A DNA stretch of 64,000 nt from Clostridia bacterium. GTDB taxonomy: Bacteria > Bacillota > Thermoanaerobacteria > Thermoanaerobacterales > Thermoanaerobacteraceae. The notes under the pieces were generated by a model, which searched no databases, was not told the DNA's origin, and saw nothing but the letters and a program-made list of their open reading frames with translations. Position numbers and translations under genes: made by a program. Positions 1-64,000 of the stretch are shown piece after piece; the stretch's first letter is position 1; each line of letters begins with the position of its first letter. The stretch lies in contig DULG01000031.1 in assembly GCA_012840485.1 (NCBI GenBank), positions 1 through 64,000 of the forward strand, in the 5' to 3' direction.

Positions 1-127
1 GCCTTTGGGGGTCAATGTCATACAATGCAATTTCACTACCTTTAAGTACAGGATTTAAAATAATATCCCCTAAGACATTTTTGGCAAATACTGTACTTCC
101 TGCTCCCATGAAAGTTATTTTTGGCAT
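1..127 (-). CDS. melA: GH4 alpha-galactosidase, N-terminal fragment
   Basis: Only the first 42 or so codons are inside the window; the gene runs off the left edge. The visible N-terminus begins MPKITFMGAGSTVFAKNVLG and continues through a strand ending in YDID. That is the NAD-binding Rossmann start of glycoside hydrolase family 4, closest by eye to MelA alpha-galactosidases, which need NAD+ and Mn2+ and act in the cytoplasm on melibiose-type galactosides. The ATG is preceded by GGAGATGTACTGT, a good ribosome binding site. It is the last visible gene of a co-directional galactose cluster, so release of galactose for GalK is a sensible role. A GH4 alpha-glucosidase is the main alternative because only the N-terminus can be read. 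Confidence 0.75.
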   Translation of the reverse strand, partial: MPKITFMGAGSTVFAKNVLGDIILNPVLKGSEIALYDIDPQR

Positions 128-148
128 ACAGTACATCTCCTTTACTTT

Positions 149-202
149 ATTTTTTATTTTAACTAACCAAATATAATAAAATATTAAAACAAAAATTCCT
201 TC
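149..202 (-). promoter_or_regulatory. Upstream region of melA with candidate ROK operator
   Basis: On the minus strand this region holds GAAGGAATT (194-202), identical to the -35-like block of the gal promoter at 6392-6400. No good GAAT-type -10 follows at the expected 11-nt spacing. Further downstream, positions 149-167 match the gal element at 6340-6358 in 16 of 19 bases (plus strand here ATTTTTTATTTTAACTAAC). A shared element upstream of galT and melA, with a ROK regulator encoded between them, suggests an operator. It is AT-rich, so chance similarity cannot be excluded. Confidence 0.35.
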
Positions 203-244
203 TTTTTTAATGTTAATTTATTAATTTTTTTATAAAGTATTTTT

Positions 245-1159
245 TCAACTTTTTATCTTCCTGCAATATTTTTCTACAACCTCATCAAATACACCTTCAT
301 CTATATCTTTTATATTTACATTATTGTAAAGCTCCCATTCTTCAACATGCTCAACAGTTTCACCGGGTTGTAATTTTGTAAATGGACTTAATGTTTCTAT
401 TTCAAGCATCCAATCATTTGTGTATGTTTCAAAAGATACACCAAAGTCGGGATATGTTGCGTCGTGTTGTGGATAATATCTTTTTACAAAGAGATGTCCT
501 CCTCTTGCGTAAGCAGCCCAACCTTCTTGATTGTTAATTCCTAACTTAAAGGGAGCTTTGTTATTAGGATCTTGTTTCAGTGCAATATATTTTTCTCCCC
601 AATACACCCTTTTGTCATTCATTTTAGAATAAGGCCAGAGTACAATTTGCCTATTTGGAAGTAAATCTGTGTCTTTATTTGGTTGAGGAATTATTTCGAT
701 GCCTTCTGTGTTTAATACTGTAATTGTCCACGCTGAAAGCTCAATAGGCCACGCTCCAAGATTAGTTATCCTGTGTACAAGCCTTACTCTACTCTCATCA
801 GGATTTAATATTATATCGATTTGCTTTTGTGTATTAACCCATTTTTCTGGCTTTTGAATAAGTCTCACACCGTTTTCTATTTCATGCCAATCAACTTCAT
901 CATTGTCTGGTATATATGTCCTCTTTCTATCTTCGGGGCTATGCCACAGTCTATGGCCGCCATAATATCTGTATTCGTCACCTCCTTTTAAGCCAATAGT
1001 TTTAGGGTCCAAATTAAATTCGTTTACATCATTTTCAAATCCAAACCTCACAATTCTTGGGCCTATATCAGTTGTAGCCACAACATCAATAATGCCATTA
1101 GACAGTTTTATACTATTTTCCCATCCTAAAAAGTTTATTTTGTCAATTTTTATTGCCAT
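245..1159 (-). CDS. Galactose-mutarotase-like protein (DUF4380-type)
   Basis: The product is about 304 residues if translation starts at the internal ATG (MAIKIDKINFLGW), preceded by AAAGGA about 11 nt upstream; an in-frame start 14 codons further upstream lacks a convincing site. The sequence is rich in beta strands, with the stretch TDIGPRIVRFGFEN near the start and YYGGHRLWHSPEDRKRTY in the first third. This looks like the galactose mutarotase-like superfamily, of the kind annotated DUF4380, and not a canonical GalM. No signal peptide is visible, so it should be cytoplasmic. It sits between the ROK regulator and the GH4 galactosidase. Interconversion of sugar anomers released by the galactosidase is a reasonable inference; the enzymatic activity is not shown by the sequence. 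Confidence 0.6.
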   Translation of the reverse strand: MAIKIDKINFLGWENSIKLSNGIIDVVATTDIGPRIVRFGFENDVNEFNLDPKTIGLKGGDEYRYYGGHRLWHSPEDRKRTYIPDNDEVDWHEIENGVRLIQKPEKWVNTQKQIDIILNPDESRVRLVHRITNLGAWPIELSAWTITVLNTEGIEIIPQPNKDTDLLPNRQIVLWPYSKMNDKRVYWGEKYIALKQDPNNKAPFKLGINNQEGWAAYARGGHLFVKRYYPQHDATYPDFGVSFETYTNDWMLEIETLSPFTKLQPGETVEHVEEWELYNNVNIKDIDEGVFDEVVEKYCRKIKS

Positions 1160-1213
1160 ACTATTTTCATTCCTTTCTGCATAATTTTTTATTTTTTTCA
1201 CTACCTCAGTAGG

Positions 1214-1243
1214 TAAGATTCTTCGCTGCGCTCAGAATAACAG
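1214..1243. repeat. Short interspersed palindromic repeat remnant
   Basis: The 49-bp gap between the ROK gene and the mutarotase-like gene contains TTCTTCGCTGCGCTCAGAA inside a longer imperfect palindrome (ATTCT...AGAAT arms). From memory, elements of this form recur between genes in many Firmicutes and other bacteria as REP-like repeats. Only this one copy was noticed here, so assignment as a repeat rests on recognition, not on copies within the window. Confidence 0.4.
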
Positions 1244-1250
1244 AGATGGG

Positions 1251-2441
1251 TTACAATACTTCATCCATGACCATATTGGCAGCACCGATGAGTGTAGCAT
1301 CATCACCTAATTCAGCAAAAGCTATTCTGCAGGAAGAAAATGAATTCTCAAAAGTGCGCTTTTTAGCAGTTTCTATAATGATATCTTCAATAAGCTCACG
1401 TGCCTGCACAATCCCTCCCCCTATCAAAATGAGCTCTGGGTTAAATGTATTTATTGTATTGGCTATACCTATTCCTAAATATCTTCCTATAGTTTTTAAA
1501 GCATTAACTGCTAATTTATCGTTTAGTTTTGCTGCCTCGTATATCATCTCAGGAGTAACACTGTCTAACATCCCTTCTGCCATTTGATACACAATAGAAT
1601 CCATACCCTCTTTAATAGATTTAACAACTAAATTCACTAAGGCTTTTTCTGAAGCCAACGCTTCAAAGCAACCGTAATTGCCGCAACTACATTGTGGCCC
1701 TGCTACATCAATAGTTGTATGCCCTATTTCACCCGCACCGTCACTGGCTCCAGTATATATCCTGCCATTTATAAGTATTGCTGAACCTATTCCATAGCCA
1801 ACCTTTAAAAATATCATATTTTCCACATCTTTTGCTTTGCCCATATGAAATTCTCCTAAAGCCATAGCTCGCACGTCATTTATAACATAGGTAGGTACAC
1901 CAAATTTTTCTTCTACAATTGATTTTAAAGGCACATTTCTCCACCCTATATTGGGAGCAAATACAGATATACCTTCTTTCATTTTTACAGGTCCTCTAAC
2001 CACAATTCCTATCCCCGATACATTTTGTGGAGATTCTTTTATTGCTTTATCAAGAACAGATGTCAACAATTCTAAAACTTCTTCTTGCTTTAAACCTCTA
2101 ATAGAATTCTTCTCTTTCTTTTTTGTTTTAAGTTCTGCATCAAGAGTATATTGATGTAAGTTGTAGGTGCTTATATGAATGACAATAATACTCATAAAAT
2201 CAGGATTTAATTTGATAAGTACAGGAGGCCTTCCACCATTTGATTCGCCAACTTTGTACTCCATTACAATATTTTCAGCAATGAGTTTGTTTACAATGTT
2301 AGTCACAGTCGGCGGCGTTAAATTTGTCTCTTTGGCAATATCCGCTCTTGAAATAGGTCCCATTTTTCTTATGATATTTAATATAACTGATTCGTTCATT
2401 CCTTTTAACAATTTGTAGCTGACTGGTATTAAGTTTTCCAT
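1251..2441 (-). CDS. ROK-family transcriptional repressor, likely of the gal genes
   Basis: The product has 396 residues. The N-terminal 70 residues form a winged helix-turn-helix (GPISRADIAKETNLTPPTVT). A ROK domain follows, with GIGIVVRGPV, the sugar-site stretch GAGEIGHTT and the zinc-binding motif CSCGNYGCFEALAS. That arrangement is typical of XylR/NagC-type repressors that respond to a sugar ligand. The start has the strong site GGAAGGGG. It lies 14 bp downstream of galE in the same direction, with galK and galT further upstream, so autoregulated control of galactose use is likely. The specific ligand cannot be read from sequence. Confidence 0.85.
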   Translation of the reverse strand: MENLIPVSYKLLKGMNESVILNIIRKMGPISRADIAKETNLTPPTVTNIVNKLIAENIVMEYKVGESNGGRPPVLIKLNPDFMSIIVIHISTYNLHQYTLDAELKTKKKEKNSIRGLKQEEVLELLTSVLDKAIKESPQNVSGIGIVVRGPVKMKEGISVFAPNIGWRNVPLKSIVEEKFGVPTYVINDVRAMALGEFHMGKAKDVENMIFLKVGYGIGSAILINGRIYTGASDGAGEIGHTTIDVAGPQCSCGNYGCFEALASEKALVNLVVKSIKEGMDSIVYQMAEGMLDSVTPEMIYEAAKLNDKLAVNALKTIGRYLGIGIANTINTFNPELILIGGGIVQARELIEDIIIETAKKRTFENSFSSCRIAFAELGDDATLIGAANMVMDEVL

Positions 2442-2455
2442 TTATACCCCTTCCT

Positions 2456-3445
2456 TTACCCTCTCTTAAAGCCATTTGGATGATTTTTGTGCCACATCCA
2501 AGCACTTTCAATTATTTTTTCTAAAGATGAATGTTTTGGCACCCAACCTAACTCTTCTATTGCCTTTTTGGAAGATGCCACAAGTACTGCAGGGTCTCCC
2601 GGACGGCGCCCAGCAACTTCTGCTGGAATAGGATGCCCTGTCACTTTTCTTGCAACTTCTATCACTTCCTTTACACTAAAACCTTCTCCATTTCCCAGGT
2701 TATAAATTGCGCTATTATTGTCTTTTCTCAATTTATAAAGCGCAAGTATATGTGCATCTGCTAAATCCATCACGTGAATATAATCTCTTATACATGTCCC
2801 ATCTTTAGTAGGATAATCATCACCATAAATCATTATCTTTTCTCTTTTCCCAAGTGCAACCTGAAGTATAATCGGTATAAGGTGCGTCTCAGGCGAATGG
2901 TCCTCTCCAATCTCGCCTGTTTCAATAGCCCCTGCAACGTTAAAATATCGCAAAGCGACGTATTTGATTCCATAAGCACTGTCTGCCCATTTTAGCATCT
3001 TTTCAACGGCAAGCTTTGTCTCACCATAAGGGCTTGTGGGATTAGTTCTATCTTCCTCTTCTATTGGAATTCTCTCTGGTTCTCCATATGTTGCAGCTGT
3101 TGAAGAAAACACGATTTTGTTGACATTGTGTTTCTTCATCGCTTTTAAAAGGCTCAATGTCCCGCATACGTTGTTTTCATAATATTTAAATGGCTCCTCT
3201 ACACTTTCTCCCACAAGTGAAAAAGCTGCAAAATCAATTACCGCTTCAATTTCATTTTCTGTAAATACCTTGTCTAAAAAAGCTTCATCCCTTAAATCGC
3301 CTATATACAGTTTTCCTCCCAAAACAGATTCCTTATGTCCTGTGACGAGGTTATCTACAACGACAACTTCTTCATTTCTCCTTAAAAGTGCTGCAACTGT
3401 GTGGCTTCCAATATAACCTGCACCACCACATACTAAAACCGCCAT
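2456..3445 (-). CDS. galE: UDP-glucose 4-epimerase
   Basis: GalE interconverts UDP-galactose and UDP-glucose, the last step of the Leloir pathway. The product is about 329 residues, usual for the family. The NAD-binding motif GGAGYIGSH is at the N-terminus; the extended SDR catalytic Ser-Tyr-Lys set is visible as FSSTAATYG and the YGETK stretch, followed by the RYFNVAGA segment typical of GalE. I chose the ATG at 3443-3445 (MAVLVCGG) because GGAGG lies 8 nt upstream; a start 14 codons earlier would overlap galK. It follows galK by 13 bp and clearly belongs to the same transcript. Confidence 0.95.
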
Positions 3446-3458
3446 ATTTTTACCTCCT

Positions 3459-4622
3459 TCAGTATTTAATTTCTCCTGCTCCTTCACCTATTCCCGTTAT
3501 ATAGACTGTTGGCCTGTAGCCTATTTTTTGAGTGTAATTGTGAGTAACCACTTTTATAAATTCCTCTACTGCATCTTCTTTTACAATGCTTACAGTGCAG
3601 CCACCAAAGCCTGCTCCAGTCATACGGGAACCTATTACTCCCTTTAATTTTAACGCTTCTTCTACCAAAGTGTCCAGTTCTTTCCCTGTAACTTCGTAAT
3701 CATCTCTCAAAGAATTGTGAGATTCAATCATTAATTCTCCAAATTTGATTAAGTCTTTATCATTAAGTGCTTTTACTGCATCTAAAACTCTTTTATTTTC
3801 AGTTATAACATGTTTTGCCCTTTTTCTAAGCACTTCGTCAGGTATCAAATCTTTGTATTCTTCAAATTGTTCAATTGTAATTTCAGATAGATTTTTTACA
3901 GGCAAAGCCTTTTGAAGATATGAAAGGGCCTTTTCACATTCACTTCTTCTTTCATTATATTTCGAATCCAAGAGCCCTCTCCTTTTATTTGTATTTGTTA
4001 TCAAAATTTTATAACCTTCTAACTTCAAAGGCACGTATGAATACTCTAATGTATCGCTTTTTAATAAAATAGCATGGTCTTTTTTACCCATTCCAACAGC
4101 AAATTGGTCCATTATGCCACAATTTACCCCAACAAAAGTATTTTCTGCTTTTTGACACAATTTCACCAATTTTATTCTGTCAATATTTAAATTAAAAACT
4201 TCATTTACTGCAACAGCAGTAACCAGCTCTATTGAAGCAGATGAGGAAAGTCCAGCGCCATTTGGAATGTTGCCTTCAAACACAATTTCAAATCCAGAAA
4301 AGTCATACCCCTCATCCTGTAACACTTTTAAAACCCCTTTAGGATAATTAGCCCAATCATGGCTTTTATCAAAATTGAGTGCATCAAGGTCTACTTCCAC
4401 CTTTAAATCGAAATTTAAAGAAGCCATGAAGACTTTTTTGTCATTTCTTTTTCTAATCGCAGCATATGTTCCAAAGTCAAGGGCACAAGGAAATACATAG
4501 CCTCCATTGTAATCTGTATGCTCTCCTATTAGATTTACTCGTCCCGGAGAATAGAAAAGCCTTATTTCAGCATCATTTTTACCGTAGAATTTTTCAAGTG
4601 CTTCAATTACAGCCGTTTTCAT
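3459..4622 (-). CDS. galK: Galactokinase
   Basis: GalK phosphorylates galactose with ATP to galactose 1-phosphate in the cytoplasm. The product has 387 residues, normal for the family. The galactokinase signature [16 protein letters not shown] is near residue 25, the GHMP-kinase ATP-binding motif [11 protein letters not shown] is near residue 115, and the C-terminal GHMP motif GAGFGGCT is near residue 340. Its ATG overlaps the galT stop codon by 4 bp, indicating translational coupling. All expected motifs are intact. Confidence 0.96.
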
Positions 4623-6196
4623 TTGTGGTCTCCTTTCATATCTATTTTTTCAAAGCCTACTGTTTTCATAAATCTTTCGAAGGCTTTTTTCCCTTTTTCA
4701 TCTCTTTTATACACTCCTGCATCTAAAAGAACCTTCAAAAATTTATTTCCAACCTCCTGTTTTATATAATTTTCGGCTTCTTCTCGAGTGCAGTTAGTAC
4801 CATATTTTAAAAGTAATTCTTCAATCCATTGAATATGTTTGTATAAAGGACTGCTTTCACCATACAAGTATGGGCTAAATTTTTCTTCCCCTATTAAAAA
4901 CTTAATAATTTCCTCCAACTCAAATTTCAGCCTTCCTGGCAAAACTGCTAATCCCATAACTTCTATAAGTCCAATGTTTTCTTTTTTTATATGGTGAAGT
5001 TCTTCATGAGGATGAAAAATTCCATAGGGGTATTCATCTGTTGTCCTGTTATTCCTAAGGACAAGGTCAATTTCAAATTCTCCCTCTTTATTAAACCTCG
5101 CAATTGGTGTGATAGTATTGTGAGGGATGAGTTCCCCATTCTTTTTAGTATATGCCAATATGTTACAGGATTCATCACTGTAGTCCTTCCAGGTATTCAA
5201 TATATGTGAAGAAAGCTCTGTTAATTTATCCCTGTCTTTACTTGAAAGGCGAATGGCAGACATAGGCCATTTGACTATTCCTGCTTTAATGTTACGATAT
5301 TGAGGATATATAAAGTATTCTTCTATAGGAGCCTCTTCCATTGGAAAAACGTGCCTTCCCCCTTGAAAATGTTCATGGGATAAAATCGAGCCTCCCACAA
5401 TTGGCAAATCCCCATTGGAGCCCATAAAATAATGGGGGAATTGCTCAATAAAATCAAAAAGCCTCACAAAAGTTTTTTCTGATATTTTCATTGGAATATG
5501 GGATTCATGGAGCAAAATGCAGTGCTCATTGTAATATACATAAGGTGAATACTGGAAATACCATTGCTCTCCCGCAACTTTTACTGGGATTATTCTTAAG
5601 TTTTGCCTTGCTGGATGATTTAAATTTCCCGCAAAACCTACATTTTCAATGCATAAAAGGCACTTTGGATATCCTGACTGAGGAATTTTCTTTGCCGCCT
5701 CAATTTCTTTTGGATCTTTTTCTGGCTTAGAAAGATTTATAGTGATTTCTAAAGAACCGTATTCTGTGGGAGTACGCCAATATAAATTTTGCGAAGTTCT
5801 ATCCATCCTGATGTAATTGGAGGCTTGAGATAATTTGTAAAAATACTCTGTGGCTTTTTCAATCCCCTTTTCAGAGGCAATGGTATTAAACTTTTTTACA
5901 ACTTCTGATTCTCTTGGCATTAAAAGCCCCATAATTCTTGCATCCATTAAATCTCTATAGGTAACAGTATCCTCAATAAGGCCTATCTCCACCGCATAGT
6001 CCAATAATTTGTTTAAAATAGGAGAAGGGCTTTCTAATTCCTCCTCAGAAACCTCACCTTCATAAGGTTTTTCTATTTTAAATAAATCCATAAGTGCATT
6101 GCGGCTTGGAATCACATCTAATTCCTCTATCAAGCCTTTTTTAAGTGCAAACTTTATAAGCCGCTCGATGTGTAATGCTACCTCTCTGGAATCCAT
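4619..6196 (-). CDS. galT: UTP-hexose-1-phosphate uridylyltransferase, class II GalT
   Basis: GalT exchanges uridylyl groups between UDP-glucose and galactose 1-phosphate. The protein of about 525 residues is the long Firmicute form (class II), unlike the roughly 350-residue GalT of E. coli. Visible landmarks are [17 protein letters not shown] in the middle, the histidine-rich [13 protein letters not shown] stretch and [18 protein letters not shown] further on. The start at 6194-6196 ([13 protein letters not shown]) has GGAGG 8 nt upstream; a longer frame reaching 6307 has no such site. It is the first gene of the gal operon, directly downstream of the promoter region at 6340-6400. Confidence 0.94.
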
Positions 6197-6339
6197 AATA
6201 TATCCTCCAGTGACTTTATTATATTTTTTAATTAAGTCTGTAATAAAAAAGAAATCTACAGTATACAATGACTTTGTTAAAACAGCAGATTTATTAAAAC
6301 ATGACATTCACATGCAATGAAAAACATTTAAAAGAGTTT

Positions 6340-6358
6340 GTTTATTATTTTAATTAAC
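6340..6358 (-). promoter_or_regulatory. Candidate ROK repressor operator of the gal operon
   Basis: GTTTATTATTTTAATTAAC is an imperfect palindrome: arms GTTTATTA and TAATTAAC match at 7 of 8 positions around a 3-nt centre. It lies 13 nt downstream of the -10-like block at 6372-6380, where a repressor would block transcription. The related sequence at 149-167 upstream of melA supports a shared operator for the ROK protein. The site is predicted from symmetry and recurrence only. Confidence 0.4.
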
Positions 6359-6371
6359 CTCTTTCTTATTT

Positions 6372-6400
6372 ATATTCGACACATATTTAAAAATTCCTTC
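6372..6400 (-). promoter_or_regulatory. Sigma-H-like promoter of the galTKE operon
   Basis: On the minus strand GAAGGAATT (6392-6400) and GTCGAATAT (6372-6380) are separated by exactly 11 nt. This matches the Bacillus sigma-H consensus RNAGGAWWW-N11/12-RNNGAATWW at every defined position. The same arrangement occurs at 28321-28349 and 34726-34754 in front of other sugar operons. No comparably good sigma-A promoter was noticed for galT, although TATACT occurs closer to the gene. Confidence 0.5.
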
Positions 6401-6447
6401 TAGTTTATAAAAAGTTTTTTAGATATTTTTATAAAGGTAATGAATAA

Positions 6448-6475
6448 TTGTTAATATTGAAAAATGTGCTAAAAT
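6448..6475 (+). promoter_or_regulatory. Sigma-A-type promoter of the Uma2-family gene
   Basis: TTGTTA (6448-6453) and TAAAAT (6470-6475) are separated by 16 nt and lie 32 bp upstream of the plus-strand start codon. The fit to TTGACA/TATAAT is moderate. It is divergent from the gal promoter. Confidence 0.45.
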
Positions 6476-6507
6476 ATATTTAGAACGTAGTAAATGGGGA
6501 TGATATA

Positions 6508-7065
6508 ATGGAAAATATAATGCCTAAAAACAAAAAAATTACTTATGAAGAATTCAAAGAAATAGACTCTAAAACTGATGAAATGCTCGAATTCATAAAC
6601 GGCGAAATATATTTGTTATCCGCCCCTTCAGTGGCACACCAAAGAATTTTAACGAACTTATCGACAGAATTTGGAATATATTTTAGAGATAAAAAGTGCA
6701 AACATTTTGTTGCCCCTTTAGATGTTATACTACAAAATGACCAAGAAAAGCACAAAGTACAGCCAGATATAACTGTTATTTGTGATGAAAAAGGACTCAC
6801 TGAAAATAACTATACTGGAGTACCTGAACTTGTAGTGGAGATACTATCTCCTTCCACAGCATCAAAAGATTATATCATAAAAATGGATTTATATATGAGG
6901 TTTGGAATAAAAGAATACTGGATAGTATCACCAAAAAACCAAGAAATTCAGATATTTAGTTTGCAAGACGGCGTATACGGTGAACCAATTAATTTTTCAA
7001 AAGATGAGGTATTAAAATCGGTGATATTTAAAGATTTAACAATTGATTTGAAGAATATATTTTAA
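6508..7065 (+). CDS. Uma2-family (DUF820) restriction-endonuclease-like protein
   Basis: The product has 185 residues, normal for Uma2 proteins, which have a PD-(D/E)XK nuclease fold and usually occur as stand-alone genes of unknown role. Motifs visible in order are EFINGEIYLLSAPS, the catalytic-type QPDITVICD, VPELVVEILSPSTASKDY and the C-terminal YWIVSP stretch. The start follows GGGGATGATATA; a second ATG four codons in is possible. The stop codon coincides with the left boundary of the adjacent insertion element. No partner gene is visible and the gene differs in orientation from its neighbours. No function is claimed beyond fold membership. Confidence 0.8.
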   Translation: MENIMPKNKKITYEEFKEIDSKTDEMLEFINGEIYLLSAPSVAHQRILTNLSTEFGIYFRDKKCKHFVAPLDVILQNDQEKHKVQPDITVICDEKGLTENNYTGVPELVVEILSPSTASKDYIIKMDLYMRFGIKEYWIVSPKNQEIQIFSLQDGVYGEPINFSKDEVLKSVIFKDLTIDLKNIF

Positions 7066-7106
7066 AAGTGCAGAGGAAATTCTCTGCACTTCAGTTTGTT
7101 GACAAA
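7061..7106. repeat. Left inverted repeat of the IS1182-type element
   Basis: Reading inwards, TTTAAAAGTGCAGAG is followed by a short loop, CTCTGCACTTCAG and then GTTGACAAA. It mirrors 8639-8686 with differences mainly in the loop. The hairpin may also terminate transcription of the Uma2-family gene, because its stop codon overlaps the outer edge. Confidence 0.8.
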
Positions 7107-8566
7107 GCAAAATTTAAACCCCTGTTTTTTTCGTTCCGAAAGCAGGGGTTGTATATATTTGGATATAATTTTCTTTAAAATACCAAATACTGGATAAAAG
7201 TTTAAAGTATCTAAAGGGCTTATGCCCTTCTTCCATAACCATGTTGCCATTTTCTTTAAATTCATCGCAGCAAAAACAAGCATCGCTTGCATGGACAATT
7301 TTTCCTTCCCTCTTAATGTTGTCCATCGCAAACCATGCTTCTCTTTCATGTCAGCAAATACTCTCTCTATTGTCTCTTTCTTTCTTTCTTTCATATACTT
7401 CCTTACAATAAGGTGTATGCCTTAAATGCTCTGCTTCTTCTACATAACCTTCCCATATATGCCTGAATATCCTCTTTGTGTAATCTTTACTTAATGTACA
7501 CTTTCCCCTTAAAGGACAATTCATGCATTTTTCTGGATTCGATTTGTACTCTCTATATCCTTCTCTATTAGTTGTAACATATGTTAATATCTCATTCTGT
7601 GGGCATATGTAACAGTCATAATACTCGTCATATACGTACTGATGTTTTTTCATGAAACCATCTTTTGTCATTGGCCTTGTGTATGGCACTGATGGCATTA
7701 TTTCTTTATCAAACATCATCTTTAATATGTATGGATTTTTATAGGCTGCATCTACTGCTATTGCTTTTGGTGTTCCTACTCTCTTTTCAACTTCTTCTAA
7801 TACTTCTTCAAACATTACGCTGTCGTGGACATTTGCAGCTGTTACTTTTACTCCTAATACAAATCCATTTTTATCGCACGCTGTATGAAAGGAATATGCA
7901 AAACATTTTTCTTTTTCATTTTTGTTTAGCATCCCACTATCTGGATCTGTTTTGCTTATTTTTACTTCTTTCGTCTTTAAATTTTTAGTTTTTTTAGAGG
8001 TTTTTGCCATGGTTTTCTCTGTCTTTATTTATTTCTTCTTCCAACTTCTCTTGATAAGTCCTGGCTTCTTTTTCTATTACTTCCTTCGTGTATTTCTTCT
8101 TGTTAGCACTTGCTTTTACGGGAGTGGAATCTATGAATACTTCTTCCGCATTTACAAGTCCATGTTTTATCGCTTCTTCTAAAATCTTTGTAAATATTTT
8201 TTCAAATATGTTTGTGCCTTTGAATCTTCTTATGTAGTTCTGGCTGAAGGTTGAATAGTGGGGTATTTCTTCCGTTAAGCCATAACCTAGAAACCATCTA
8301 TAGGCTACATTTGTCTTTATCTCTGCTATTGTCCTTCTTATTGATGGTATGCCGAAAAGGTACTGTATGAATAATATTTTTATTAGTACTACTGGATCTA
8401 TACTTGGCCTACCATGATCTTCAGAATATTTGTCTTTTACTAAGTCATATATGAAATCAAAGTTGATGGTTTTTTCTATTTTCCTTAATAAATGGTCCTT
8501 TGGTACTAATTGTTCTATGCTAACAAATTCTATTTGCTGTCTTGCGTCTTGTTTTTTAAATAGCAT
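7062..8566 (-). pseudogene. IS1182-family transposase with two frameshifts
   Basis: Three consecutive reading frames together cover one transposase of about 500 codons. The first (8566-7994) starts MLFKKQDARQQIEFVS and carries the N-terminal DUF772-like region and a DDE-type stretch EVFIDSTPVKASANKKK. The second (to 7351) contains TDPDSGML, AAYKNPYI and a cysteine-rich segment. The third (7394-7062) ends with the conserved ERVFADMKEKHGLRWTTLRG stretch. The first break lies at an A5 run (8001-8005), where one base fewer restores the frame. The second lies in four tandem GAAA units (plus-strand TTTC, 7377-7392), where three units restore it. Both are typical slippage events, so the gene is judged inactive. 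Confidence 0.85.
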
Positions 8567-8638
8567 TTTCTCCTCTCCTCACTTTGCTATGTAGCATTAA
8601 AATATGGGATCCCTTTCATAATAACGGGATCCCGATAA

Positions 8639-8686
8639 TTTGTCAACAGTCTGAAGTGCAGAGAATAACTTCTCTGCACTTTTAAA
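8639..8686. repeat. Right inverted repeat of the IS1182-type element
   Basis: The reverse complement starts TTTAAAAGTGCAGAG, then a loop, then CTCTGCACTTCAG and CTGTTGACAAA, matching the left end at 7061-7106. Its outer edge abuts the TGA stop of the polygalacturonase gene at 8687-8689. Confidence 0.8.
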
Positions 8687-10891
8687 TCATTTTTTAATTG
8701 TTTCAAAAAAGACACTTGGGCCTTCTGTCATATTATTTTCTTCATTAACAGCATAAATAGTAAACTGATAGTCTTTATTAGGCAAAAGTCCAGTTATTGT
8801 ATAAGAATTTGTATCAGCATTTAATATGGCAACTGTTTCATCTCCATTTTTTATAAGATACTTTGTAAAAGTTCTATCAACAGCTGGACTCCAGTTTATA
8901 TTTACTTCTTTACGATTAATAATTGTGGCTACAGCTTTGCTGTCCACTGGCCAATTTGGAGCAAGGAATGGATCTGGAGAAGTTGTAATACCTTTAAACA
9001 TAAGTGAACTTGCATTTGTAGCAAACCAGGGATTTACTGGAACTTTTTTATTACCATCATAGTTAGGTGTAGAACCATAAAACACTACATTATTAAAAGT
9101 ACAATTTTTCAAGTATGCCATCTTTGTTTGATAAGTGCCCGCTCCGAAATATATATTATCAAATGTAAGATTATAGTCATACCCATCAGGTGAACCTTGT
9201 ATTAAAATTGCATATTTCTTAGTACCATTTACAGTACAATTCTTAATTAATATATCATGAAAAGTAGGTTCATCAGGCGCCCAATTGCTCAAGTCAGTGG
9301 GAGGGGCACTAGAATAAGCAACGGTAAGTAAGAATGGAGAACCATCATTGTCAGTTATATTAGCAAGCGCACTATCTCTAAATATTATATTTCTTGCGCC
9401 ACCTCCATTTCCACTTTGTGATTTCCCTCTTAGCCCCACAGCATTTCCATTTATTACGTTATCTTCAGCTAAAATATTTTGTATCCAAGCAGCTGTATGG
9501 CTACCCATTGCGACTACGCCATGTCCTCTTCCAAAATAATTGTTAAATATCCATGCGTTTTCAGTAGGTGGATTTTTTTCACCGGCAAGCCCAACTCCAG
9601 CTTCAAAATTTACGCTATCATCTCCTGTGTTAAATACAGAATTCACAACAATAAGCCCTGCACCATTAAAATCTATGCCATCACCATTATTACAATCGTA
9701 CGTCGATGCTATTAACTGATTCAAAATAACATTTTTACAATTACTACACGAAATAGTGTGATAAGAAGGATTTGTAACTGTCAGACCATCTCCTATATAA
9801 ACGTTCGTTACATTTTTTAAATCTATTAAATTAGATCTTGTCGCATAAGCATTTTTTTCACCTTGTTCGATATATTTATTAAATTGATTTAAAGCTAGAT
9901 GATTTTTAGCTGTTGTAAAAATGTTACTACTGTTTCCTTTTTGATATTGATCAAAGGTAGTACCAAGCGGAATAGATGTTTCCTTAACAGCAACCTTCGC
10001 CCAGCCATTCCCATTTATTACACCATGTCCAATAATTTTTATATTTTCGTATGTTCCTGTAGAAGGTGTAGAAATAAGTGGCATAGATTTTTCAGCTATT
10101 CGAGTTTTATCAGTATCAAAAGGATTTGGATACTGGTTTGCATCAACTGTTCCTAATAGAATACCCTCTACAAGAAGTGTCATATTGCTATGCAAAGTAA
10201 TTGGTCCTGTTAGATAAATTTTACCAGCAGGTACCAAAACAATACCACCTTGTGGACATGCATCAATTGCTCTTTGAATTGCTTCAGTATTTAACGTTCC
10301 TGAGGATGGGGTTCCATTTATATCATCTGCTAAAGTTCCATCCCCTATAGCTCCCATTGACTCTATATTAATAATATTAGAAGCAGGTATAGTAGGACGT
10401 GTTCTATAAGTTATAGTTACAGGAACTGATAGTTCTCCATTTTTGCCAACTGATTGAACCGAAAAAACATATTCTGTATTTGGTTTTAATCCTTTAACAT
10501 AAAATGAATGCATTAAAATTTTATAAGCTTCTCTTATAACTTTTCCTTCATCATTTTTTAAATCTCCTATGTGTTGTTCATAAAAAAGTTTTATATAGTT
10601 TTGATTTGCAACAGTTGGATTGTCACTTGCAAAATATTCATGATAATACCCTGGCCCTCTTACCACTATTTTGAAGTCAGTTATATCTTGATAATTATCA
10701 GGCTTTTCCCATATCAAAGTTAGCTCATTGCTGGTAAGTGACCCATCTAAAACACGAAGTGCAACTGGAGGTGATGGTTTCTCATTCTTAGGTAAATTCC
10801 CAAAAGCTGTTGTAAATGGCAAAACGGTTGTGAGTAATAAAGCTAAGCCAGCCTTCAGCAGCAACTTTGGCCATTTTACAAACTTTCCCAT
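8687..10891 (-). CDS. Secreted GH28 exo-polygalacturonosidase with fibronectin type III domains
   Basis: This 734-residue protein begins with a signal peptide (MGKFVKWPK, then a hydrophobic core to about residue 30). An N-terminal fibronectin-like domain spans about residues 40-165, followed by the GH28 right-handed beta-helix and a C-terminal fibronectin-like domain from about 645. The four GH28 active-site motifs are present: NGDG near 402, GDD near 423, GHG near 456 and RGK near 488. NGDG in place of NTDG, together with the extra N-terminal domain, resembles PehX-type exo-poly-alpha-galacturonosidases that release digalacturonate from chain ends. The start has GGAGG 10 nt upstream. It would supply oligogalacturonides to the ABC importer encoded downstream in this window. 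Exo rather than endo action is inferred from architecture. Confidence 0.88.
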   Translation of the reverse strand: MGKFVKWPKLLLKAGLALLLTTVLPFTTAFGNLPKNEKPSPPVALRVLDGSLTSNELTLIWEKPDNYQDITDFKIVVRGPGYYHEYFASDNPTVANQNYIKLFYEQHIGDLKNDEGKVIREAYKILMHSFYVKGLKPNTEYVFSVQSVGKNGELSVPVTITYRTRPTIPASNIINIESMGAIGDGTLADDINGTPSSGTLNTEAIQRAIDACPQGGIVLVPAGKIYLTGPITLHSNMTLLVEGILLGTVDANQYPNPFDTDKTRIAEKSMPLISTPSTGTYENIKIIGHGVINGNGWAKVAVKETSIPLGTTFDQYQKGNSSNIFTTAKNHLALNQFNKYIEQGEKNAYATRSNLIDLKNVTNVYIGDGLTVTNPSYHTISCSNCKNVILNQLIASTYDCNNGDGIDFNGAGLIVVNSVFNTGDDSVNFEAGVGLAGEKNPPTENAWIFNNYFGRGHGVVAMGSHTAAWIQNILAEDNVINGNAVGLRGKSQSGNGGGARNIIFRDSALANITDNDGSPFLLTVAYSSAPPTDLSNWAPDEPTFHDILIKNCTVNGTKKYAILIQGSPDGYDYNLTFDNIYFGAGTYQTKMAYLKNCTFNNVVFYGSTPNYDGNKKVPVNPWFATNASSLMFKGITTSPDPFLAPNWPVDSKAVATIINRKEVNINWSPAVDRTFTKYLIKNGDETVAILNADTNSYTITGLLPNKDYQFTIYAVNEENNMTEGPSVFFETIKK

Positions 10892-11085
10892 GCTTTCTAA
10901 CCTCCTTTAAAAGTGTTTAATCAATTTAAATTTAATTTGTAAGTTTTTTAGAAGACATCACCTCTTTTCTCTAAATTTCAAATTTTAGAAAAAATTTAAT
11001 TACGACATTTATGAACTTCGTTACTTGAGTTTAAATTGTTTTTGTTAAATTTATTCATAAATTATATGACTTTTATCAAAACCAT
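10892..11085. other. AT-rich spacer upstream of the polygalacturonase gene
   Basis: The 194-bp gap must hold the promoter of the secreted polygalacturonase or a readthrough leader from the gene before it. No convincing sigma-A or sigma-H promoter and no hairpin terminator could be picked out. The part at 11062-11085 would extend the upstream transporter gene if its TGA were read as tryptophan. Confidence 0.4.
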
Positions 11086-12009
11086 TCAAAATGGCATTAT
11101 AATTACGCTAAAAATTGTCGTGTAAGTAATCATGCTCGTTGCAAATTCATAATCTGCTCCATAAACTCTTGCTATTATTGACGAGTTCACCATAACAGGC
11201 ATTGCTGACATAATTATAAACACATTCCGCATTAGCTGTGGAACATGAATAAATAAATTTAATATCACTACTAACGCTGGCGTTACCAAAAACCTACCAG
11301 CAAAAATCAAAATAGCATCTTTGTCAAGTTTAAATTTATCAAAACCCATTTCATATATGACAATTCCAACATAAAAAATCGAAAGTGGACTGGTTAAATT
11401 TCCAATCATTTTAAAACTTTCAAAAATAAATTTAGGAAGAGAAATATTAGTAAAAACGAAAATCACTCCTATGACAAACCCTAAAAGAGGTGGATTAAAT
11501 ATCCTTTTTAAAGTATCAAAAGTAAATACTTTTTCATCTTTACCATTTGTATCTCGCACAATACCATAAACCCCTAAAGTCCACCAAATTGTAGTATTAG
11601 CCATGTAATATAAAAGCGTATATGGTGTTGCGACTTCTCCAAAAAGTGCTTGAGACATAGGAAGCCCCACAAATATTGCATTTGAAAGCGAAAAAATTGC
11701 CATAAATACGCCTCTTCTGCCTTTTTTAATTTTAAAGAGTATAACAAGTACATATGCCATAAAGTAGGATAAAAGTATTGACAAAAAAGGTATTAATAGC
11801 CCTTTTCCTGAATGTATTAATTGTTCTTTCGAAAAAGTCGCTACTATTGTTACTATCATATTAAGAGGTAAAGAAATATTTACAACAAGTTTGGCAAACA
11901 AATCTGATGTTTTTTCATCAAACCATCCGATTTTTGACAAATAATATCCAAGAATTAAAATAAATACTATCGTCAATACTCCTTGAGCAGATGATAAGAA
12001 AGTTTGCAA
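11086..12009 (-). CDS. AEC-family (auxin efflux carrier-like) permease, short C-terminus
   Basis: The 307-residue membrane protein has about ten hydrophobic segments. The N-terminus contains ILILGYYLSKIGWFD and the middle contains FSLSNAIFVGLPMSQALFG, the family hallmark. AEC proteins export or exchange organic anions such as malate. Translation starts at a TTG with GGAGG 8 nt upstream. It is within the pectin island, after the sugar isomerase gene, so uronate or organic-acid transport is plausible but unproven. The stop is unusual: after MPF comes TGA, then M-V-L-I-K-V-I and TAA at 11062-11064. A single TGG-to-TGA change would explain a C-terminus shortened by eight residues. The protein may still fold. 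Confidence 0.82.
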   Translation of the reverse strand: MQTFLSSAQGVLTIVFILILGYYLSKIGWFDEKTSDLFAKLVVNISLPLNMIVTIVATFSKEQLIHSGKGLLIPFLSILLSYFMAYVLVILFKIKKGRRGVFMAIFSLSNAIFVGLPMSQALFGEVATPYTLLYYMANTTIWWTLGVYGIVRDTNGKDEKVFTFDTLKRIFNPPLLGFVIGVIFVFTNISLPKFIFESFKMIGNLTSPLSIFYVGIVIYEMGFDKFKLDKDAILIFAGRFLVTPALVVILNLFIHVPQLMRNVFIIMSAMPVMVNSSIIARVYGADYEFATSMITYTTIFSVIIMPF

Positions 12010-12069
12010 TTTATATGCCTCCTTAAGTGAGTGCGATTTGCATAAAATAATAAATATTCTACTTGAATC

Positions 12070-12906
12070 TTATACTGTTTCATAGACTCTTTCTAAATAT
12101 TCTATAGATTTATTTATATCAAAGCCCTTTGTATTTTCCACCAAAATATTAATATATGGTTTTTTATACTTTATCATTTTAAATAACACACGATAATTTA
12201 AAAGTCCTTTGCCTGCTGGTACAAAAACTAGTTTGTTATTTTCTATGACAAAATCTTTAGCATGTATAACTACTATATGATCTCCGAAAAGTTCCATTGC
12301 CTCGCAAAAAATTTCCTCTTGATGCGTATAATTTTCTACAGTCAGTAAATTAGCGGGATCAAAAATAACTTGCAAATTATTAGATGGTACTTCATCAAGA
12401 AGTCTTTTCATCATTCTTGGTGAATAGACAGGATGGTTAACACCCGGTTCTACACCTACAATTACGCCAAATTTTTCTGCTTCCTCAACTAATTCTCTTA
12501 CACTCTTGACAACCTCAATAAAAGCTTTTTCACTAAAATTATCAGGTGTATATCCCATTTCAACATGCACATTACCTGTTTCAGTTCCTACAACACTGCA
12601 ACCAAAATCTCTTGCGTACCTTATATGTTCTTTAAAAAATTCTAGCAATCTGTGTCTTTCTTTTAGATCTGGATGAATTATATTAACATAGCAACCAAGT
12701 ACCGCAATTTGGATATTATATTTGTGAAAAATGTCCCTTATATATTGTCCTAAACCAGGACTAAGACTACCAATCTGTAAATTTAACTCTGGAAAGGATT
12801 TTGTAAGTGCTAATTGCACAGCCTTTATACCATTTCGCGCAACGCTTTCAGCCAGCTTCTCGATACTGAGGTTACCTAAGTCATGAGCTCGTATTCCAAT
12901 GTTCAA
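12070..12906 (-). CDS. Xylose-isomerase-like TIM-barrel sugar isomerase/epimerase
   Basis: The product has 278 residues, typical of the AP endonuclease family 2 fold. Likely metal ligands are in VGTETGNVH, GVIVGVEPGVNH, LQVIFDPANLL, VVIHAKDF and the C-terminal ILVENTKG. It begins at TTG after GGGTGATG. Members of this family isomerise or epimerise sugars or sugar phosphates using a divalent metal. Its place next to KDPG aldolase inside the pectin island suggests action on a uronate or ketodeoxy acid intermediate. KduI and UxaC are already encoded nearby, so its specific step is unknown. Confidence 0.75.
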   Translation of the reverse strand: MNIGIRAHDLGNLSIEKLAESVARNGIKAVQLALTKSFPELNLQIGSLSPGLGQYIRDIFHKYNIQIAVLGCYVNIIHPDLKERHRLLEFFKEHIRYARDFGCSVVGTETGNVHVEMGYTPDNFSEKAFIEVVKSVRELVEEAEKFGVIVGVEPGVNHPVYSPRMMKRLLDEVPSNNLQVIFDPANLLTVENYTHQEEIFCEAMELFGDHIVVIHAKDFVIENNKLVFVPAGKGLLNYRVLFKMIKYKKPYINILVENTKGFDINKSIEYLERVYETV

Positions 12907-12936
12907 TTTTACATCACCCTTAAAATAGTTTCAGAA

Positions 12937-13584
12937 TTATTTACCTTCCCTTGCTTTTTTTATTTCTTCGACAAACTTAGCAGCAGTTTCTTTAACAAGT
13001 TCAAAGTCTCCTGCTTTTGCGCCTTTCGTCAAATCACTTCCTATGCCAACTGCTATAGCACCAGCTTTTATCCAATCCTTTATATTATCAAGGTTCACTC
13101 CTCCCGTAGGCATAAAATTTGCTTGTGGTAATGGCCCTTTAAAAGCACTTATTATAGATGGTCCAAAAGAATTTCCGGGAAATAACTTGAGAATTTCCAC
13201 ACCATATTCAAGGGCTTGTATTGCTTCAGTGACAGTCATAACGCCAGGTATAACAGATACTCTATACCTATTACACAATTTAATTGTTTCAATATTAAGA
13301 CTCGGACTTACAATAAATTTTGCACCCGCCATAATACACATCCTTGCAGTTTCTGGATCAAGAACTGTTCCTCCCCCTATAATCACCTCATCATCTTTAT
13401 AAACATTAGATAGTTCTTTTATTATATCCACAGCACCTGGCACAGTCATAGTAACTTCAATTGTCTTTATTCCACCTTTTTTTATTGCATCGACAAGTTT
13501 TTTCCCTTCTTCTTTTGATTCTGCTCTAATCACGGCGACAATACCATTTTCAACTATTTGTTTAATTGTTTGTATCCTTTCCAT
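12937..13584 (-). CDS. eda: KDPG/KHG aldolase
   Basis: Eda splits 2-keto-3-deoxy-6-phosphogluconate into pyruvate and glyceraldehyde 3-phosphate, the final step of hexuronate degradation. The 215-residue length is normal. The Schiff-base lysine is in ILKLFPG (about K133), the catalytic glutamate is in IEVTMT (about E43), and the phosphate-binding region is MPTGGVNLDN. It follows the MATE transporter gene by 3 bp. KdgK, which makes its substrate, is encoded at 24237-25184 in the same direction. Confidence 0.95.
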   Translation of the reverse strand: MERIQTIKQIVENGIVAVIRAESKEEGKKLVDAIKKGGIKTIEVTMTVPGAVDIIKELSNVYKDDEVIIGGGTVLDPETARMCIMAGAKFIVSPSLNIETIKLCNRYRVSVIPGVMTVTEAIQALEYGVEILKLFPGNSFGPSIISAFKGPLPQANFMPTGGVNLDNIKDWIKAGAIAVGIGSDLTKGAKAGDFELVKETAAKFVEEIKKAREGK

Positions 13585-13587
13585 AAA

Positions 13588-14940
13588 TTAGACCCCCTCA
13601 CTTTTTACAAGTATTTTATTCCATTTGTTCCCATGCAACCTTATAAAATACAAGATTCCCCGTACACCCCAATCAGCATATCTGCCCATCCAAACGCCAA
13701 TTAATCCCAATTTTAATACTATTCCAAATATATATGCAAGTCCTATTCTAAACAGCCACATAGTTATAGTAGAAATGACCATTGTGTATTTAGAATCTCC
13801 TGATCCTTTAAGTCCTGCTGGAAATATAAAAGAAGGTGGCCATAAAAGTATGCATACAGAGTTCAATTTTATAAGGTCACTTGCTATTTTTATAACTGTT
13901 TCATCTGACGTATAAAAAGAAGCAATATTATGAGCAAAAGGATAGGAAATAGCTCCTAAAATTCCTAAAATAACAGCAGCAACTTTCGTCGTATACATAA
14001 TATATTTCTTAGCCTCGCCTATTTCTTGCCTCCCCATATGCTGACCAACTAAAATAGTAGCTGCAGCACTTAGTGCATTACCAGGAATATTAAAAATCGA
14101 CAATATAGAATTAAAAATCGAATCCGCTGCAATAGATGCTGTTCCAAGTCCAACTACCAGTATCTGTACTATCAATTTCCCACTAGTAAACAGCAATGAT
14201 TCTATACTTGCCGGAATTCCTACTGTGAAAACTGCATTTAGTATTTTCCAATCCGGGTTATATTTAATTATTCGATTTAAAAATACTTTATGTTTAGGAT
14301 TTGTAAGTTCAGTTAAAATTGCCAATACTCCAATTATTCGCGATAAAGTTATGCCTAAAGCTGCTCCTTTAATCCCCATACTGTCTAAACCAACTGTTTT
14401 TACCCCATACATAAATATGTAGCTAAAAATTACATTGCTTATATTAATGATAATGTTAATTTTCATTGGCGTTTTAGTATCGCCACTTCCTCGTAAAGCT
14501 CCTAATGCAATTAACTGGATGGCAATTAATGGGTAATTCAAAATTGTTATCTGCAAATAAATCATTAAATTATTTAATACCTTGCTTTCCGCTGATTTGT
14601 ATAATAGTGCAATTATCTGATAGCGAAATAGCCAAACTAAAATAGTAACTAAAACTGAAACAAGAATGCCAAAATACAATACTTGTTTTAAAACTCTATT
14701 TGCACTTTTTCTATTGTTTTGACCTATATATTGTGCTATTACAACTGTCCCTCCGATTGCTAATCCTGAAAAAATATTTACTAATATGTTGTTTAAAGAA
14801 TCAGCCATTCCTATAGCTGAAATTACTTGTTTACTCAAGCGGCTAGCCATAATGGCATTAATTACGCTTGCTAATATTATAAAAGTTTGTTCAACAACTA
14901 CAGGTATAGCCAATACTGAGACTTCTTTTTTTAAAAGCAT
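13588..14940 (-). CDS. MATE-family efflux transporter
   Basis: The 450-residue protein has about twelve transmembrane segments in two similar halves, with the MATE-type N-terminus MLLKKEVSVLAIPVVVEQTF and ALGALRGSGDTKTPM in the middle, echoed in the second half as GLKGSGDSKYTM. MATE proteins are Na+ or H+ antiporters that normally export drugs or metabolites. The start has AGGATGAAGAAAA. It is tightly linked to eda (3 bp) and downstream of kduD, so it is part of the pectin transcript. That position suggests export of an inhibitory catabolic intermediate or by-product; the substrate cannot be deduced. Confidence 0.9.
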   Translation of the reverse strand: MLLKKEVSVLAIPVVVEQTFIILASVINAIMASRLSKQVISAIGMADSLNNILVNIFSGLAIGGTVVIAQYIGQNNRKSANRVLKQVLYFGILVSVLVTILVWLFRYQIIALLYKSAESKVLNNLMIYLQITILNYPLIAIQLIALGALRGSGDTKTPMKINIIINISNVIFSYIFMYGVKTVGLDSMGIKGAALGITLSRIIGVLAILTELTNPKHKVFLNRIIKYNPDWKILNAVFTVGIPASIESLLFTSGKLIVQILVVGLGTASIAADSIFNSILSIFNIPGNALSAAATILVGQHMGRQEIGEAKKYIMYTTKVAAVILGILGAISYPFAHNIASFYTSDETVIKIASDLIKLNSVCILLWPPSFIFPAGLKGSGDSKYTMVISTITMWLFRIGLAYIFGIVLKLGLIGVWMGRYADWGVRGILYFIRLHGNKWNKILVKSEGV

Positions 14941-15006
14941 TTTTCTTCATCCTATTTTGACTAGTATTATATAAATTTTAATTTTCATAGTTATCAGAAT
15001 AAATTT

Positions 15007-15789
15007 CTATCTAACAAGCCACCCTCCATCTACAGCTAAAATATGGCCATTAACATAATCTGAAGCGCGACTTGCAAGAAAAATTACTGCCCCCATTAAG
15101 TCAAAAGGTTCACCCCATCGTCCGGCTGGTATTCTTGATAATATTTCTTCATAGCGCATTTTATCTTCCCTAATAGGAGCTGTATTTTTTGTTATCATAT
15201 ATCCTGGAGCAATTGCATTAACCTGTATATTATATTGTGCTAATTCGTTTGCAAATGCTTTTGTAAGGCCTGCAACTCCATGTTTACTTGCAGTATATGC
15301 TGGAACAAATTTACCACCCTGAAATGAAAGCATTGATGCAATATTTATAATCTTCCCTCCACCTTGTTTTACCATAATTTTAGCTATTTCTTGACTTAAA
15401 TAATATACAGCAGTTAAATTCACAGCTATTACGTCTTCCCAATCTTTTTCTTGGTACTCCAATAAAGGGGCCCTTCTTATAGTACCAGCATTATTTACTA
15501 ATATGTCTATACGATTATATATTCTAAGGCATTCATTTACAATTGCTTTAATCTGATTTTTGTCTGTTAATTCAGCTTTAAAGAACGTAACTCGCCTGCC
15601 TTCTGTTTTAACTAAATCTTCTGTCTCTTCCCAATTTTCATTGTGTGTCACTACAAACAAATCAGCACCTGCTTTTGCAAGAGCCACAGTAAAAGCTTGA
15701 CCTAATCCTGTATTTCCACCTGTCACTATTGCAACTTTTCCTTTTAAAGAGAAAAAATCCATAGAAAAATCAGTAAGCGAAAATCCCAT
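15007..15789 (-). CDS. kduD: 2-dehydro-3-deoxy-D-gluconate 5-dehydrogenase (SDR)
   Basis: KduD reduces 2,5-diketo-3-deoxygluconate to KDG in the unsaturated galacturonate branch. The 260-residue SDR has the nucleotide-binding TGGNTGLGQA, the structural NNAG and the catalytic Ser-Tyr-Lys set seen in INIASMLSFQGGKFVPAYTASKHG, which is characteristic of KduD, and the C-terminal VNGHILAVDGGWLVR. GGAGG lies upstream of the chosen ATG; an ATG nine codons later is the alternative. kduI is two genes upstream, so the pair forms the standard module. Confidence 0.92.
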   Translation of the reverse strand: MGFSLTDFSMDFFSLKGKVAIVTGGNTGLGQAFTVALAKAGADLFVVTHNENWEETEDLVKTEGRRVTFFKAELTDKNQIKAIVNECLRIYNRIDILVNNAGTIRRAPLLEYQEKDWEDVIAVNLTAVYYLSQEIAKIMVKQGGGKIINIASMLSFQGGKFVPAYTASKHGVAGLTKAFANELAQYNIQVNAIAPGYMITKNTAPIREDKMRYEEILSRIPAGRWGEPFDLMGAVIFLASRASDYVNGHILAVDGGWLVR

Positions 15790-15869
15790 CCTGCCTTATC
15801 CTCCTTTTGCTTTTATTGAATTTTTAAAACGATAAAAGTATCTTGCTAATCTTTTTAATTCTTTTCTAA

Positions 15870-17231
15870 TTACCATCCTAGTAAATATTCTTTTGTATTT
15901 TCAAACATTTCATTAAATAACTTTTTAGCGTCACTATAGCTTAATTTTCTTAGAAATGGATCATTTAAAAATGCTTGGAAAGCTAAATCTTTGTCTTTTT
16001 TTATCGCAGCTTCAAAAATCATTTTTTGATTTAAAACGTGCGGCGCTAGCAACATATTTACAGCCTCAGGTAATTCCCCCGAAACGATAGGTTGTACTCT
16101 GTCTTTGGTAAAAAGTGCATTTGTCTCTACAACTGTACCATAATCAATTCCTTCCATTTGACCAATATTAGGAAGATTCACATTTGTGATTAAATCGCCT
16201 AAACCCAAAAGAGCCTTTATTTGTTTTACTCCTTCTTCACCAGATGGTTCTATTTCAAATTTTTCCTCTCCATTTGCTATCCTTTTGCTTTTTTCTATTA
16301 GCTCTTCTCTATTTTTTATTCTCCATGACACAGGCGTTAAATGAAATTTCCATCTTGCTACCGTTTCTGGATTTTCTAAATACCCTAAAAATGGTACAAA
16401 CTCTGCTAAGTGTCTATCTCCTGCAGCAGCAATTATTCCACACTTTTCAAATAAGTCAAATTTCACTTTATTAGCCGAATTAAAATAGCTTTCTTTCCAA
16501 TCTCCTCTATCTTCATATCCTGATTCAAAATACTTTTCTACAAATTTCTTATAAACTGGAATTAAGTCTATGTTTTTATAACTAGCTTTGTCTATCCAGG
16601 TAAAATGGTTAATGCCAAGCACATTCGTTCTTATATCTTCTCTTGAACATTCAATGCCTTCTATCTCCTTGACAGCTTTTGCAATCAAATTTTGTGTAGA
16701 AAATACTTCATGACAACATCCAAAAGCTTTTATTTTAGGAAAAGTTTCATATAATGTTTTTACACACAATGCCATTGGATTAGTATAATTGATTACCCAT
16801 GCTTCAGGGCAATATTCCTTTATTTTATTCGCAAATTCCACATACAAAGGAATAGTCCTCAGTGCTCTAAAAAGACCTCCAGGTCCAGTCGTATCACCAA
16901 CTGATTGATATATTCCAAATTTCTCTGGAGTATGAACATCTGACATCATTTCATTAAAAGTACCCGGCAATATTGATATAATAACAAAATCCGCACCTCT
17001 TAATGCTTCTTCAATATTATCTACACATTTGTAAAGCCACTGACTTTTTAAATTATTTCCAATAATTTCATTTGTTTTAGCAGCTTCATAATCTATATCA
17101 TATAAATATACCGTTCCTGAAATTGATTGCTCAAGCGCAAGATCTGACATAAGCCGCCATGCCCAGCCTCTTGAACCTCCTCCAATATAAGCAATTTTCA
17201 TATCCTCAGCCTTATCTCCAATATATTTCAC
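15870..17231 (-). CDS. GH4 glycosidase, probable alpha-galacturonidase
   Basis: The 453-residue protein has the GH4 Rossmann start MKIAYIGGGSRGW, VIISILPGTFNEM, the catalytic-region motifs INYTNPMALC and CCHEVF, and LGINHF. GH4 enzymes use NAD+ and a divalent metal and act by oxidation-elimination. The sequence resembles the LplD/TM0752-type subgroup, for which alpha-galacturonidase activity is known, and the flanking kduI, kduD and GH28 genes support that substrate. I list the GTG start because GGAGAGGTG is 7 nt upstream; the ATG ten codons later begins exactly at the conserved MKIAY. It should act on saturated digalacturonate inside the cell. Confidence 0.82.
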   Translation of the reverse strand: MKYIGDKAEDMKIAYIGGGSRGWAWRLMSDLALEQSISGTVYLYDIDYEAAKTNEIIGNNLKSQWLYKCVDNIEEALRGADFVIISILPGTFNEMMSDVHTPEKFGIYQSVGDTTGPGGLFRALRTIPLYVEFANKIKEYCPEAWVINYTNPMALCVKTLYETFPKIKAFGCCHEVFSTQNLIAKAVKEIEGIECSREDIRTNVLGINHFTWIDKASYKNIDLIPVYKKFVEKYFESGYEDRGDWKESYFNSANKVKFDLFEKCGIIAAAGDRHLAEFVPFLGYLENPETVARWKFHLTPVSWRIKNREELIEKSKRIANGEEKFEIEPSGEEGVKQIKALLGLGDLITNVNLPNIGQMEGIDYGTVVETNALFTKDRVQPIVSGELPEAVNMLLAPHVLNQKMIFEAAIKKDKDLAFQAFLNDPFLRKLSYSDAKKLFNEMFENTKEYLLGW

Positions 17232-17246
17232 TTAGAAACACCTCTC

Positions 17247-18083
17247 CTATTTCAAATTTCTCACATCTATCAAATCCATATCCTCAAAGTCTTGATTTTC
17301 GCCCGCCATACTCCATATAAATGCATAATTTTTTGTACCAACTCCTGCATGTATAGACCAACTCGGTGATATTACAGCCTGTTCATTCGCCACTACAATA
17401 TGCCTTGTTTCTTGAGGTTCACCCATAAAATGAAATACTCTCGTATCATCATCCATATCAAAGTAAAAATATACTTCCATTCGTCTATCATGGGTATGAC
17501 AAGGCATAGTATTCCATACTGAACCTTCTTTCAGTATTGTCATGCCCATCAATAATTGACAACTTTTGCAAACAGCAGGATGTACATATTGATATATTGT
17601 TCTTTCGTTTGAAGTTTGCAGACTGCCTAATTCTACAGGATTTGCCTTGCTAATTTCTATTTTAACTGTAGGGTAAGAAGTATGAGCAGGAGTACTACTT
17701 ACATAAAATTTTGCAGGCCTCTCTTGATCTATCGATTTAAACTGGATATCTTTTGCTCCCATCCCTATATATAATCCATCCTTGCTTTTAAGATAATAGT
17801 CAGTTCCATCTATTGTAACAATTCCATCAGCTCCTATATTTATTACTCCCATTTCTCTTCTTTCTAAAAAATATTCCGATTTTAGCTCATTTAACATATT
17901 GTTTAGTTCTATGTTTTTATTTACAGGCATAATTCCTCCAAAAATAATCCTATCTACATGGCTATAAATTAGATTTGCCTCATTTTTCACAAAAATTTTC
18001 TCTACCAAGAAATGTTTTCTAAGTATTTCAGTAGTATAATGTTTATAATCATCAGGATGAACCGCATATTTAACTTCCATCAT
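17247..18083 (-). CDS. kduI: 5-dehydro-4-deoxy-D-glucuronate isomerase
   Basis: KduI converts 5-keto-4-deoxyuronate, from unsaturated galacturonate, to 2,5-diketo-3-deoxygluconate. The 278-residue length is exactly typical. The metal site is visible as MPCHTHDRRMEVYFYF, with the distal histidine in SWSIHAGVGT; the C-terminal IWSMAGENQ is also characteristic. Two adjacent ATG codons follow GGGGTGTGA, and the second has the better spacing. It lies between the GH4 and GH28 genes. Its presence implies that lyase-derived unsaturated products are used, although no pectate lyase is in the window. Confidence 0.95.
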   Translation of the reverse strand: MMEVKYAVHPDDYKHYTTEILRKHFLVEKIFVKNEANLIYSHVDRIIFGGIMPVNKNIELNNMLNELKSEYFLERREMGVINIGADGIVTIDGTDYYLKSKDGLYIGMGAKDIQFKSIDQERPAKFYVSSTPAHTSYPTVKIEISKANPVELGSLQTSNERTIYQYVHPAVCKSCQLLMGMTILKEGSVWNTMPCHTHDRRMEVYFYFDMDDDTRVFHFMGEPQETRHIVVANEQAVISPSWSIHAGVGTKNYAFIWSMAGENQDFEDMDLIDVRNLK

Positions 18084-18094
18084 TCACACCCCTT

Positions 18095-19654
18095 TTATAA
18101 TATTTCTTCCTCATCAATATTTAATTTAATAAATGGTTCTGTTTCAGCCTTTTCTACCTTAACGTTTTTTAGCTTTAGATATTTTACATTATTGAAATAA
18201 AAGCCATTTTTGCACATTGGCTCCACAAAACTTAACATTTCAGGATAGTCAGCTTTTGCATTTTGGTCAAAATCCACATATATTTCTTCAATTATTACCT
18301 TTTCTATTTTTCTCTCCGGTAATCCGTATATAAATCCTGCTGCCACCTGTGTATCAGTACAATTAATATTTTTAAGATAAATATTACCTATATATGGAGT
18401 CCTCTCATCAATAGGCAATTTTTCCTTGCTCCAAACATATTCTGTTTTTCCATCAACATCGCAGAAATAAAAACTATTAATAGTAAAAGGAGTTTTTACC
18501 CTATTCATTCGTATTTTATCAGCATGAATTTCATCTATAAATCCTCCCCTGCCTCTACGCGTTTTTATTCTAATTCCTCTATCTGTGTTGTTAAAAATAC
18601 ATTTTTCCACATATACCTCTTTCACGCCGCCTGACATTTCGCTGCCTATAACAACTCCTCCATGGCCATATTCCATATAACAATTTCTCACAAATACTTT
18701 CTCTGTCAATTTACCTAACTTTTGTGCCATGTCAAACTTCCCAGCTTTTATAGCTATACAATCATCACCCACGGAAAATTTACATCCCAATATAAGAACG
18801 TTTTTGCTGGCTTCCGGATTTAGTCCATCCGTATTAGGTGAATTTTTGGGATTTTCGATTGTCAAATTTATAAATTTTAAATTTTCACTTTGAAATGGAT
18901 GTATAGTCCATGCAGGAGAATTTTTTATTGTTACTCCTTCAATTAAAATATTCTTGCACTGGTTTAAAAAAACAGTTCTTGGTCTCCATGCGCCTTTTTT
19001 AATTTTGTGTTCTTTCCACCAAGTTTCAAAATTAGCGTTTCCATCAATAGTTCCTTCTCCAATAATATTTACATTTTCAATGTTTATACCTGTTATTAGA
19101 CTTGCAAAACACTCTGCTGCTTCTCCTTCCCATGTTGCCAAATATAATTCTTCATCAGAATTTTGAGACTTAATAGTATTCGGAAGAATAGGATATAAAT
19201 TTCTATCATTAGCACCAAGTAAAACAGCATCTTTACTCAATTCTAAAGTAATATTACTTTTCAAGAATATTGGGCCTGTTAAATATATTCCTCCAGGAAA
19301 AAATACTCTTCCTCCTTCAGGACAGGAATAAATTGCTGCTTGTATAAACGACGTATCTATGGTCTTTCCGTCGCCTTTTGCACCAAAATCCCTCACATTT
19401 ACCATAAATTTCTCTTCCAAAGTTTTTATTATAACTTTATCACTTTTTTCTAATGTAACACTATCTTCAACCATGATTAGATATTCAGTATCTGGAATTA
19501 AATTCTTAATCGTGAATACATTGGTATTTACTTCATATTTTTTTGTATCATTTACATATACATACATTTTGTTAGGTACATAGTAACATTCATCATTTTC
19601 AATTTCTAAGGATGCAGTTCTTGATGTAACCGCAACTGTGTTTAATTTCAGCAT
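18095..19654 (-). CDS. Intracellular GH28 exo-polygalacturonase
   Basis: The 519-residue protein has no signal peptide. A fibronectin-like N-terminal domain (to about residue 80, including FTIKNLIPDTEYLI) precedes the beta-helix, which starts at VNVRDFGAKGDG. All catalytic motifs are intact: NTDG near 274, GDDC near 296, GHG near 330 and RIK near 362. It resembles the cytoplasmic exopolygalacturonases of Thermotoga (TM0437 type) that release galacturonate from short oligomers. It therefore complements the secreted GH28 at 8687 and acts on oligomers imported by the neighbouring ABC transporter. It is preceded by GGAGGGG and lies 11 bp upstream of kduI. Confidence 0.9.
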   Translation of the reverse strand: MLKLNTVAVTSRTASLEIENDECYYVPNKMYVYVNDTKKYEVNTNVFTIKNLIPDTEYLIMVEDSVTLEKSDKVIIKTLEEKFMVNVRDFGAKGDGKTIDTSFIQAAIYSCPEGGRVFFPGGIYLTGPIFLKSNITLELSKDAVLLGANDRNLYPILPNTIKSQNSDEELYLATWEGEAAECFASLITGINIENVNIIGEGTIDGNANFETWWKEHKIKKGAWRPRTVFLNQCKNILIEGVTIKNSPAWTIHPFQSENLKFINLTIENPKNSPNTDGLNPEASKNVLILGCKFSVGDDCIAIKAGKFDMAQKLGKLTEKVFVRNCYMEYGHGGVVIGSEMSGGVKEVYVEKCIFNNTDRGIRIKTRRGRGGFIDEIHADKIRMNRVKTPFTINSFYFCDVDGKTEYVWSKEKLPIDERTPYIGNIYLKNINCTDTQVAAGFIYGLPERKIEKVIIEEIYVDFDQNAKADYPEMLSFVEPMCKNGFYFNNVKYLKLKNVKVEKAETEPFIKLNIDEEEIL

Positions 19655-19691
19655 ACACCATCTTCCCCTCCATGAAATATTTTAATTCTTA

Positions 19692-20603
19692 TTATCCTTT
19701 TAATCCTGTTGTTGCTATACCTTCGACAAAATACTTTTGTGCTGCAAAAAATACTATAATTGACGGTAATAACGCAATTAAAGACATTGCAATAATCTGA
19801 TTCCATGCAAAATTACCTTCAGTAGTATCAATTGCCATCTTTAATGCAATGGATACCGGATATTTTTCAACGCTAGAAATATAAATTAATGGCCCCATAA
19901 AATCATTCATACTCCACATGAATTGAAATAAAGCAACAGTAATAATTGCAGGTTTCAATGTTGGAACTAAAATTTTCGTCAGTACTTCAAAAGAATTGCA
20001 TCCATCAATTATTGCTGCTTCGTCTAATTCTCTAGGTATAGTTCTAAAAAACTGAATTAGCATGAAAACAAAAAAAGCTTGATTCGCAAAAATCATTGGA
20101 GCATAAAGTGGTACGAATGTATCTAATAAATGAAGTTGCTTCCATAGTAAATATAATGGTATTCTTGTAACTACTTCTGGTAAAAATAAAGTCGCAATCA
20201 AAATACCAAATAATGGTTTCTTGAAAGGAAAATCAAAACGTGCAAACCCATATGCAGTAATAACGGAAGAAAAAACTGTAAAAACTACTCTTGGTATAAC
20301 GTATTTAAAAGTGTTGGCAAAATAGGTGGCAAAAGTATATTGTGTTCCTGTAATCCAACCTTTTATATAAGGTGTAAAATCTATTCTAGGTGGTATAAAA
20401 CTAATTGAAGTAAAAATTTCAGAATTTGTTTTAAATGATGCTCCTATTAACCATAAAATAGGATAAAGCATTATAAAAGCACCTATGCTTAAAATAGTAT
20501 ACCGAACAGCCGAATTTATTGTCCTTTTTATTTCTCTTTTGCGATAATCGCTATTTTGACGTAAATTAAAATTTTTATTTCTATTTTCAATAAGATTAAC
20601 CAT
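19692..20603 (-). CDS. Sugar ABC transporter permease, MalG-type
   Basis: The 303-residue protein has six hydrophobic segments and the inner-membrane permease signature EAAIIDGCNSFEVLTKILVP, which contacts the ATPase. The C-terminus KYFVEGIATTGLKG is typical of MalG/CUT1 permeases. Its start codon overlaps the stop codon of the partner permease by one base. With the lipoprotein at 21591 it should import oligogalacturonides. No ATPase gene is adjacent, so a shared MsmK-like ATPase elsewhere is likely. Confidence 0.92.
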   Translation of the reverse strand: MVNLIENRNKNFNLRQNSDYRKREIKRTINSAVRYTILSIGAFIMLYPILWLIGASFKTNSEIFTSISFIPPRIDFTPYIKGWITGTQYTFATYFANTFKYVIPRVVFTVFSSVITAYGFARFDFPFKKPLFGILIATLFLPEVVTRIPLYLLWKQLHLLDTFVPLYAPMIFANQAFFVFMLIQFFRTIPRELDEAAIIDGCNSFEVLTKILVPTLKPAIITVALFQFMWSMNDFMGPLIYISSVEKYPVSIALKMAIDTTEGNFAWNQIIAMSLIALLPSIIVFFAAQKYFVEGIATTGLKG

Positions 20604-21487
20604 TATTTAACTTCCCCCTCATCTGAATCTGAATAAAATACCCAATACCTGGAAGATCTAAATACTAGAGCTGTAAAAATCATTATTATTATAAACAAAA
20701 CCCAAGATAAGGCACTTGCATATCCCATATTAAAATATTTAAATGCATTATCGTATATCAACAGAGGAAATAAATAAGTTTTATATAAAGGTCCCCCTCC
20801 TGTTATCAAATATGGACCATTAAATTCCTGAAATGCTTGAATTATTTGCATAACGAGATTAAAGAAAATGATAGGCGTTAGTAATGGTATAGTAATTTTA
20901 AAAAAACTTCTAATTGGTGTTGCACCATCTACAGCAGCAGCCTCATATAACTCCTGTGGTATATCTTTTAAACCTGCTAAAAATATAACCATAGCTGAAC
21001 CAAATTCCCATATTCTCAAAGCACTTATTGTAAAAAGTGCAGGATATTCTGAGGAAAACCATGGTACAGGGTTAATACCAAATATACCTAAAAATTGATT
21101 TATTAGTCCGTTGTTTGCAAATAAAAATCTCCACAAAACTGCGACCGCTACGTTACCTCCTAAAATAGATGGAACATAATAAGCAGTTCTATAAAAATTT
21201 ATTCCTTTTAATTTAAAGTTTAAAACCATAGCAATAAATAATGCAAATATCAACTTTAAAGGAACAGTAAGTACTACATATTTAAAACTTGCAAACATAG
21301 AAGTCCAAAAAAGTTGGTCATGAAACATTTTTATATAATTAGAAAATCCAATAAATTGGGGTTGATATATTATTTTGTAATCTGTAAAGCTCAAAATAAA
21401 AGATGCAATAAAAGGATATATTGTAAAAATAATTAACCCTACTAGCCATGGTGCAATATACAATAATCCAGTATATTTTTTCTCCAT
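20603..21487 (-). CDS. Sugar ABC transporter permease, MalF-type
   Basis: The product has about 294 residues from the ATG at 21485-21487 (MEKKYTGLLYIAPWLVG), which is preceded by GGGAGGATAAAATA; a longer frame reaching 21556 lacks a good site. Six membrane segments and the permease loop EAAAVDGATPIRSFFKITIP are visible. It pairs with the MalG-type permease with which it overlaps by one base. Substrate is inferred from the pectin genes on both sides. Confidence 0.92.
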   Translation of the reverse strand: MEKKYTGLLYIAPWLVGLIIFTIYPFIASFILSFTDYKIIYQPQFIGFSNYIKMFHDQLFWTSMFASFKYVVLTVPLKLIFALFIAMVLNFKLKGINFYRTAYYVPSILGGNVAVAVLWRFLFANNGLINQFLGIFGINPVPWFSSEYPALFTISALRIWEFGSAMVIFLAGLKDIPQELYEAAAVDGATPIRSFFKITIPLLTPIIFFNLVMQIIQAFQEFNGPYLITGGGPLYKTYLFPLLIYDNAFKYFNMGYASALSWVLFIIIMIFTALVFRSSRYWVFYSDSDEGEVK

Positions 21488-21590
21488 TATTTTATCCTCC
21501 CAACTGCCACGATTATAAAGTACTGCAAACAAATTTTTTATACAACTAGATTGCACGAATAGTATTCTTCGTGCAATCTAGTTACTATTC

Positions 21591-22919
21591 CTACTTAGTA
21601 ATTTCACTTAAAACTTTCTGTACATTGTCATACATATATTTTGCTGCTTCATCTACAGTAACTTTGCCATAAGAAATTTGATCAATGGTCTGCCTATACA
21701 CATCTTGAAGTTTCGGATCTTCCAAATATGGACTTATAGGAACAGAAGGATGATCTAGCAAAAACTTAAGTCCATCATATTCTAACCCAGAAATTAATCC
21801 TGCTTTTTGTAATGTATCTACCGCTGATTTGCTTACAGGAATCCCCCTATTTAGGCCCATTGCTTTTACTCCTTCTGGATCATTTAATATAAAGTTCAGG
21901 AAAGTAGCTGCTTCTTTAGGATATTTGCAGTCTTTATTAATTGCAAAAAGCATCGATGGTTTGAGTATTGCTCCGGATGTTTTTGAATCGCTATCCATTG
22001 GAATACCACCTAATGCTAATTCCATATTTTTTTCTTTCAATGGAGTTGCGTCTTTTTTAACTGCACTCGTCCATTGGAATAAACCTGCAAATTTGCCATC
22101 AATAAAACTTGGAAGTTGTTCTATTGGAGCATTTCCGTTTCCACCTTCATTAGCAATTGTCGCGATTGTTGGAGTAACTTTATTATCTATGAGTTTCTTA
22201 TAAAAATCCAAAGCTATTTTGATATCATTTTCATCAAAAGCTAATTTTCCATTATTATCAATAAAAGGTTTACCTGTTTTTTGTATAGCATATGTCATCG
22301 ATAAAAGCCATGCATCATAATCTCCAAGAATCATAGGATAATATCCTTTATCAAACTTTTTGGCAATATTAATAAGGTCATTCCATGTAGTTGGAAAAGT
22401 AGAAACTCCAAATTTGTCATAAACAGTCTTATTATAATAAATTACTCTTCCCGTTAAAGCTACTGGTATACCATTTAATTTGCCATTTACAGTACCTAAC
22501 TGTAAAATATTTTTTGTATAATTTTCCTCTAATCCCAATTCTTTAGACAACTTATTTAAATCATAAAAACCATTACCATCTTTTGAAAATATAGGTAACC
22601 AATTCCAATTTATTTGCATTATATCTGCTGCAGTACCACCAGCTATTTGAGTAGTTTGTTTATCTAAATAACCATCCCAACCTGCATATTCTGCTTTAAT
22701 TTTTATATTCGGATATTTCTGCTCAAAAAGTTTTATTGCTTCAAGAGTGGCTTGGTGCCTTGTATCATCACCCCACCAAGAAAATCTTAACGTGATTTGT
22801 TTCTGTGTTTCCTGAGTTTGCACATTATTACTACTTTCCTGTTTTGAAGTCCCACAACCTGCTAAAATTATAGTCAGAAAAAAAATTAAAGATACCATCA
22901 AGGTGATTGCTCTTTTCAT
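21591..22919 (-). CDS. Sugar ABC transporter substrate-binding lipoprotein
   Basis: The product has about 442 residues from MKRAITLMVSLIF, preceded by GGGGGAAGAATT. A lipoprotein signal peptide ends in the lipobox LAGC, so the mature protein is anchored at the cell surface by the cysteine. The rest is a family 1 extracellular solute-binding protein (ITLRFSWWGDDTRHQATLEA near the mature N-terminus). It heads the transporter module, with both permease genes downstream. It probably binds di- or oligogalacturonate. The 143-bp gap upstream could hold a promoter; no clear one was found, though a purine-rich stretch (GGGAGGTGGGAGAGAGAAG) lies in it. Confidence 0.9.
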   Translation of the reverse strand: MKRAITLMVSLIFFLTIILAGCGTSKQESSNNVQTQETQKQITLRFSWWGDDTRHQATLEAIKLFEQKYPNIKIKAEYAGWDGYLDKQTTQIAGGTAADIMQINWNWLPIFSKDGNGFYDLNKLSKELGLEENYTKNILQLGTVNGKLNGIPVALTGRVIYYNKTVYDKFGVSTFPTTWNDLINIAKKFDKGYYPMILGDYDAWLLSMTYAIQKTGKPFIDNNGKLAFDENDIKIALDFYKKLIDNKVTPTIATIANEGGNGNAPIEQLPSFIDGKFAGLFQWTSAVKKDATPLKEKNMELALGGIPMDSDSKTSGAILKPSMLFAINKDCKYPKEAATFLNFILNDPEGVKAMGLNRGIPVSKSAVDTLQKAGLISGLEYDGLKFLLDHPSVPISPYLEDPKLQDVYRQTIDQISYGKVTVDEAAKYMYDNVQKVLSEITK

Positions 22920-23062
22920 AATTCTTCCCCCAATCATTATTTTCATCTCATTCAATTTTTTAAAATTTATAAAATTAATTTTTAATACTTCTCTCTCCCA
23001 CCTCCCAATATGATTATCAGTGCGAGATTATTACATTTTGATTAATTTTAATAAATTATAAT

Positions 23063-24196
23063 TTATGCTGAATAAAATTGGGAGTTTTTTAATATTTCAC
23101 TATAAACCATCATAAAAGGTCCTACTCCTTTCGGATCATTAAAAACTACTTCTTCTGAAATATAGTATTCATAACTTCCGTCTCTATAAGGAAAATTACC
23201 TAATCCTGCTACTTTACAAATGCCACCCAATTTATATTCTCCATCTTTATACGATAAGTACTTATCAATAGTACCATTAAATGCCTTTAAGCCGTAATTT
23301 TCATACTTTTGGGGAAGTAACCTTAATCTACATCCCTTAAGTATGCTATATGCAGACATAAGGGTAGCAGATGTTTCTAAATAATTTCCTTTAGATTTTG
23401 TTTTATCAACAACTTGATACCACATACCACTATCTGGATCCTGATATTGTAAAATACCTTCTATTGCTTCTTTAAAAATACCTTGTAAATCTTTACATTC
23501 TTCCGTTAAATTTTTGTAGTCTCCTATTACTTTTTCATCCAATTCCTCTAATACATCAACAAGTGCCATCACAAGCCATCCCATAGCTCTACCCCAAAAA
23601 TTTGGTGATAATCCTGTTTCTTTGTCTGCCCAAGCTTCCTTTCTACTTTCATCATAACCATGATAATAGAGCCCTTTTTCTTTATTGAACATATGATTTC
23701 GAACATTAACAAATTGAAAACAAATATCTTTTAAATCATTTTTATTACCAAATTTTTTTATATATTTAATGTAAAACGGCATTACCATATACAATCCATC
23801 TAGCCAAACTTGATTTGGATAAATTCTTTTATGCCAAAAATTCCCTTGGTCTGTTCGTGGCTGAGTTAGTATTTGTTGATATAGATGTTCTATAGCTTTT
23901 TTAAAACGTTCATCTTGTGTAAGTTCATATAAATCAAAAAGAACTTTACCCGAATTTATATCGTCTAAACTATAATCTTGCATATTATAGCCTCTTATAT
24001 TGCCTTCTTCATCAATATATTTATACATGTAATTTAGTACAAAATTTTTATATAATTCTTTTTTTGTGGTTTTATATAAATCCCAAGATCCCTTTACTAC
24101 ACACCCATCTTCATAATTCCATTTTTCTTTATAAGGTCTATAATTTAAGATGTAATCATCAATAAATTTTTCGATAAGTTGCTTTTTTGGTATCAC
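23063..24196 (-). CDS. GH105 unsaturated glucuronyl/galacturonyl hydrolase
   Basis: The 377-residue protein resembles YteR/YesR unsaturated rhamnogalacturonyl hydrolases and has no signal peptide. The catalytic aspartate is in NQVWLDGLYMVMPF (about residue 135) and the helical-barrel motifs NFWGRAMGWLVMALVD and KGNYLETSATLMSAYS are present. It removes the terminal unsaturated uronic acid from lyase products, giving the substrate of KduI. Whether the preferred partner is rhamnose or galacturonate cannot be told. Translation starts at GTG with GAGGTG 6 nt upstream. It lies 40 bp after kdgK. Confidence 0.88.
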   Translation of the reverse strand: MIPKKQLIEKFIDDYILNYRPYKEKWNYEDGCVVKGSWDLYKTTKKELYKNFVLNYMYKYIDEEGNIRGYNMQDYSLDDINSGKVLFDLYELTQDERFKKAIEHLYQQILTQPRTDQGNFWHKRIYPNQVWLDGLYMVMPFYIKYIKKFGNKNDLKDICFQFVNVRNHMFNKEKGLYYHGYDESRKEAWADKETGLSPNFWGRAMGWLVMALVDVLEELDEKVIGDYKNLTEECKDLQGIFKEAIEGILQYQDPDSGMWYQVVDKTKSKGNYLETSATLMSAYSILKGCRLRLLPQKYENYGLKAFNGTIDKYLSYKDGEYKLGGICKVAGLGNFPYRDGSYEYYISEEVVFNDPKGVGPFMMVYSEILKNSQFYSA

Positions 24197-24236
24197 TACT
24201 TACACCTCACAGCATCTACTCAATGAAAGATAGTTC

Positions 24237-25184
24237 TCATCGTTCAATCTTATCCTTTTTGCCCATAAATTCCATTACTTGTTCCCAATAAGGATATCCT
24301 TCTACGTCACCTTTTACTAGCATAGCCATAGCACCAATAGCATTTGCAATCTCACCACATTCTTTAAGTGGTAATCCCCTCAATATTCCCGCAAGTAGCC
24401 CAGCATCAAATCCATCTCCTGCTCCTACTGTATCTTCTATTTTCTCTATCTTATATCCAGCTACATAAGCTTCTTCATTTTTGCTCTTTAAATAGCAGCC
24501 CTCTTTTCCTAATTTTATTGCCACCAAGTTTACTCCCCGTGATAGAAAATAATCCGCTATTCTATGGTGATCATCTTGGCCAATCAAAAGTTTTACCTCA
24601 TTTAAACCTGGTAATACTATATCGGCATTTTCAGCTATTTCTAGCAAAATTTCCCTTGCTTTTTCAATGTTCCAAAGTTTTAGTCTAAGATTAGGATCAA
24701 AAGAAATCATTACTTTATTGCGTTTTGCTATCTCAACAGCTTTAAACACTGCTTCTGTCGCAGACTCAGAGATTGCCGGTGTTATTCCCGTAATGTGAAG
24801 TATCTTTGCGTTTTTTATATAATTTTCATCAATATCATCAACACATATTTTGCTTGCAGCAGATCCTTTTCTATAATAATAAACGTTAGGATCAAAGTTA
24901 TAATACCACTCTTTAAATAAAATACCAGTATAACTTTCTTTATCTATTATCACTCTTGATACATCAACTCCCTCGGCTCTCACAGAATTCAGTATAAATC
25001 TGCCAAACTCGTCATCGCCTAGCCTAGAAAACCAGCCTGTTGAATGTCCTAATCTTGCAAGAGCTATTGCAAGATTCATCTCCGCGCCGCCAATAGATTT
25101 TGAAAATGTATGCACATGTCTCAAAGGACCTCTTGTATGGGGTGTAAAAACTACCATAGATTCTCCAAACGTTACTATATCCAT
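24237..25184 (-). CDS. kdgK: 2-keto-3-deoxygluconate kinase (PfkB family)
   Basis: KdgK phosphorylates KDG to KDPG, the point where the saturated and unsaturated galacturonate routes meet. The product has about 315 residues. The N-terminal TFGESMVVF and GGAEMNLAIALARLGH and the C-terminal PfkB signature DTVGAGDGFDAGLLAG are intact. I prefer the ATG at 25182-25184; a GTG four codons upstream overlaps the GGAG site. It follows uxaC by 24 bp. Confidence 0.93.
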   Translation of the reverse strand: MDIVTFGESMVVFTPHTRGPLRHVHTFSKSIGGAEMNLAIALARLGHSTGWFSRLGDDEFGRFILNSVRAEGVDVSRVIIDKESYTGILFKEWYYNFDPNVYYYRKGSAASKICVDDIDENYIKNAKILHITGITPAISESATEAVFKAVEIAKRNKVMISFDPNLRLKLWNIEKAREILLEIAENADIVLPGLNEVKLLIGQDDHHRIADYFLSRGVNLVAIKLGKEGCYLKSKNEEAYVAGYKIEKIEDTVGAGDGFDAGLLAGILRGLPLKECGEIANAIGAMAMLVKGDVEGYPYWEQVMEFMGKKDKIER

Positions 25185-25208
25185 TTTATTTTTCACTCCA
25201 ACTGTATT

Positions 25209-26609
25209 TTAAAAACCTATATACTCTTTCGCATTATTAAATGAAATATCCTGAACTATCTTGCCCAGCAGCTCTATATCATTCGGTACCTCTCCATTTT
25301 CTACCCATTCACCAAGCAAATTGCAAAAAATTCGTCTGAAATATTCATGCCGTGTGTATGATAAAAAGCTTCTTGAGTCTGTCACCATTCCAACAAACCG
25401 GCTTAATAAACCTGTGTTTGCAAGAGCTTTCATTTGCTCTATCATGCCATCCTTGTTGTCATTAAACCACCATGCAGCACCAAATTGCATTTTTCCTATT
25501 ATTCCTCCACCTTGGAAATTGCCAATCATTGCTGCTATTACATAATTGCCAGCTGGATTTAATGTGTATAAAATAGTTTTTGGCAAAGAATCCTCCACTT
25601 CAAGGACGTCTAAAAGTTTTGCTAAAGGATATGCAATTGTAAAATCGCTTATTGAGTCATATCCTGTGTCTGGTCCAAGTATTTTATACATTTTTGTATT
25701 GTTGTTCCTCATTGCTCCAATGTGTAATTGCATTACCCAATTTAGTTCAGCATACTTTTTGCCAAGAAATATTAATGTGTAAGTTTTGAAACTATCTATT
25801 TCTTCTTTTGTCAAGTGCTCTCTCAATAACGCTTTTTTAAATATTTTTTCTACTTCTTGTTTTGATGTTTTTTCATAAAATACGTAATCTAACGCATGGT
25901 CAGAGATTCTGCATCCTACTGAGTGGAAAAACTTTATTCTTTCTTCAAGAGCTTGTAAAAAGTCATCATAATTATTTATATCTATTCTGGTAACTTTTTC
26001 TAATTTTTTTAGCCATGGAATAAAATCTTCTTTTTCAATTCCTAAACCTTTATCTGGTCTAAAAGCAGGTAAGACTTTTACATCAAATTCTTTTTCTTCT
26101 TTTAGTTTAATATGATATTCTAATGAGTCCGTTGGGTCATCTGTTGTTATTATGGCTTTGACATTTGACTTTTTTATTATGTTTCTTACGTTAAAGTCAT
26201 CATGATTTATAACTTCATTAGCTCTTTTCCAAATAGATTTTGCTGTTTTTTCATTTAAAAGGTCATATATACCAAAATATCTTTGCAATTCTAAATGAGT
26301 CCAATGGTAAACTGGATTTCCTATTGCCATAGGAATAGTTTTGGCATATGCCATAAATTTATTGTAATCATCAGCATTTCCTGTAATATATTTTTCATCT
26401 ATTCCATTAGCTCTCATAAGTCTCCATTTGTAGTGGTCACCATATAGCCATATTTCAGTGATGTTTTTGAAACGCTTATTTTCGTATATTTCCTTTGGAC
26501 TTAAATGACAATGGAAATCGTAAATTGGCATGTTTTTGGCATATTCATGGTACAATCTCACTGCTGTTTCATTTGTAAGTAAAAAATTTTCATCCATGAA
26601 ATTTTTCAT
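25209..26609 (-). CDS. uxaC: Glucuronate/galacturonate isomerase
   Basis: UxaC isomerises D-galacturonate to D-tagaturonate and D-glucuronate to D-fructuronate. The 466-residue length is usual. The motif YDFHCHLSPKEIYEN gives the metal-binding histidines near the N-terminus; ITTDDPTDSLEYH, RISDHALDY, WVMQLHIGAMRNNN and VTDSRSFLSYTRHEYFRR are all family landmarks. The ATG at 26607-26609 is preferred; a GTG two codons upstream follows the uxuB stop directly, so translation is probably coupled. Confidence 0.95.
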   Translation of the reverse strand: MKNFMDENFLLTNETAVRLYHEYAKNMPIYDFHCHLSPKEIYENKRFKNITEIWLYGDHYKWRLMRANGIDEKYITGNADDYNKFMAYAKTIPMAIGNPVYHWTHLELQRYFGIYDLLNEKTAKSIWKRANEVINHDDFNVRNIIKKSNVKAIITTDDPTDSLEYHIKLKEEKEFDVKVLPAFRPDKGLGIEKEDFIPWLKKLEKVTRIDINNYDDFLQALEERIKFFHSVGCRISDHALDYVFYEKTSKQEVEKIFKKALLREHLTKEEIDSFKTYTLIFLGKKYAELNWVMQLHIGAMRNNNTKMYKILGPDTGYDSISDFTIAYPLAKLLDVLEVEDSLPKTILYTLNPAGNYVIAAMIGNFQGGGIIGKMQFGAAWWFNDNKDGMIEQMKALANTGLLSRFVGMVTDSRSFLSYTRHEYFRRIFCNLLGEWVENGEVPNDIELLGKIVQDISFNNAKEYIGF

Positions 26610-26615
26610 AATCAC

Positions 26616-28235
26616 TCATTCCTCACATTCAAGATACTTTTGTAATGTATTCTTTACTGCTCCAGGGCCAGCAATTAATTCTTTAAAGTAATTTTCTATT
26701 TTTTCCCCTAACCCTACTTCATAAAGATTTAATCCAAAAATATGTTCATTTGAAAGAATAGGTCTTAAATTGTCTTTTACTGACTCTATATCACCTAATC
26801 TTATATTAGAAACATGGGATTTTAAATCTTCTAATAAGGGGTCTGGACTTAATGTCATTGCTTTTCCTTCATCATCTATACCCATTAAGTATCTACACCA
26901 TCCTGCTATAACAAGTGGAATATACTTTAAATCTGTCACATGTAAGTCATCTCTTTGTTTGTAAGACTTTATCGTCTCTCCAAATCTTATTGCCATTTTT
27001 TGTGATGTATCTGTTGCAATCCTTTGTGGGGTATCTGGCATATATGGATTAGGAAATCTTACTTCAATTACTTCTCTTAAAAATTCTTCTGGATCTAATA
27101 CTCCCGGATGAACAACAACTGGAAGCCCTTCATCATATCCTATTTTTTCAACTAGTTTTTTCAAACATGGATCTTTCATTTCATCTGCTATTGTGTTATA
27201 ATTTAACAAACAGCCAAAAATCGCTAATGTTGTATGCAAAGGATTTAAACAAGTTGTTACTTTCATTCTTTCTACTTTTTCTACTGTTTCTTTATCTGTA
27301 AAAATCACTCCTGCTTCTTCTAATGGAGGCCTACCGTTAGGAAATTTGTCTTCTATTACTAAGTAGTGTATTTTTTCTGCATTGACAAAAGGTGCTATTA
27401 TAGTATTTTTGCTTGTCTTGATTATATCCATTCTTTCTAAGCCGAGGTCTTCTAATTTTTTCTTCACCTCTTCAGAGGGCCTTGGCACTATTTTATCTAT
27501 CATGCTGAGTGGAAAAGATACTTTTGTAGAATCAGTTAGATAATCCAAAAATCCTGTTTCAACAAAACTTTTTCTTTGCCATTCTTCTGCTATGGTTTTT
27601 ATTGAATTGAAAAGTCTCTCTCCATTTCCAGAGAAATTATCTAAACTCAAAAGCGCAATGGGATGTTGACCGTTTAAATACCTTTCATAAACCAGTGAAG
27701 TGATTTTTGAAATAATGTTTTTGGGTCTCTCTGGTCCATTTTCTATGTCTTCTTTTACCTCTTTAATATATTCCCCTGAAAAATCTTTTAAATTATAGGC
27801 TTTTTCAGTTATTGTGAAACTTGCTATCTGTAAATACGGATTAGCGAATACGTCCTTTAATCTTTTCCAATCACTGTGAGATAGATCGGCTATTATTTTG
27901 TCACTTATACTACCTATAACTTCTATCTCAAGAGTGCCATCCAAATTCATAACTACTAACATACTTAGATTGTCATATGGAACATATATTTTTTCAATTA
28001 TTTCGTAATCATATGATTCTACAGCAATTATTCCAGTTTTTGATAATCCTTTGTCTAAAAGATTTTGCTGAAGGAGTGAAATGAAGCCTCTAAAAATGTT
28101 CCCTGCCCCAAAATGTAACCATGTAGGATTTTCTTTAGTTTCTTCCGCTGCTTTTTCTACATCATAGTTTGGAAGTTTTATACCTGCTTGACGCCATTTA
28201 TCAATGTCTCTTATACTCTCCCTAGTTAAAAGCAT
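26616..28235 (-). CDS. uxuB: Fructuronate/tagaturonate reductase, UxuB type
   Basis: This polyol-dehydrogenase family protein has about 539 residues starting at MLLTRESIRDIDKW, with AAAGGAAG upstream. Landmarks are WLHFGAGNIFRGF (NAD binding), the CLNPLHTTLAIFGC stretch and RIATDTSQKMAIRFGETIKS. The length and N-terminus fit the Thermotoga-type mannonate oxidoreductase better than the shorter E. coli UxaB. With UxaE also encoded nearby, reduction of fructuronate to mannonate is the more likely activity. UxaB activity on tagaturonate cannot be excluded. It is the first gene of the operon preceded by the control region at 28296-28352. Confidence 0.85.
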   Translation of the reverse strand: MLLTRESIRDIDKWRQAGIKLPNYDVEKAAEETKENPTWLHFGAGNIFRGFISLLQQNLLDKGLSKTGIIAVESYDYEIIEKIYVPYDNLSMLVVMNLDGTLEIEVIGSISDKIIADLSHSDWKRLKDVFANPYLQIASFTITEKAYNLKDFSGEYIKEVKEDIENGPERPKNIISKITSLVYERYLNGQHPIALLSLDNFSGNGERLFNSIKTIAEEWQRKSFVETGFLDYLTDSTKVSFPLSMIDKIVPRPSEEVKKKLEDLGLERMDIIKTSKNTIIAPFVNAEKIHYLVIEDKFPNGRPPLEEAGVIFTDKETVEKVERMKVTTCLNPLHTTLAIFGCLLNYNTIADEMKDPCLKKLVEKIGYDEGLPVVVHPGVLDPEEFLREVIEVRFPNPYMPDTPQRIATDTSQKMAIRFGETIKSYKQRDDLHVTDLKYIPLVIAGWCRYLMGIDDEGKAMTLSPDPLLEDLKSHVSNIRLGDIESVKDNLRPILSNEHIFGLNLYEVGLGEKIENYFKELIAGPGAVKNTLQKYLECEE

Positions 28236-28295
28236 ATCCTTTCTTCCTTTCTGTGAATTGTCTTGTAATATCACAACAATTCATTCGTTTATTTT

Positions 28296-28352
28296 GTGGA
28301 TTATCTTGTGTTTATTATATATATTCTACATGAATCCAAAAAATCCTTCTTG
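28296..28352 (-). promoter_or_regulatory. uxuB operon control region: sigma-H-like promoter plus shared operator
   Basis: On the minus strand GAAGGATTT (28341-28349) and GTAGAATAT (28321-28329) are 11 nt apart, matching the sigma-H consensus. The whole 57-nt segment aligns without gaps to 34701-34757, with 48 identical positions. The part beyond the -10 block, which contains plus-strand GTGGATT and TTTATTATAT, is therefore a likely operator for a regulator shared by both operons, best guessed to be the DeoR protein at 33847. Confidence 0.55.
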
Positions 28353-28382
28353 ATTTTTAAATTTTTTTATTGAATTTTTATT

Positions 28383-28413
28383 GAAAGAAAATGGGAGAAC
28401 AGAAAACTCCCAT
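28383..28413 (-). terminator. Intrinsic terminator after gnd
   Basis: On the minus strand ATGGGAG and CTCCCAT form a 7-bp stem around a 9-nt loop, followed by TTTTCTTTC. It closes the deoR-uxaE-gntK-gnd transcript and isolates it from the uxuB promoter just downstream. Confidence 0.75.
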
Positions 28414-28445
28414 TAATTCAACATCAACTAAATGTCAATTAGGTT

Positions 28446-29852
28446 TTAGTTTGCCTCCCATTCAGTGTGAAAAATTCCCTCTTTATCTATTCTTCTATAT
28501 GTGTGAGCCCCAAAGAAATCTCTTTGAGCTTGGATTAGATTAGCAGGCAAGTTTTCTTCTATCATGCTCAAAAAATAATCTAATGAAGAATTAAGTACAA
28601 GCATTGGAAGGTAAAAATCTTTTGCTAAATTAGTGATATATTTTATTGAATCAATTTTATCCATTAGGAAAGATAACGCCTTTTCACTGTTAAGAAGATT
28701 TACATTTTCTTTATTTTCTTTAATAATGTCTCTTAAGAAATCTAAAATCTTTGCTCTTATGATGCAGCCACCTTTCCAAATACGCAATACTTCTGAAAGG
28801 TCAATATTATACTCAAAAACCTTTGAAGCTTCAGATATAACCCATAATCCCTGAGAAAAAGATGTAAAAACACTAAAAAGTAATGCATTTTCTAAATCCT
28901 TTATTATTTTTTCTTTATCTATATCAATTTCAGGATATATTTTTGTAACTCTTTTAGCTAATTGTACTCTTTCCTCTTTAAGGAAAGATAAACTTCTCGC
29001 TTCTACTGCAAGGTTCAAAGAGGGAGTCGGTATTCCTAAATCCAAAGAAATTTGAGAAGTCCATTTGCCTGTACCTTTTTGTTCTGCCTCATCCAATATT
29101 AAATCTACAAGATATTTCCCCCTCTCTTCATCTTTATATCTCATGATTTTATAAGAAATCTCCATGAGAAAAGAATTTAAATCATTATTATTCCATTTTT
29201 CAAATATCTCTCCTATCTCTTCGGGAGAAAGTTTTAACACCTTTCGAAGTACATCGTAAACCTCAGCTATTGCTTGCATTATGGCATATTCTATTCCATT
29301 GTGGACCATTTTGACAAAATGTCCAGCTGAATCATTTCCAACGTATGTACAGCATGGCCCTGCTTCTGTTTGAGCTGCAATTTTTAAAAGAACATCTTTA
29401 ACCATTTCATATGCATCCTGTGTTCCTCCTGGCATTAACGAAGGGCCGTGTAAAGCTCCAGCTTCACCACCTGATACTCCCATTCCCAAATAGAGTATGC
29501 CTTTTTCTTCTAGTTCTTTAATTCTCCTTGAAGTATCTTTAAAATAAGAATTTCCTCCATCAATGATTAGGTCTCCCTTGTCAAGATAAGGCAAAAACTC
29601 TTGAATTACATCATCTACGGGTTTTCCTGCTTTAACCATGAGAATGATTTTTCTAGGCCTCTTTAAAGACTCTACAAAAGATTTGATGTCATAATAAGGC
29701 TTAATTTGTTCATCTTTTACTTTGTTTTGCATGAATTCTTGTGTTTTTTCAGATGTTCTATTAAATACAGATACGCTATAGCCCTTTCTAGCAATGTTTA
29801 AAGCCAAATTTTGTCCCATTACTGCTAAGCCGATTAAACCTATTTCATTCAT
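28446..29852 (-). CDS. gnd: 6-phosphogluconate dehydrogenase
   Basis: Gnd oxidatively decarboxylates 6-phosphogluconate to ribulose 5-phosphate. The 468-residue length is normal for the long form. The coenzyme motif GLIGLAVMGQNLALNIARKG is at the N-terminus; the catalytic region shows GVSGGEAGALHGPSLMPGG and the lysine in GHFVKMVHNGIEY. The C-terminal QAQRDFFGAHTYRRID is conserved. AGGAGG precedes the start. It follows gntK by 18 bp, so gluconate is phosphorylated and oxidised by consecutive products of one transcript. Confidence 0.95.
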   Translation of the reverse strand: MNEIGLIGLAVMGQNLALNIARKGYSVSVFNRTSEKTQEFMQNKVKDEQIKPYYDIKSFVESLKRPRKIILMVKAGKPVDDVIQEFLPYLDKGDLIIDGGNSYFKDTSRRIKELEEKGILYLGMGVSGGEAGALHGPSLMPGGTQDAYEMVKDVLLKIAAQTEAGPCCTYVGNDSAGHFVKMVHNGIEYAIMQAIAEVYDVLRKVLKLSPEEIGEIFEKWNNNDLNSFLMEISYKIMRYKDEERGKYLVDLILDEAEQKGTGKWTSQISLDLGIPTPSLNLAVEARSLSFLKEERVQLAKRVTKIYPEIDIDKEKIIKDLENALLFSVFTSFSQGLWVISEASKVFEYNIDLSEVLRIWKGGCIIRAKILDFLRDIIKENKENVNLLNSEKALSFLMDKIDSIKYITNLAKDFYLPMLVLNSSLDYFLSMIEENLPANLIQAQRDFFGAHTYRRIDKEGIFHTEWEAN

Positions 29853-29870
29853 TTACTTTACCTCCTGTTT

Positions 29871-31352
29871 TTATAATTTGCTGTGAAGTTCAAAAAGTTC
29901 TTTGAGATTTTTAGTTAAAACTCTAAAAAATTGAAATTTCTTTTCGTAATACTCTATTTTTTCTTTGGAAGGCACATAAGTATTTTCTATTTTTACCATT
30001 TCTCTTGTGGCCTCAATCAAAGTTTTGTACCTTCCCATTGCATAATAGCCTAAAAGTGCAGAGCCTACAAGAGCAGGTTCTTCTACATTAGACACCTTAA
30101 TTGGCAACCCTAAAGTAGAAGCAAAAATCTCCATCCATAGGGGCGATTTTGTACCTCCTCCTCCCGCTCTAATTTCTTTTATTTTTATATTATTATCCTT
30201 TAAAGCCTCATAAAGCATCCTTAGGGAAAATGCAACTCCTTCCATACCGGCTCTTATCATGTGTCCTTTATTGTGGGTGTTTTTCAATCCAAAAAACACT
30301 CCAGAAGCAATGTTTCCTATTTCTTTGTCTCTTTCTCCGGTTAAATAGGGAATGAAAAAGAGATTTGATGAGTCTCCTTTTGAAGCTTCCGCTGTCAATT
30401 CATCATAAGACATATTAAATACATTATCTCTCAACCATTTTAAAACAATTCCTGCATTGTTTATAGCAGCACCAATAAACCATTTCCCTGAAGAAAGGTA
30501 ATAAGTTTGAAGCCTCATAGACTCTTCTTTATCAAATATAGCTTCAGGATAAGCTACTCTAAACATTCCAGTAGTCCCTATGTTTATTGCGCCAACTTCT
30601 TCTTCAAAAGTTCCAATTCCTATGCCCACAGCTCCTCCATCGTAAACCCCTGTAAGCACTTTTACATCTCCAGAAAGCCCCAAAAGCCCTTTTGTCTCAA
30701 GAGGCAAATCAGCTAAAATTTTGTCAGAAGACACTATTGTGGGAAGTCTGTTTTTATCTATCCCTAATATACTAAGGGCATAATCATCCCAATCTAATGT
30801 ATTTACATTCATATAACCAGTTGCAGAAGATATGCTGGGCTCTGTAAAAGGTTCCCCTAAAAGTTTTAAGAGAATAAAGTCTTTGGAGCTTAAGAAAAAC
30901 CTAGTTTTGTTAAATATCTCATTTCTCTTTTTCTTAAGCCAGTATATTTTAAATAAAGGAGCATGAAAAGTAGGAGTATAGCCAGTTCTTTTGTATACTT
31001 CTTTTACATCCATTGTCTTTAAAAATTCTTCATAAGTTTCTTTCGCCCTTAAGTCCAAAAGAGTCATCATACCCATCAGGGGATTTAAATTTTCGTCCAC
31101 AGGTATTAGCCCAAACATGTAGGAAGAAGGCACAATTAAAGAAATTTTATCTTCAAATCCTTTTGCCACCTCTTTAACTGCTTCTACAAAAGCACCAAAA
31201 AGGACTTCTGGATTATGCTCCGCCTTTCCTTCATTGTCTCTTTCTATAGGCGTTTCTTTTCTATATAAACTTAAAATATTTCCTTTTTCGTCCACTACAC
31301 CTGCTTTTAAATTTGTAGTACCTATGTCAACAGAAAGAATTAAATTTTCCAT
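29871..31352 (-). CDS. gntK: FGGY-family carbohydrate kinase, likely gluconokinase
   Basis: The 493-residue kinase has the FGGY N-terminus LSVDIGTTNLKAGVVD, the middle stretch GVYDGGAVGIGIG and the C-terminal signature EIRAGGGGTKSPLWMEIFAS. Neighbouring gnd makes D-gluconate the most likely substrate, giving 6-phosphogluconate; a similar gnd/uxaE/kinase grouping is known in Thermotoga maritima. Its start overlaps the upstream dehydrogenase gene by 13 bp. A xylulose-kinase-like specificity cannot be excluded by eye. Confidence 0.82.
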   Translation of the reverse strand: MENLILSVDIGTTNLKAGVVDEKGNILSLYRKETPIERDNEGKAEHNPEVLFGAFVEAVKEVAKGFEDKISLIVPSSYMFGLIPVDENLNPLMGMMTLLDLRAKETYEEFLKTMDVKEVYKRTGYTPTFHAPLFKIYWLKKKRNEIFNKTRFFLSSKDFILLKLLGEPFTEPSISSATGYMNVNTLDWDDYALSILGIDKNRLPTIVSSDKILADLPLETKGLLGLSGDVKVLTGVYDGGAVGIGIGTFEEEVGAINIGTTGMFRVAYPEAIFDKEESMRLQTYYLSSGKWFIGAAINNAGIVLKWLRDNVFNMSYDELTAEASKGDSSNLFFIPYLTGERDKEIGNIASGVFFGLKNTHNKGHMIRAGMEGVAFSLRMLYEALKDNNIKIKEIRAGGGGTKSPLWMEIFASTLGLPIKVSNVEEPALVGSALLGYYAMGRYKTLIEATREMVKIENTYVPSKEKIEYYEKKFQFFRVLTKNLKELFELHSKL

Positions 31353-32347
31353 GACTCCCCCTCCAAAACTTCTTTATTTATAACGCCATCAGGAATTTCT
31401 CCTCTTAAGACCTTTTCTACATCTGAAACAACCTTGTCCCCCATACCTCTTAAGCATTCGTAAGTGTAAGCAGATGTGTGGGGTGTGATTATAACATTGT
31501 CAAAGGCTAAAAGGGGATGATTCTCATCAATGGGTTCACCTTCTACTACGTCCAATCCTGCTCCTGCAACTTTTCCCTCTTTGAGTGCTTTTATCAAAGC
31601 TTCTGTATCTATAAGTTCTCCTCTTGCAGTGTTAACAATAAAAACATTTTTCTTCATCATAGAAAACTCTTTATGAGACAGCATGTGATAATTTTTTTCA
31701 TTGAGTGAAGCATTTAATGAAATAATGTCAGAAGTTTGTAAAAGTTCTTCTAAAAAAACAGGCTGTGCTCCTCTTTTTTGTATCTCCTCTTCTGAAAGAT
31801 TAGGGTCATAGGCTATTACTTGTGCACCAAATCCATATTTTAATATTTCTGCAACTCTACTCCCAATATTCCCAATACCGATTATTCCTGCAACTTTATC
31901 TTTTATCTCATACCCCATAAAACTCGCTCTTTCCTGCCATTTGCCATCTTTTACCCTTAAAGATGCTTCTCTTACTCTCCTCATTACATCTAAAAGAAGG
32001 GCAATTGCATTTTCTGCCACTGCTTCTCTTTCTACAATTCCAGCAACTTTTGTGACAAGAGTGCCTTTTTCTGTGGCACTTTTTATGTCTATAGCATCAT
32101 ATCCTATGCCGTGGCGAGTTATTAAAAGAGTCTTGTCTTTGTATTCAAAAAATTCTCTGTCATAATAGGGCTTTACACTGGCAATGATTATAGAATAGCC
32201 CATTAATTTTTCTGCTAAAGCCTTCCCTCTCATGTCATGAGGAAGTTCAAATCTTTCCACTTCCCCCAATGCTTTTAACCTCTCAATATGGTCAGGAAAA
32301 TGTTTGCCAAAACTGCTAGAGTTGACAATCGCAATTTTTACACTCAT
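31340..32347 (-). CDS. D-isomer 2-hydroxyacid dehydrogenase, possible 2-ketogluconate reductase
   Basis: The 335-residue protein has the NAD(P)-binding motif GIIGIGNIGSRVAEILK, the arginine-bearing NTARGELIDTEAL and the C-terminal catalytic histidine in ITPHTSAYTYE. The family reduces 2-keto acids to D-2-hydroxy acids. Being in one transcript with gluconokinase and gnd, reduction of 2-ketogluconate to gluconate is an attractive role, but glyoxylate or hydroxypyruvate reductase activity is equally compatible with the motifs. The paralogue at 34842 is clearly divergent. Confidence 0.78.
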   Translation of the reverse strand: MSVKIAIVNSSSFGKHFPDHIERLKALGEVERFELPHDMRGKALAEKLMGYSIIIASVKPYYDREFFEYKDKTLLITRHGIGYDAIDIKSATEKGTLVTKVAGIVEREAVAENAIALLLDVMRRVREASLRVKDGKWQERASFMGYEIKDKVAGIIGIGNIGSRVAEILKYGFGAQVIAYDPNLSEEEIQKRGAQPVFLEELLQTSDIISLNASLNEKNYHMLSHKEFSMMKKNVFIVNTARGELIDTEALIKALKEGKVAGAGLDVVEGEPIDENHPLLAFDNVIITPHTSAYTYECLRGMGDKVVSDVEKVLRGEIPDGVINKEVLEGESWKI

Positions 32348-32363
32348 TTTTATCTTCCTTTCT

Positions 32364-33815
32364 TCATATGTTAAATATTTCTTTCAAGTGATTTTCAATG
32401 TTTTTACTCACAAACTCGTAATGTTCTTCTTCATACTTATCTAAAACTTCATAAATTTCTTTTCTTTTCTCATCCAATAAAACTCCATAGGAAATGTGAA
32501 AAAGCTGTTTAATTTCAGGTTTTAAAAGAATTTGCGAATCCTCTGTTCGGATTGTTTGTGGAAAATCATCTCTATCAATTAAGACTTTGTAAGCCTTTTT
32601 ACTCTCTTCTAAATTATCTAAAGCAATTTTATAAAGGTCATTAAAAAGGTCTTTATCCCTTTCAAAAATGAGGTTTATCGCTTGAAGCCAGCTTGTGCCA
32701 GAAGTTTTAATATGAAAATTTCCTTCAGTAATTTCATGAAATATTTTGTAAATGCTAAATTTGTCACTTCCAGAGTGAAGACTTAACTTGTACCCTCCTA
32801 ATTCTTTAGTAAGAAAATAATGCTTTTTAAGTTCTGATGTAAACTTCTCTATGTCTCCTTTGTAGTCTATCGCCTTTTGAAATTCCCCAGGAAATTTGGG
32901 TGCCAAACTCCAAAAGTCTATCCCCTTTCTATGCAAATATTCAACCACAAATATGTGGTCTTCTACTGTAGTATCCTTCTCTCCCTCATCTATTGAAATT
33001 TCTAAATCGAAATGCTGCAATCTGTCCTTCAGAATACCATATACTTTTTCTAGAAACTTCATAGCTTTTTCATAAGTGAGAGCAGATTTGTACAATTCAT
33101 CTTCAGAAACTACAAAGTCTTCGTCGGTAGAAATACTGAATTTTTTACCTTTATACCTGTCAATTATTTGCATACTTTGTGAAGATAAACTTTGGGCCTT
33201 TTCTTTTAATTGAGACTCTGGCATATCTGAAATTTTCACTAATAAATCACTTAAATCAAGAGTGTACATTGTGTAGCCTGCATCAATTGCTTCCATCAAA
33301 TGTTTTTCGTCTTTTATGTGGTCGGCATCTGCTCCAAATCCTCCTGCGTATCCTGCTTCTAAAACGCCTAAAATAGCTTTTAGTAATACATCTTTAAAAT
33401 CTCTATTAGTTTTTACAAGTTCTCTTGGAGATTGTTGAGCTAACACAGGAAAAATATCATAATTTTTTAAAACTTTTATATGAGCTGGTGTCACAAGTCC
33501 CAACCTGTCCCCCGTGCCAAATGAGGTTCTTTCTTTGCAAGTCACTGGAGAAATACCAAAATTATCTTTTAATATTAAGTAGTTTTCGTAAGTTAAAGGA
33601 TAAAGATTGAGATAAAAACCCAGCTCTTCTACATATTTATCTTCAACAAAATGAGGGGAAGATAATTTAAAATTTCCATTTGTCAAAAATCCTATTTTTT
33701 TGTCACTATCTTCTTTAGCTACAAAAATATAAACATCCTCTTTTAATCTTCTGAATGAGTCAGGATATAAAAGAAAAGAGTTTTTTAACAAATAATTAGA
33801 AAGTTCCTCTTTCAT
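32364..33815 (-). CDS. uxaE: Tagaturonate/fructuronate epimerase
   Basis: The 483-residue product matches the UxaE family, characterised for Thermotoga maritima TM0440, which epimerises D-tagaturonate to D-fructuronate. Landmarks are CKERTSFGTGDRLGLVTPAH in the first third, GYAGGFGADADHIK in the middle and LSLHSGSDKFSIYKI towards the end. It joins galacturonate breakdown (UxaC) to the mannonate branch (UxuB). It lies between the DeoR regulator and the 2-hydroxyacid dehydrogenase gene, 16 bp from the latter. Confidence 0.9.
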   Translation of the reverse strand: MKEELSNYLLKNSFLLYPDSFRRLKEDVYIFVAKEDSDKKIGFLTNGNFKLSSPHFVEDKYVEELGFYLNLYPLTYENYLILKDNFGISPVTCKERTSFGTGDRLGLVTPAHIKVLKNYDIFPVLAQQSPRELVKTNRDFKDVLLKAILGVLEAGYAGGFGADADHIKDEKHLMEAIDAGYTMYTLDLSDLLVKISDMPESQLKEKAQSLSSQSMQIIDRYKGKKFSISTDEDFVVSEDELYKSALTYEKAMKFLEKVYGILKDRLQHFDLEISIDEGEKDTTVEDHIFVVEYLHRKGIDFWSLAPKFPGEFQKAIDYKGDIEKFTSELKKHYFLTKELGGYKLSLHSGSDKFSIYKIFHEITEGNFHIKTSGTSWLQAINLIFERDKDLFNDLYKIALDNLEESKKAYKVLIDRDDFPQTIRTEDSQILLKPEIKQLFHISYGVLLDEKRKEIYEVLDKYEEEHYEFVSKNIENHLKEIFNI

Positions 33816-33846
33816 GTTCCATTACCCCTTTTTTATTTTTTTGCAA

Positions 33847-34602
33847 CTACACAACCTCAATCTTTACATAATTTTTTAACTCTTCCACTATTTCATTGTT
33901 CTGATCTCCAGAAGTTATTATTTTCTCAATCTCTTCAAAAGTAGCAAAAGATACCATTGCAACTTTTCCAAATTTGCTGCTATCTGCTACAACAATTACT
34001 CTGCTGGCGGACTTTATCATGGCTTTTTTCGCTTCCGCTTCAAAAATATCAGAGGTGGTAAGCCCTTTTTCCAATGAAATTCCACCTGTCCCTAAAAATA
34101 ATATGTCGATGTTGTATTTACCTATACAATTTAAGGTTTCAAACCCTACCATTGAATGATTATCATGTTTTAATTTGCCACCAGTAATAAAAAGATTGAT
34201 GTCAGGGTTGTTGGCTAATTCTGTAGCAATGTTTAATGCATTCGTCACCACCGTTATGCCTTTGAAATTTCTGATGGCACGGGCTATGTGATATGTGGTA
34301 GAACCAGCATCTAAAAATATGACATTTCCTTCTTGTATTTCTGACACAGCCCTTGCTGCTATTTTTTGTTTTTCTTCTATATGCTCTTTAAATCTTTTAA
34401 CAAGGGGAGGTATAATTATATTTTCTTTCAATACTGCTCCTCCATAGTTTCTTTCTACTAGCCCCTGTCTTTCCAACTCTTCCAAGTCTCTTCTTATTGT
34501 CTCATCAGAAACATTAAACATCTCACAGAGTTCGGATACTTTAACAGCTTTTTTCTTTAAAATGATTTCTTTAATTTTATCTCTTCTAGTTGAAACAAGC
34601 AT
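33847..34602 (-). CDS. DeoR/GlpR-family transcriptional regulator
   Basis: The 251-residue protein has an N-terminal helix-turn-helix (KVSELCEMFNVSDETIRRDL) followed by the DeoR effector domain with VIFLDAGSTTYHIARAI and ITGGKL. Such regulators sense phosphorylated sugars or related acids. It is the first gene of its operon. The control region in front of it is nearly the same as that upstream of uxuB, so it probably controls both operons. The effector may be a uronate or gluconate pathway intermediate; this is inference. Confidence 0.88.
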   Translation of the reverse strand: MLVSTRRDKIKEIILKKKAVKVSELCEMFNVSDETIRRDLEELERQGLVERNYGGAVLKENIIIPPLVKRFKEHIEEKQKIAARAVSEIQEGNVIFLDAGSTTYHIARAIRNFKGITVVTNALNIATELANNPDINLFITGGKLKHDNHSMVGFETLNCIGKYNIDILFLGTGGISLEKGLTTSDIFEAEAKKAMIKSASRVIVVADSSKFGKVAMVSFATFEEIEKIITSGDQNNEIVEELKNYVKIEVV

Positions 34603-34700
34603 TTACATCCTCTCCTACACTTATTAGTCATTCTTATTTTTACCATAAAATAAATAAGTCAACAACTTTACTGTTATAATTTAAAATACACATTTTATTT

Positions 34701-34757
34701 GTGGATTTTATTGCTTTTATTATATTAATTCTACACAAACCCAAAAAATCCTTCTTG
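34701..34757 (-). promoter_or_regulatory. deoR-uxaE operon control region: sigma-H-like promoter plus shared operator
   Basis: On the minus strand GAAGGATTT (34746-34754) and GTAGAATTA (34726-34734) are separated by 11 nt, again matching sigma-H spacing. The segment is a near-copy of 28296-28352. A possible sigma-A promoter, TTGTTG then 17 nt then TAAAAA, lies closer to the gene, so two start sites are possible. Confidence 0.55.
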
Positions 34758-34803
34758 GTTTTAAAAATTTATTTTTTCTTGGCTTTTATGGAATTTATGG
34801 AAT

Positions 34804-34836
34804 TGGAAAAAAGGAACCCATAAAAGGATTCCTTTA
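34804..34836 (-). terminator. Intrinsic terminator after the 2-hydroxyacid dehydrogenase gene
   Basis: On the minus strand AAAGGAATCC pairs with GGTTCCTTT around a short loop, followed by TTTTCC. It ends the transcript coming from 35813 and separates it from the deoR promoter. Confidence 0.65.
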
Positions 34837-34841
34837 AATTA

Positions 34842-35813
34842 TTATTTATTCAATACATCTTTATTTACTAAAGTGCGAGGCACTCTTCCTTCTATTACAT
34901 CAATTATGTTTTGAGCCACAACTATTGACATGTCTCTTCGCGCTTCTTCTGTTGCACTTCCTATATGAGGAAGCATTACGACATTGTCAAGCTGTGCTAA
35001 TTCTTCTTCAAACATGGGCTCTCTTTCGTATACGTCTAAGCCTGCTGCATATATGTCCTTGTTTTTTAACGCTTTTACAAGGGCTTTTTCGTCTACAACA
35101 GGACCTCTCCCCGTATTTATCAATATAGCAGACTTTTTCATCAATTTTAATTCTTTTTCTCCAATCAAATGTCTTGTTTCAGGAGTTAATGGCACATGTA
35201 TGGAAACAAAATCAGATTCTTTTAGCAAAGTATCCAAGTCTACATATTGAGCTCCTGTCTCTTCTTCAAACTCTTTTTTAGGACTTCGTGCAGTGTACAA
35301 AATCTTCATGTCGAAGCCTTTTGCCATTTTAGCAAAAGCTTGTCCTATGCGACCTGCACCTATTATTCCTAATGTCTTGCCTGTTACGCCTTTTCCTAAG
35401 AAAAGCATTGGCGCCCAACCTTGGAATTTTCCTGATCTCATAAATTTATCAGATTCTACCACTCTTCTTGCAGTTGCAAAAAGAAGAGCCCAAGCCAGTT
35501 CCGCAGTAGCGTTTGTCAACACATCAGGAGTGTTTGTTATGTAAACTCCTCTTATTGTAGCTTCTTCTAAATCTATATTGTCAAATCCTACAGCATAATT
35601 TGCAACAATTTTCACATCTTTTGCAGCTTCAAAAAACTCTTTGTCTACTTTGTCTGTAAGCTGTGTGATTACAGCATTTTTGCCCTGTACTTTTTCAAGT
35701 AACTCTTCTTTTGTAAGCATTCTGTCGTAAGGGCTTACCTCTACCTCGCAGTACTTTCTCAAAAGATTAAGTCCTTCTTCAGGAATAGCTCTTGTCACAA
35801 AGACTTTAAACAT
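34842..35813 (-). CDS. D-isomer 2-hydroxyacid dehydrogenase, glyoxylate-reductase-like
   Basis: The product has about 323 residues from the ATG preceded by GGAGGAG 8 nt upstream. NAD(P) motif LGIIGAGRIGQAFAKMAKG, substrate arginine in NTGRGPVVDEKAL, and the histidine in MLPHIGSATEEARRD are all present. It resembles glyoxylate/hydroxypyruvate reductases (GyaR type) by N-terminal VFVTRAIPEEGL. It is 17 bp downstream of an AEC permease gene, so the pair may reduce and move a 2-keto or 2-hydroxy acid produced by the cluster upstream. Confidence 0.85.
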   Translation of the reverse strand: MFKVFVTRAIPEEGLNLLRKYCEVEVSPYDRMLTKEELLEKVQGKNAVITQLTDKVDKEFFEAAKDVKIVANYAVGFDNIDLEEATIRGVYITNTPDVLTNATAELAWALLFATARRVVESDKFMRSGKFQGWAPMLFLGKGVTGKTLGIIGAGRIGQAFAKMAKGFDMKILYTARSPKKEFEEETGAQYVDLDTLLKESDFVSIHVPLTPETRHLIGEKELKLMKKSAILINTGRGPVVDEKALVKALKNKDIYAAGLDVYEREPMFEEELAQLDNVVMLPHIGSATEEARRDMSIVVAQNIIDVIEGRVPRTLVNKDVLNK

Positions 35814-35830
35814 TTGTATCACTCCTCCAG

Positions 35831-36751
35831 TTAAAATATGTTAATCAATACCAAAAATATTGGTATTGTCAAAAACGAAAGCAAGTTTGTAACAAACACC
35901 CCTGCAGAAGCAAAACTATTTTTTTCGCTCATTTGCCTCGCAACAATGGCTACTGTCATCATCGTTGGCATTGCTGCCTCTAAAGCTGCAACTTTTTTGG
36001 CATCAAGGGGTAAATTTAAAAAGTACACAATCCCAAAAGCTATTAAAGGAGACAAAATGAGCTTTATTATTGCTGCAAGATAAACAAAATAGTCTACGTC
36101 GCTTTTTTTGATTATATACATGTTCATCCCTATAAACATTATAGCCAGAGGAATAGTTACACTGCCTATCATTTGTGCACTTTTCAGTATTTCATCTGGT
36201 ATTTTGATTCTTGATATCACTATTAAAAAACTCAAAGCAAGAGAAACAAAAGAAGGATTTAGAAGTTTTTTGAAACCATTCATATCAAAAGATTTTTCTT
36301 CAGACAAAATCCAAACTCCTAAAGTCCAAAATAAAGCTGTGTGCCCTAAATCGTAAAGGATAACATAAGGTATACTTTTATCTCTAAATAAGGCAATGTT
36401 TATGGGAAGCCCTAAAAATAAAGTATTGCTAAAAGAGGAGAGGGCATATAATGCATTTTTCTTTTCTTCTGGAGCTTTAAGCAATTTAAAAAGAGCCATT
36501 GAAACTAATAATGTCAAAACTAACGTGGAGGCACTTACAAAAGGCAGTATATAAGCAGTTCTAAGTAGTGCTGGCGTATAATTAGAATACATGCTGTGAA
36601 AGATAAGTAAAGGTGTTGTAACTAAAATGATTAAATCCGCCAGCATTTTAAAATGTTCTTCTTTAACTAATTTTATATAGGTGATATAATATCCTACTGC
36701 CATTACAATAAAAATCTCTACAAGTATTTCAACCATTTTTGATATGACCAT
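35831..36751 (-). CDS. AEC-family permease
   Basis: The product has about 306 residues and ten hydrophobic segments, with ALSSFSNTLFLGLPINIALF as the family hallmark and AAMPTMMTVAIVARQM in the last third. The ATG chosen has GAGGTGG 6 nt upstream. It differs strongly from the other AEC protein at 11086, so they are not recent duplicates. AEC proteins carry organic anions such as malate or lactate; together with the following dehydrogenase an acid product is the likely cargo. Confidence 0.86.
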   Translation of the reverse strand: MVISKMVEILVEIFIVMAVGYYITYIKLVKEEHFKMLADLIILVTTPLLIFHSMYSNYTPALLRTAYILPFVSASTLVLTLLVSMALFKLLKAPEEKKNALYALSSFSNTLFLGLPINIALFRDKSIPYVILYDLGHTALFWTLGVWILSEEKSFDMNGFKKLLNPSFVSLALSFLIVISRIKIPDEILKSAQMIGSVTIPLAIMFIGMNMYIIKKSDVDYFVYLAAIIKLILSPLIAFGIVYFLNLPLDAKKVAALEAAMPTMMTVAIVARQMSEKNSFASAGVFVTNLLSFLTIPIFLVLINIF

Positions 36752-36781
36752 TTTATTCCACCTCAATTGCTCTTACTTTTG

Positions 36782-36810
36782 ATTATACCATAAATTTTAA
36801 CTTTATATAA
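36782..36810 (-). promoter_or_regulatory. Sigma-A-type promoter of the AEC-dehydrogenase pair
   Basis: On the minus strand TATAAT (36782-36787) lies 31 bp upstream of the AEC start. A weak -35, TTATAT, is 17 nt further upstream. It follows the terminator at 36811-36844, so the last two genes may be transcribed separately from the TIM-barrel/dehydrogenase genes. Confidence 0.5.
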
Positions 36811-36844
36811 ATAAAAGCAAAAGCCCAACCGCTGTGGTTGAGCT
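36811..36844 (-). terminator. Intrinsic terminator after the TIM-barrel genes
   Basis: On the minus strand AGCTCAACC pairs with GGTTGGGCT around a 5-nt loop and is followed by TTTGCTTTT. It lies 10 bp after the stop of the 36854-37783 gene. Confidence 0.7.
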
Positions 36845-36853
36845 CTTTTGTTT

Positions 36854-37783
36854 CTACTTTACAAATTGGCTTAAATGTTTTAATCCTAAAAGAAGCCCTT
36901 CTTTTACTTTTTCTTCACTGCCTTCATATAGAGGGTCTTCATGTTCTATGCTTATTACCCCATTATATCCATTGTCTTTTAGCGCCTTTATAAACTTGCC
37001 CCAATCTACATTTCCCATACCTGGCATTCGGTATCTCCAGTATCCAAACTCTCCATGCGTTCCTGTGTAAAGCTGTCTGTTGAAAACTCCATATCGCTTA
37101 AATTTATCCTCAAACACTTCTGTGTCTTTTGCGTGTACATGAAATATTCTATCTTTAAACTCTGGTATCACATCTATATAGTCTATAAACTGCCAAACAA
37201 GATGGGAAGGGTCAAGATTTAAACCAAAGTTTTTAGAAGGTATCCTTCTAAACATCTCCTCCCAAAGCTCTGGTGTAAAAGATATTGTTCCTGGAAGGCC
37301 AGGTACCTGCCATCCTTTCATAGGACAATTTTCGATTATAATTTTTATTCCTTTGTCTTCCGCATAGCTTATTATATCAGTAAAAACTCTTTCAAATTCA
37401 TCAAAATTGTCTTTTATGCTCTTTTCAATGTTTCTCCCTACAAAAGTCCCCACCATGTCAGTCCCAAGCATCTGTGCCGCATCAATGCACTTTTTTAAGT
37501 GATTGTTTATAAACTTTCTCTTTTCTGGGTCTCTGTCAAGGTTGTTGTCATAATATGCAAGAGATGAAATTGTGAGCCCGTACTCCTTAAAATATTTTTT
37601 TATTTCTTCCGCCTCTTCAGGTGTGAGATTTTCTACATCTATGTCACTTGCAGAATAATCCCTCGTATTGTCTTTAGGCCAGCAGGCAATTTCCAGTGAT
37701 TTAAACCCATTTTCACTTGCCCACTTAGCTTTTTCTTTAAGAGGCATATTCCCAAGACATACTGTTAAAAATCCTAAATACAT
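36854..37783 (-). CDS. Xylose-isomerase-like TIM-barrel protein, unknown substrate
   Basis: The 309-residue protein has the metal-site motifs of this fold: IIIENCPMKGW, FGLNLDPSHLVWQ, FHVHAKDTE, GMGNVDW and the C-terminal SIEHEDPLY. These give a likely Glu-Asp-His-Glu site for a divalent metal. The family isomerises, epimerises or cleaves sugars and keto-sugars. It starts one base after the stop of a second, shorter TIM-barrel gene and belongs with two Gfo/Idh dehydrogenases. The substrate is not identifiable. Confidence 0.8.
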   Translation of the reverse strand: MYLGFLTVCLGNMPLKEKAKWASENGFKSLEIACWPKDNTRDYSASDIDVENLTPEEAEEIKKYFKEYGLTISSLAYYDNNLDRDPEKRKFINNHLKKCIDAAQMLGTDMVGTFVGRNIEKSIKDNFDEFERVFTDIISYAEDKGIKIIIENCPMKGWQVPGLPGTISFTPELWEEMFRRIPSKNFGLNLDPSHLVWQFIDYIDVIPEFKDRIFHVHAKDTEVFEDKFKRYGVFNRQLYTGTHGEFGYWRYRMPGMGNVDWGKFIKALKDNGYNGVISIEHEDPLYEGSEEKVKEGLLLGLKHLSQFVK

Positions 37784-37784
37784 T

Positions 37785-38534
37785 TTACATTTCCTCCTCT
37801 AAAATCTTTTTTAAATTTTCAAAACTAATTTTCACACTTTCAATTGGAGGTCTTTTACACACATCCTGTTCAACGATTAACCATTTAACTCCATTTTCTT
37901 TTGCAATTTTTATTACTTCTTTAAAATTGATAATTCCATTTCCTATTTCAGTAAAAGATCTGTCCTCTTTATCCATGTCTTTTAAGTGAATTAAAGGTAG
38001 TCTATTGGAGAATTTTTTAAGATATTCTACCGCGTCAACTCCCGCATATGTAACCCAATACGCATCGATTTCAGCTTTTACAAGGTCTTTATCTGTATTT
38101 TTGTAAAGTATATCAAGTCCATATTCTCCATCGTATATTTCAAATTCGTGATTGTGGTTGTGATAGCAAAACTCAAGTCCCTTTTCCCTACACTTTTCAC
38201 CTATTTTATTAAACAACTTTGCTGTTTCAATATAATCCTCTCTTGACTTGTACTCATTCCATGGACAGACGATGTATTTATTGCCTATTTCAAGGTTATA
38301 ATCTATCACTTCCTCAAGATTGTTTTTAAGTAATTCTATTCCTACATGACTACCAGCAGCTTTTAATCCTAAATTATCAAGCGTTTTTCTTAATTCTGAT
38401 GCTTTTAAACCGCCATATCCTGCAAACTCCACTCCTTCGTATCCTATTTCCGCAACCTTTTCAAGAGTACCTATAAAATCTTTTTGTGTCTCCTCTCTCA
38501 AAGTGTAAAGTTGAAGTGCTATAGGTATACTCAT
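37785..38534 (-). CDS. Xylose-isomerase-like TIM-barrel isomerase/epimerase
   Basis: The 249-residue protein begins IPIALQLYTLREE, typical of the small sugar isomerase/epimerase members. Metal-site motifs are FCYHNHNHEFE, AEIDAYWV, IHLKDMD, EIGNG and LIVEQD. Relatives near Gfo/Idh enzymes include the 3-keto-glycoside epimerase YcjR of E. coli. The neighbours here are of the same kinds, which is the basis for proposing oxidised-sugar chemistry. Function remains inferred. Confidence 0.8.
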   Translation of the reverse strand: MSIPIALQLYTLREETQKDFIGTLEKVAEIGYEGVEFAGYGGLKASELRKTLDNLGLKAAGSHVGIELLKNNLEEVIDYNLEIGNKYIVCPWNEYKSREDYIETAKLFNKIGEKCREKGLEFCYHNHNHEFEIYDGEYGLDILYKNTDKDLVKAEIDAYWVTYAGVDAVEYLKKFSNRLPLIHLKDMDKEDRSFTEIGNGIINFKEVIKIAKENGVKWLIVEQDVCKRPPIESVKISFENLKKILEEEM

Positions 38535-38551
38535 TTTAATTTTTTCCCCCT

Positions 38552-39601
38552 TTAACCTAAAACTATTTCCTTACCTTTTTCAGCTGATTCATAGGCACCG
38601 TCTATTATTTTCATGAGAATTGCCCCTTCTTCAGCAGAAGCCAAAGGCTCTTTGTCATTTTTTATACAGTCAACAAAATGTTCAAATTCATTTAAAGGCG
38701 ATTTTGGATAATTGGTGTCTGGAACTATGTCAATTAATGTATCAACAATTTCCGAAAATACTTTAAGCTGTCCGTTTTTAAACCATATGCCACCTTTATC
38801 ACCTAAAATTTCATAGTAATTGTAATCTCCCTCAATGTTGGAAGCCCAGCTGAATTCAAAGTCAATTGTGGCACCATTTTTAAGCCTTACAAAGCCTACT
38901 GCCATATCCTCCACATCGTAAATTCCATCCCCGCTTTTTGCATAATTCCAGCTGTTTAAACTGTTGCTATTTGAAAACTTAGAATAAGTAGCTGCTGACA
39001 CAGATTGAGCTTTAGGGTATCCCATGAAATACAAGACTAAGTCTAAAAAATGTACACCTAAATCAATTAATGGGCCTCCTCCAGACAATTTCCTATTTGT
39101 AAACCATCCGCCCTTTCCAGGAATTCCTCTCCTTCTCCTCCAGCCAGTCTTTACATGGTATATTTCGCCTATATACCCTTCCTCTATATATCTTTTTACA
39201 AAGAAAGATTCATTTGTAAACCTATTATTTAATCCTATCATAAACTTCCTTTTGTATTTATTTTTTGATTCAATGACCTCATAAGCTTCTTTTGCATTTA
39301 GAGTTATAGGTTTTTCACAATGCACATGAATTCCCTTTTCCATCGCTTTTATAGAAATAGGCGCATGTAAATAATTTGGGGTACACACGCTTATTAAGCC
39401 TGGTTTTTCTCTTTCAAACATTTCTTCATAATCTGCATAAACGTGAGGTATATTGTACTTTTCCGCTAATCTTTTTGCAGCCTCTATATCCGGATCAGAT
39501 ATGGCTACAATTTCAACATCTTCTACTTTTGAATAACCGTTTAAGTGTTTGTAATCAGCAACTGACCCTGCACCAACACATGCATATTTAAGTTTTTCCA
39601 T
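38552..39601 (-). CDS. Gfo/Idh/MocA-family oxidoreductase (first of two)
   Basis: The 349-residue protein has a Rossmann start (KLKYACVGAGSVADYKHL), the family motif HVHCEKPIT near residue 95 and the catalytic-type stretch GGGPLIDLGVHFLDLVLYFM near residue 175. Such enzymes oxidise or reduce sugars and cyclitols with NAD(P). The basic segment KTGWRRRRGIPGKGGWF before the catalytic region is also seen in the paralogue (HAIRRRAVPTWG). It lies 14 bp from that paralogue. Confidence 0.88.
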   Translation of the reverse strand: MEKLKYACVGAGSVADYKHLNGYSKVEDVEIVAISDPDIEAAKRLAEKYNIPHVYADYEEMFEREKPGLISVCTPNYLHAPISIKAMEKGIHVHCEKPITLNAKEAYEVIESKNKYKRKFMIGLNNRFTNESFFVKRYIEEGYIGEIYHVKTGWRRRRGIPGKGGWFTNRKLSGGGPLIDLGVHFLDLVLYFMGYPKAQSVSAATYSKFSNSNSLNSWNYAKSGDGIYDVEDMAVGFVRLKNGATIDFEFSWASNIEGDYNYYEILGDKGGIWFKNGQLKVFSEIVDTLIDIVPDTNYPKSPLNEFEHFVDCIKNDKEPLASAEEGAILMKIIDGAYESAEKGKEIVLG

Positions 39602-39615
39602 ACAAAAGCCTTCAT

Positions 39616-40704
39616 TTACCTGTTAAAATATACTGGTTCTCCTGTTTTCGCAGATGTATAAATAGCCTCTAGTATCTCAGTTACTACAAGAGCTTCTTCT
39701 GGTTTTACAACAGGCTCTGTATCGTTTATGATGCAATCAATCCAAGCTTTTGCTTCTAAAAATCCCGGGTTATCTGATTTACCTTCATAGAAATCTACTC
39801 CACCTACATCAGTAGAAACTTTAGTTGTATAAAGCCTTCCAAATTTCTCTCCATTTATGCGAAGTCCATCTCTCATGTCAGCTCCACCTTCTGTTCCACA
39901 CAAAGTGGTCATAGCCTCGCCAACCTCTACAGTATTTAAAGCCCAACTGGACTCTAATATAATGGTAGCTCCATTCTCCATTACTATAAATCCAAAAGCT
40001 GAATCTTCAACTGTGAACTTTTCAGGGTCCCATGGTCCCCAAGCATTCGCAGCATTTGCTCTTTTGCCTAATTTATAGTAGGCGCTTCCCATTACAACTT
40101 TAGGCTTATAGTTATTCATCATCCACAATGTCAAATCAAGGGCATGTGTTCCTATATCGATTAAAGGCCCACCACCCTGCTCTTCTTCATTTAAGAAAAC
40201 ACCCCATGTAGGTACCGCACGGCGACGTATAGCATGAGCCTTAGCAAAATATATTTCCCCTAGTTCACCATTTTGACAAACTTTATGTAAATATTGAGAA
40301 TCTGGTCTAAAGCGATTTTGATACCCTATAGTGAGTTTCATACCTGTTTTCTTATATGATTCCACCATTCTTCTGGCATCTGCAGCAGTCTTAGCCATAG
40401 GCTTCTCACACATTACATGTTTTCCTGCATAAAGAGCATCAACAGTTATGTCTGCATGAGACTTGTTGGGAGTACAAACATGAATCACATCTATCGTTTT
40501 ATCTTCAAGAAGTTTTTTGTAATCCGTATATACTTTCGCGTCTTTTGTACCATATTCTTTTGCCGCTTTTTGAGCCCTCTCTTCTATGATGTCACAAAAG
40601 GCCACCATTTCAACATTGCCTAGTTTTGCCAAAGAGGGCATGTGTTTACCAAAAGCAATTCCTCCACAACCTATAATTCCTACTCTAAGTTTCTCTTTTA
40701 CCAT
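39616..40704 (-). CDS. Gfo/Idh/MocA-family oxidoreductase (second of two)
   Basis: The 362-residue protein shows LRVGIIGCGGIAFGKHMPSL, HVMCEKPMA and GGGPLIDIGTHALDLTLWMM, the same set as its neighbour but with clear divergence elsewhere, which suggests different substrates or opposite directions of a two-step redox conversion. It follows the LacI regulator gene by 57 bp and is the first enzyme gene of the cluster. Confidence 0.88.
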   Translation of the reverse strand: MVKEKLRVGIIGCGGIAFGKHMPSLAKLGNVEMVAFCDIIEERAQKAAKEYGTKDAKVYTDYKKLLEDKTIDVIHVCTPNKSHADITVDALYAGKHVMCEKPMAKTAADARRMVESYKKTGMKLTIGYQNRFRPDSQYLHKVCQNGELGEIYFAKAHAIRRRAVPTWGVFLNEEEQGGGPLIDIGTHALDLTLWMMNNYKPKVVMGSAYYKLGKRANAANAWGPWDPEKFTVEDSAFGFIVMENGATIILESSWALNTVEVGEAMTTLCGTEGGADMRDGLRINGEKFGRLYTTKVSTDVGGVDFYEGKSDNPGFLEAKAWIDCIINDTEPVVKPEEALVVTEILEAIYTSAKTGEPVYFNR

Positions 40705-40761
40705 AAAAATTCCTCCCCTGATTATATTTAAATTTGTATTTTAAAGACAAAACTTTATTCT

Positions 40762-41754
40762 TTATTTTACTGTCGACTCTCTTATTATTAACTCATGCTC
40801 TAAAAAAATCCTCTGTGGTTCTTCTAATTTGCCACTCATGTGTTTTATCAGTAGTTCCATAGCAACACACCCTAAATCGTATTTTGGCTGTGAAATAGTT
40901 GTAAGCATAGGGTCATACATAGAAGCAAAGCTTATATCATCAAAGCCTACAACCGCTATATTCTCAGGGACTTTAAGCCCTTCTTCCTTTATCGCTCTTA
41001 TAGCTCCAATAGCCATGATATCAGAAATTGCAAATATAGCAGTAGGCCTTTCTTCCATCGCCAAAAGCTGTTTCGCTGCTCTTACTCCGCTTTTAAAGCT
41101 GTAATCTCCGTATTTTATAAGCTTTTCGTCAAATTCTATCCCTGAACCTTCAAGAGCTTTTTTAAAACCCGCTTCCCTCTGCTTTGTAGATACAAAGTTA
41201 TTTTCACAGCTTATCATTCCTATTTTTTTATGTCCTAAACTTACCAAGTGCCTTACTGCTTTGTAAGCTGCAGAAAAGTTGTCTATAGATACATATGAAA
41301 CACCAGCTCCTTCTATGTATTCACAACACTGAACAACAGGATAATTTTGGCCTATCACTGTCAATTCTTCTTTTCCCATCACAGGCGCCATAAAAATAAC
41401 GCCATCCGCTAATCTGTTTTTTAAAATTTCAAGATATACTTTTTCTCTGTTAATATCAGAATCAGTATTGCAAAGCATTACATTGTAACCATTTTTATGG
41501 GCTACATCTTCTATTCCTTTTACAACCCTTGCATAAAAAGGATTTGAGACATTAGGCATCAAAGCCAATATCATTTTCGTTTCAGAACGTCTTAAATTTC
41601 TTCCAAGGAGATTTGGATGATAATTTAATTCTTTTATCGCTTTTAATACTCTTTCCTTTGTTTCTTCAGACACCGAGTCACTGTCATTTAAAACTCTTGA
41701 TACTGTTGCAACAGAGACTCCCGCTCTTTTAGCAACTTCTCTAATATTAGCCAT
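40762..41754 (-). CDS. LacI-family transcriptional repressor
   Basis: The 330-residue protein has the LacI DNA-binding domain (NIREVAKRAGVSVATVSRVL, then LGRNLRRSETKMI) and a periplasmic-binding-like sugar domain. GGAGG lies just upstream of the ATG. It heads the operon containing two Gfo/Idh and two TIM-barrel genes. Two matching palindromes in its leader (41767-41780, 41823-41836) make autoregulation likely, with the sugar substrate of the cluster as inducer. A CcpA function is unlikely because of this local arrangement. Confidence 0.9.
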   Translation of the reverse strand: MANIREVAKRAGVSVATVSRVLNDSDSVSEETKERVLKAIKELNYHPNLLGRNLRRSETKMILALMPNVSNPFYARVVKGIEDVAHKNGYNVMLCNTDSDINREKVYLEILKNRLADGVIFMAPVMGKEELTVIGQNYPVVQCCEYIEGAGVSYVSIDNFSAAYKAVRHLVSLGHKKIGMISCENNFVSTKQREAGFKKALEGSGIEFDEKLIKYGDYSFKSGVRAAKQLLAMEERPTAIFAISDIMAIGAIRAIKEEGLKVPENIAVVGFDDISFASMYDPMLTTISQPKYDLGCVAMELLIKHMSGKLEEPQRIFLEHELIIRESTVK

Positions 41755-41766
41755 TGTAACCTCCTG

Positions 41767-41780
41767 TGTAACAGATTACA
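41767..41780 (-). promoter_or_regulatory. Operator for the LacI-family repressor, leader copy
   Basis: TGTAACAGATTACA has arms TGTAA and TTACA around 4 nt. It sits a few bases upstream of the ribosome binding site, so it would be a second, downstream operator in the 5-prime leader. Confidence 0.65.
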
Positions 41781-41822
41781 TAATATTTTTCACTGATTTT
41801 CAGAGATATATCTAATAAAATG

Positions 41823-41836
41823 TGTAACGCATTACA
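41823..41836 (-). promoter_or_regulatory. Operator for the LacI-family repressor, promoter copy
   Basis: TGTAACGCATTACA has the same arms as the site at 41767-41780 and a CG centre, as in classical LacI-family operators. It lies just downstream of the -10 box, overlapping the expected transcription start. The two copies are 56 bp apart centre to centre. Confidence 0.75.
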
Positions 41837-41842
41837 TTTACT

Positions 41843-41870
41843 ATTATACCTCTAAATTAAAAAAAATCAA
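41843..41870 (-). promoter_or_regulatory. Sigma-A-type promoter of the LacI-headed operon
   Basis: On the minus strand TTGATT (41865-41870) and TATAAT (41843-41848) are 16 nt apart. The operator at 41823-41836 begins 6 nt downstream. Confidence 0.7.
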
Positions 41871-41919
41871 TAGCAACAAATAATTTTCATACTTTTATTT
41901 TAAATTTTGTTTTTTTATT

Positions 41920-41941
41920 TAAAAACAACTGCCGAAGCAGT
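41920..41941 (-). terminator. Intrinsic terminator after the HicA-like gene
   Basis: On the minus strand ACTGC-TTCG-GCAGT, a short stem with a stable TTCG tetraloop, is followed by TGTTTTT. It ends the toxin-antitoxin transcript before the LacI promoter. Confidence 0.65.
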
Positions 41942-41979
41942 CTAACAAATCCCCGAAGTAAAAATACTATGCCTCGATA

Positions 41980-42198
41980 CTATATTTTGCTGTTAAAATA
42001 TTCTTCTGAAACTTGAAGCTGATTTTTTAAAATCTCTTTCCATAAATATTTTGGAATTTCACCACTTCCCATTGAAATTTTTGTCCGTCTAACATTGCCA
42101 TTTTTATCACGTTTAACGTAGAAATAATGATCCGTTTGTTTGTATAACTCCCAACCGTCTCTTTCACAAAAACGCTTTAATTCTCTCCACGTTGGCAT
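41980..42198 (-). CDS. HicA-like toxin
   Basis: The 72-residue product resembles HicA mRNA interferases, small double-stranded RNA-binding-fold proteins: ELKRFCERDGWELYKQTDHY carries the catalytic-type histidine, and GEIPKYLWKEILKNQLQVSE is the typical C-terminal helix region. Its ATG lies inside the upstream antitoxin gene (22-bp overlap), the coupled arrangement common in toxin-antitoxin modules. The usual GSHH form of the motif is replaced by TDHY, so it may be a divergent subgroup. Confidence 0.72.
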   Translation of the reverse strand: MPTWRELKRFCERDGWELYKQTDHYFYVKRDKNGNVRRTKISMGSGEIPKYLWKEILKNQLQVSEEYFNSKI

Positions 42199-42611
42199 TT
42201 TATTAGTTTTTTTACTCCTTCATGACTATCTTGTAATAAGACATTTAAAATATATGGTAAATGTTTTTTACGGTTAGGAGCTGAATACCAATATTGAAAG
42301 TCGTTATAAAAGTCTTCTGCATATTCAATTAAATCATTTACTAAACGATTTAAAGCTTCTTCTTCGTTTTTTCCATTAGCAACAATATCAATTTCGTTTA
42401 ATGAAATTGTTACACTCCCATTCTCTTCTTTAAAAATATTTGCTGTAAATGTATATACTTTTAACATTTCTTTTGCCATTTCTAAGTTTGAAACAAAAAT
42501 ATAATCTTTTGTGCGCTTAATAATTTTTGGCTTTTCACGAATGACCGAATTGATAAAATCACTCCATTCATTTCGAGCATCTGTTGCATTCACTGTAAAC
42601 ATTTCATTCAT
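42177..42611 (-). CDS. Antitoxin with Phd/YefM-like N-terminus and HicB-like C-terminus
   Basis: The 144-residue protein starts MFTVNATDARNEWSDFINSV and continues to EMAKEMLK (about residue 50), which reads as a Phd/YefM DNA-binding fold. From about residue 52 a HicB-like partner segment follows (SVTISLNEIDIVANGKNEEE, with a helix EALNRLVNDLIEYAEDFY). A HicA-like gene directly overlaps its end, so this is the cognate antitoxin. The combination of a Phd-type DNA-binding half with a HicB-type half is unusual. Two ATG codons three residues apart are possible starts. The palindrome at 42649-42675 is its likely own operator. Confidence 0.72.
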   Translation of the reverse strand: MNEMFTVNATDARNEWSDFINSVIREKPKIIKRTKDYIFVSNLEMAKEMLKVYTFTANIFKEENGSVTISLNEIDIVANGKNEEEALNRLVNDLIEYAEDFYNDFQYWYSAPNRKKHLPYILNVLLQDSHEGVKKLIKCQRGEN

Positions 42612-42631
42612 TCCCCCCCTTTTTCACCTCC

Positions 42632-42675
42632 ATTATATCATATTATGTGCAATATGTACAGTATGTACATATTGC
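42632..42675 (-). promoter_or_regulatory. Promoter and perfect palindromic operator of the toxin-antitoxin operon
   Basis: Positions 42649-42675 form a perfect inverted repeat with 12-bp arms (GCAATATGTACA and its complement) around a 3-nt centre. On the minus strand the -10 box TATAAT (42632-42637) lies 17 nt from a -35-like TGTACA (42655-42660) that is inside one arm. Binding of the antitoxin there would block RNA polymerase, the usual autoregulation of such modules. Confidence 0.75.
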
Positions 42676-42717
42676 TAAGTTTTTATACAAAACAAATTTA
42701 TTCCGCCTCTTTGTGAA

Positions 42718-42745
42718 CGAAAAAGCTCAACCTTATCGGTTGAGC
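42718..42745 (-). terminator. Intrinsic terminator after the small YtxH-like gene
   Basis: On the minus strand GCTCAACC and GGTTGAGC form an 8-bp stem around a 5-nt loop, followed by TTTTTCG. It isolates the upstream gene from the toxin-antitoxin promoter. Confidence 0.8.
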
Positions 42746-42752
42746 AAAACTA

Positions 42753-43091
42753 TCATTCTAATGTTTTTATCTGCTCTTCAAGAGCTTGTATCTTATTTTT
42801 AAGGTATTCTAATTGCTGTAGTGCTTGTTGTTTTTGTTGCATCATCTCTTCTTTTTGATTGCCTTGCTGTCTTAATTCTTCCATCTTATTTTTAACTGTT
42901 TCAACTATTTTTTGTTTGCTATTGTCAAAAAACTCCATAGCTTTATTAACAGCATCTTGCATCTCTTCTATGCTCTTTTCTATTGATGGTTTCATGTTTT
43001 CTTTTGCTTTTGGGTAGAGAATTAAACTTAAAGCTGCTGCTCCAATCCCCCAGTAAAGCTTTCTGGAGGAAAGAAATTTTAAAATACCCAT
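42753..43091 (-). CDS. Small membrane-anchored coiled-coil protein, YtxH-like
   Basis: The product has about 112 residues. The ATG at 43089-43091 is preceded by GAGGAGGAG, better than an ATG ten codons upstream. One hydrophobic segment (YWGIGAAALSLILY, about residues 13-26) is followed by a charged helix and a glutamine-rich coiled coil ending QALEEQIKTLE. This layout resembles YtxH/DUF883-like proteins, which are poorly characterised. It lies 68 bp downstream of another small gene, possibly co-transcribed. No function is assigned. Confidence 0.6.
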   Translation of the reverse strand: MGILKFLSSRKLYWGIGAAALSLILYPKAKENMKPSIEKSIEEMQDAVNKAMEFFDNSKQKIVETVKNKMEELRQQGNQKEEMMQQKQQALQQLEYLKNKIQALEEQIKTLE

Positions 43092-43159
43092 TTTCTTCTC
43101 TCCTCCTCTCTTTTGTTCCATTAATATTTTGCCCTCAATTTTTTATATAATTTAATGTG

Positions 43160-43387
43160 TTATTTACCAAAAATCATAACTTTTGTTATCGCTTTATATA
43201 AATCCTTTGCATTATATTTTTCACTAATTTTAGAAAAATATTGTAAAAATTCTCCTATTGTCTCTTGCCATAAATTTACTATTTCATTCTTTTTAGACGG
43301 GTCTTTTTTATATTCCTTAAAAGACAATTCCATCGCATATTTTAAGGCATCAACTGCCCTTTGAAATTCTTTTTTTATGTCATCCAT
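43160..43387 (-). CDS. Small hypothetical helical protein
   Basis: The 75-residue product (MDDIKKEFQRAVDALKYAM...) is predicted to be mostly helical, lysine-rich and soluble. It is not recognised. It reads in the same direction as the YtxH-like gene downstream and is preceded by a purine-rich GGGGG stretch as ribosome binding site. It probably forms a two-gene unit with that neighbour. Confidence 0.6.
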   Translation of the reverse strand: MDDIKKEFQRAVDALKYAMELSFKEYKKDPSKKNEIVNLWQETIGEFLQYFSKISEKYNAKDLYKAITKVMIFGK

Positions 43388-43451
43388 TATTATTTACCCC
43401 CAAAAAAGTATAATCTAAAGATAATATATGAAAATTATCACGATAGTGTCA

Positions 43452-43480
43452 CAAAAAAAAGAAAAGGCTTTGTAGCCTTT
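43452..43480 (-). terminator. Intrinsic terminator after amrS
   Basis: On the minus strand AAGGCT-ACAA-AGCCTT is followed by TTCTTTTTTTT. It ends the radical SAM gene transcript. Confidence 0.8.
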
Positions 43481-43502
43481 TTATAAGTAGTATTTTGCAT
43501 CT

Positions 43503-44504
43503 TTAATTAACTATATTTATACTGTTACCACATTTCCTACACTTATTGCCTTCCAATCCTTTTACATTAACATACCAGTTTTGCCTCTCTACAAGCAAAT
43601 TACCGCAATAAGGACAATAGGTATTATTATCAAATCCCACTACATTTCCTACATAGACAAAATCTAGATACTTTTTCCCAATTTGATAGGCTTTTTCAAG
43701 AATAGAAATAGGAGTAGGAGGATTATTTAGTTTGTAGCGTGGAAAATACCTTGAAAAATGTAAAGGTATATTTTTGCCAATTTGAGAAAGCCATTTTACT
43801 AAGTTTTCTATTTCTTCTTCTTTGTCATTTAAATCAGTAACAACTAAATTAGTAACCTCTACATGGCAATATTTCGAAACTTCTTCGACGGTCTTTAAAA
43901 CAGGTTCTAATCTTCCACCAACAATCTTTTTATAAAAATCTTCTGTAAAGGCTTTTACGTCTATGTTCATGGCATCTACATAAGGAAGTATCTTTTCTAA
44001 TGGTTCTAAATTTATATATCCGTTTGTCACAAGTACAGTTTTTAACCCCTCTTTTTTAGCCTCAATCAATCCATCATGTACATATTCATACCATATTAAA
44101 GGCTCATTGTAAGTAAAAGCAATCCCTATATTGTCTCTTTGTCTTTTTGCTGCAGCAATTAATTGTTGGAGAGAGATGTAATCTCCCTCCCATTTTTGAT
44201 GTGCTATTTCCCAATTTTGACAAAACTTACACTTTAAATTGCAGCCATAAGTCCCCACAGAAAATATATATCTGCCTGGATAAAAGTGATAAAGAGGCTT
44301 TTTCTCAATTGGGTCCATTGCTACAGAGGTTATAATTCCGTAATTTTCAGTCACTAATGTTCCGTTTATATTTTTTCTCACATTGCAGACTCCGTACTTT
44401 CCTTCATTTATACGGCAATTGTGAGGACATAATAAACATTCTACAACATTATTCTCTAGTTTTTTATAGAACATAGCCTCTTTTAACATAGTAAAAGATA
44501 CCAT
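43503..44504 (-). CDS. amrS: AmmeMemoRadiSam system radical SAM enzyme
   Basis: The 333-residue protein has an N-terminal cysteine set (CLLCPHNCRINEGKYGVCNVR), the radical SAM cluster motif CNLKCKFCQNWEIAH near residue 95, the TYNEPLIWYEY stretch, and a C-terminal zinc-ribbon-like pair CPYCGN and CRKCGN. This matches the AmrS family that occurs with Memo and AMMECR1 proteins; the system's chemical function is not established as far as I know. The partner gene is directly upstream. The chosen ATG has only a close GGAG and lies inside a strong hairpin; a start five codons later is possible. Confidence 0.85.
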   Translation of the reverse strand: MVSFTMLKEAMFYKKLENNVVECLLCPHNCRINEGKYGVCNVRKNINGTLVTENYGIITSVAMDPIEKKPLYHFYPGRYIFSVGTYGCNLKCKFCQNWEIAHQKWEGDYISLQQLIAAAKRQRDNIGIAFTYNEPLIWYEYVHDGLIEAKKEGLKTVLVTNGYINLEPLEKILPYVDAMNIDVKAFTEDFYKKIVGGRLEPVLKTVEEVSKYCHVEVTNLVVTDLNDKEEEIENLVKWLSQIGKNIPLHFSRYFPRYKLNNPPTPISILEKAYQIGKKYLDFVYVGNVVGFDNNTYCPYCGNLLVERQNWYVNVKGLEGNKCRKCGNSINIVN

Positions 44505-44532
44505 TTCTCCATCAACTTAAATGGAGAAATGG
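44501..44532 (-). promoter_or_regulatory. Perfect hairpin over the amrS start codon
   Basis: A 12-bp perfect inverted repeat (CCATTTCTCCAT and its complement) with an 8-nt loop covers the amrS start codon and its GGAG. A stretch AAGGAGGGAGGAG precedes it on the minus strand. It has no T-run, so it is unlikely to be a terminator; it could limit translation of amrS relative to the upstream gene or be an RNA processing site. Confidence 0.5.
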
Positions 44533-44554
44533 CTCCTCCCTCCTTTTTACCTTA

Positions 44555-45961
44555 CTATTTATGTCTTTCAACTTCAAATTTTTCTATTGTATAATCCTCA
44601 TCTGGACTAATTCCAGCTTTTCTCAAAGCAATAGAAATTTGTTCTTCAACAGTGTCTACTCCTTCTAAGTCAGGTAAAAGCAATCCTGAACGATAGCCTT
44701 TTCTCACTATTACTCCATATTTTTTGGGGTTAAGCTCTTGTTTTGATTTAACAGGTTGAGGAGGTGTCAAAACATCCACTGAATACTCAATATCCTTCAG
44801 TTCATACTCCTCTACAGGTTCAAAGCGAGGATCTTCAAAACCTGCACTTATGGCATTTTTTATTATTTCTTCTGCTATATTCTTTCTCTGTGGAACTACT
44901 GTACCTATACATCCTCTAAGTTCCCCATCTTTGTGAAGAGAAACAAAAACTCCCGCTCTTCTACTATACATCTCCTCCGGTAAGCCCTGTGGTACTGGCA
45001 TTAGCTTTTTATTTTTCACATAATATTCAAGGCTTTCTCTGGCAAGTTTGACATATGGGTCTTCTTTTTGCCTTATCTCTTCAATCCTTTGTCTTTTTAA
45101 CCTGTATAACTTTTCTAAAAGGCTTGTTTCCTTATACTGATCCACTTCAAATTGCGCAACACCATATCCTACGCCAAATGGCCCTTCATGGGATAATACT
45201 TTCGCTTTAACTTCATAACCATCAAGAACTCCCAACATAACGCAAACCGATCTAAATCCACACTCTGCGGCTTCTTCTATTAGTCCTTTGTCCATGCCTA
45301 TTATTTCTTCCACTCTCATTTCGGAAAGCAAATTTAAAAGCTTGTTGTCAAAAATTTCTCCCTTTGGCGTATAACCATTCGGACTATTGGGAGTCAATTT
45401 GTGAGATAAATCCCCACTGGCGATAAAAACGACTTTTTTGTTTGATTCCATTATTGCTTTGTTTATTGCAATTCCAAATTCGTAAAGCTGTTCAAAAGGC
45501 AAAAAGCCATAGGAAATATGAACTAATTTGAAAGTAGCATAATGTTTTGTCACAAAATACAAAGGTACCATTGTTCCATGGTCAAGTTTTTTTGAAAGGG
45601 CGTATCTTTTGATTAATTCATCATTTATCTCTGCAATAGGTATATCTTTTTTTCTCGATTCTTCTACAATTTTTTCAACAAGTTCTAAATCATTCTCAAA
45701 TTCAAACCTTACACCTCTTGCGCCAAACTGTCCAAGGTCTCCTTCTAAACTAGAAAAAACAGTCACTGCCACAGCATCTCTAAAAACGTATCCATGAGGA
45801 GTGACAACTATTACTGTATCAGGTTCTTTTTCTTTTATGTTATTTGAGACAACGTTAAATGAATCTATCGTCTTTTGAATCTTTTTTTCTTCTCCTCGTC
45901 CTAGCTCAGGAACAATTATAGGTGGATGAGCCAGAAGATAACAACCTAATAGACTTCCCAT
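44555..45961 (-). CDS. AmmeMemoRadiSam fusion protein: Memo domain plus AMMECR1 domain
   Basis: The product has about 468 residues. The N-terminal 270 form a Memo/LigB-like domain ([51 protein letters not shown]). The C-terminal 170 form the AMMECR1 domain with the hallmark ELRGCIGTV. The two are separate proteins in many organisms, so their fusion supports physical cooperation. GAGGTG precedes the ATG; a GTG three codons earlier also exists. The radical SAM partner follows after 50 bp. Confidence 0.9.
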
Positions 45962-46012
45962 TTTTAACACCTCGATATTATTCTTCTATATATTGATTAT
46001 AGCACAACAATA

Positions 46013-46054
46013 AAAGCTTCATCCCTTTTAAATTTAATATTCAAGATGAAGCCT
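46013..46054 (-). terminator. Intrinsic terminator after the DUF624 gene
   Basis: On the minus strand GGCTTCATC pairs with GATGAAGCT across a long AT-rich loop, followed by TTTTATTG. It lies 8 bp after the DUF624 stop codon. Confidence 0.65.
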
Positions 46055-46062
46055 TTTACTTC

Positions 46063-46662
46063 TCATTCCTCTTCCTTCTTTATATATTTCTTAATTATTC
46101 CCTCAAAAACTATATCTATCAAATAAGCTGTTCCACTCACTAATATTATAAAAAAAAGTATTGGCAAAATTTGTGCAATAAAAGTCGTAGCTACAAGTAT
46201 TGCAAGTATAAGTATTGTCTGGGGCAAATGCCCAAGCCCTAAGACAAAAGATGTCTTCCACAATCCAAAAAGTTTTCCCTCATAATATTGAATTGTTAAA
46301 AAAGTGTATACCAATGTGATTAAAAACATGAGTCCCATTGACAATAATAAGCCAGCAAGAATATATGCAAAAGGTGTGTTTTGTTGTATAAAAAATCTCA
46401 CATCTACGTAAAGTATTAAAATAACAGCAACAGTAATCACAAAGTTTATAAGCATCCACCAGAAGTGTTTTGTAAAACCCTTCCAAAATTCTCTCCACAC
46501 GCTGCTTCCTTCATCTTTTCTCAATAAACGTATTGAATGAAAAAGAGCTTCTGTGGATTGAAAAACTGTCACAACAGGAAGTGAAAATACAATCCACAGA
46601 AGATTTAATATCATTAAATCAGTTATAAAATAGGCAATATCGTAAAGTTTAGAATCTTTCAT
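46063..46662 (-). CDS. DUF624 (YesL-family) membrane protein
   Basis: The product has about 199 residues and five to six hydrophobic segments. The N-terminus contains LNLLWIVFSLPVVTVFQSTEAL, the hallmark region of DUF624/YesL. Such proteins often accompany sugar ABC transporters, but here the neighbour is an acyl-CoA ligase gene 11 bp upstream, with which it is probably co-transcribed. Function is unknown. Confidence 0.8.
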   Translation of the reverse strand: MKDSKLYDIAYFITDLMILNLLWIVFSLPVVTVFQSTEALFHSIRLLRKDEGSSVWREFWKGFTKHFWWMLINFVITVAVILILYVDVRFFIQQNTPFAYILAGLLLSMGLMFLITLVYTFLTIQYYEGKLFGLWKTSFVLGLGHLPQTILILAILVATTFIAQILPILFFIILVSGTAYLIDIVFEGIIKKYIKKEEE

Positions 46663-46673
46663 CTTTTTCACCT

Positions 46674-48152
46674 TTATATCTGCTTTAGTAGTTTTTTATT
46701 AATCTTACCTGTCGGAGTCTTAGGAAGTTCTGACACAAATTCAAAATGCTTTGGAATCTTATATGAAGCCAATTTATCCTTTAAAAAGCTTTGAAGCTCT
46801 TTTCTATCAGCTTGAGTTCCTCCTTTTAATACCACAAAAGCCTTAACTTCTTCTCCTTTCAATGGATCACCCACTCCTATTACAGCTGTTTCTAAAACAT
46901 CAGGATGTTCTAACAAAGCATCTTCTACTTCTCTCGGATATACATTGAAGCCTCCTAATATTATCATGTCCTTTAGTCTGTCTACAATATAAAAATATCC
47001 ATCTTCATCTTTTTTTGCAAGGTCACCTGTGTGGAGCCAACCACCTCTTAAAGTCTTAGCAGTGTCTTCTGGCATGTTGTGATAGCCAACCATTATATTA
47101 GGTCCTCTTAAAACAAGCTCCCCTACTTCTCCCACAGGAAGTTCATTGTCATTTTCGTCCACTATCTTTGCTTCCACCCCAGGAAGTGGCAACCCTATAG
47201 ACCCTGGTTTTCTTATGGCGTCAGGTTCCAATGGATTTAAAAGTGCAACAGGAGCCGCTTCACTTAAACCATAACCTTCTACAAGAGGGAAATTGAATTT
47301 TTCCTCAAACCCCCTTTGTATCTCAGGGGCTAAAGGAGCTCCTCCAGATATCGCTAACCTTAATGCTTTAAACTGCCCTTTTTCTGCCATCCTCATGAGA
47401 ACAGCAAACATTGAGGGTACACCGCAAAATACTGTTATATCCTCTTTTGTCAAAGTCTCTAAAGTGTCTTTGGGCATAAATATTTCTTTCAGTGTGATAG
47501 CTGATCCTAAATATAAACCCAATAATATGTTAACTGTCCATGAAAAACTATGAAAAAGAGGTAATACAGTTAAAAAATTATCAGAGGGTCCTAAATCAGA
47601 AACTTCATCTAGCATTTTTACATCTGCAATAAAGTTGTTATGGGTAAGCATTGCTCCTTTTGGTTTCCCTGTAGTTCCAGAGGTATACAAATAAGTACAT
47701 ATTTCATCAGGTTGTATATCAACAGGTTGTGGAGAACCCATTTTTAAAATTTCACTAATAGTATTTTCATCCAATATAACTACATTTTTAAGGTTTAATC
47801 TTCCTAATTGGGATTTGTCAATTTTTTGAGCTATTGCTGGATGGACAACTAAAGTATTTGTACCTGATTCCATGATTATATAAGCTATTTCTTCAAGAGT
47901 AAGCATCATGTTAAGTGGAACAACAATCGCCCCTGCTTTTGACGCTCCCATAAAAGAAAAAATATATTCAGGACAATTTGGGAAACTTAAAGCCACCCTG
48001 TCACCTTTTTTAACACCTATTGATTGAAAAAAAGAAGCGTATTTATCTATTAAAGTATCCACTTCTCCGTAAGTATAAACTCTGTCTTTAAATTTTATCG
48101 CCACATGGTTGTCAGGCACTTTTGTGTTTTTGTGCACTTCAAAAATTCTCAT
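46674..48152 (-). CDS. Long-chain acyl-CoA ligase (AMP-dependent synthetase)
   Basis: The 492-residue enzyme has all ANL-superfamily motifs: the P-loop TSGTTGKPKGAMLTH, VEGYGLSEAAP, GGWLHTGDLAKKDEDGY, the RLKDMIILGGFNVYP hinge region and the C-terminal lysine in PKTPTGKINKKLL. It adenylates a carboxylic acid and transfers it to CoA; overall resemblance is to fatty-acid ligases. It lies 12 bp after glcK in the same direction. Acid chain length cannot be read from sequence. Confidence 0.88.
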   Translation of the reverse strand: MRIFEVHKNTKVPDNHVAIKFKDRVYTYGEVDTLIDKYASFFQSIGVKKGDRVALSFPNCPEYIFSFMGASKAGAIVVPLNMMLTLEEIAYIIMESGTNTLVVHPAIAQKIDKSQLGRLNLKNVVILDENTISEILKMGSPQPVDIQPDEICTYLYTSGTTGKPKGAMLTHNNFIADVKMLDEVSDLGPSDNFLTVLPLFHSFSWTVNILLGLYLGSAITLKEIFMPKDTLETLTKEDITVFCGVPSMFAVLMRMAEKGQFKALRLAISGGAPLAPEIQRGFEEKFNFPLVEGYGLSEAAPVALLNPLEPDAIRKPGSIGLPLPGVEAKIVDENDNELPVGEVGELVLRGPNIMVGYHNMPEDTAKTLRGGWLHTGDLAKKDEDGYFYIVDRLKDMIILGGFNVYPREVEDALLEHPDVLETAVIGVGDPLKGEEVKAFVVLKGGTQADRKELQSFLKDKLASYKIPKHFEFVSELPKTPTGKINKKLLKQI

Positions 48153-48164
48153 AATTATCCTCCT

Positions 48165-49103
48165 TTAACTTAATATAGCAGCACCAATAATTCCTGCATC
48201 ATTTCCAAGCTCTGCTTTTCTTATGTCAGCATACGGTAAGTCTTTGAATAAAATATTCTCTGCCACTTCTTTTTTAAGGGACTTTAGGAGAAAATCTCCC
48301 GCGTTTGCAACTCCTCCTCCCAATATGATTACTTCTGGGTCAAACAGGTTTATTATATTGACAATACCAATTGCCAAATACTTTATGTAGTCATTAAAAA
48401 TCCTCATAGCTTCTTCATCGTACTGTTTTGCAGCATCAATAACATTTTTCGCTGTGATGCTTTCTATATCTCCATTTGCAAATTTTAAAATAAGTGTGTC
48501 AGGATTTTTCTCTGCTGCCTTTTTACCTTCTCTTATCAATGCAGTGGCAGAAGCATAAGTTTCAAAACATCCAATTTTTCCACAATTACACCTTATTCCA
48601 TTGTCCCCTATTACAATATGCCCGATCTCTGGAGCAAAGTGATGGGCACCACTGTATATTTTCCCATCTAAAATAAATCCAGAACCAACTCCTGTACCTA
48701 GGGTGAGAGTAACAGAGGACTTAGAACCCTTACCAGCGCCAAACACAGCCTCTGCTAAAGCCGCTACATTTGCATCGTTATCCATATATATTGGCAAATC
48801 AATGTATTTTCTTATTTCTTTTGCAAGAGGAACTTTTGTCCAAAATAGGTTTACCGCTCTTATGACTATGCCTTTTTCATTGTCTGCCACTCCAGGAACA
48901 CCAATCCCCATTGATTTGACTTCTTTTATGTCAATATTAGTCCTCTTTAAAAGCTCAAAAGCTATTTCCGCAATGTCCTTTGCAATCGCTTCATACCCTC
49001 TTTCTGGCTTTGTAGGCCTACTGCCAGTTGCCACTATTCGCCCTTCTTCGTCTACTAATCCAACGGCTATATTTGTCCCTCCAAGGTCAACTCCTATTCT
49101 CAT
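48165..49103 (-). CDS. glcK: ROK-family glucokinase
   Basis: The 312-residue protein has the ATP motif VDLGGTNIAVGLVDEEG, the sugar/metal region EIGHIVIGDNGIRCNCGKIG with the zinc-binding cysteines, and no helix-turn-helix, so it is a kinase and not a repressor like the ROK protein at 1251. It phosphorylates glucose with ATP in the cytoplasm. Its start overlaps the PHP gene stop by 4 bp. Linkage to hprK suggests a central sugar-metabolism unit. Confidence 0.92.
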   Translation of the reverse strand: MRIGVDLGGTNIAVGLVDEEGRIVATGSRPTKPERGYEAIAKDIAEIAFELLKRTNIDIKEVKSMGIGVPGVADNEKGIVIRAVNLFWTKVPLAKEIRKYIDLPIYMDNDANVAALAEAVFGAGKGSKSSVTLTLGTGVGSGFILDGKIYSGAHHFAPEIGHIVIGDNGIRCNCGKIGCFETYASATALIREGKKAAEKNPDTLILKFANGDIESITAKNVIDAAKQYDEEAMRIFNDYIKYLAIGIVNIINLFDPEVIILGGGVANAGDFLLKSLKKEVAENILFKDLPYADIRKAELGNDAGIIGAAILS

Positions 49104-49843
49104 TCTTCCCCTCCTCCTACTCTCCGTTTTTTCTCTTTAAGATATTCTTTTATTTTTCCAGCATCAGTATTAAGCACTAAATCCTCAGTTATGCCGGCAT
49201 TCTTAATAACCTTGAAAGCTTCCTCAAACCTTCCTACATCAAAGCTTACATGGGCATCGCTTCCTACAGCAATTTTGACTCCCATTTCTTTCGCTTTTTT
49301 AGCGATGAGAAAACAATTTTCTTCACTACCTTTTCTTGAACTTACAAAGGAGCTGTTGTTTATTTCAATGAATTTGCCGTATTCTTTAGCAGCCTCCAAT
49401 ACCCTTTCAATATCTATAGGGTATATGGGATTACCAGGATGTCCTATTATATCTACATATGGATTTTTTATAGCATTTATAAGGGCTTTTGTGTTTCTCT
49501 CTATATTATCACTTGGTTGAAAACATTCATCATGTAGACTGGCAATTACTATATCCAGCTTTTTTAATATCCTTTCCGGGATGTCTACATTTCCCTCTTC
49601 ATCCATTATATTGGCTTCTACACCTTTTAGTATCTCCACCCCCTCTATTTTCTCAGGTATTACTTTTAAATTGCCAAAGTAATAAAGATGAGCACCACCT
49701 GGCATTGCAGGTCCATGGTCTGTCATACATATAAGTTGAAGCCCTTTTTTAGAGGCTTCTTTTGCATTTTCTATAATAGTCCTGTAGGCATGGCCACTAG
49801 AAATTGTATGAGTATGGGTGTCTAAAACTAACTTCAATTTCAT
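49100..49843 (-). CDS. PHP-domain phosphoesterase, YcdX-like
   Basis: The 247-residue protein has the PHP metal-binding motifs DTHTHTISSGHA, MTDHGPAMPGG, KGVEANIMD, ASLHDE, DIIGHPGNP and GSDAHV. The family includes phosphatases and histidinol-phosphatase-like enzymes with a trinuclear metal site. A strong GGAGAGG directly abuts the first ATG; the TTG two codons later has the ideal 6-nt spacing, so initiation may actually be at 49837. It is between hprK and glcK; its substrate is unknown. Confidence 0.85.
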   Translation of the reverse strand: MKLKLVLDTHTHTISSGHAYRTIIENAKEASKKGLQLICMTDHGPAMPGGAHLYYFGNLKVIPEKIEGVEILKGVEANIMDEEGNVDIPERILKKLDIVIASLHDECFQPSDNIERNTKALINAIKNPYVDIIGHPGNPIYPIDIERVLEAAKEYGKFIEINNSSFVSSRKGSEENCFLIAKKAKEMGVKIAVGSDAHVSFDVGRFEEAFKVIKNAGITEDLVLNTDAGKIKEYLKEKKRRVGGGEE

Positions 49844-49852
49844 CCTCTCCTT

Positions 49853-50770
49853 TTAATTTCCCACTTGTTTTAATAGTTTTTTATTAAGCTCATGGGCAGC
49901 ATTGTAGCCCATTTGCTTTTGCCTGTGATTCATAGCAGCTACCTCTACAATTATAGCGAGATTTCGCCCAGGCCTTACAGGAATAGTAAGCTTTGGCACT
50001 TCCACATCTAAAAATTTTATATACTCATCCTCTAATCCTAATCTATCATAGTATTTGTCTTCATCCCATTCTTCTAATTGAATGACCAAATCTATACTCA
50101 TACTATTTCTCACAGAACCTACACCGTATAAGGTTTTTACGTCCAGTATACCAATTCCCCTTATTTCGATAAAATGCCTTATTATCTCTGGTGAACTTCC
50201 TTGAAGCTTGTCCTCAGCTATTTTGCTAATTTCAACTGCATCATCAGCTACCAATCTGTGCCCCCTTTTAATTAACTCTAAGGCTGTTTCACTCTTACCT
50301 ATGCCACTTTCTCCTAGCAAAAGAACACCTATGCCATATACATCTACTAAATCACCATGAATAGTAATTTGCGGAGCCAGCTTTTCATCCAAGTAATTTA
50401 TTAATCTATTTATAAACTTAGTAGAAGCTTCTTTTGTTCTTAAAAGATACCTATCGTATTTTTGGGCAGCATCTATTATTTCTTGTCTTATATTTAAATC
50501 CCTTGTCACAATGAGACAGGGAATAGGATATGCAAAAAACTTATCTGCTCTTTTCGCTAAAACTTCATCAGGGAGTTGTTCTACAAAAGTAGTTTCTACT
50601 TTGCCCATTATCTGCACTCTTTCATAAGCAAAATGCTCATAAAAACCCGAAAATTGTAAACCAGGTCTGTTTACATCACTTGTGGTTATGTCTATTTTAT
50701 TATTTTTTGCTTCAACAATAACTTCTAAATTCAAATCCTTTATCAAAGTTTCTACAGGAACTTTATCCAC
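49853..50770 (-). CDS. hprK: HPr kinase/phosphorylase
   Basis: HprK phosphorylates HPr on serine and drives CcpA-dependent catabolite control in Firmicutes. The 305-residue length is usual. The Walker A motif GESGIGKSETALELIKRGH and following LVADDAVEI are intact, as is the signature EIRGIGILDVKTLYG and the C-terminal AAMNHRQK. Translation begins at GTG with GGAGGTG upstream. It heads the unit hprK-PHP-glcK-acyl-CoA ligase-DUF624. Confidence 0.95.
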   Translation of the reverse strand: MDKVPVETLIKDLNLEVIVEAKNNKIDITTSDVNRPGLQFSGFYEHFAYERVQIMGKVETTFVEQLPDEVLAKRADKFFAYPIPCLIVTRDLNIRQEIIDAAQKYDRYLLRTKEASTKFINRLINYLDEKLAPQITIHGDLVDVYGIGVLLLGESGIGKSETALELIKRGHRLVADDAVEISKIAEDKLQGSSPEIIRHFIEIRGIGILDVKTLYGVGSVRNSMSIDLVIQLEEWDEDKYYDRLGLEDEYIKFLDVEVPKLTIPVRPGRNLAIIVEVAAMNHRQKQMGYNAAHELNKKLLKQVGN

Positions 50771-50913
50771 TTTTTCACCTCCGTCAAGGAAACCCTCGCA
50801 TTTAATTCAATTATATTATTTTATGCAAAATAAGTAAATAGACAAAACTTTTCTTTAGTGAAGATATAAATTATAATATGTGTATAATCAATTAAAAATC
50901 TTGGGGTGAAGAA

Positions 50914-51894
50914 ATGGTAAAACAACAATTGATAAAACTTCTAAAAGAAAATAAAGGCGAATATATCTCTGGTCAAAAAATGTGTAAACAACTGAATGTC
51001 TCAAGGACTACAGTATGGAAGCATATAAAGGAATTGGAAAAAGAAGGATATGAAATAAAGGCTCACCATAAAATGGGGTATATGCTAATTTCTGAACCTG
51101 ACTTTTTAACTCATGAAGAAATATTGCCCTATCTCAAAACTAAGTTTATAGGGAAAAATTATATACACAAACTAAATATAAACTCTACAAATGACTTAGC
51201 AAAAGAAATTGCTTCTACTTCTCCTAACGGAACTGTTATTGTAGCAGAGGAACAAACTGAAGGAAGAGGACGGTTGGGAAGAAGTTGGTTTTCTCAAAAA
51301 GGCTGTGGCATATGGATGTCTGTAATTTTAAAACCTGATTTGCAGCCACAACAAGCAATTAATTTGACTCAAGTGTCAGCAATTGCTGTCGTCAAAGCCA
51401 TTGAAGAAGTATGTAATAGAGAAACAAAAATAAAATGGCCAAATGATATAATACTAAATAACAAAAAAGTTTGTGGCATATTGACAGAAATGAGTTCTGA
51501 AATTGATAGAATAAATTATGTAGTAATAGGAATTGGAGTAAATGTAAATTGCGATATTTTCCCTGAAGAATTAAGAGACAAAGCCACATCTTTATATTTA
51601 GAAATCCATTCTAAAGTTGATAGAAAAAAACTAATAGGAAGCATTTTAAATCATCTTGAATTTTATTACAGCAAATATTTGCAAAAAGGCTTTGACTTCA
51701 TAAGGCCTTTGAGTATTGAAAAATCTATAACAATAGGAAAAGAAATAAAAGTAATTGGCCTTGAAGGCGTGATTGAAGGAAAAGCAATCACAATTGACAG
51801 CAACGGAAGTTTAGTAGTAGAAACAAAAGAAGGGAAAAGGTTATCTATCATGTCAGGTGATGTTTCAATAAGAGGATTATTGGACTACATCTAG
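50914..51894 (+). CDS. birA: Biotin operon repressor / biotin-protein ligase
   Basis: The 326-residue protein has an N-terminal helix-turn-helix (ISGQKMCKQLNVSRTTVWKH), the ligase core (NSTNDLAKE, EEQTEGRGRLGRSWFSQKG, KWPNDIILNNKKVCGILTE, IGIGVNVN) and the small C-terminal SH3-like domain. It attaches biotin to carboxylases and represses biotin genes. GGGGTGAAGAA precedes the ATG. It is one of only two plus-strand genes in the window and divergent from hprK. Confidence 0.95.
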   Translation: MVKQQLIKLLKENKGEYISGQKMCKQLNVSRTTVWKHIKELEKEGYEIKAHHKMGYMLISEPDFLTHEEILPYLKTKFIGKNYIHKLNINSTNDLAKEIASTSPNGTVIVAEEQTEGRGRLGRSWFSQKGCGIWMSVILKPDLQPQQAINLTQVSAIAVVKAIEEVCNRETKIKWPNDIILNNKKVCGILTEMSSEIDRINYVVIGIGVNVNCDIFPEELRDKATSLYLEIHSKVDRKKLIGSILNHLEFYYSKYLQKGFDFIRPLSIEKSITIGKEIKVIGLEGVIEGKAITIDSNGSLVVETKEGKRLSIMSGDVSIRGLLDYI

Positions 51895-51926
51895 CTGCCA
51901 ATATTTTGGGCAGCTAGATGTTTTTT
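51891..51926. terminator. Shared terminator between convergent birA and uvrC
   Basis: CTAGCTGCC and GGCAGCTAG form a 9-bp stem with a 9-nt loop, followed by a T-run on the plus strand. The TAG stop codons of both genes lie inside the two arms, so one palindrome supplies both stops and termination for birA; for uvrC the complementary A/T content is weaker. Confidence 0.8.
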
Positions 51927-53767
51927 CTAAAGTATTCATAAACAGCTCTAGCAGCTTTTTCATTCATCCCTTCTACTTTTTTAAGGTCTTCTACACTTAC
52001 CCTCTTTATCTCTTCTATTGTCTTAAAAGCGTCATAGAGAGCTTTTGCCCTTTTATTCCCAATATTAGGTATATTTAAAAGTTCACTTGTAAACCTCTTG
52101 CTTTGCTTTTCTCTGTGAAAAGTCACAGCAAATCTATGAGCTTCTTCTTGTATCTGGGCAATCAAGCGAAAAGCTCTCGTAGTCATCGGTATGTCAATCT
52201 CTCCTTGAGATGATACAAGCCCTCTAGTCCTGTGCCTTGAATCTTTTACTATTCCATATACCGGTATAGACAATCCTAAATTTTTTAACACCTCTAAGGC
52301 AACATTTACATGCCCAATTCCACCATCCACCAGTATCAAATCGGGCATTTCAGCAAATTTTGCTTTATTCTCTTCCAGTTCTCCTTCTTCCATCTTTTCC
52401 TTTTCCTCCAAACCATGGAGAAAACGCCTTTCTATAACTTCTCTCATGCTCTGATAATCGTCCTGTCCTTCTACGTATTTTATATTAAACTTTCTATACT
52501 GGCTCCTTTTTGGCTTTCCGTCCACAAATACTACCATAGAACCTACATTCTCTTGCCCTTTTGTATTTGAAATATCATAAGCTTCAATTCTCTTAGCGTA
52601 ATCAAGACCAATAAGATTAGAAAGTTCTAACACAGCTTGATCTTTTGATATCTCCTCTCTTACTGAAATATCATTCTTGAGAGCTTCCAGAGCATTTTGA
52701 TAAACCATATCTACAAGTTCTTTTTTTTTGCCTCTTACAGGAATTGTTATAAAGACTTTGCTTCCTCTCTTTTGTGAAAGCCAATCACTGAGCAGTTCCT
52801 TTTCCTCCGATTCTACATCCGTTATTATTTCCTTGGGAATGTAAGGGGCTCCTTCATAGAATTGCTTTATAAAGGAAGAGATTATTTCCCTTCTTTCCAT
52901 CCCTTCAGTATTTTTCATGTAGTAATGTTCTCTTCCGCTCAGTTTTCCTTCCCTCACAAAAAATACCTGTATGCAAGAAATATCCGCACTTCTAGCCATT
53001 GATATTATGTCCTGCTCATCTTCCCCTACAGAAGTGATTTTTTGCTTTTCTGAGGTCTTTTCAATGGCAAAAATCTGGTCTCTAATCTTTGCTGCTTCCT
53101 CAAATCTCAACTCCTCTGCAGCTTTTTGCATGTCTTCCTTTAGCTTTTCAACAAGCCAATCTCTTTTCCCTTCGAGAAATAAAACAGCCTGGTCTACTAA
53201 CTTTCGGTATTCTTCCTTTTCTATCTTATTTGTGCAAGGAGCAGCGCAAAGCCCTATGTGATAATAAAGACATTCCCTTGCTTTCCCCATATCATTTTCT
53301 ATATTCCTATTGCATGTCCTTATGGGGAACATCTTTCTGACAAGTTTTATTGTCTCCCTAACTGCAAAAGCACTACTATAAGGACCAAAATATTTTGCTC
53401 CATCCGGCTCAATCCGTCGAGTAAACATTATGCGAGGATATTCTTCATTTACTGTAACTTTAATATATGGATAATTTTTATCATCCTTCAAAAGAACATT
53501 ATACTTGGGCTTGTACTTTTTAATTAAATTACACTCCAACATTAAAGCTTCTAGTTCAGTGTCAGTAACAATGTACTCAAAATCCTCTACATAGGAAAGC
53601 ATCACCTTTACTTTAGGCAATTGATTTTCTTTGTTTTGAAAATATTGCCTCACCCTATTTTTAAGAATTGCCGCTTTCCCTACATAAATTATCTTTCCAC
53701 TTTTGTCCTTCATCAAATATACTCCAGGCTTTTCAGGCAAAAGTTTAAGTTTTTCTTGTATAGTCAT
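51914..53767 (-). CDS. uvrC: UvrABC excinuclease subunit C
   Basis: UvrC makes both incisions in nucleotide excision repair. The product has about 617 residues from the ATG preceded by AAAGGTGGTG. The GIY-YIG domain is at the N-terminus (PGVYLMKDKSGKIIYVGKA), the UVR helix is near residue 210 (ELRFEEAAKIRDQI), the RNase H-like endonuclease domain shows AYDISNTKG and LILVDGGIGHVN, and tandem HhH motifs close the protein. Genes for UvrA and UvrB are close by, separated by three cell-envelope genes. Confidence 0.96.
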   Translation of the reverse strand: MTIQEKLKLLPEKPGVYLMKDKSGKIIYVGKAAILKNRVRQYFQNKENQLPKVKVMLSYVEDFEYIVTDTELEALMLECNLIKKYKPKYNVLLKDDKNYPYIKVTVNEEYPRIMFTRRIEPDGAKYFGPYSSAFAVRETIKLVRKMFPIRTCNRNIENDMGKARECLYYHIGLCAAPCTNKIEKEEYRKLVDQAVLFLEGKRDWLVEKLKEDMQKAAEELRFEEAAKIRDQIFAIEKTSEKQKITSVGEDEQDIISMARSADISCIQVFFVREGKLSGREHYYMKNTEGMERREIISSFIKQFYEGAPYIPKEIITDVESEEKELLSDWLSQKRGSKVFITIPVRGKKKELVDMVYQNALEALKNDISVREEISKDQAVLELSNLIGLDYAKRIEAYDISNTKGQENVGSMVVFVDGKPKRSQYRKFNIKYVEGQDDYQSMREVIERRFLHGLEEKEKMEEGELEENKAKFAEMPDLILVDGGIGHVNVALEVLKNLGLSIPVYGIVKDSRHRTRGLVSSQGEIDIPMTTRAFRLIAQIQEEAHRFAVTFHREKQSKRFTSELLNIPNIGNKRAKALYDAFKTIEEIKRVSVEDLKKVEGMNEKAARAVYEYFRKNI

Positions 53768-53783
53768 CTTCACCACCTTTGCT

Positions 53784-55208
53784 TCACTTACCTAAATAGG
53801 CTTTTATTATATCTCTTGCTATAGGTGCTGCTACTCTTCCGCCCTCACTACCATTTTCGACTATGACGCTGACAACTACTTGAGGGTCCTCCGCAGGAGC
53901 AAAAGCTACAAACCATGCATGAGGTTCCCCATGAGGATTTTCTGCAGTACCTGTCTTACCTGCAACTGTAATGCCAGAAATTTGTGCAGCTCTCCCTGTC
54001 CCTTCTGGATTATTAACTACTCCCATCATTAATTGTTTGATAGTATCTGCAACATCCTTTGTTATGGGAGCTAAATACTGGGTAGGTGCGCTTTTTTCAA
54101 TTACTGTACCTGAAATAGGATCTACTACATATCTCATCAAATAAGGTTTCATTATGACCCCCTCATTTGCCACAGCAGAAGTAGCTAATGCCATTGTAAG
54201 TGGAGTAACAAGCATTTTCCCCTGCCCTATTGAGGTTTCTGCCAAAGCCACTCTTCCTTCAATAGCTGGAAAATAGTTTCTTGCTGTATCTGTTTCTAAG
54301 GGAATTCTCTGATTTAAACCAAATGCATATGCCATTTTTTGTAAATTTTCACTTCCCAAGTCTAGTCCTACCTGTATAAAAAAGGAGTTACAGGATACAT
54401 AAAAAGCCCTTTGAAAGTCCTCTTTCCCGTGAGCAATTCCTCCAAAATCGCTTATCTTATTTCCGTCTACCACCACATACCCTTTGCAATCAAAAGTTTG
54501 GCTATATAATTCAGGTTTGTGTGTCAACACTGCAGCAGTTGTTATAATTTTAAACACTGAACCAGGAGGATATAATCCCTGTGTCGCTCTATTTAAAACC
54601 ACATGTTCAGGGCTTCTCATTATTTTTTCCCAATTTTCTCCCAGTGTGTTAGGGTCATAAGAAGGAGTAGATACCATCGCCAATATTTCCCCTGTTTTGG
54701 GGTTTATAGCTACCACTGCCCCTTTTCTACCTTCCATTTCCCTATAGGCAAGGTCTTGAAGAGTCTTATCTATTGTTAAATACACATTGTCCCCTATCTG
54801 CCCTTTTGCCAAAATTAATTTTCTCAAAAGGACCATAGGGTCATTTCCTACCATCCCAAGTAATTCTCTGTCATACGTTTTTTCAATTCCTGCATTACCC
54901 TGCTGGTATATTCTGCGGCTGTAACCTATCACCTGCGCAAAAGCAGGACCATCCAGATACACTCTCTTTTGTGTACCGTCAGCTTCCATTACGCTTTTAG
55001 CAAGTACAATCCCATTTCTATCTAGAATACTTCCTCTCAAAATCTTTTTTTCCTGCTCTATGAGCCTTCTATTGTAAACACTATAAGAACTGGTAATCAA
55101 TTTATCTCTTTCATATAGCTGAAAATAGGTCAAATAGCCGATTAAACTGAAAAAAAGAACAGCAAAAACTCCAAATAAAATTTTAATATTGCGCTTTAAA
55201 TTGGACAT
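53784..55208 (-). CDS. Class B penicillin-binding protein (PbpA-like transpeptidase)
   Basis: The product has about 474 residues. An N-terminal membrane anchor (IKILFGVFAVLFFSLIGYL) is followed by a transpeptidase domain with the three active-site motifs: SxxK as GSVFK, SxN as SCN and KTG in AGKTGTAENPHG. It crosslinks peptidoglycan during elongation or division. The ATG has GGGGAGGAG upstream and lies 26 bp inside the end of the ftsW-like gene, so the pair is translationally coupled. It is shorter than FtsI and resembles the PbpA type that pairs with an FtsW/RodA partner. Confidence 0.9.
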   Translation of the reverse strand: MSNLKRNIKILFGVFAVLFFSLIGYLTYFQLYERDKLITSSYSVYNRRLIEQEKKILRGSILDRNGIVLAKSVMEADGTQKRVYLDGPAFAQVIGYSRRIYQQGNAGIEKTYDRELLGMVGNDPMVLLRKLILAKGQIGDNVYLTIDKTLQDLAYREMEGRKGAVVAINPKTGEILAMVSTPSYDPNTLGENWEKIMRSPEHVVLNRATQGLYPPGSVFKIITTAAVLTHKPELYSQTFDCKGYVVVDGNKISDFGGIAHGKEDFQRAFYVSCNSFFIQVGLDLGSENLQKMAYAFGLNQRIPLETDTARNYFPAIEGRVALAETSIGQGKMLVTPLTMALATSAVANEGVIMKPYLMRYVVDPISGTVIEKSAPTQYLAPITKDVADTIKQLMMGVVNNPEGTGRAAQISGITVAGKTGTAENPHGEPHAWFVAFAPAEDPQVVVSVIVENGSEGGRVAAPIARDIIKAYLGK

Positions 55209-56427
55209 CCTCTTGCTCCTCCCCAACCGCAATGCCATTTAACATTCCCAAGGTGACAAAGCTCATAACCATAGAACTGCCTCCATAACTTACAAAAGGA
55301 AGCGTTACTCCCGTGAGAGGGATAAATTTTATAACTCCTCCAATTATAGTAAAAACTTGTAAACTAAACATTGAGATAAGCCCTACAGCAACTAAACTGC
55401 CAAATTCATCCTTTGCGTTTAATGCTACTTTAATCCCTCTATACATTATAACAAAGTACACAAGTATTATGGCTATCGCCCCTAAAATTCCAAACTCCTC
55501 ACAAATTGCTGAAAAGATAAAATCGCTTGCAACCACAGGTATATACTCTGGATGTCCCATTCCAAGTCCTGTCCCAAAAAATCCTCCTGCTGCAATGGCA
55601 AAAAGGGATTGAACAATTTGGTACGTCTTTCCTGGCACATCCATCCAGGGATTTAACCAAGCCTCAATCCTCACCCTCACATGCCAAAACAAAAAATAAG
55701 AAATTATCCCTCCAACTACAAGAGCACCAAATCCTATAGCTGTATATAGCAGGTTAGATGTCACTACAAACACCATAAGCACAGTAGTCACATAAAACAA
55801 AAAAGCCATCCCCAAGTCTTTCTCCAAAGCAAATATTCCAGCAATTGCTATAGCGATTACACCTATTATGCCTATAGAGTTTACATCTTTCTTTGAAGAG
55901 AGATATTTTGCTAAAAAAATTATATATATCACCTTTGCTACTTCTGCCGGTTGGACGTATATGCCGTCAAAAGTAAGCCAGTTTTTAGCTCCAGCTATTT
56001 CTTTGCCAAAAACTAATGTCGAAGCTATCAATAGGAAGGTAATGAGGAGGTAAAGATATTCGCCATATTTCAAGTTATAAAGTATTTCGTAATGTTTTAA
56101 AAAGTAAGAGGTAATAAAATAAAGTGCAAACCCTATCCCAATCCAGATAATTTGCTTTATGAGTAGTTCCGGTGCAACTCTGTATATCATTATCAGTCCC
56201 ATCTCTGTCAAAAAAGAAGTGAGAATGACAAATTGTATTTCTCCTAGAGGGAAAAGCCTCACGTGCAAATAATATACAATATAAATCAATATTGGAAAAG
56301 CTAGAATAAAATAAATCATGTCAAAGCCTTTGGGTTTGTTGTGAATAAAAAGAAGTGCAAAGGCTATTATGAATATCCAGAAGACATTTTTCATGGCTTT
56401 AGAACCTGTTTTTATATACTCCTCCAT
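55183..56427 (-). CDS. FtsW/RodA/SpoVE-family glycosyltransferase
   Basis: The 414-residue membrane protein has about ten helices. SEDS-family landmarks are the WLTFDGIYVQPAEVAKV stretch, the loop with EAWLNPWMDVPGKTYQIVQS, GGFFGTGLGMGHPEYIPVVA, SDFIFSAICEEFGILGA and the C-terminal PLTGVTLPFVSYGGSSM. It polymerises peptidoglycan strands with its partner PBP downstream. Whether it serves elongation, division or sporulation cannot be decided from sequence. The start is 11 bp after the FHA gene. Confidence 0.92.
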   Translation of the reverse strand: MEEYIKTGSKAMKNVFWIFIIAFALLFIHNKPKGFDMIYFILAFPILIYIVYYLHVRLFPLGEIQFVILTSFLTEMGLIMIYRVAPELLIKQIIWIGIGFALYFITSYFLKHYEILYNLKYGEYLYLLITFLLIASTLVFGKEIAGAKNWLTFDGIYVQPAEVAKVIYIIFLAKYLSSKKDVNSIGIIGVIAIAIAGIFALEKDLGMAFLFYVTTVLMVFVVTSNLLYTAIGFGALVVGGIISYFLFWHVRVRIEAWLNPWMDVPGKTYQIVQSLFAIAAGGFFGTGLGMGHPEYIPVVASDFIFSAICEEFGILGAIAIILVYFVIMYRGIKVALNAKDEFGSLVAVGLISMFSLQVFTIIGGVIKFIPLTGVTLPFVSYGGSSMVMSFVTLGMLNGIAVGEEQEDVQFKAQY

Positions 56428-56438
56428 AATATTTCACC

Positions 56439-56843
56439 CTATAAAATAAATTTGAGGTCCATATCCCCTAAAGTAATTATGTCATTATTTCTAATTTTGG
56501 CAATACCTTTAATCCTTTTACCATTTACAAAAGTCCCATTTGTGCTGTTTAAATCCTGTATATAGAACTTTCTGCCTTTTTTACGTATAATAGCATGTTT
56601 GGCAGAGACGTAGGGGCTTTCAATTACAATATCACATTCATCAGACCTTCCTATTGTAGTAACCTCAAAAAGATTAAAAGTCCTTTCTCCATTAAAAAAA
56701 GAGAGCTTCGCAGAAGTCAGTTGCCTTTCTCTTCTGACTCCTTTTATGTCCATATAAATTATCTTAAAAGCTCTGTATAAAAACAGGTAAATTAGAAAAA
56801 TAAGGAAATACTTCAGTATTTGAGAAGCAATTTCATAATACAT
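56439..56843 (-). CDS. FHA-domain membrane protein
   Basis: The 134-residue protein has one N-terminal transmembrane helix (LKYFLIFLIYLFLYRAFKI) and a C-terminal FHA domain with TTIGRSDECDIVIES, SAKHAIIRK and LNSTNGTFVNGKRI, which includes the phosphothreonine-binding Arg, Ser-x-x-His and Asn. The FHA-SEDS-PBP order is like the actinobacterial fhaB-rodA-pbpA cluster, which suggests control of wall synthesis by serine/threonine phosphorylation. No kinase gene is in the window. Confidence 0.9.
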   Translation of the reverse strand: MYYEIASQILKYFLIFLIYLFLYRAFKIIYMDIKGVRRERQLTSAKLSFFNGERTFNLFEVTTIGRSDECDIVIESPYVSAKHAIIRKKGRKFYIQDLNSTNGTFVNGKRIKGIAKIRNNDIITLGDMDLKFIL

Positions 56844-56852
56844 AAATTCACC

Positions 56853-59636
56853 TCATTTTTGAGAAAGGACTTTTTTCAAAAACCACCCTGTATAAGAATT
56901 ATCATTAGCAGCAACTTCCTCAGGAGTACCTGTGGCTATGACCATTCCGCCCCTGTCTCCACCTTCAGGTCCCAAGTCAATGATATAGTCTGCACTTTTT
57001 ATGACATCCAAATTGTGCTCTATGACAATCACCGTATTTCCCGCATCTGTTAGCCTGTTCAAAACATCTAGAAGTCTATGAACATCTGCAAAGTGAAGTC
57101 CTGTAGTAGGCTCATCTAAAATATACAATGTCCTACCTGTTGGCCTTTTAGAAAGTTCGGTAGCTAACTTCACCCTTTGTGCTTCGCCACCTGACAGCTG
57201 AGTAGAAGGTTGCCCCAGCTTGATATATCCCAATCCAACATCATACAAAGTCATCAGTTTATTCTTTATTCGTGGAATATTTTCAAAAAACTCCAATGCC
57301 TCCTCAACTGTCATGTTTAAGATATCGGCAATATTTTTCCCTTTATATTTTACTTCCAATGTTTCCCTATTATACCTTTGCCCTTTACATACCTCACATG
57401 GGACATACACATCAGGCAAAAAGTTCATCTCAATCTTTATTATACCATCTCCTCCACAGGCTTCACATCTCCCACCTTTTACATTAAAACTAAATCTTCC
57501 CGGCTTGTATCCTCTCATTTTCGCCTCTGGAGTGTTTGCAAAGACTTCTCTTATATAGTCAAAAACTCCAGTGTAAGTAGCAGGATTTGAGCGAGGGGTC
57601 CTACCTATTGGAGATTGGTCAATGTTTATCACCTTGTCTATATTTTCAATTCCCTCTATTGCATCGTGTTTACCAGGTTTATCTTTGGACTTGTATATCT
57701 TCTGTGCCAATGCTTTATAAAGTATTTCATTTACAAGTGTACTCTTACCTGAACCAGATACACCTGTGACACATATAAATACGCCAAGCGGGAATACTAC
57801 GTTTAGATTCTTTAAGTTATTTTCCTTGGCACCTCTCACTATTACAGCTTTGCCGTTGGGTTTCCTCCTTTTTCCCGGCACCTCTATCTTTATTTTGCCA
57901 CTTAAATACTGTCCTGTAATTGATTTCTCACATTTTAACACATCTTCTATAGTACCCGCAACTACAATTTCTCCTCCATGTTCTCCTGCACCTGGTCCTA
58001 CGTCCACAATGTAGTCTGCAGCATATATGGTATCTTCATCGTGTTCCACAACTATAAGGGTATTGCCTTGATCTCTTAACTTTTTAAGAGAATTTATAAG
58101 CCTTGCATTATCTCTCTGATGAAGCCCTATGCTGGGTTCGTCCAAAATATAAGTGACTCCTACAAGCCCAGAACCTATTTGACTTGCCAACCTTATCCTT
58201 TGCGCTTCTCCCCCTGACAAAGTAGCCGCAGACCTTGAAAGAGTCAAATAGTTGAGGCCTACATCTACAAGAAAATTAAGCCTTGCTTTTATTTCTTTCA
58301 AAATCGGTCTAGCAATCATCTCCTGTTTTTCTGTGAATTTAATCTCATCAATAAATTTCATGAGCTCTCCTATAGACAAATCTGTCATTTCTTTTATAGA
58401 AAGCCCGCCGACAGTTACAGCCAGTGCTTCTGGTTTTAATCTTGCCCCTTTACAAGCAGGACAGGTCACTGGTCTCATATATTTTTCTATTTCTTCCTTA
58501 ATAAAATCAGAAGAAGTATTGTTATACCTTCTTTCAAGATTGTTGACTATGCCTTCAAAACCATACGACTTCCCTTTTGTATCTTTCCCATACAGAAGCA
58601 CACTTTTTAAATCTTTACCAAACTTCTCATAAGGAGTATTCTCCGTATAGCCAAAATGTTCAATTAATCTCAAAATATTGTAATAAGCATAGCTGTCTTG
58701 GGAAGCAACAATTCCAGGCAACATACCATTTACCAAAGATCTTTTAGGATCCTGTATCAAAAGTTCAGGGTCAACTTTCATAAATTCTCCCAAACCTGTG
58801 CAAACAGGACATGCTCCATAAGGACTGTTAAAGGAAAACATCCTGGGAGAAAGCTCTTCAATGCTCACATTGCACACTGGACAAGCATATTTTTCAGAGA
58901 GGGTAAAGCCTTCTCCATCTATTACATCTATAGTGACTAATCCTTCAGCCAATTTTAAAGCCGTCTCTATAGAGTCAGTCAACCTCATGTCAATTCCTGG
59001 CTTTATGATGATTCTGTCCACTACCACCTCTATTGTATGTTTTTTATTTTTATCAAGTCTAATCTCCTCATTTACATCGTACATTATTCCATCAATCTTT
59101 ACTCTCACATATCCACTCTTTTTTATATCTGATAAAAGCTTAGTATACTCTCCTTTTCTCCCTCTGACAACAGGAGCTAATATCTGTATCCTCGTCCCTT
59201 CTGGCAATTCTTTTACCCTGTCCACCATTTGGTCAATAGTCTGCGTTGTAATCTCTCTTCCACAAATCGGACAGTGAGGCGTACCAACTCTCGCGTATAG
59301 AAGCCTTAAATAATCATAAATCTCAGTTATTGTGCCTACTGTAGAACGAGGATTTTTGCTGGTAGTCTTTTGGTCTATAGAAATGGCAGGAGATAAGCCT
59401 TCTATATAGTCAATATCTGGCTTATCCATTTGACCCAAAAATTGCCTTGCATAAGCTGATAGGGACTCCACATACCTTCTCTGCCCTTCTGCGTAAATTG
59501 TATCAAAGGCAAGAGAAGACTTGCCAGATCCCGACAAGCCTGTTATGACAGTCAGTTTATCCCTTGGAATTTCTACATCTATATTTTTTAAATTATGAAC
59601 CCTTGCTCCTTTTATTACAATCTTATCCTTTGCCAT
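56853..59636 (-). CDS. uvrA: UvrABC excinuclease ATPase subunit A
   Basis: UvrA detects DNA damage together with UvrB. The 927-residue protein has two ABC modules: Walker A motifs [13 protein letters not shown] near residue 33 and [13 protein letters not shown] near 630, two LSGGEAQR signatures, and zinc-finger cysteines including CPVCNVS and [11 protein letters not shown]...CEVC. Length is normal. It starts 4 bp after uvrB ends, in one transcript. Confidence 0.97.
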
Positions 59637-59640
59637 GTTT

Positions 59641-61632
59641 TCACCTCAAACTGACTTCCTCCAATTGCTTCTTCAAGTCGAAAATTATATCTCTCAATTT
59701 GGCCGCTTTTTCAAATTGTAGTTCAATTGCCGCTTGTTTCATCTCTTTTTCAAGCTGTTCTATAGTAGACTTTATGACCTCAGGATCATAAGTGTAAACT
59801 TTTTTCTTCTCGTATCTCTCTTCTTCTTCAGCCACATGTGTAGCTTGAATTATATCTCTCACTCCTTTGACCACTGTTTTAGGAATTATTCCATACTTTT
59901 TATTGTACTCCATTTGAATACTTCTTCTCCTATTCGTCTCATCAATTGCCCTTTTCATAGAATTGGTCACCGTATCTGCATACATTATAACCCTTCCTTC
60001 AACATTCCTAGCAGCACGGCCTATAGTCTGTATTAAAGAGGTTTCTGAACGCAAGAAACCTTCTTTATCCGCATCCAATATCGCAACTAAAGCAACCTCT
60101 GGTATGTCTAATCCTTCTCTTAAAAGGTTTATACCAACTAACACATCGAATTTTCCAAGCCTTAAATCCCTTATAATTTCAACCCTTTCAATCGTATCAA
60201 TGTCAGAGTGCAGATACCTAACCCTTATTCCCATATCTTTTAAGTAATCTGTCAAATCCTCTGCCATCTTTTTGGTAAGAGTTGTGACAAGAACTCTAAA
60301 GCCTTTATCAACTGTTTTTCTAATTTCTCCTATTAAATCGTCCACCTGTCCTTTGACGGGTCTTACTATTACTTCAGGGTCCACAAGACCTGTAGGACGT
60401 ATCAACTGTTCAACAACCTGTTGAGAATGCTCCAGCTCATAGGGACCAGGTGTCGCAGAAACAAATATGACTTGATTTATTCTCTGTTCGAATTCTTCAA
60501 AAGTAAGAGGTCTGTTGTCAAAAGCAGAGGGAAGTCTAAATCCGTACTCTACCAGTGCTTCTTTTCTAGAATGGTCGCCATTGTGCATTCCCCTGATCTG
60601 AGGAATTGTTACATGAGATTCATCTATGAATATGAGAAAGTCTTTCGGAAAATAATCTAAAAGAGTATAGGGAGGACTACCTGGAGGTCTTCCAGAGATA
60701 TGCCTTGAATAATTTTCTATCCCTTGACAGTAACCCATCTCTTGGAGCATCTCTAGGTCATAATTTGTCCTTTGCCTCAATCTCTCAGCCTCTACTATTT
60801 TTCCAGTCTCTTTTAACTCTTTATACCTTTGTTCTAGTTCTTCTCTTATACTCCTTATTGCCCTTTCTAATTTATCTTTTGAAGTAGCATAGTGAGAAGC
60901 CGGAAAAATAGCCACATGTTTTCTCCAGCCTAAAATTTCTCCTGTTAAAACGTCTATCTCAGCTATCCTATCAATTTCATCCCCAAAAAGTTCTACTCTC
61001 ACAGCCTTATTTGAAAAAGAAGCAGGGAATATCTCTATCACATCTCCTCTTACCCTGAACTTGCCCCGCGTAAAGTTTACATCATTTCTTTCATACTGTA
61101 TCTCCACAAGCTTTCTGATTATTTCATCCCTATCTTTTATCATGCCAGGCCTTAAAGAAAGCATAAGATTTTCATAATCTATTGGGTCTCCTAAACCGTA
61201 TATACATGAGACACTGGCAACAATTATTACATCTCTCCTCTCAAAAAGAGCCGCTGTCGCCGAGTGTCTGAGTTTATCTATTTCTTCGTTTATAGAAGAA
61301 TCTTTTTCAATATAAGTGTCGGTCTCCGGCACATAAGCTTCCGGCTGATAGTAGTCGTAGTAGCTTACAAAATATTCTACTGCATTATCCGGGAAAAATT
61401 CTTTAAATTCACTGTAGAGTTGAGCAGCCAATGTTTTATTGTGGGCAATGACAAGAGTGGGGCGATTTAGTTTTTGTATTATATTTGCCATAGTAAATGT
61501 CTTTCCTGAACCTGTAACTCCTAATAATGTTTGAAATTTATATCCTTTTTTTGCCCCTTCCACTAACTTTTCTATAGCTTGCGGTTGGTCACCTGTTGGT
61601 TTAAAGTTAGATATTAATTTAAAGCCACTCAT
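59641..61632 (-). CDS. uvrB: UvrABC excinuclease helicase subunit B
   Basis: UvrB verifies damage and recruits UvrC. The 663-residue protein has Walker [15 protein letters not shown], the beta-hairpin stretch [24 protein letters not shown]-type [13 protein letters not shown], helicase motif VI in QTIGRAARN and the C-terminal UVR domain ([12 protein letters not shown]) that contacts UvrC. It has a clear promoter at 61669-61697 and precedes uvrA. I saw no obvious LexA-type GAAC-N4-GTTC palindrome upstream. Confidence 0.97.
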
Positions 61633-61668
61633 AGTTAATACCCTCTTTTACAATTTGTCTATCTTATT

Positions 61669-61697
61669 ATTATAGCACACCCTATTTATCAACACAA
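61669..61697 (-). promoter_or_regulatory. Sigma-A-type promoter of uvrBA
   Basis: On the minus strand TTGTGT (61692-61697) and TATAAT (61669-61674) are 17 nt apart, 36 bp upstream of the uvrB start codon. Confidence 0.65.
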
Positions 61698-61701
61698 ATA
61701 T

Positions 61702-61732
61702 AGCTAAACAGCCAACCATTACAGGTCGGCTG
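61702..61732 (-). terminator. Intrinsic terminator overlapping the end of comB
   Basis: On the minus strand CAGCCGACC pairs with GGTTGGCTG (one G-T pair), followed by TTTAGC. The TAA stop of the comB-like gene (61719-61721) is in the loop, so the stem starts within the coding region. The T-run is short. Confidence 0.55.
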
Positions 61733-62444
61733 AATTTCTTATTATTCCATCTTTAAGTTTTGGCACTATGTCAAACTTATCAACAGTGAGACAAAATTTA
61801 ATGTCTTCTTCATATCCTAACTCTTTTAATCTCTTAAAATGATACCCGTATTTCATTATTTCATACAGATTGTCTTCGTAAGGCTTATACAAAAAATAAC
61901 TGGCTTTTGATAAATCATCACTTTCAAACTCCATCAAATCTTGTAACTTTTTATATATAACTCCGGCAGTTATTATATCATCAAAAGAAAATTTCCCTTC
62001 TGTCCCAGCACACACAATGATTGTATCTTTATTAGTTTCATATAAATATTTAGCCACAGCAGAAGCATTTAAAAGACATCCTAAAATAACATCGTCAGCT
62101 AAAGAAACTTTCTTTAAAGCTCTTGTGCCATTAGTTGTAGTAAAAATTATTGTCTTATTTTTTATTTTTCCGGGAATATATTCTAGTGGGGAATTAGACA
62201 AATCAAAACTTTCTATTTTACGAGAATTTCTCTCTCCAGCTAAAAGATAAGTATCTTTATCAAAACTTTTGCCCAGCTCAATTGCTTCTTCTACTTCTGA
62301 AACAGGGATTACCTCTTTAGCACCATTGGACAAAGCAGTAGTAATGACACTTGTCGCGCGAAGTGTATCTATTACAACAACATTTTTGTCTTTTAAATCT
62401 CTCTCATTAAAAGAGTTGTAAGTTTCAAAAGTCTGTAAAAACAC
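61719..62444 (-). CDS. comB: Probable 2-phosphosulfolactate phosphatase (ComB-like)
   Basis: The 241-residue protein has the ComB family stretches VVVIDTLRATSVITTAL, YLLAGERNSRKIESFDLSNS, IIFTTTNGTRAL and VCAGTEGKFSFDD. The family is named for the second step of coenzyme M synthesis in methanogens but is widespread in bacteria where its substrate is uncertain. Translation starts at GTG with GGGGGAGG upstream. It follows the PDZ membrane protein gene by 16 bp. No other coenzyme M or sulfolactate genes are near. Confidence 0.85.
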   Translation of the reverse strand: MFLQTFETYNSFNERDLKDKNVVVIDTLRATSVITTALSNGAKEVIPVSEVEEAIELGKSFDKDTYLLAGERNSRKIESFDLSNSPLEYIPGKIKNKTIIFTTTNGTRALKKVSLADDVILGCLLNASAVAKYLYETNKDTIIVCAGTEGKFSFDDIITAGVIYKKLQDLMEFESDDLSKASYFLYKPYEDNLYEIMKYGYHFKRLKELGYEEDIKFCLTVDKFDIVPKLKDGIIRNSADL

Positions 62445-62460
62445 TTATCTTACCTCCCCC

Positions 62461-63705
62461 CTATCTATTCTTCTTAAAGAGGTTCTTAAAAATTTCTTTC
62501 AATCTTCTAAGAATCATTCCATCTTCATTTATTTCATACACCATAGAGCTAGTTTTAGGCACTACTAAAATTCCCAATCCCAAAATCCCTTGAGGGTCTC
62601 TATATTCGTAATTAGTGTAGTTGCCATCTAAATCTCTGACTGTAATCCAGATAACAGTTGGATGCACATTTAGTATTCTTATTATGTCATCTGGTTCCCG
62701 AATAGGGATACTATTAATTTGCAATATCACATCTCCTGGTTTAATCCCCATTTGCCTTGCAGGTGAACCTTTAGCTGTCGCTAAAATCATAACTCCTACC
62801 TCAGGTGCTACAAAAATAGGCGGATTTTCTCTTTCCTCTTTTTGGCCTATTATAATTAAAAGCTCATGGCCGACAGGTGCAAAAATGGCAGCAAAATATT
62901 GGAATATTCTTATATAAATTCCTAATACTGCAAACAAAATCAAAACTGCGCTGAAGAAAAATAAGCGGCGAGAAGAAATTCGCGCTTTCTCCTCAGGAGG
63001 CTGAGTTAAAGCCAAATCACCATATCCCAATGCAGCCATAGCCGGCATAATTAAAAAAATTACATTGTTCAAATCAATTACCTCAGGTTTAATAATAGGC
63101 CACCAATCCGGCATATTGATTACATCTCCTGTCACCATCATTCCCGTAGCTATGGTAAGAGCTGCAAAAGGAATAGGCCAAAATTTCTGCATCGTGAAGC
63201 CTCCAGCTATTCTTCCATCTTGAAGGCGCACAAAAATTGGAGTAGGATTTCTTGCACCATCTATATATATAAGGAGGCTCTCCATCAGATGAAGAATTCC
63301 TACAATAGACATAAGTGCAGGAACACTTATCTTAGGAAGTCCAAAAAATAAGCTTGATAGTGAGATTATTCCTCCTGCGTAAGAAAAACAAATGTATCTG
63401 GGATTGATAAGCATTAAAAGTATAGCCAAAGGCCATACATACTGAAGGCCTATATTCTCTATTATTATCCCTAAAAATACCATTAGCAAACTGCCAATAA
63501 TCGCAGCAATCACTCCATAAAAGACAGAGTCAAGAACCAACTCTTTCATTGGTTCTTGCTCCTGTCCCATAATTTCTCTCTCTATAGCTATCTTATTTCT
63601 ATACTGCATTATTACAAGTATTATTACCACCCAGAAAAAGGGATTAAAGACTGATAGAGCTATTGTTTCTATGACCGTCCAAAAAACTTGAAGAAAAGTT
63701 ATCAT
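62461..63705 (-). CDS. PDZ-domain polytopic membrane protein, MinJ-like
   Basis: The 414-residue protein has about eight hydrophobic segments in the first 280 residues, then a PDZ domain (MILATAKGSPARQMGIKPGD, ILQINSIPIREPDDIIRIL) and a basic tail. This layout resembles Bacillus MinJ (YvjD), a division-site protein whose gene is also close to a Ctp protease gene. It starts 9 bp after the ctp stop. A role as a topological division factor or protease adaptor is inference by layout. Confidence 0.75.
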   Translation of the reverse strand: MITFLQVFWTVIETIALSVFNPFFWVVIILVIMQYRNKIAIEREIMGQEQEPMKELVLDSVFYGVIAAIIGSLLMVFLGIIIENIGLQYVWPLAILLMLINPRYICFSYAGGIISLSSLFFGLPKISVPALMSIVGILHLMESLLIYIDGARNPTPIFVRLQDGRIAGGFTMQKFWPIPFAALTIATGMMVTGDVINMPDWWPIIKPEVIDLNNVIFLIMPAMAALGYGDLALTQPPEEKARISSRRLFFFSAVLILFAVLGIYIRIFQYFAAIFAPVGHELLIIIGQKEERENPPIFVAPEVGVMILATAKGSPARQMGIKPGDVILQINSIPIREPDDIIRILNVHPTVIWITVRDLDGNYTNYEYRDPQGILGLGILVVPKTSSMVYEINEDGMILRRLKEIFKNLFKKNR

Positions 63706-63714
63706 TTTAACACC

Positions 63715-64000
63715 CTACTTTATCTCACTTTTTACAATTTCATAAGCTTTTATAAGTTGTGTATCTTCTTTCAAATCAGGAGTATCTTTAAGAGTATAAT
63801 CTTTGGGTAACTCCACCACATAGTTTGGATCAATACCTTTGCCTTGAATGTTAGTACCATCAGGAGTGTAATACCTCGCAATAGTATATTTTAATCCTGT
63901 TCCATCGCCAAAGTCAGCAATACTTTGCACTAGTCCTTTCCCAAAAGTGGTAGTACCTACTAAAACCCCTACTTTTCTATCTTTTATTGCTCCTGCTAAA
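63715..64000 (-). CDS. Carboxy-terminal processing protease (S41), C-terminal fragment
   Basis: Only the last 94 or so codons are inside the window; the gene continues beyond the right edge. The visible part includes LAGAIKDRKVGVLVGTTTFG followed by KGLVQS, which carries the catalytic lysine of the S41 Ser-Lys dyad, and then the beta-rich YYTPDGTNIQGKGIDPNYV typical of CtpA/CtpB. These proteases cleave exported proteins near their C-termini. It directly precedes the MinJ-like gene. Confidence 0.9.
   Translation of the reverse strand, partial: LAGAIKDRKVGVLVGTTTFGKGLVQSIADFGDGTGLKYTIARYYTPDGTNIQGKGIDPNYVVELPKDYTLKDTPDLKEDTQLIKAYEIVKSEIK

Follow-up and report, generated by a model that had tools for sequence, protein, structure and literature searches.

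The five-gene unit LacI-GfoA-GfoB-TIM1-TIM2 of this Thermoanaerobacter genome, comprising a LacI-family repressor, two Gfo/Idh/MocA enzymes and two xylose-isomerase-like TIM barrels, would encode the stepwise, GH4-like cleavage of an intracellular O-glycoside without a hydrolase. Judged from the sequences of its members, this reading is given a probability of roughly three in four. Plant glycosides are most likely split by four enzymes, through oxidation, elimination, rehydration and re-reduction of the sugar. Since this 3-keto route has recently been described elsewhere, the operon adds one more instance to it and does not define a novel pathway.

Gene content and transcriptional organization

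The window analyzed comprises 64,000 nt (positions 1 to 64,000 of contig DULG01000031.1, assembly GCA_012840485.1, Clostridia bacterium, Thermoanaerobacteraceae). Between positions 34842 and 41754, all seven genes reported in the initial annotation are present, each on the minus strand, which also carries the operators, promoter-like sites and terminator described below. The LacI-family repressor (330 aa; 40762..41754) is the first gene and is conserved as such. It is followed by GfoA (362 aa; 39616..40704), by the second Gfo/Idh/MocA enzyme, GfoB (349 aa; 38552..39601), and by two AP_endonuc_2 barrels, TIM1 (249 aa; 37785..38534) and TIM2 (309 aa; 36854..37783). An AEC-type Mem_trans carrier (PF03547; 311 aa; 35831..36766) and a D-2-hydroxyacid dehydrogenase of the glyoxylate-reductase type (2HADH; 326 aa; 34842..35822), scoring 458.1 bits on NF009714 (cut-off 455), complete the set. 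GfoA and GfoB are about 35% identical and TIM1 has no BLASTP match to TIM2, so the initial description as diverged is right. As also stated initially, no kinase, hydrolase or ABC importer is encoded within 34842-41754. A galacturonate/pectin island lies immediately downstream and contains DeoR, UxaE, an FGGY kinase, UxaC, KdgK, a GH28-type pectinase and an ABC importer, names that, except for UxaE, DeoR and FGGY, come from reading of the sequences only.

The seven genes had been taken as one operon, but they form two transcription units, namely the LacI-GfoA-GfoB-TIM1-TIM2 operon and a unit of AEC and 2HADH. Within the former, the intergenic gaps are 57, 14, 17 and 1 nt. Directly 3' of TIM2 lies an intrinsic terminator (36819..36847), a hairpin with a 12-bp stem and a T-rich tail, and a strong hairpin occupies this place in every Thermoanaerobacter relative checked. 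A promoter-like site with an extended -10 element, identified by consensus match only, precedes the AEC gene (36782..36811). Furthermore, the presence of the second unit varies: the AEC gene is missing from one Thermoanaerobacter relative (G025) and only 54% identical in another (G020), and neither AEC nor 2HADH is found in the Thermoanaerobacterium clusters. Because of the terminator, the separate promoter-like site and this variable presence, AEC and 2HADH were rejected as pathway members, and the earlier suggestion that the 2-hydroxyacid dehydrogenase could act on a final acid, with the AEC protein exporting it, is not supported.

Conservation across genomes

When cluster composition was compared across genomes, as the initial annotation had proposed, the LacI-GfoA-GfoB-TIM1-TIM2 order recurred in nearly all Thermoanaerobacter examined, whereas AEC and 2HADH were not constant. 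One Thermoanaerobacter species (G019) carries a decayed copy of the operon, and the cluster of T. butyriciformans (L013) consists only of GfoA-TIM1-TIM2. The LacI-GfoA-TIM1-TIM2 core recurs in Thermoanaerobacterium, and GfoA-TIM1-TIM2 is common to Thermoanaerobacter, Thermoanaerobacterium and Clostridium oryzae. These recurrences in Thermoanaerobacter and Thermoanaerobacterium are more than chance, and gene order is kept over three genera. Orthologues of GfoB were found only in Thermoanaerobacter.

The two dehydrogenases

GfoA is closely related to two solved proteins, DgpA1 (9m3d; 464 bits by phmmer, 63.1% identity) and DgpA (7xr9; 438 bits, 56.2% identity), and is 37% identical to E. coli YcjS over its full length. 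By homology it belongs to the Gfo/Idh type and is predicted to be a DgpA-like glycoside 3-dehydrogenase. The initial annotation had named high identity to a characterised protein as evidence against an uncharacterised pathway, and such identity is found between GfoA and DgpA. In DgpA and D3dgpA, glycosides are oxidised at C3 by a ping-pong mechanism with 3-oxo-glucose as acceptor (PMC11239390), and GfoA probably also reduces 3-keto-glucose. GfoB scores 190 bits against DgpA and is 33% identical to YcjS over its full length; it is a probable 3-keto-hexose reductase or, alternatively, a dehydrogenase for a second substrate. Two candidates for 3-keto-hexose reduction are therefore encoded, GfoA and GfoB, and the sequence does not decide between them.

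The two TIM barrels

The top phmmer match of TIM1 is AtOGE (8bvk), with an overall identity of 32.7%. The metal and catalytic residues of AtOGE, whose roles are described in PMC10628242, are H132, H134, D163, H189, E233, E39, H66 and E161; they correspond to H125, H127, D157, H183, E222, E36, H63 and E155 of TIM1 and are identical in all eight cases. Among 12 members of the TIM1 family, H125, H127, D157, H183 and E222 are invariant. The predicted model of TIM1 (pLDDT 96) found its best fold matches by Foldseek in 3obe, 8tcd/8tcr/8tct and 8bvk. These neighbours include the 3-keto-beta-glucopyranoside-1,2-lyases AL1 and BT1 (8TCD, 8TCR, 8TCT) from Alistipes and Bacteroides, which are also sequence neighbours of TIM1 at about 27-30% identity. 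Both lines of evidence point to TIM1 as an AtOGE-like 3-keto-glycoside 1,2-lyase, that is, a predicted beta-eliminase.

Profile matches of TIM2 are 2zds, 3wqo and AtHYD (8ro4). The match to AtHYD is weak (47 bits by profile search) and 2zds, which is without a named function, is closer; AtHYD is nevertheless the nearest solved relative of TIM2 with a named function. Foldseek ranks 1-4 are taken by 2zds and 8ro4, with AtHYD at rank 3, and TIM2 shares 20% identity with AtHYD at a TM-score of 0.68-0.74. Residues E151, D191, H217 and E280, a full E/D/H/E metal set, and the DPSH motif are invariant in 17 homologues, although epimerases have the same fold and metal set. TIM2 is accordingly described here as a distant relative of AtHYD and a predicted 2-hydroxy-3-keto-glycal hydratase.

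Predicted regulation by LacI

A promoter-like site, TTGATT-16-TATAAT, precedes lacI (41843..41870; consensus match only). Two operators are predicted, the first, TGTAATGCGTTACA (41823..41836), just 3' of the -10 box and the second, TGTAATCTGTTACA (41767..41780), adjoining the lacI Shine-Dalgarno sequence. The pair was found exactly, 56 bp apart, in 10 of the 10 Thermoanaerobacter genomes searched, and the remaining genomic matches are few and at chance level (about 1.2 per genome). A third exact match in this genome, at C15:8956, falls within an 864-aa reading frame. The operon contains no transporter gene, and a search for a co-regulated transporter with the operator pattern in this genome and across the order revealed no further operator-bearing locus, only the pair upstream of lacI standing out. 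Although NCBIfam matches of the repressor are LacI models of the CytR/PurR/CcpA type, none exceeds its cut-off. LacI presumably autoregulates the operon, which would stay repressed through both operators as long as no inducer is present; the glycoside or one of its breakdown products is the probable inducer. The operator pair offers a direct way to the inducer and hence to the substrate.

Proposed pathway

In the proposed route, C3 of the glycosyl unit, which would be glucose-like, is first oxidised by GfoA with its bound NAD. TIM1, as an Mn-type metalloenzyme, would then deprotonate the 3-keto-glycoside at C2 and expel the aglycone, yielding a 2-hydroxy-3-keto-glycal, to which TIM2 would add water to give the free 3-keto-hexose. 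Reduction of the latter, which restores the normal hexose, would fall to GfoA, in a DgpA-type ping-pong that regenerates its NAD, or else to GfoB.

The occurrence of the core without GfoB in other genera, together with the restriction of GfoB to Thermoanaerobacter, fits GfoA acting as both glycoside oxidase and 3-keto-glucose reductase. This allows a tentative, redox-closed version in which three enzymes might suffice: a single bound NAD would serve GfoA both for oxidising the glycoside and for reducing the 3-keto-hexose, elimination and hydration would be left to TIM1 and TIM2, respectively, and GfoB would be an add-on. The 3-keto-hexose would then be a recycled catalyst and free NAD(H) would not be used. 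The gene set of T. butyriciformans speaks for this version, and the biochemistry of DgpA permits it. If true, it would constitute an anaerobic, thermophilic O-glycoside route for a plant glycoside. The enzymes should be heat-stable, which would make a clean test of a DgpA-type closed redox cycle practical.

Comparison with known systems

In E. coli ycjQRS, YcjS is a D-glucoside 3-dehydrogenase and YcjR a 4-epimerase. The initial annotation drew on this system, and its outline of glycoside C3 oxidation by a Gfo/Idh enzyme, processing of the 3-keto sugar by TIM barrels and re-reduction is supported, with GfoA like YcjS but much more like DgpA. A pathway of the Ycj type proper would act on the 3-keto sugar formed by GfoA, which a TIM barrel would epimerise before its reduction by the second Gfo; such a pathway would leave the glycosidic bond intact and yield a different sugar. 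The full-length identities of both dehydrogenases to YcjS and a TIM2 fold family rich in 3-epimerases agree with it, but it is unlikely. By BLASTP, YcjR matches neither TIM1 (E 0.3) nor TIM2 (E 0.013) significantly, and the operon contains no relative of YcjQ, an MDR dehydrogenase. In its sequence, its residues and its fold alike, TIM1 is specifically lyase-like. The nearest functional matches of the barrels are a 3-keto-glycoside 1,2-lyase for TIM1 and a 2-hydroxy-3-keto-glucal hydratase for TIM2, and the epimerisation suggested earlier is not supported. Moreover, a more ycj-like set, with a YcjQ-like MDR enzyme, weakly YcjR-like barrels and a YcjS-like Gfo, lies on contig C8 of the same genome.

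The initial annotation knew of no described pathway with exactly this set of enzymes, yet the levoglucosan operon lgdA-lgdB1-lgdB2-lgdC of the thermophile B. smithii S-2701M has it, with LacI, two Gfo/Idh-type dehydrogenases and two "sugar phosphate isomerases" (PMC7676230). Its chemistry is likewise oxidation, elimination, hydration and reduction. Catabolism of levoglucosan (1,6-anhydroglucose) itself, with GfoA or GfoB as the levoglucosan dehydrogenase LgdA and TIM1/TIM2 as LgdB1/LgdB2, is nonetheless improbable: GfoA and GfoB each reach 111 bits on the levoglucosan dehydrogenase model (LevoglcsnDh, NF052479), far below its cut-off of 650, GfoA is much closer to DgpA, and the ABC importer genes of lgd are absent from the operon.

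The gut Dorea/PUE dgp cluster (DgpA, DgpB-DgpC; PMC8563793, PMC11239390) shares with the operon a close homologue of GfoA. C-glycoside cleavage as in the dgp/dfg clusters is, however, very improbable here, as DgpB (PF19906) and a DgpC-type C-deglycosidase are both lacking from the operon. TIM1 resembles an O-glycoside eliminase rather than DgpC, whose structure 7drd comes no higher than Foldseek ranks 43 and 47. PF19906, the CGD beta subunit, is absent from the whole genome; a search of 300 Bacillota with this model yielded members in 2. Inositol or inosose metabolism (IolG with IolE/IolI-like enzymes) is just as remote, since the IolG and IolE models, though among the best NCBIfam matches, score far under their cut-offs (130 and 121 of 355; 77 and 49 of 290) and the closer solved relatives are glycoside enzymes.

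O-glycoside cleavage by the 3-keto route finds its counterpart in the A. tumefaciens operon GlycDH/AtOGE (8BVK)/AtHYD (8RO4)/Gfo, which performs analogous glycoside chemistry and was described along with analogous gut PUE operons (PMC10628242). The two systems are alike in the AtOGE-like TIM1 with all metal and catalytic residues, the distantly AtHYD-like TIM2 and a candidate Gfo reductase. They differ in the first oxidase, which here would be an NAD-type Gfo/Idh enzyme, whereas GlycDH was assayed with ferricyanide as electron acceptor (PMC10628242) and is termed a GMC-family enzyme in PMC11239390. Altogether, the operon would place 3-keto glycoside cleavage in thermophilic, plant-biomass-fermenting anaerobes. 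With its core conserved in both Thermoanaerobacter and Thermoanaerobacterium, the route would not be peculiar to the gut or to soil.

Gene layout and local regulation

The region lies on contig C6 of a 2.65-Mb genome whose source is placed by sequence in the genus Thermoanaerobacter, since its proteins are 96–99% identical to the nearest named loci, from Thermoanaerobacter sp. and T. wiegelii. The seven genes first annotated are all present on the minus strand (34842–41754), transcribed in the order lacI, gfoA, gfoB, tim1, tim2, AEC and 2-hydroxyacid dehydrogenase (2HADH). Their grouping into a single operon holds for the first five, which are separated by gaps of 57, 14, 17 and 1 nt, and fails for AEC-2HADH. 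A 12-bp terminator-like hairpin lies directly 3' of tim2, a position at which the Thermoanaerobacter relatives examined also have a strong hairpin. AEC has a promoter-like site in front of it, and the downstream pair is variable: AEC is missing from one relative genome (G025) and 54% identical in another (G020), which carries an extra gene between AEC and 2HADH. The operon therefore comprises five genes, and AEC-2HADH is a neighbouring unit that adjoins a galacturonate/pectin island. This large island, directly downstream on the same strand (15007–33815), contains UxaE, UxaC, KdgK, GH105-like, GH28-like, GH4-like and KduI/KduD-like genes and an ABC importer, names being given partly by eye.

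The predicted operators are a pair of 14-bp inverted repeats, TGTAATGCGTTACA and TGTAATCTGTTACA, which lie 56 bp apart in the interval between the -10 box and the lacI start codon. Both repeats and their spacing are exactly kept in 10/10 Thermoanaerobacter genomes searched, where other matches were scattered (chance expectation, about 1.2 matches per genome). In addition, Thermoanaerobacterium carries related repeats, TGTAATCCGTTACG and AGTAATCAATTACG, at both corresponding places. The conserved pair upstream of lacI thus indicates a local, apparently self-regulated repressor; the operator pattern search found no distant transporter under the same operator.

Predicted enzyme functions

The operon parts fit the known route of C3 oxidation, beta-elimination, hydration and reduction (Kuritani 2020, PMC7676230; Bitter 2023, PMC10628242). 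For the xylose-isomerase-like (AP_endonuc_2) barrel TIM1, the sequence search returned the Agrobacterium tumefaciens O-glycoside eliminase AtOGE (8BVK) first, then 8TCT, 8TCS and 8TCD. The metal-site or catalytic residues of AtOGE are His132, His134, Asp163, His189, Glu233, Glu39, His66 and Glu161 (PMC10628242), and all eight are identical in TIM1, against 32.7% overall identity. The nine best fold matches of its AlphaFold2 model (pLDDT 96) include the 3-keto-beta-glucopyranoside-1,2-lyases AL1 and BT1 and AtOGE, the remainder being structural-genomics entries of no stated function (3OBE, 3L23).

The dehydrogenase GfoA (Gfo/Idh/MocA) has as its best solved relatives DgpA1 (9m3d; 464 bits, 63% identity) and DgpA (7xr9; 438 bits, 56%). 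In DgpA-type enzymes NAD(H) stays bound, and the C3 oxidation of glycosides follows a ping-pong mechanism in which 3-oxo-glucose is the acceptor and is converted to glucose (PMC11239390). Since 3-oxo-glucose can serve such enzymes as oxidant, GfoA might close the redox cycle alone. GfoB shares 35% identity with GfoA and matches DgpA more weakly (190 bits).

For the second barrel, TIM2, the best solved relatives in a profile search were SCO6571 (2ZDS, function unknown), MJ1311 (3WQO) and the 2-hydroxy-3-keto-glucal hydratase AtHYD (8RO4); structural ranking of its model (pLDDT 84) placed 2ZDS first and 8RO4 next. All 17 homologues compared share E151, D191, H217, E280 and a DPSH motif; 2ZDS and 8RO4 also have the motif in their aligned segments, and IolE, IolI and MJ1311 lack it. 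A 2-hydroxy-3-keto-glucal hydratase is thus a plausible assignment, from sequence and model, and an epimerase is conceivable instead. Homology, residue conservation, gene order, operators and terminator are computed; all reactions, the sugar and the inducer are inferred.

Conservation across relatives

In Thermoanaerobacterium, GfoA, TIM1 and TIM2 are all present in eight genomes (about 80, 66 and 78% identity), with the LacI gene order read in six of these. True GfoB orthologues are confined to Thermoanaerobacter. Thermoanaerobacterium butyriciformans has no second Gfo in its cluster, where a GH2-like gene comes next, and in other Thermoanaerobacterium genomes TIM2 is followed by an unrelated Gfo (25–29%). 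A redox cycle closed by GfoA itself would account for GfoB being dispensable in Thermoanaerobacterium. The GH2 scanned (Thermoanaerobacterium locus L133) has mannosidase-type domains. Clostridium oryzae keeps the GfoA-TIM1-TIM2 core at 64, 58 and 73% identity without LacI. The operon is being lost in one Thermoanaerobacter genome (G019, L156:7522-7986), where gfoA and gfoB have been fused by a deletion and TIM1 is missing, despite intact lacI operators.

Another genus of the class, probably Caldicellulosiruptor, has a TIM2 orthologue in 12/12 genomes and a LacI-Gfo-TIM2 trio lacking TIM1 in 7/7 loci read (L125-L131; TIM2 about 60% identical).

Other sugar clusters

In the genome that carries the five-gene operon, a second cluster (contig C8, L152:2088-10808) carries two YcjS-like Gfo/Idh proteins, two weakly YcjR-like AP_endonuc_2 barrels, a YcjQ-like MDR dehydrogenase, a NanE-like epimerase and a heparinase-II/III-like lyase (DUF4962), and adjoins an Opp-type ABC transporter; it resembles the ycj idea more than does the operon studied here. 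Another, on contig C59 (L153:4165-12036), holds candidate sugar-use genes, named partly by eye: Gfo, a UlaE-like epimerase barrel, a ROK-like kinase, an RpiR-like regulator and others. Furthermore, in two Thermoanaerobacter genomes (L135:7314-15323, L136:2297-12403) a TIM2 relative (42%) is clustered with LacI, a Gfo, a ROK glucokinase and an ABC importer of the ribose type. This could be an operon for an anhydrosugar or a glycoside that includes its own import system; the L135 Gfo scores 212 bits against the levoglucosan dehydrogenase model (cut-off 650).

Comparison with known systems

The lgd operon proper is ruled out by the LgdA score, and a C-deglycosidase cluster by the absence of PF19906 from this genome. 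The ycj-type pathway originally proposed is likewise dismissed, as the operon has no YcjR or YcjQ relatives. The chemistry itself is already described (PMC7676230, PMC10628242). The operon is best filed, on present homology, as a further example of 3-keto glycoside cleavage, which by analogy would work like the levoglucosan, phlorizin and dgp systems.
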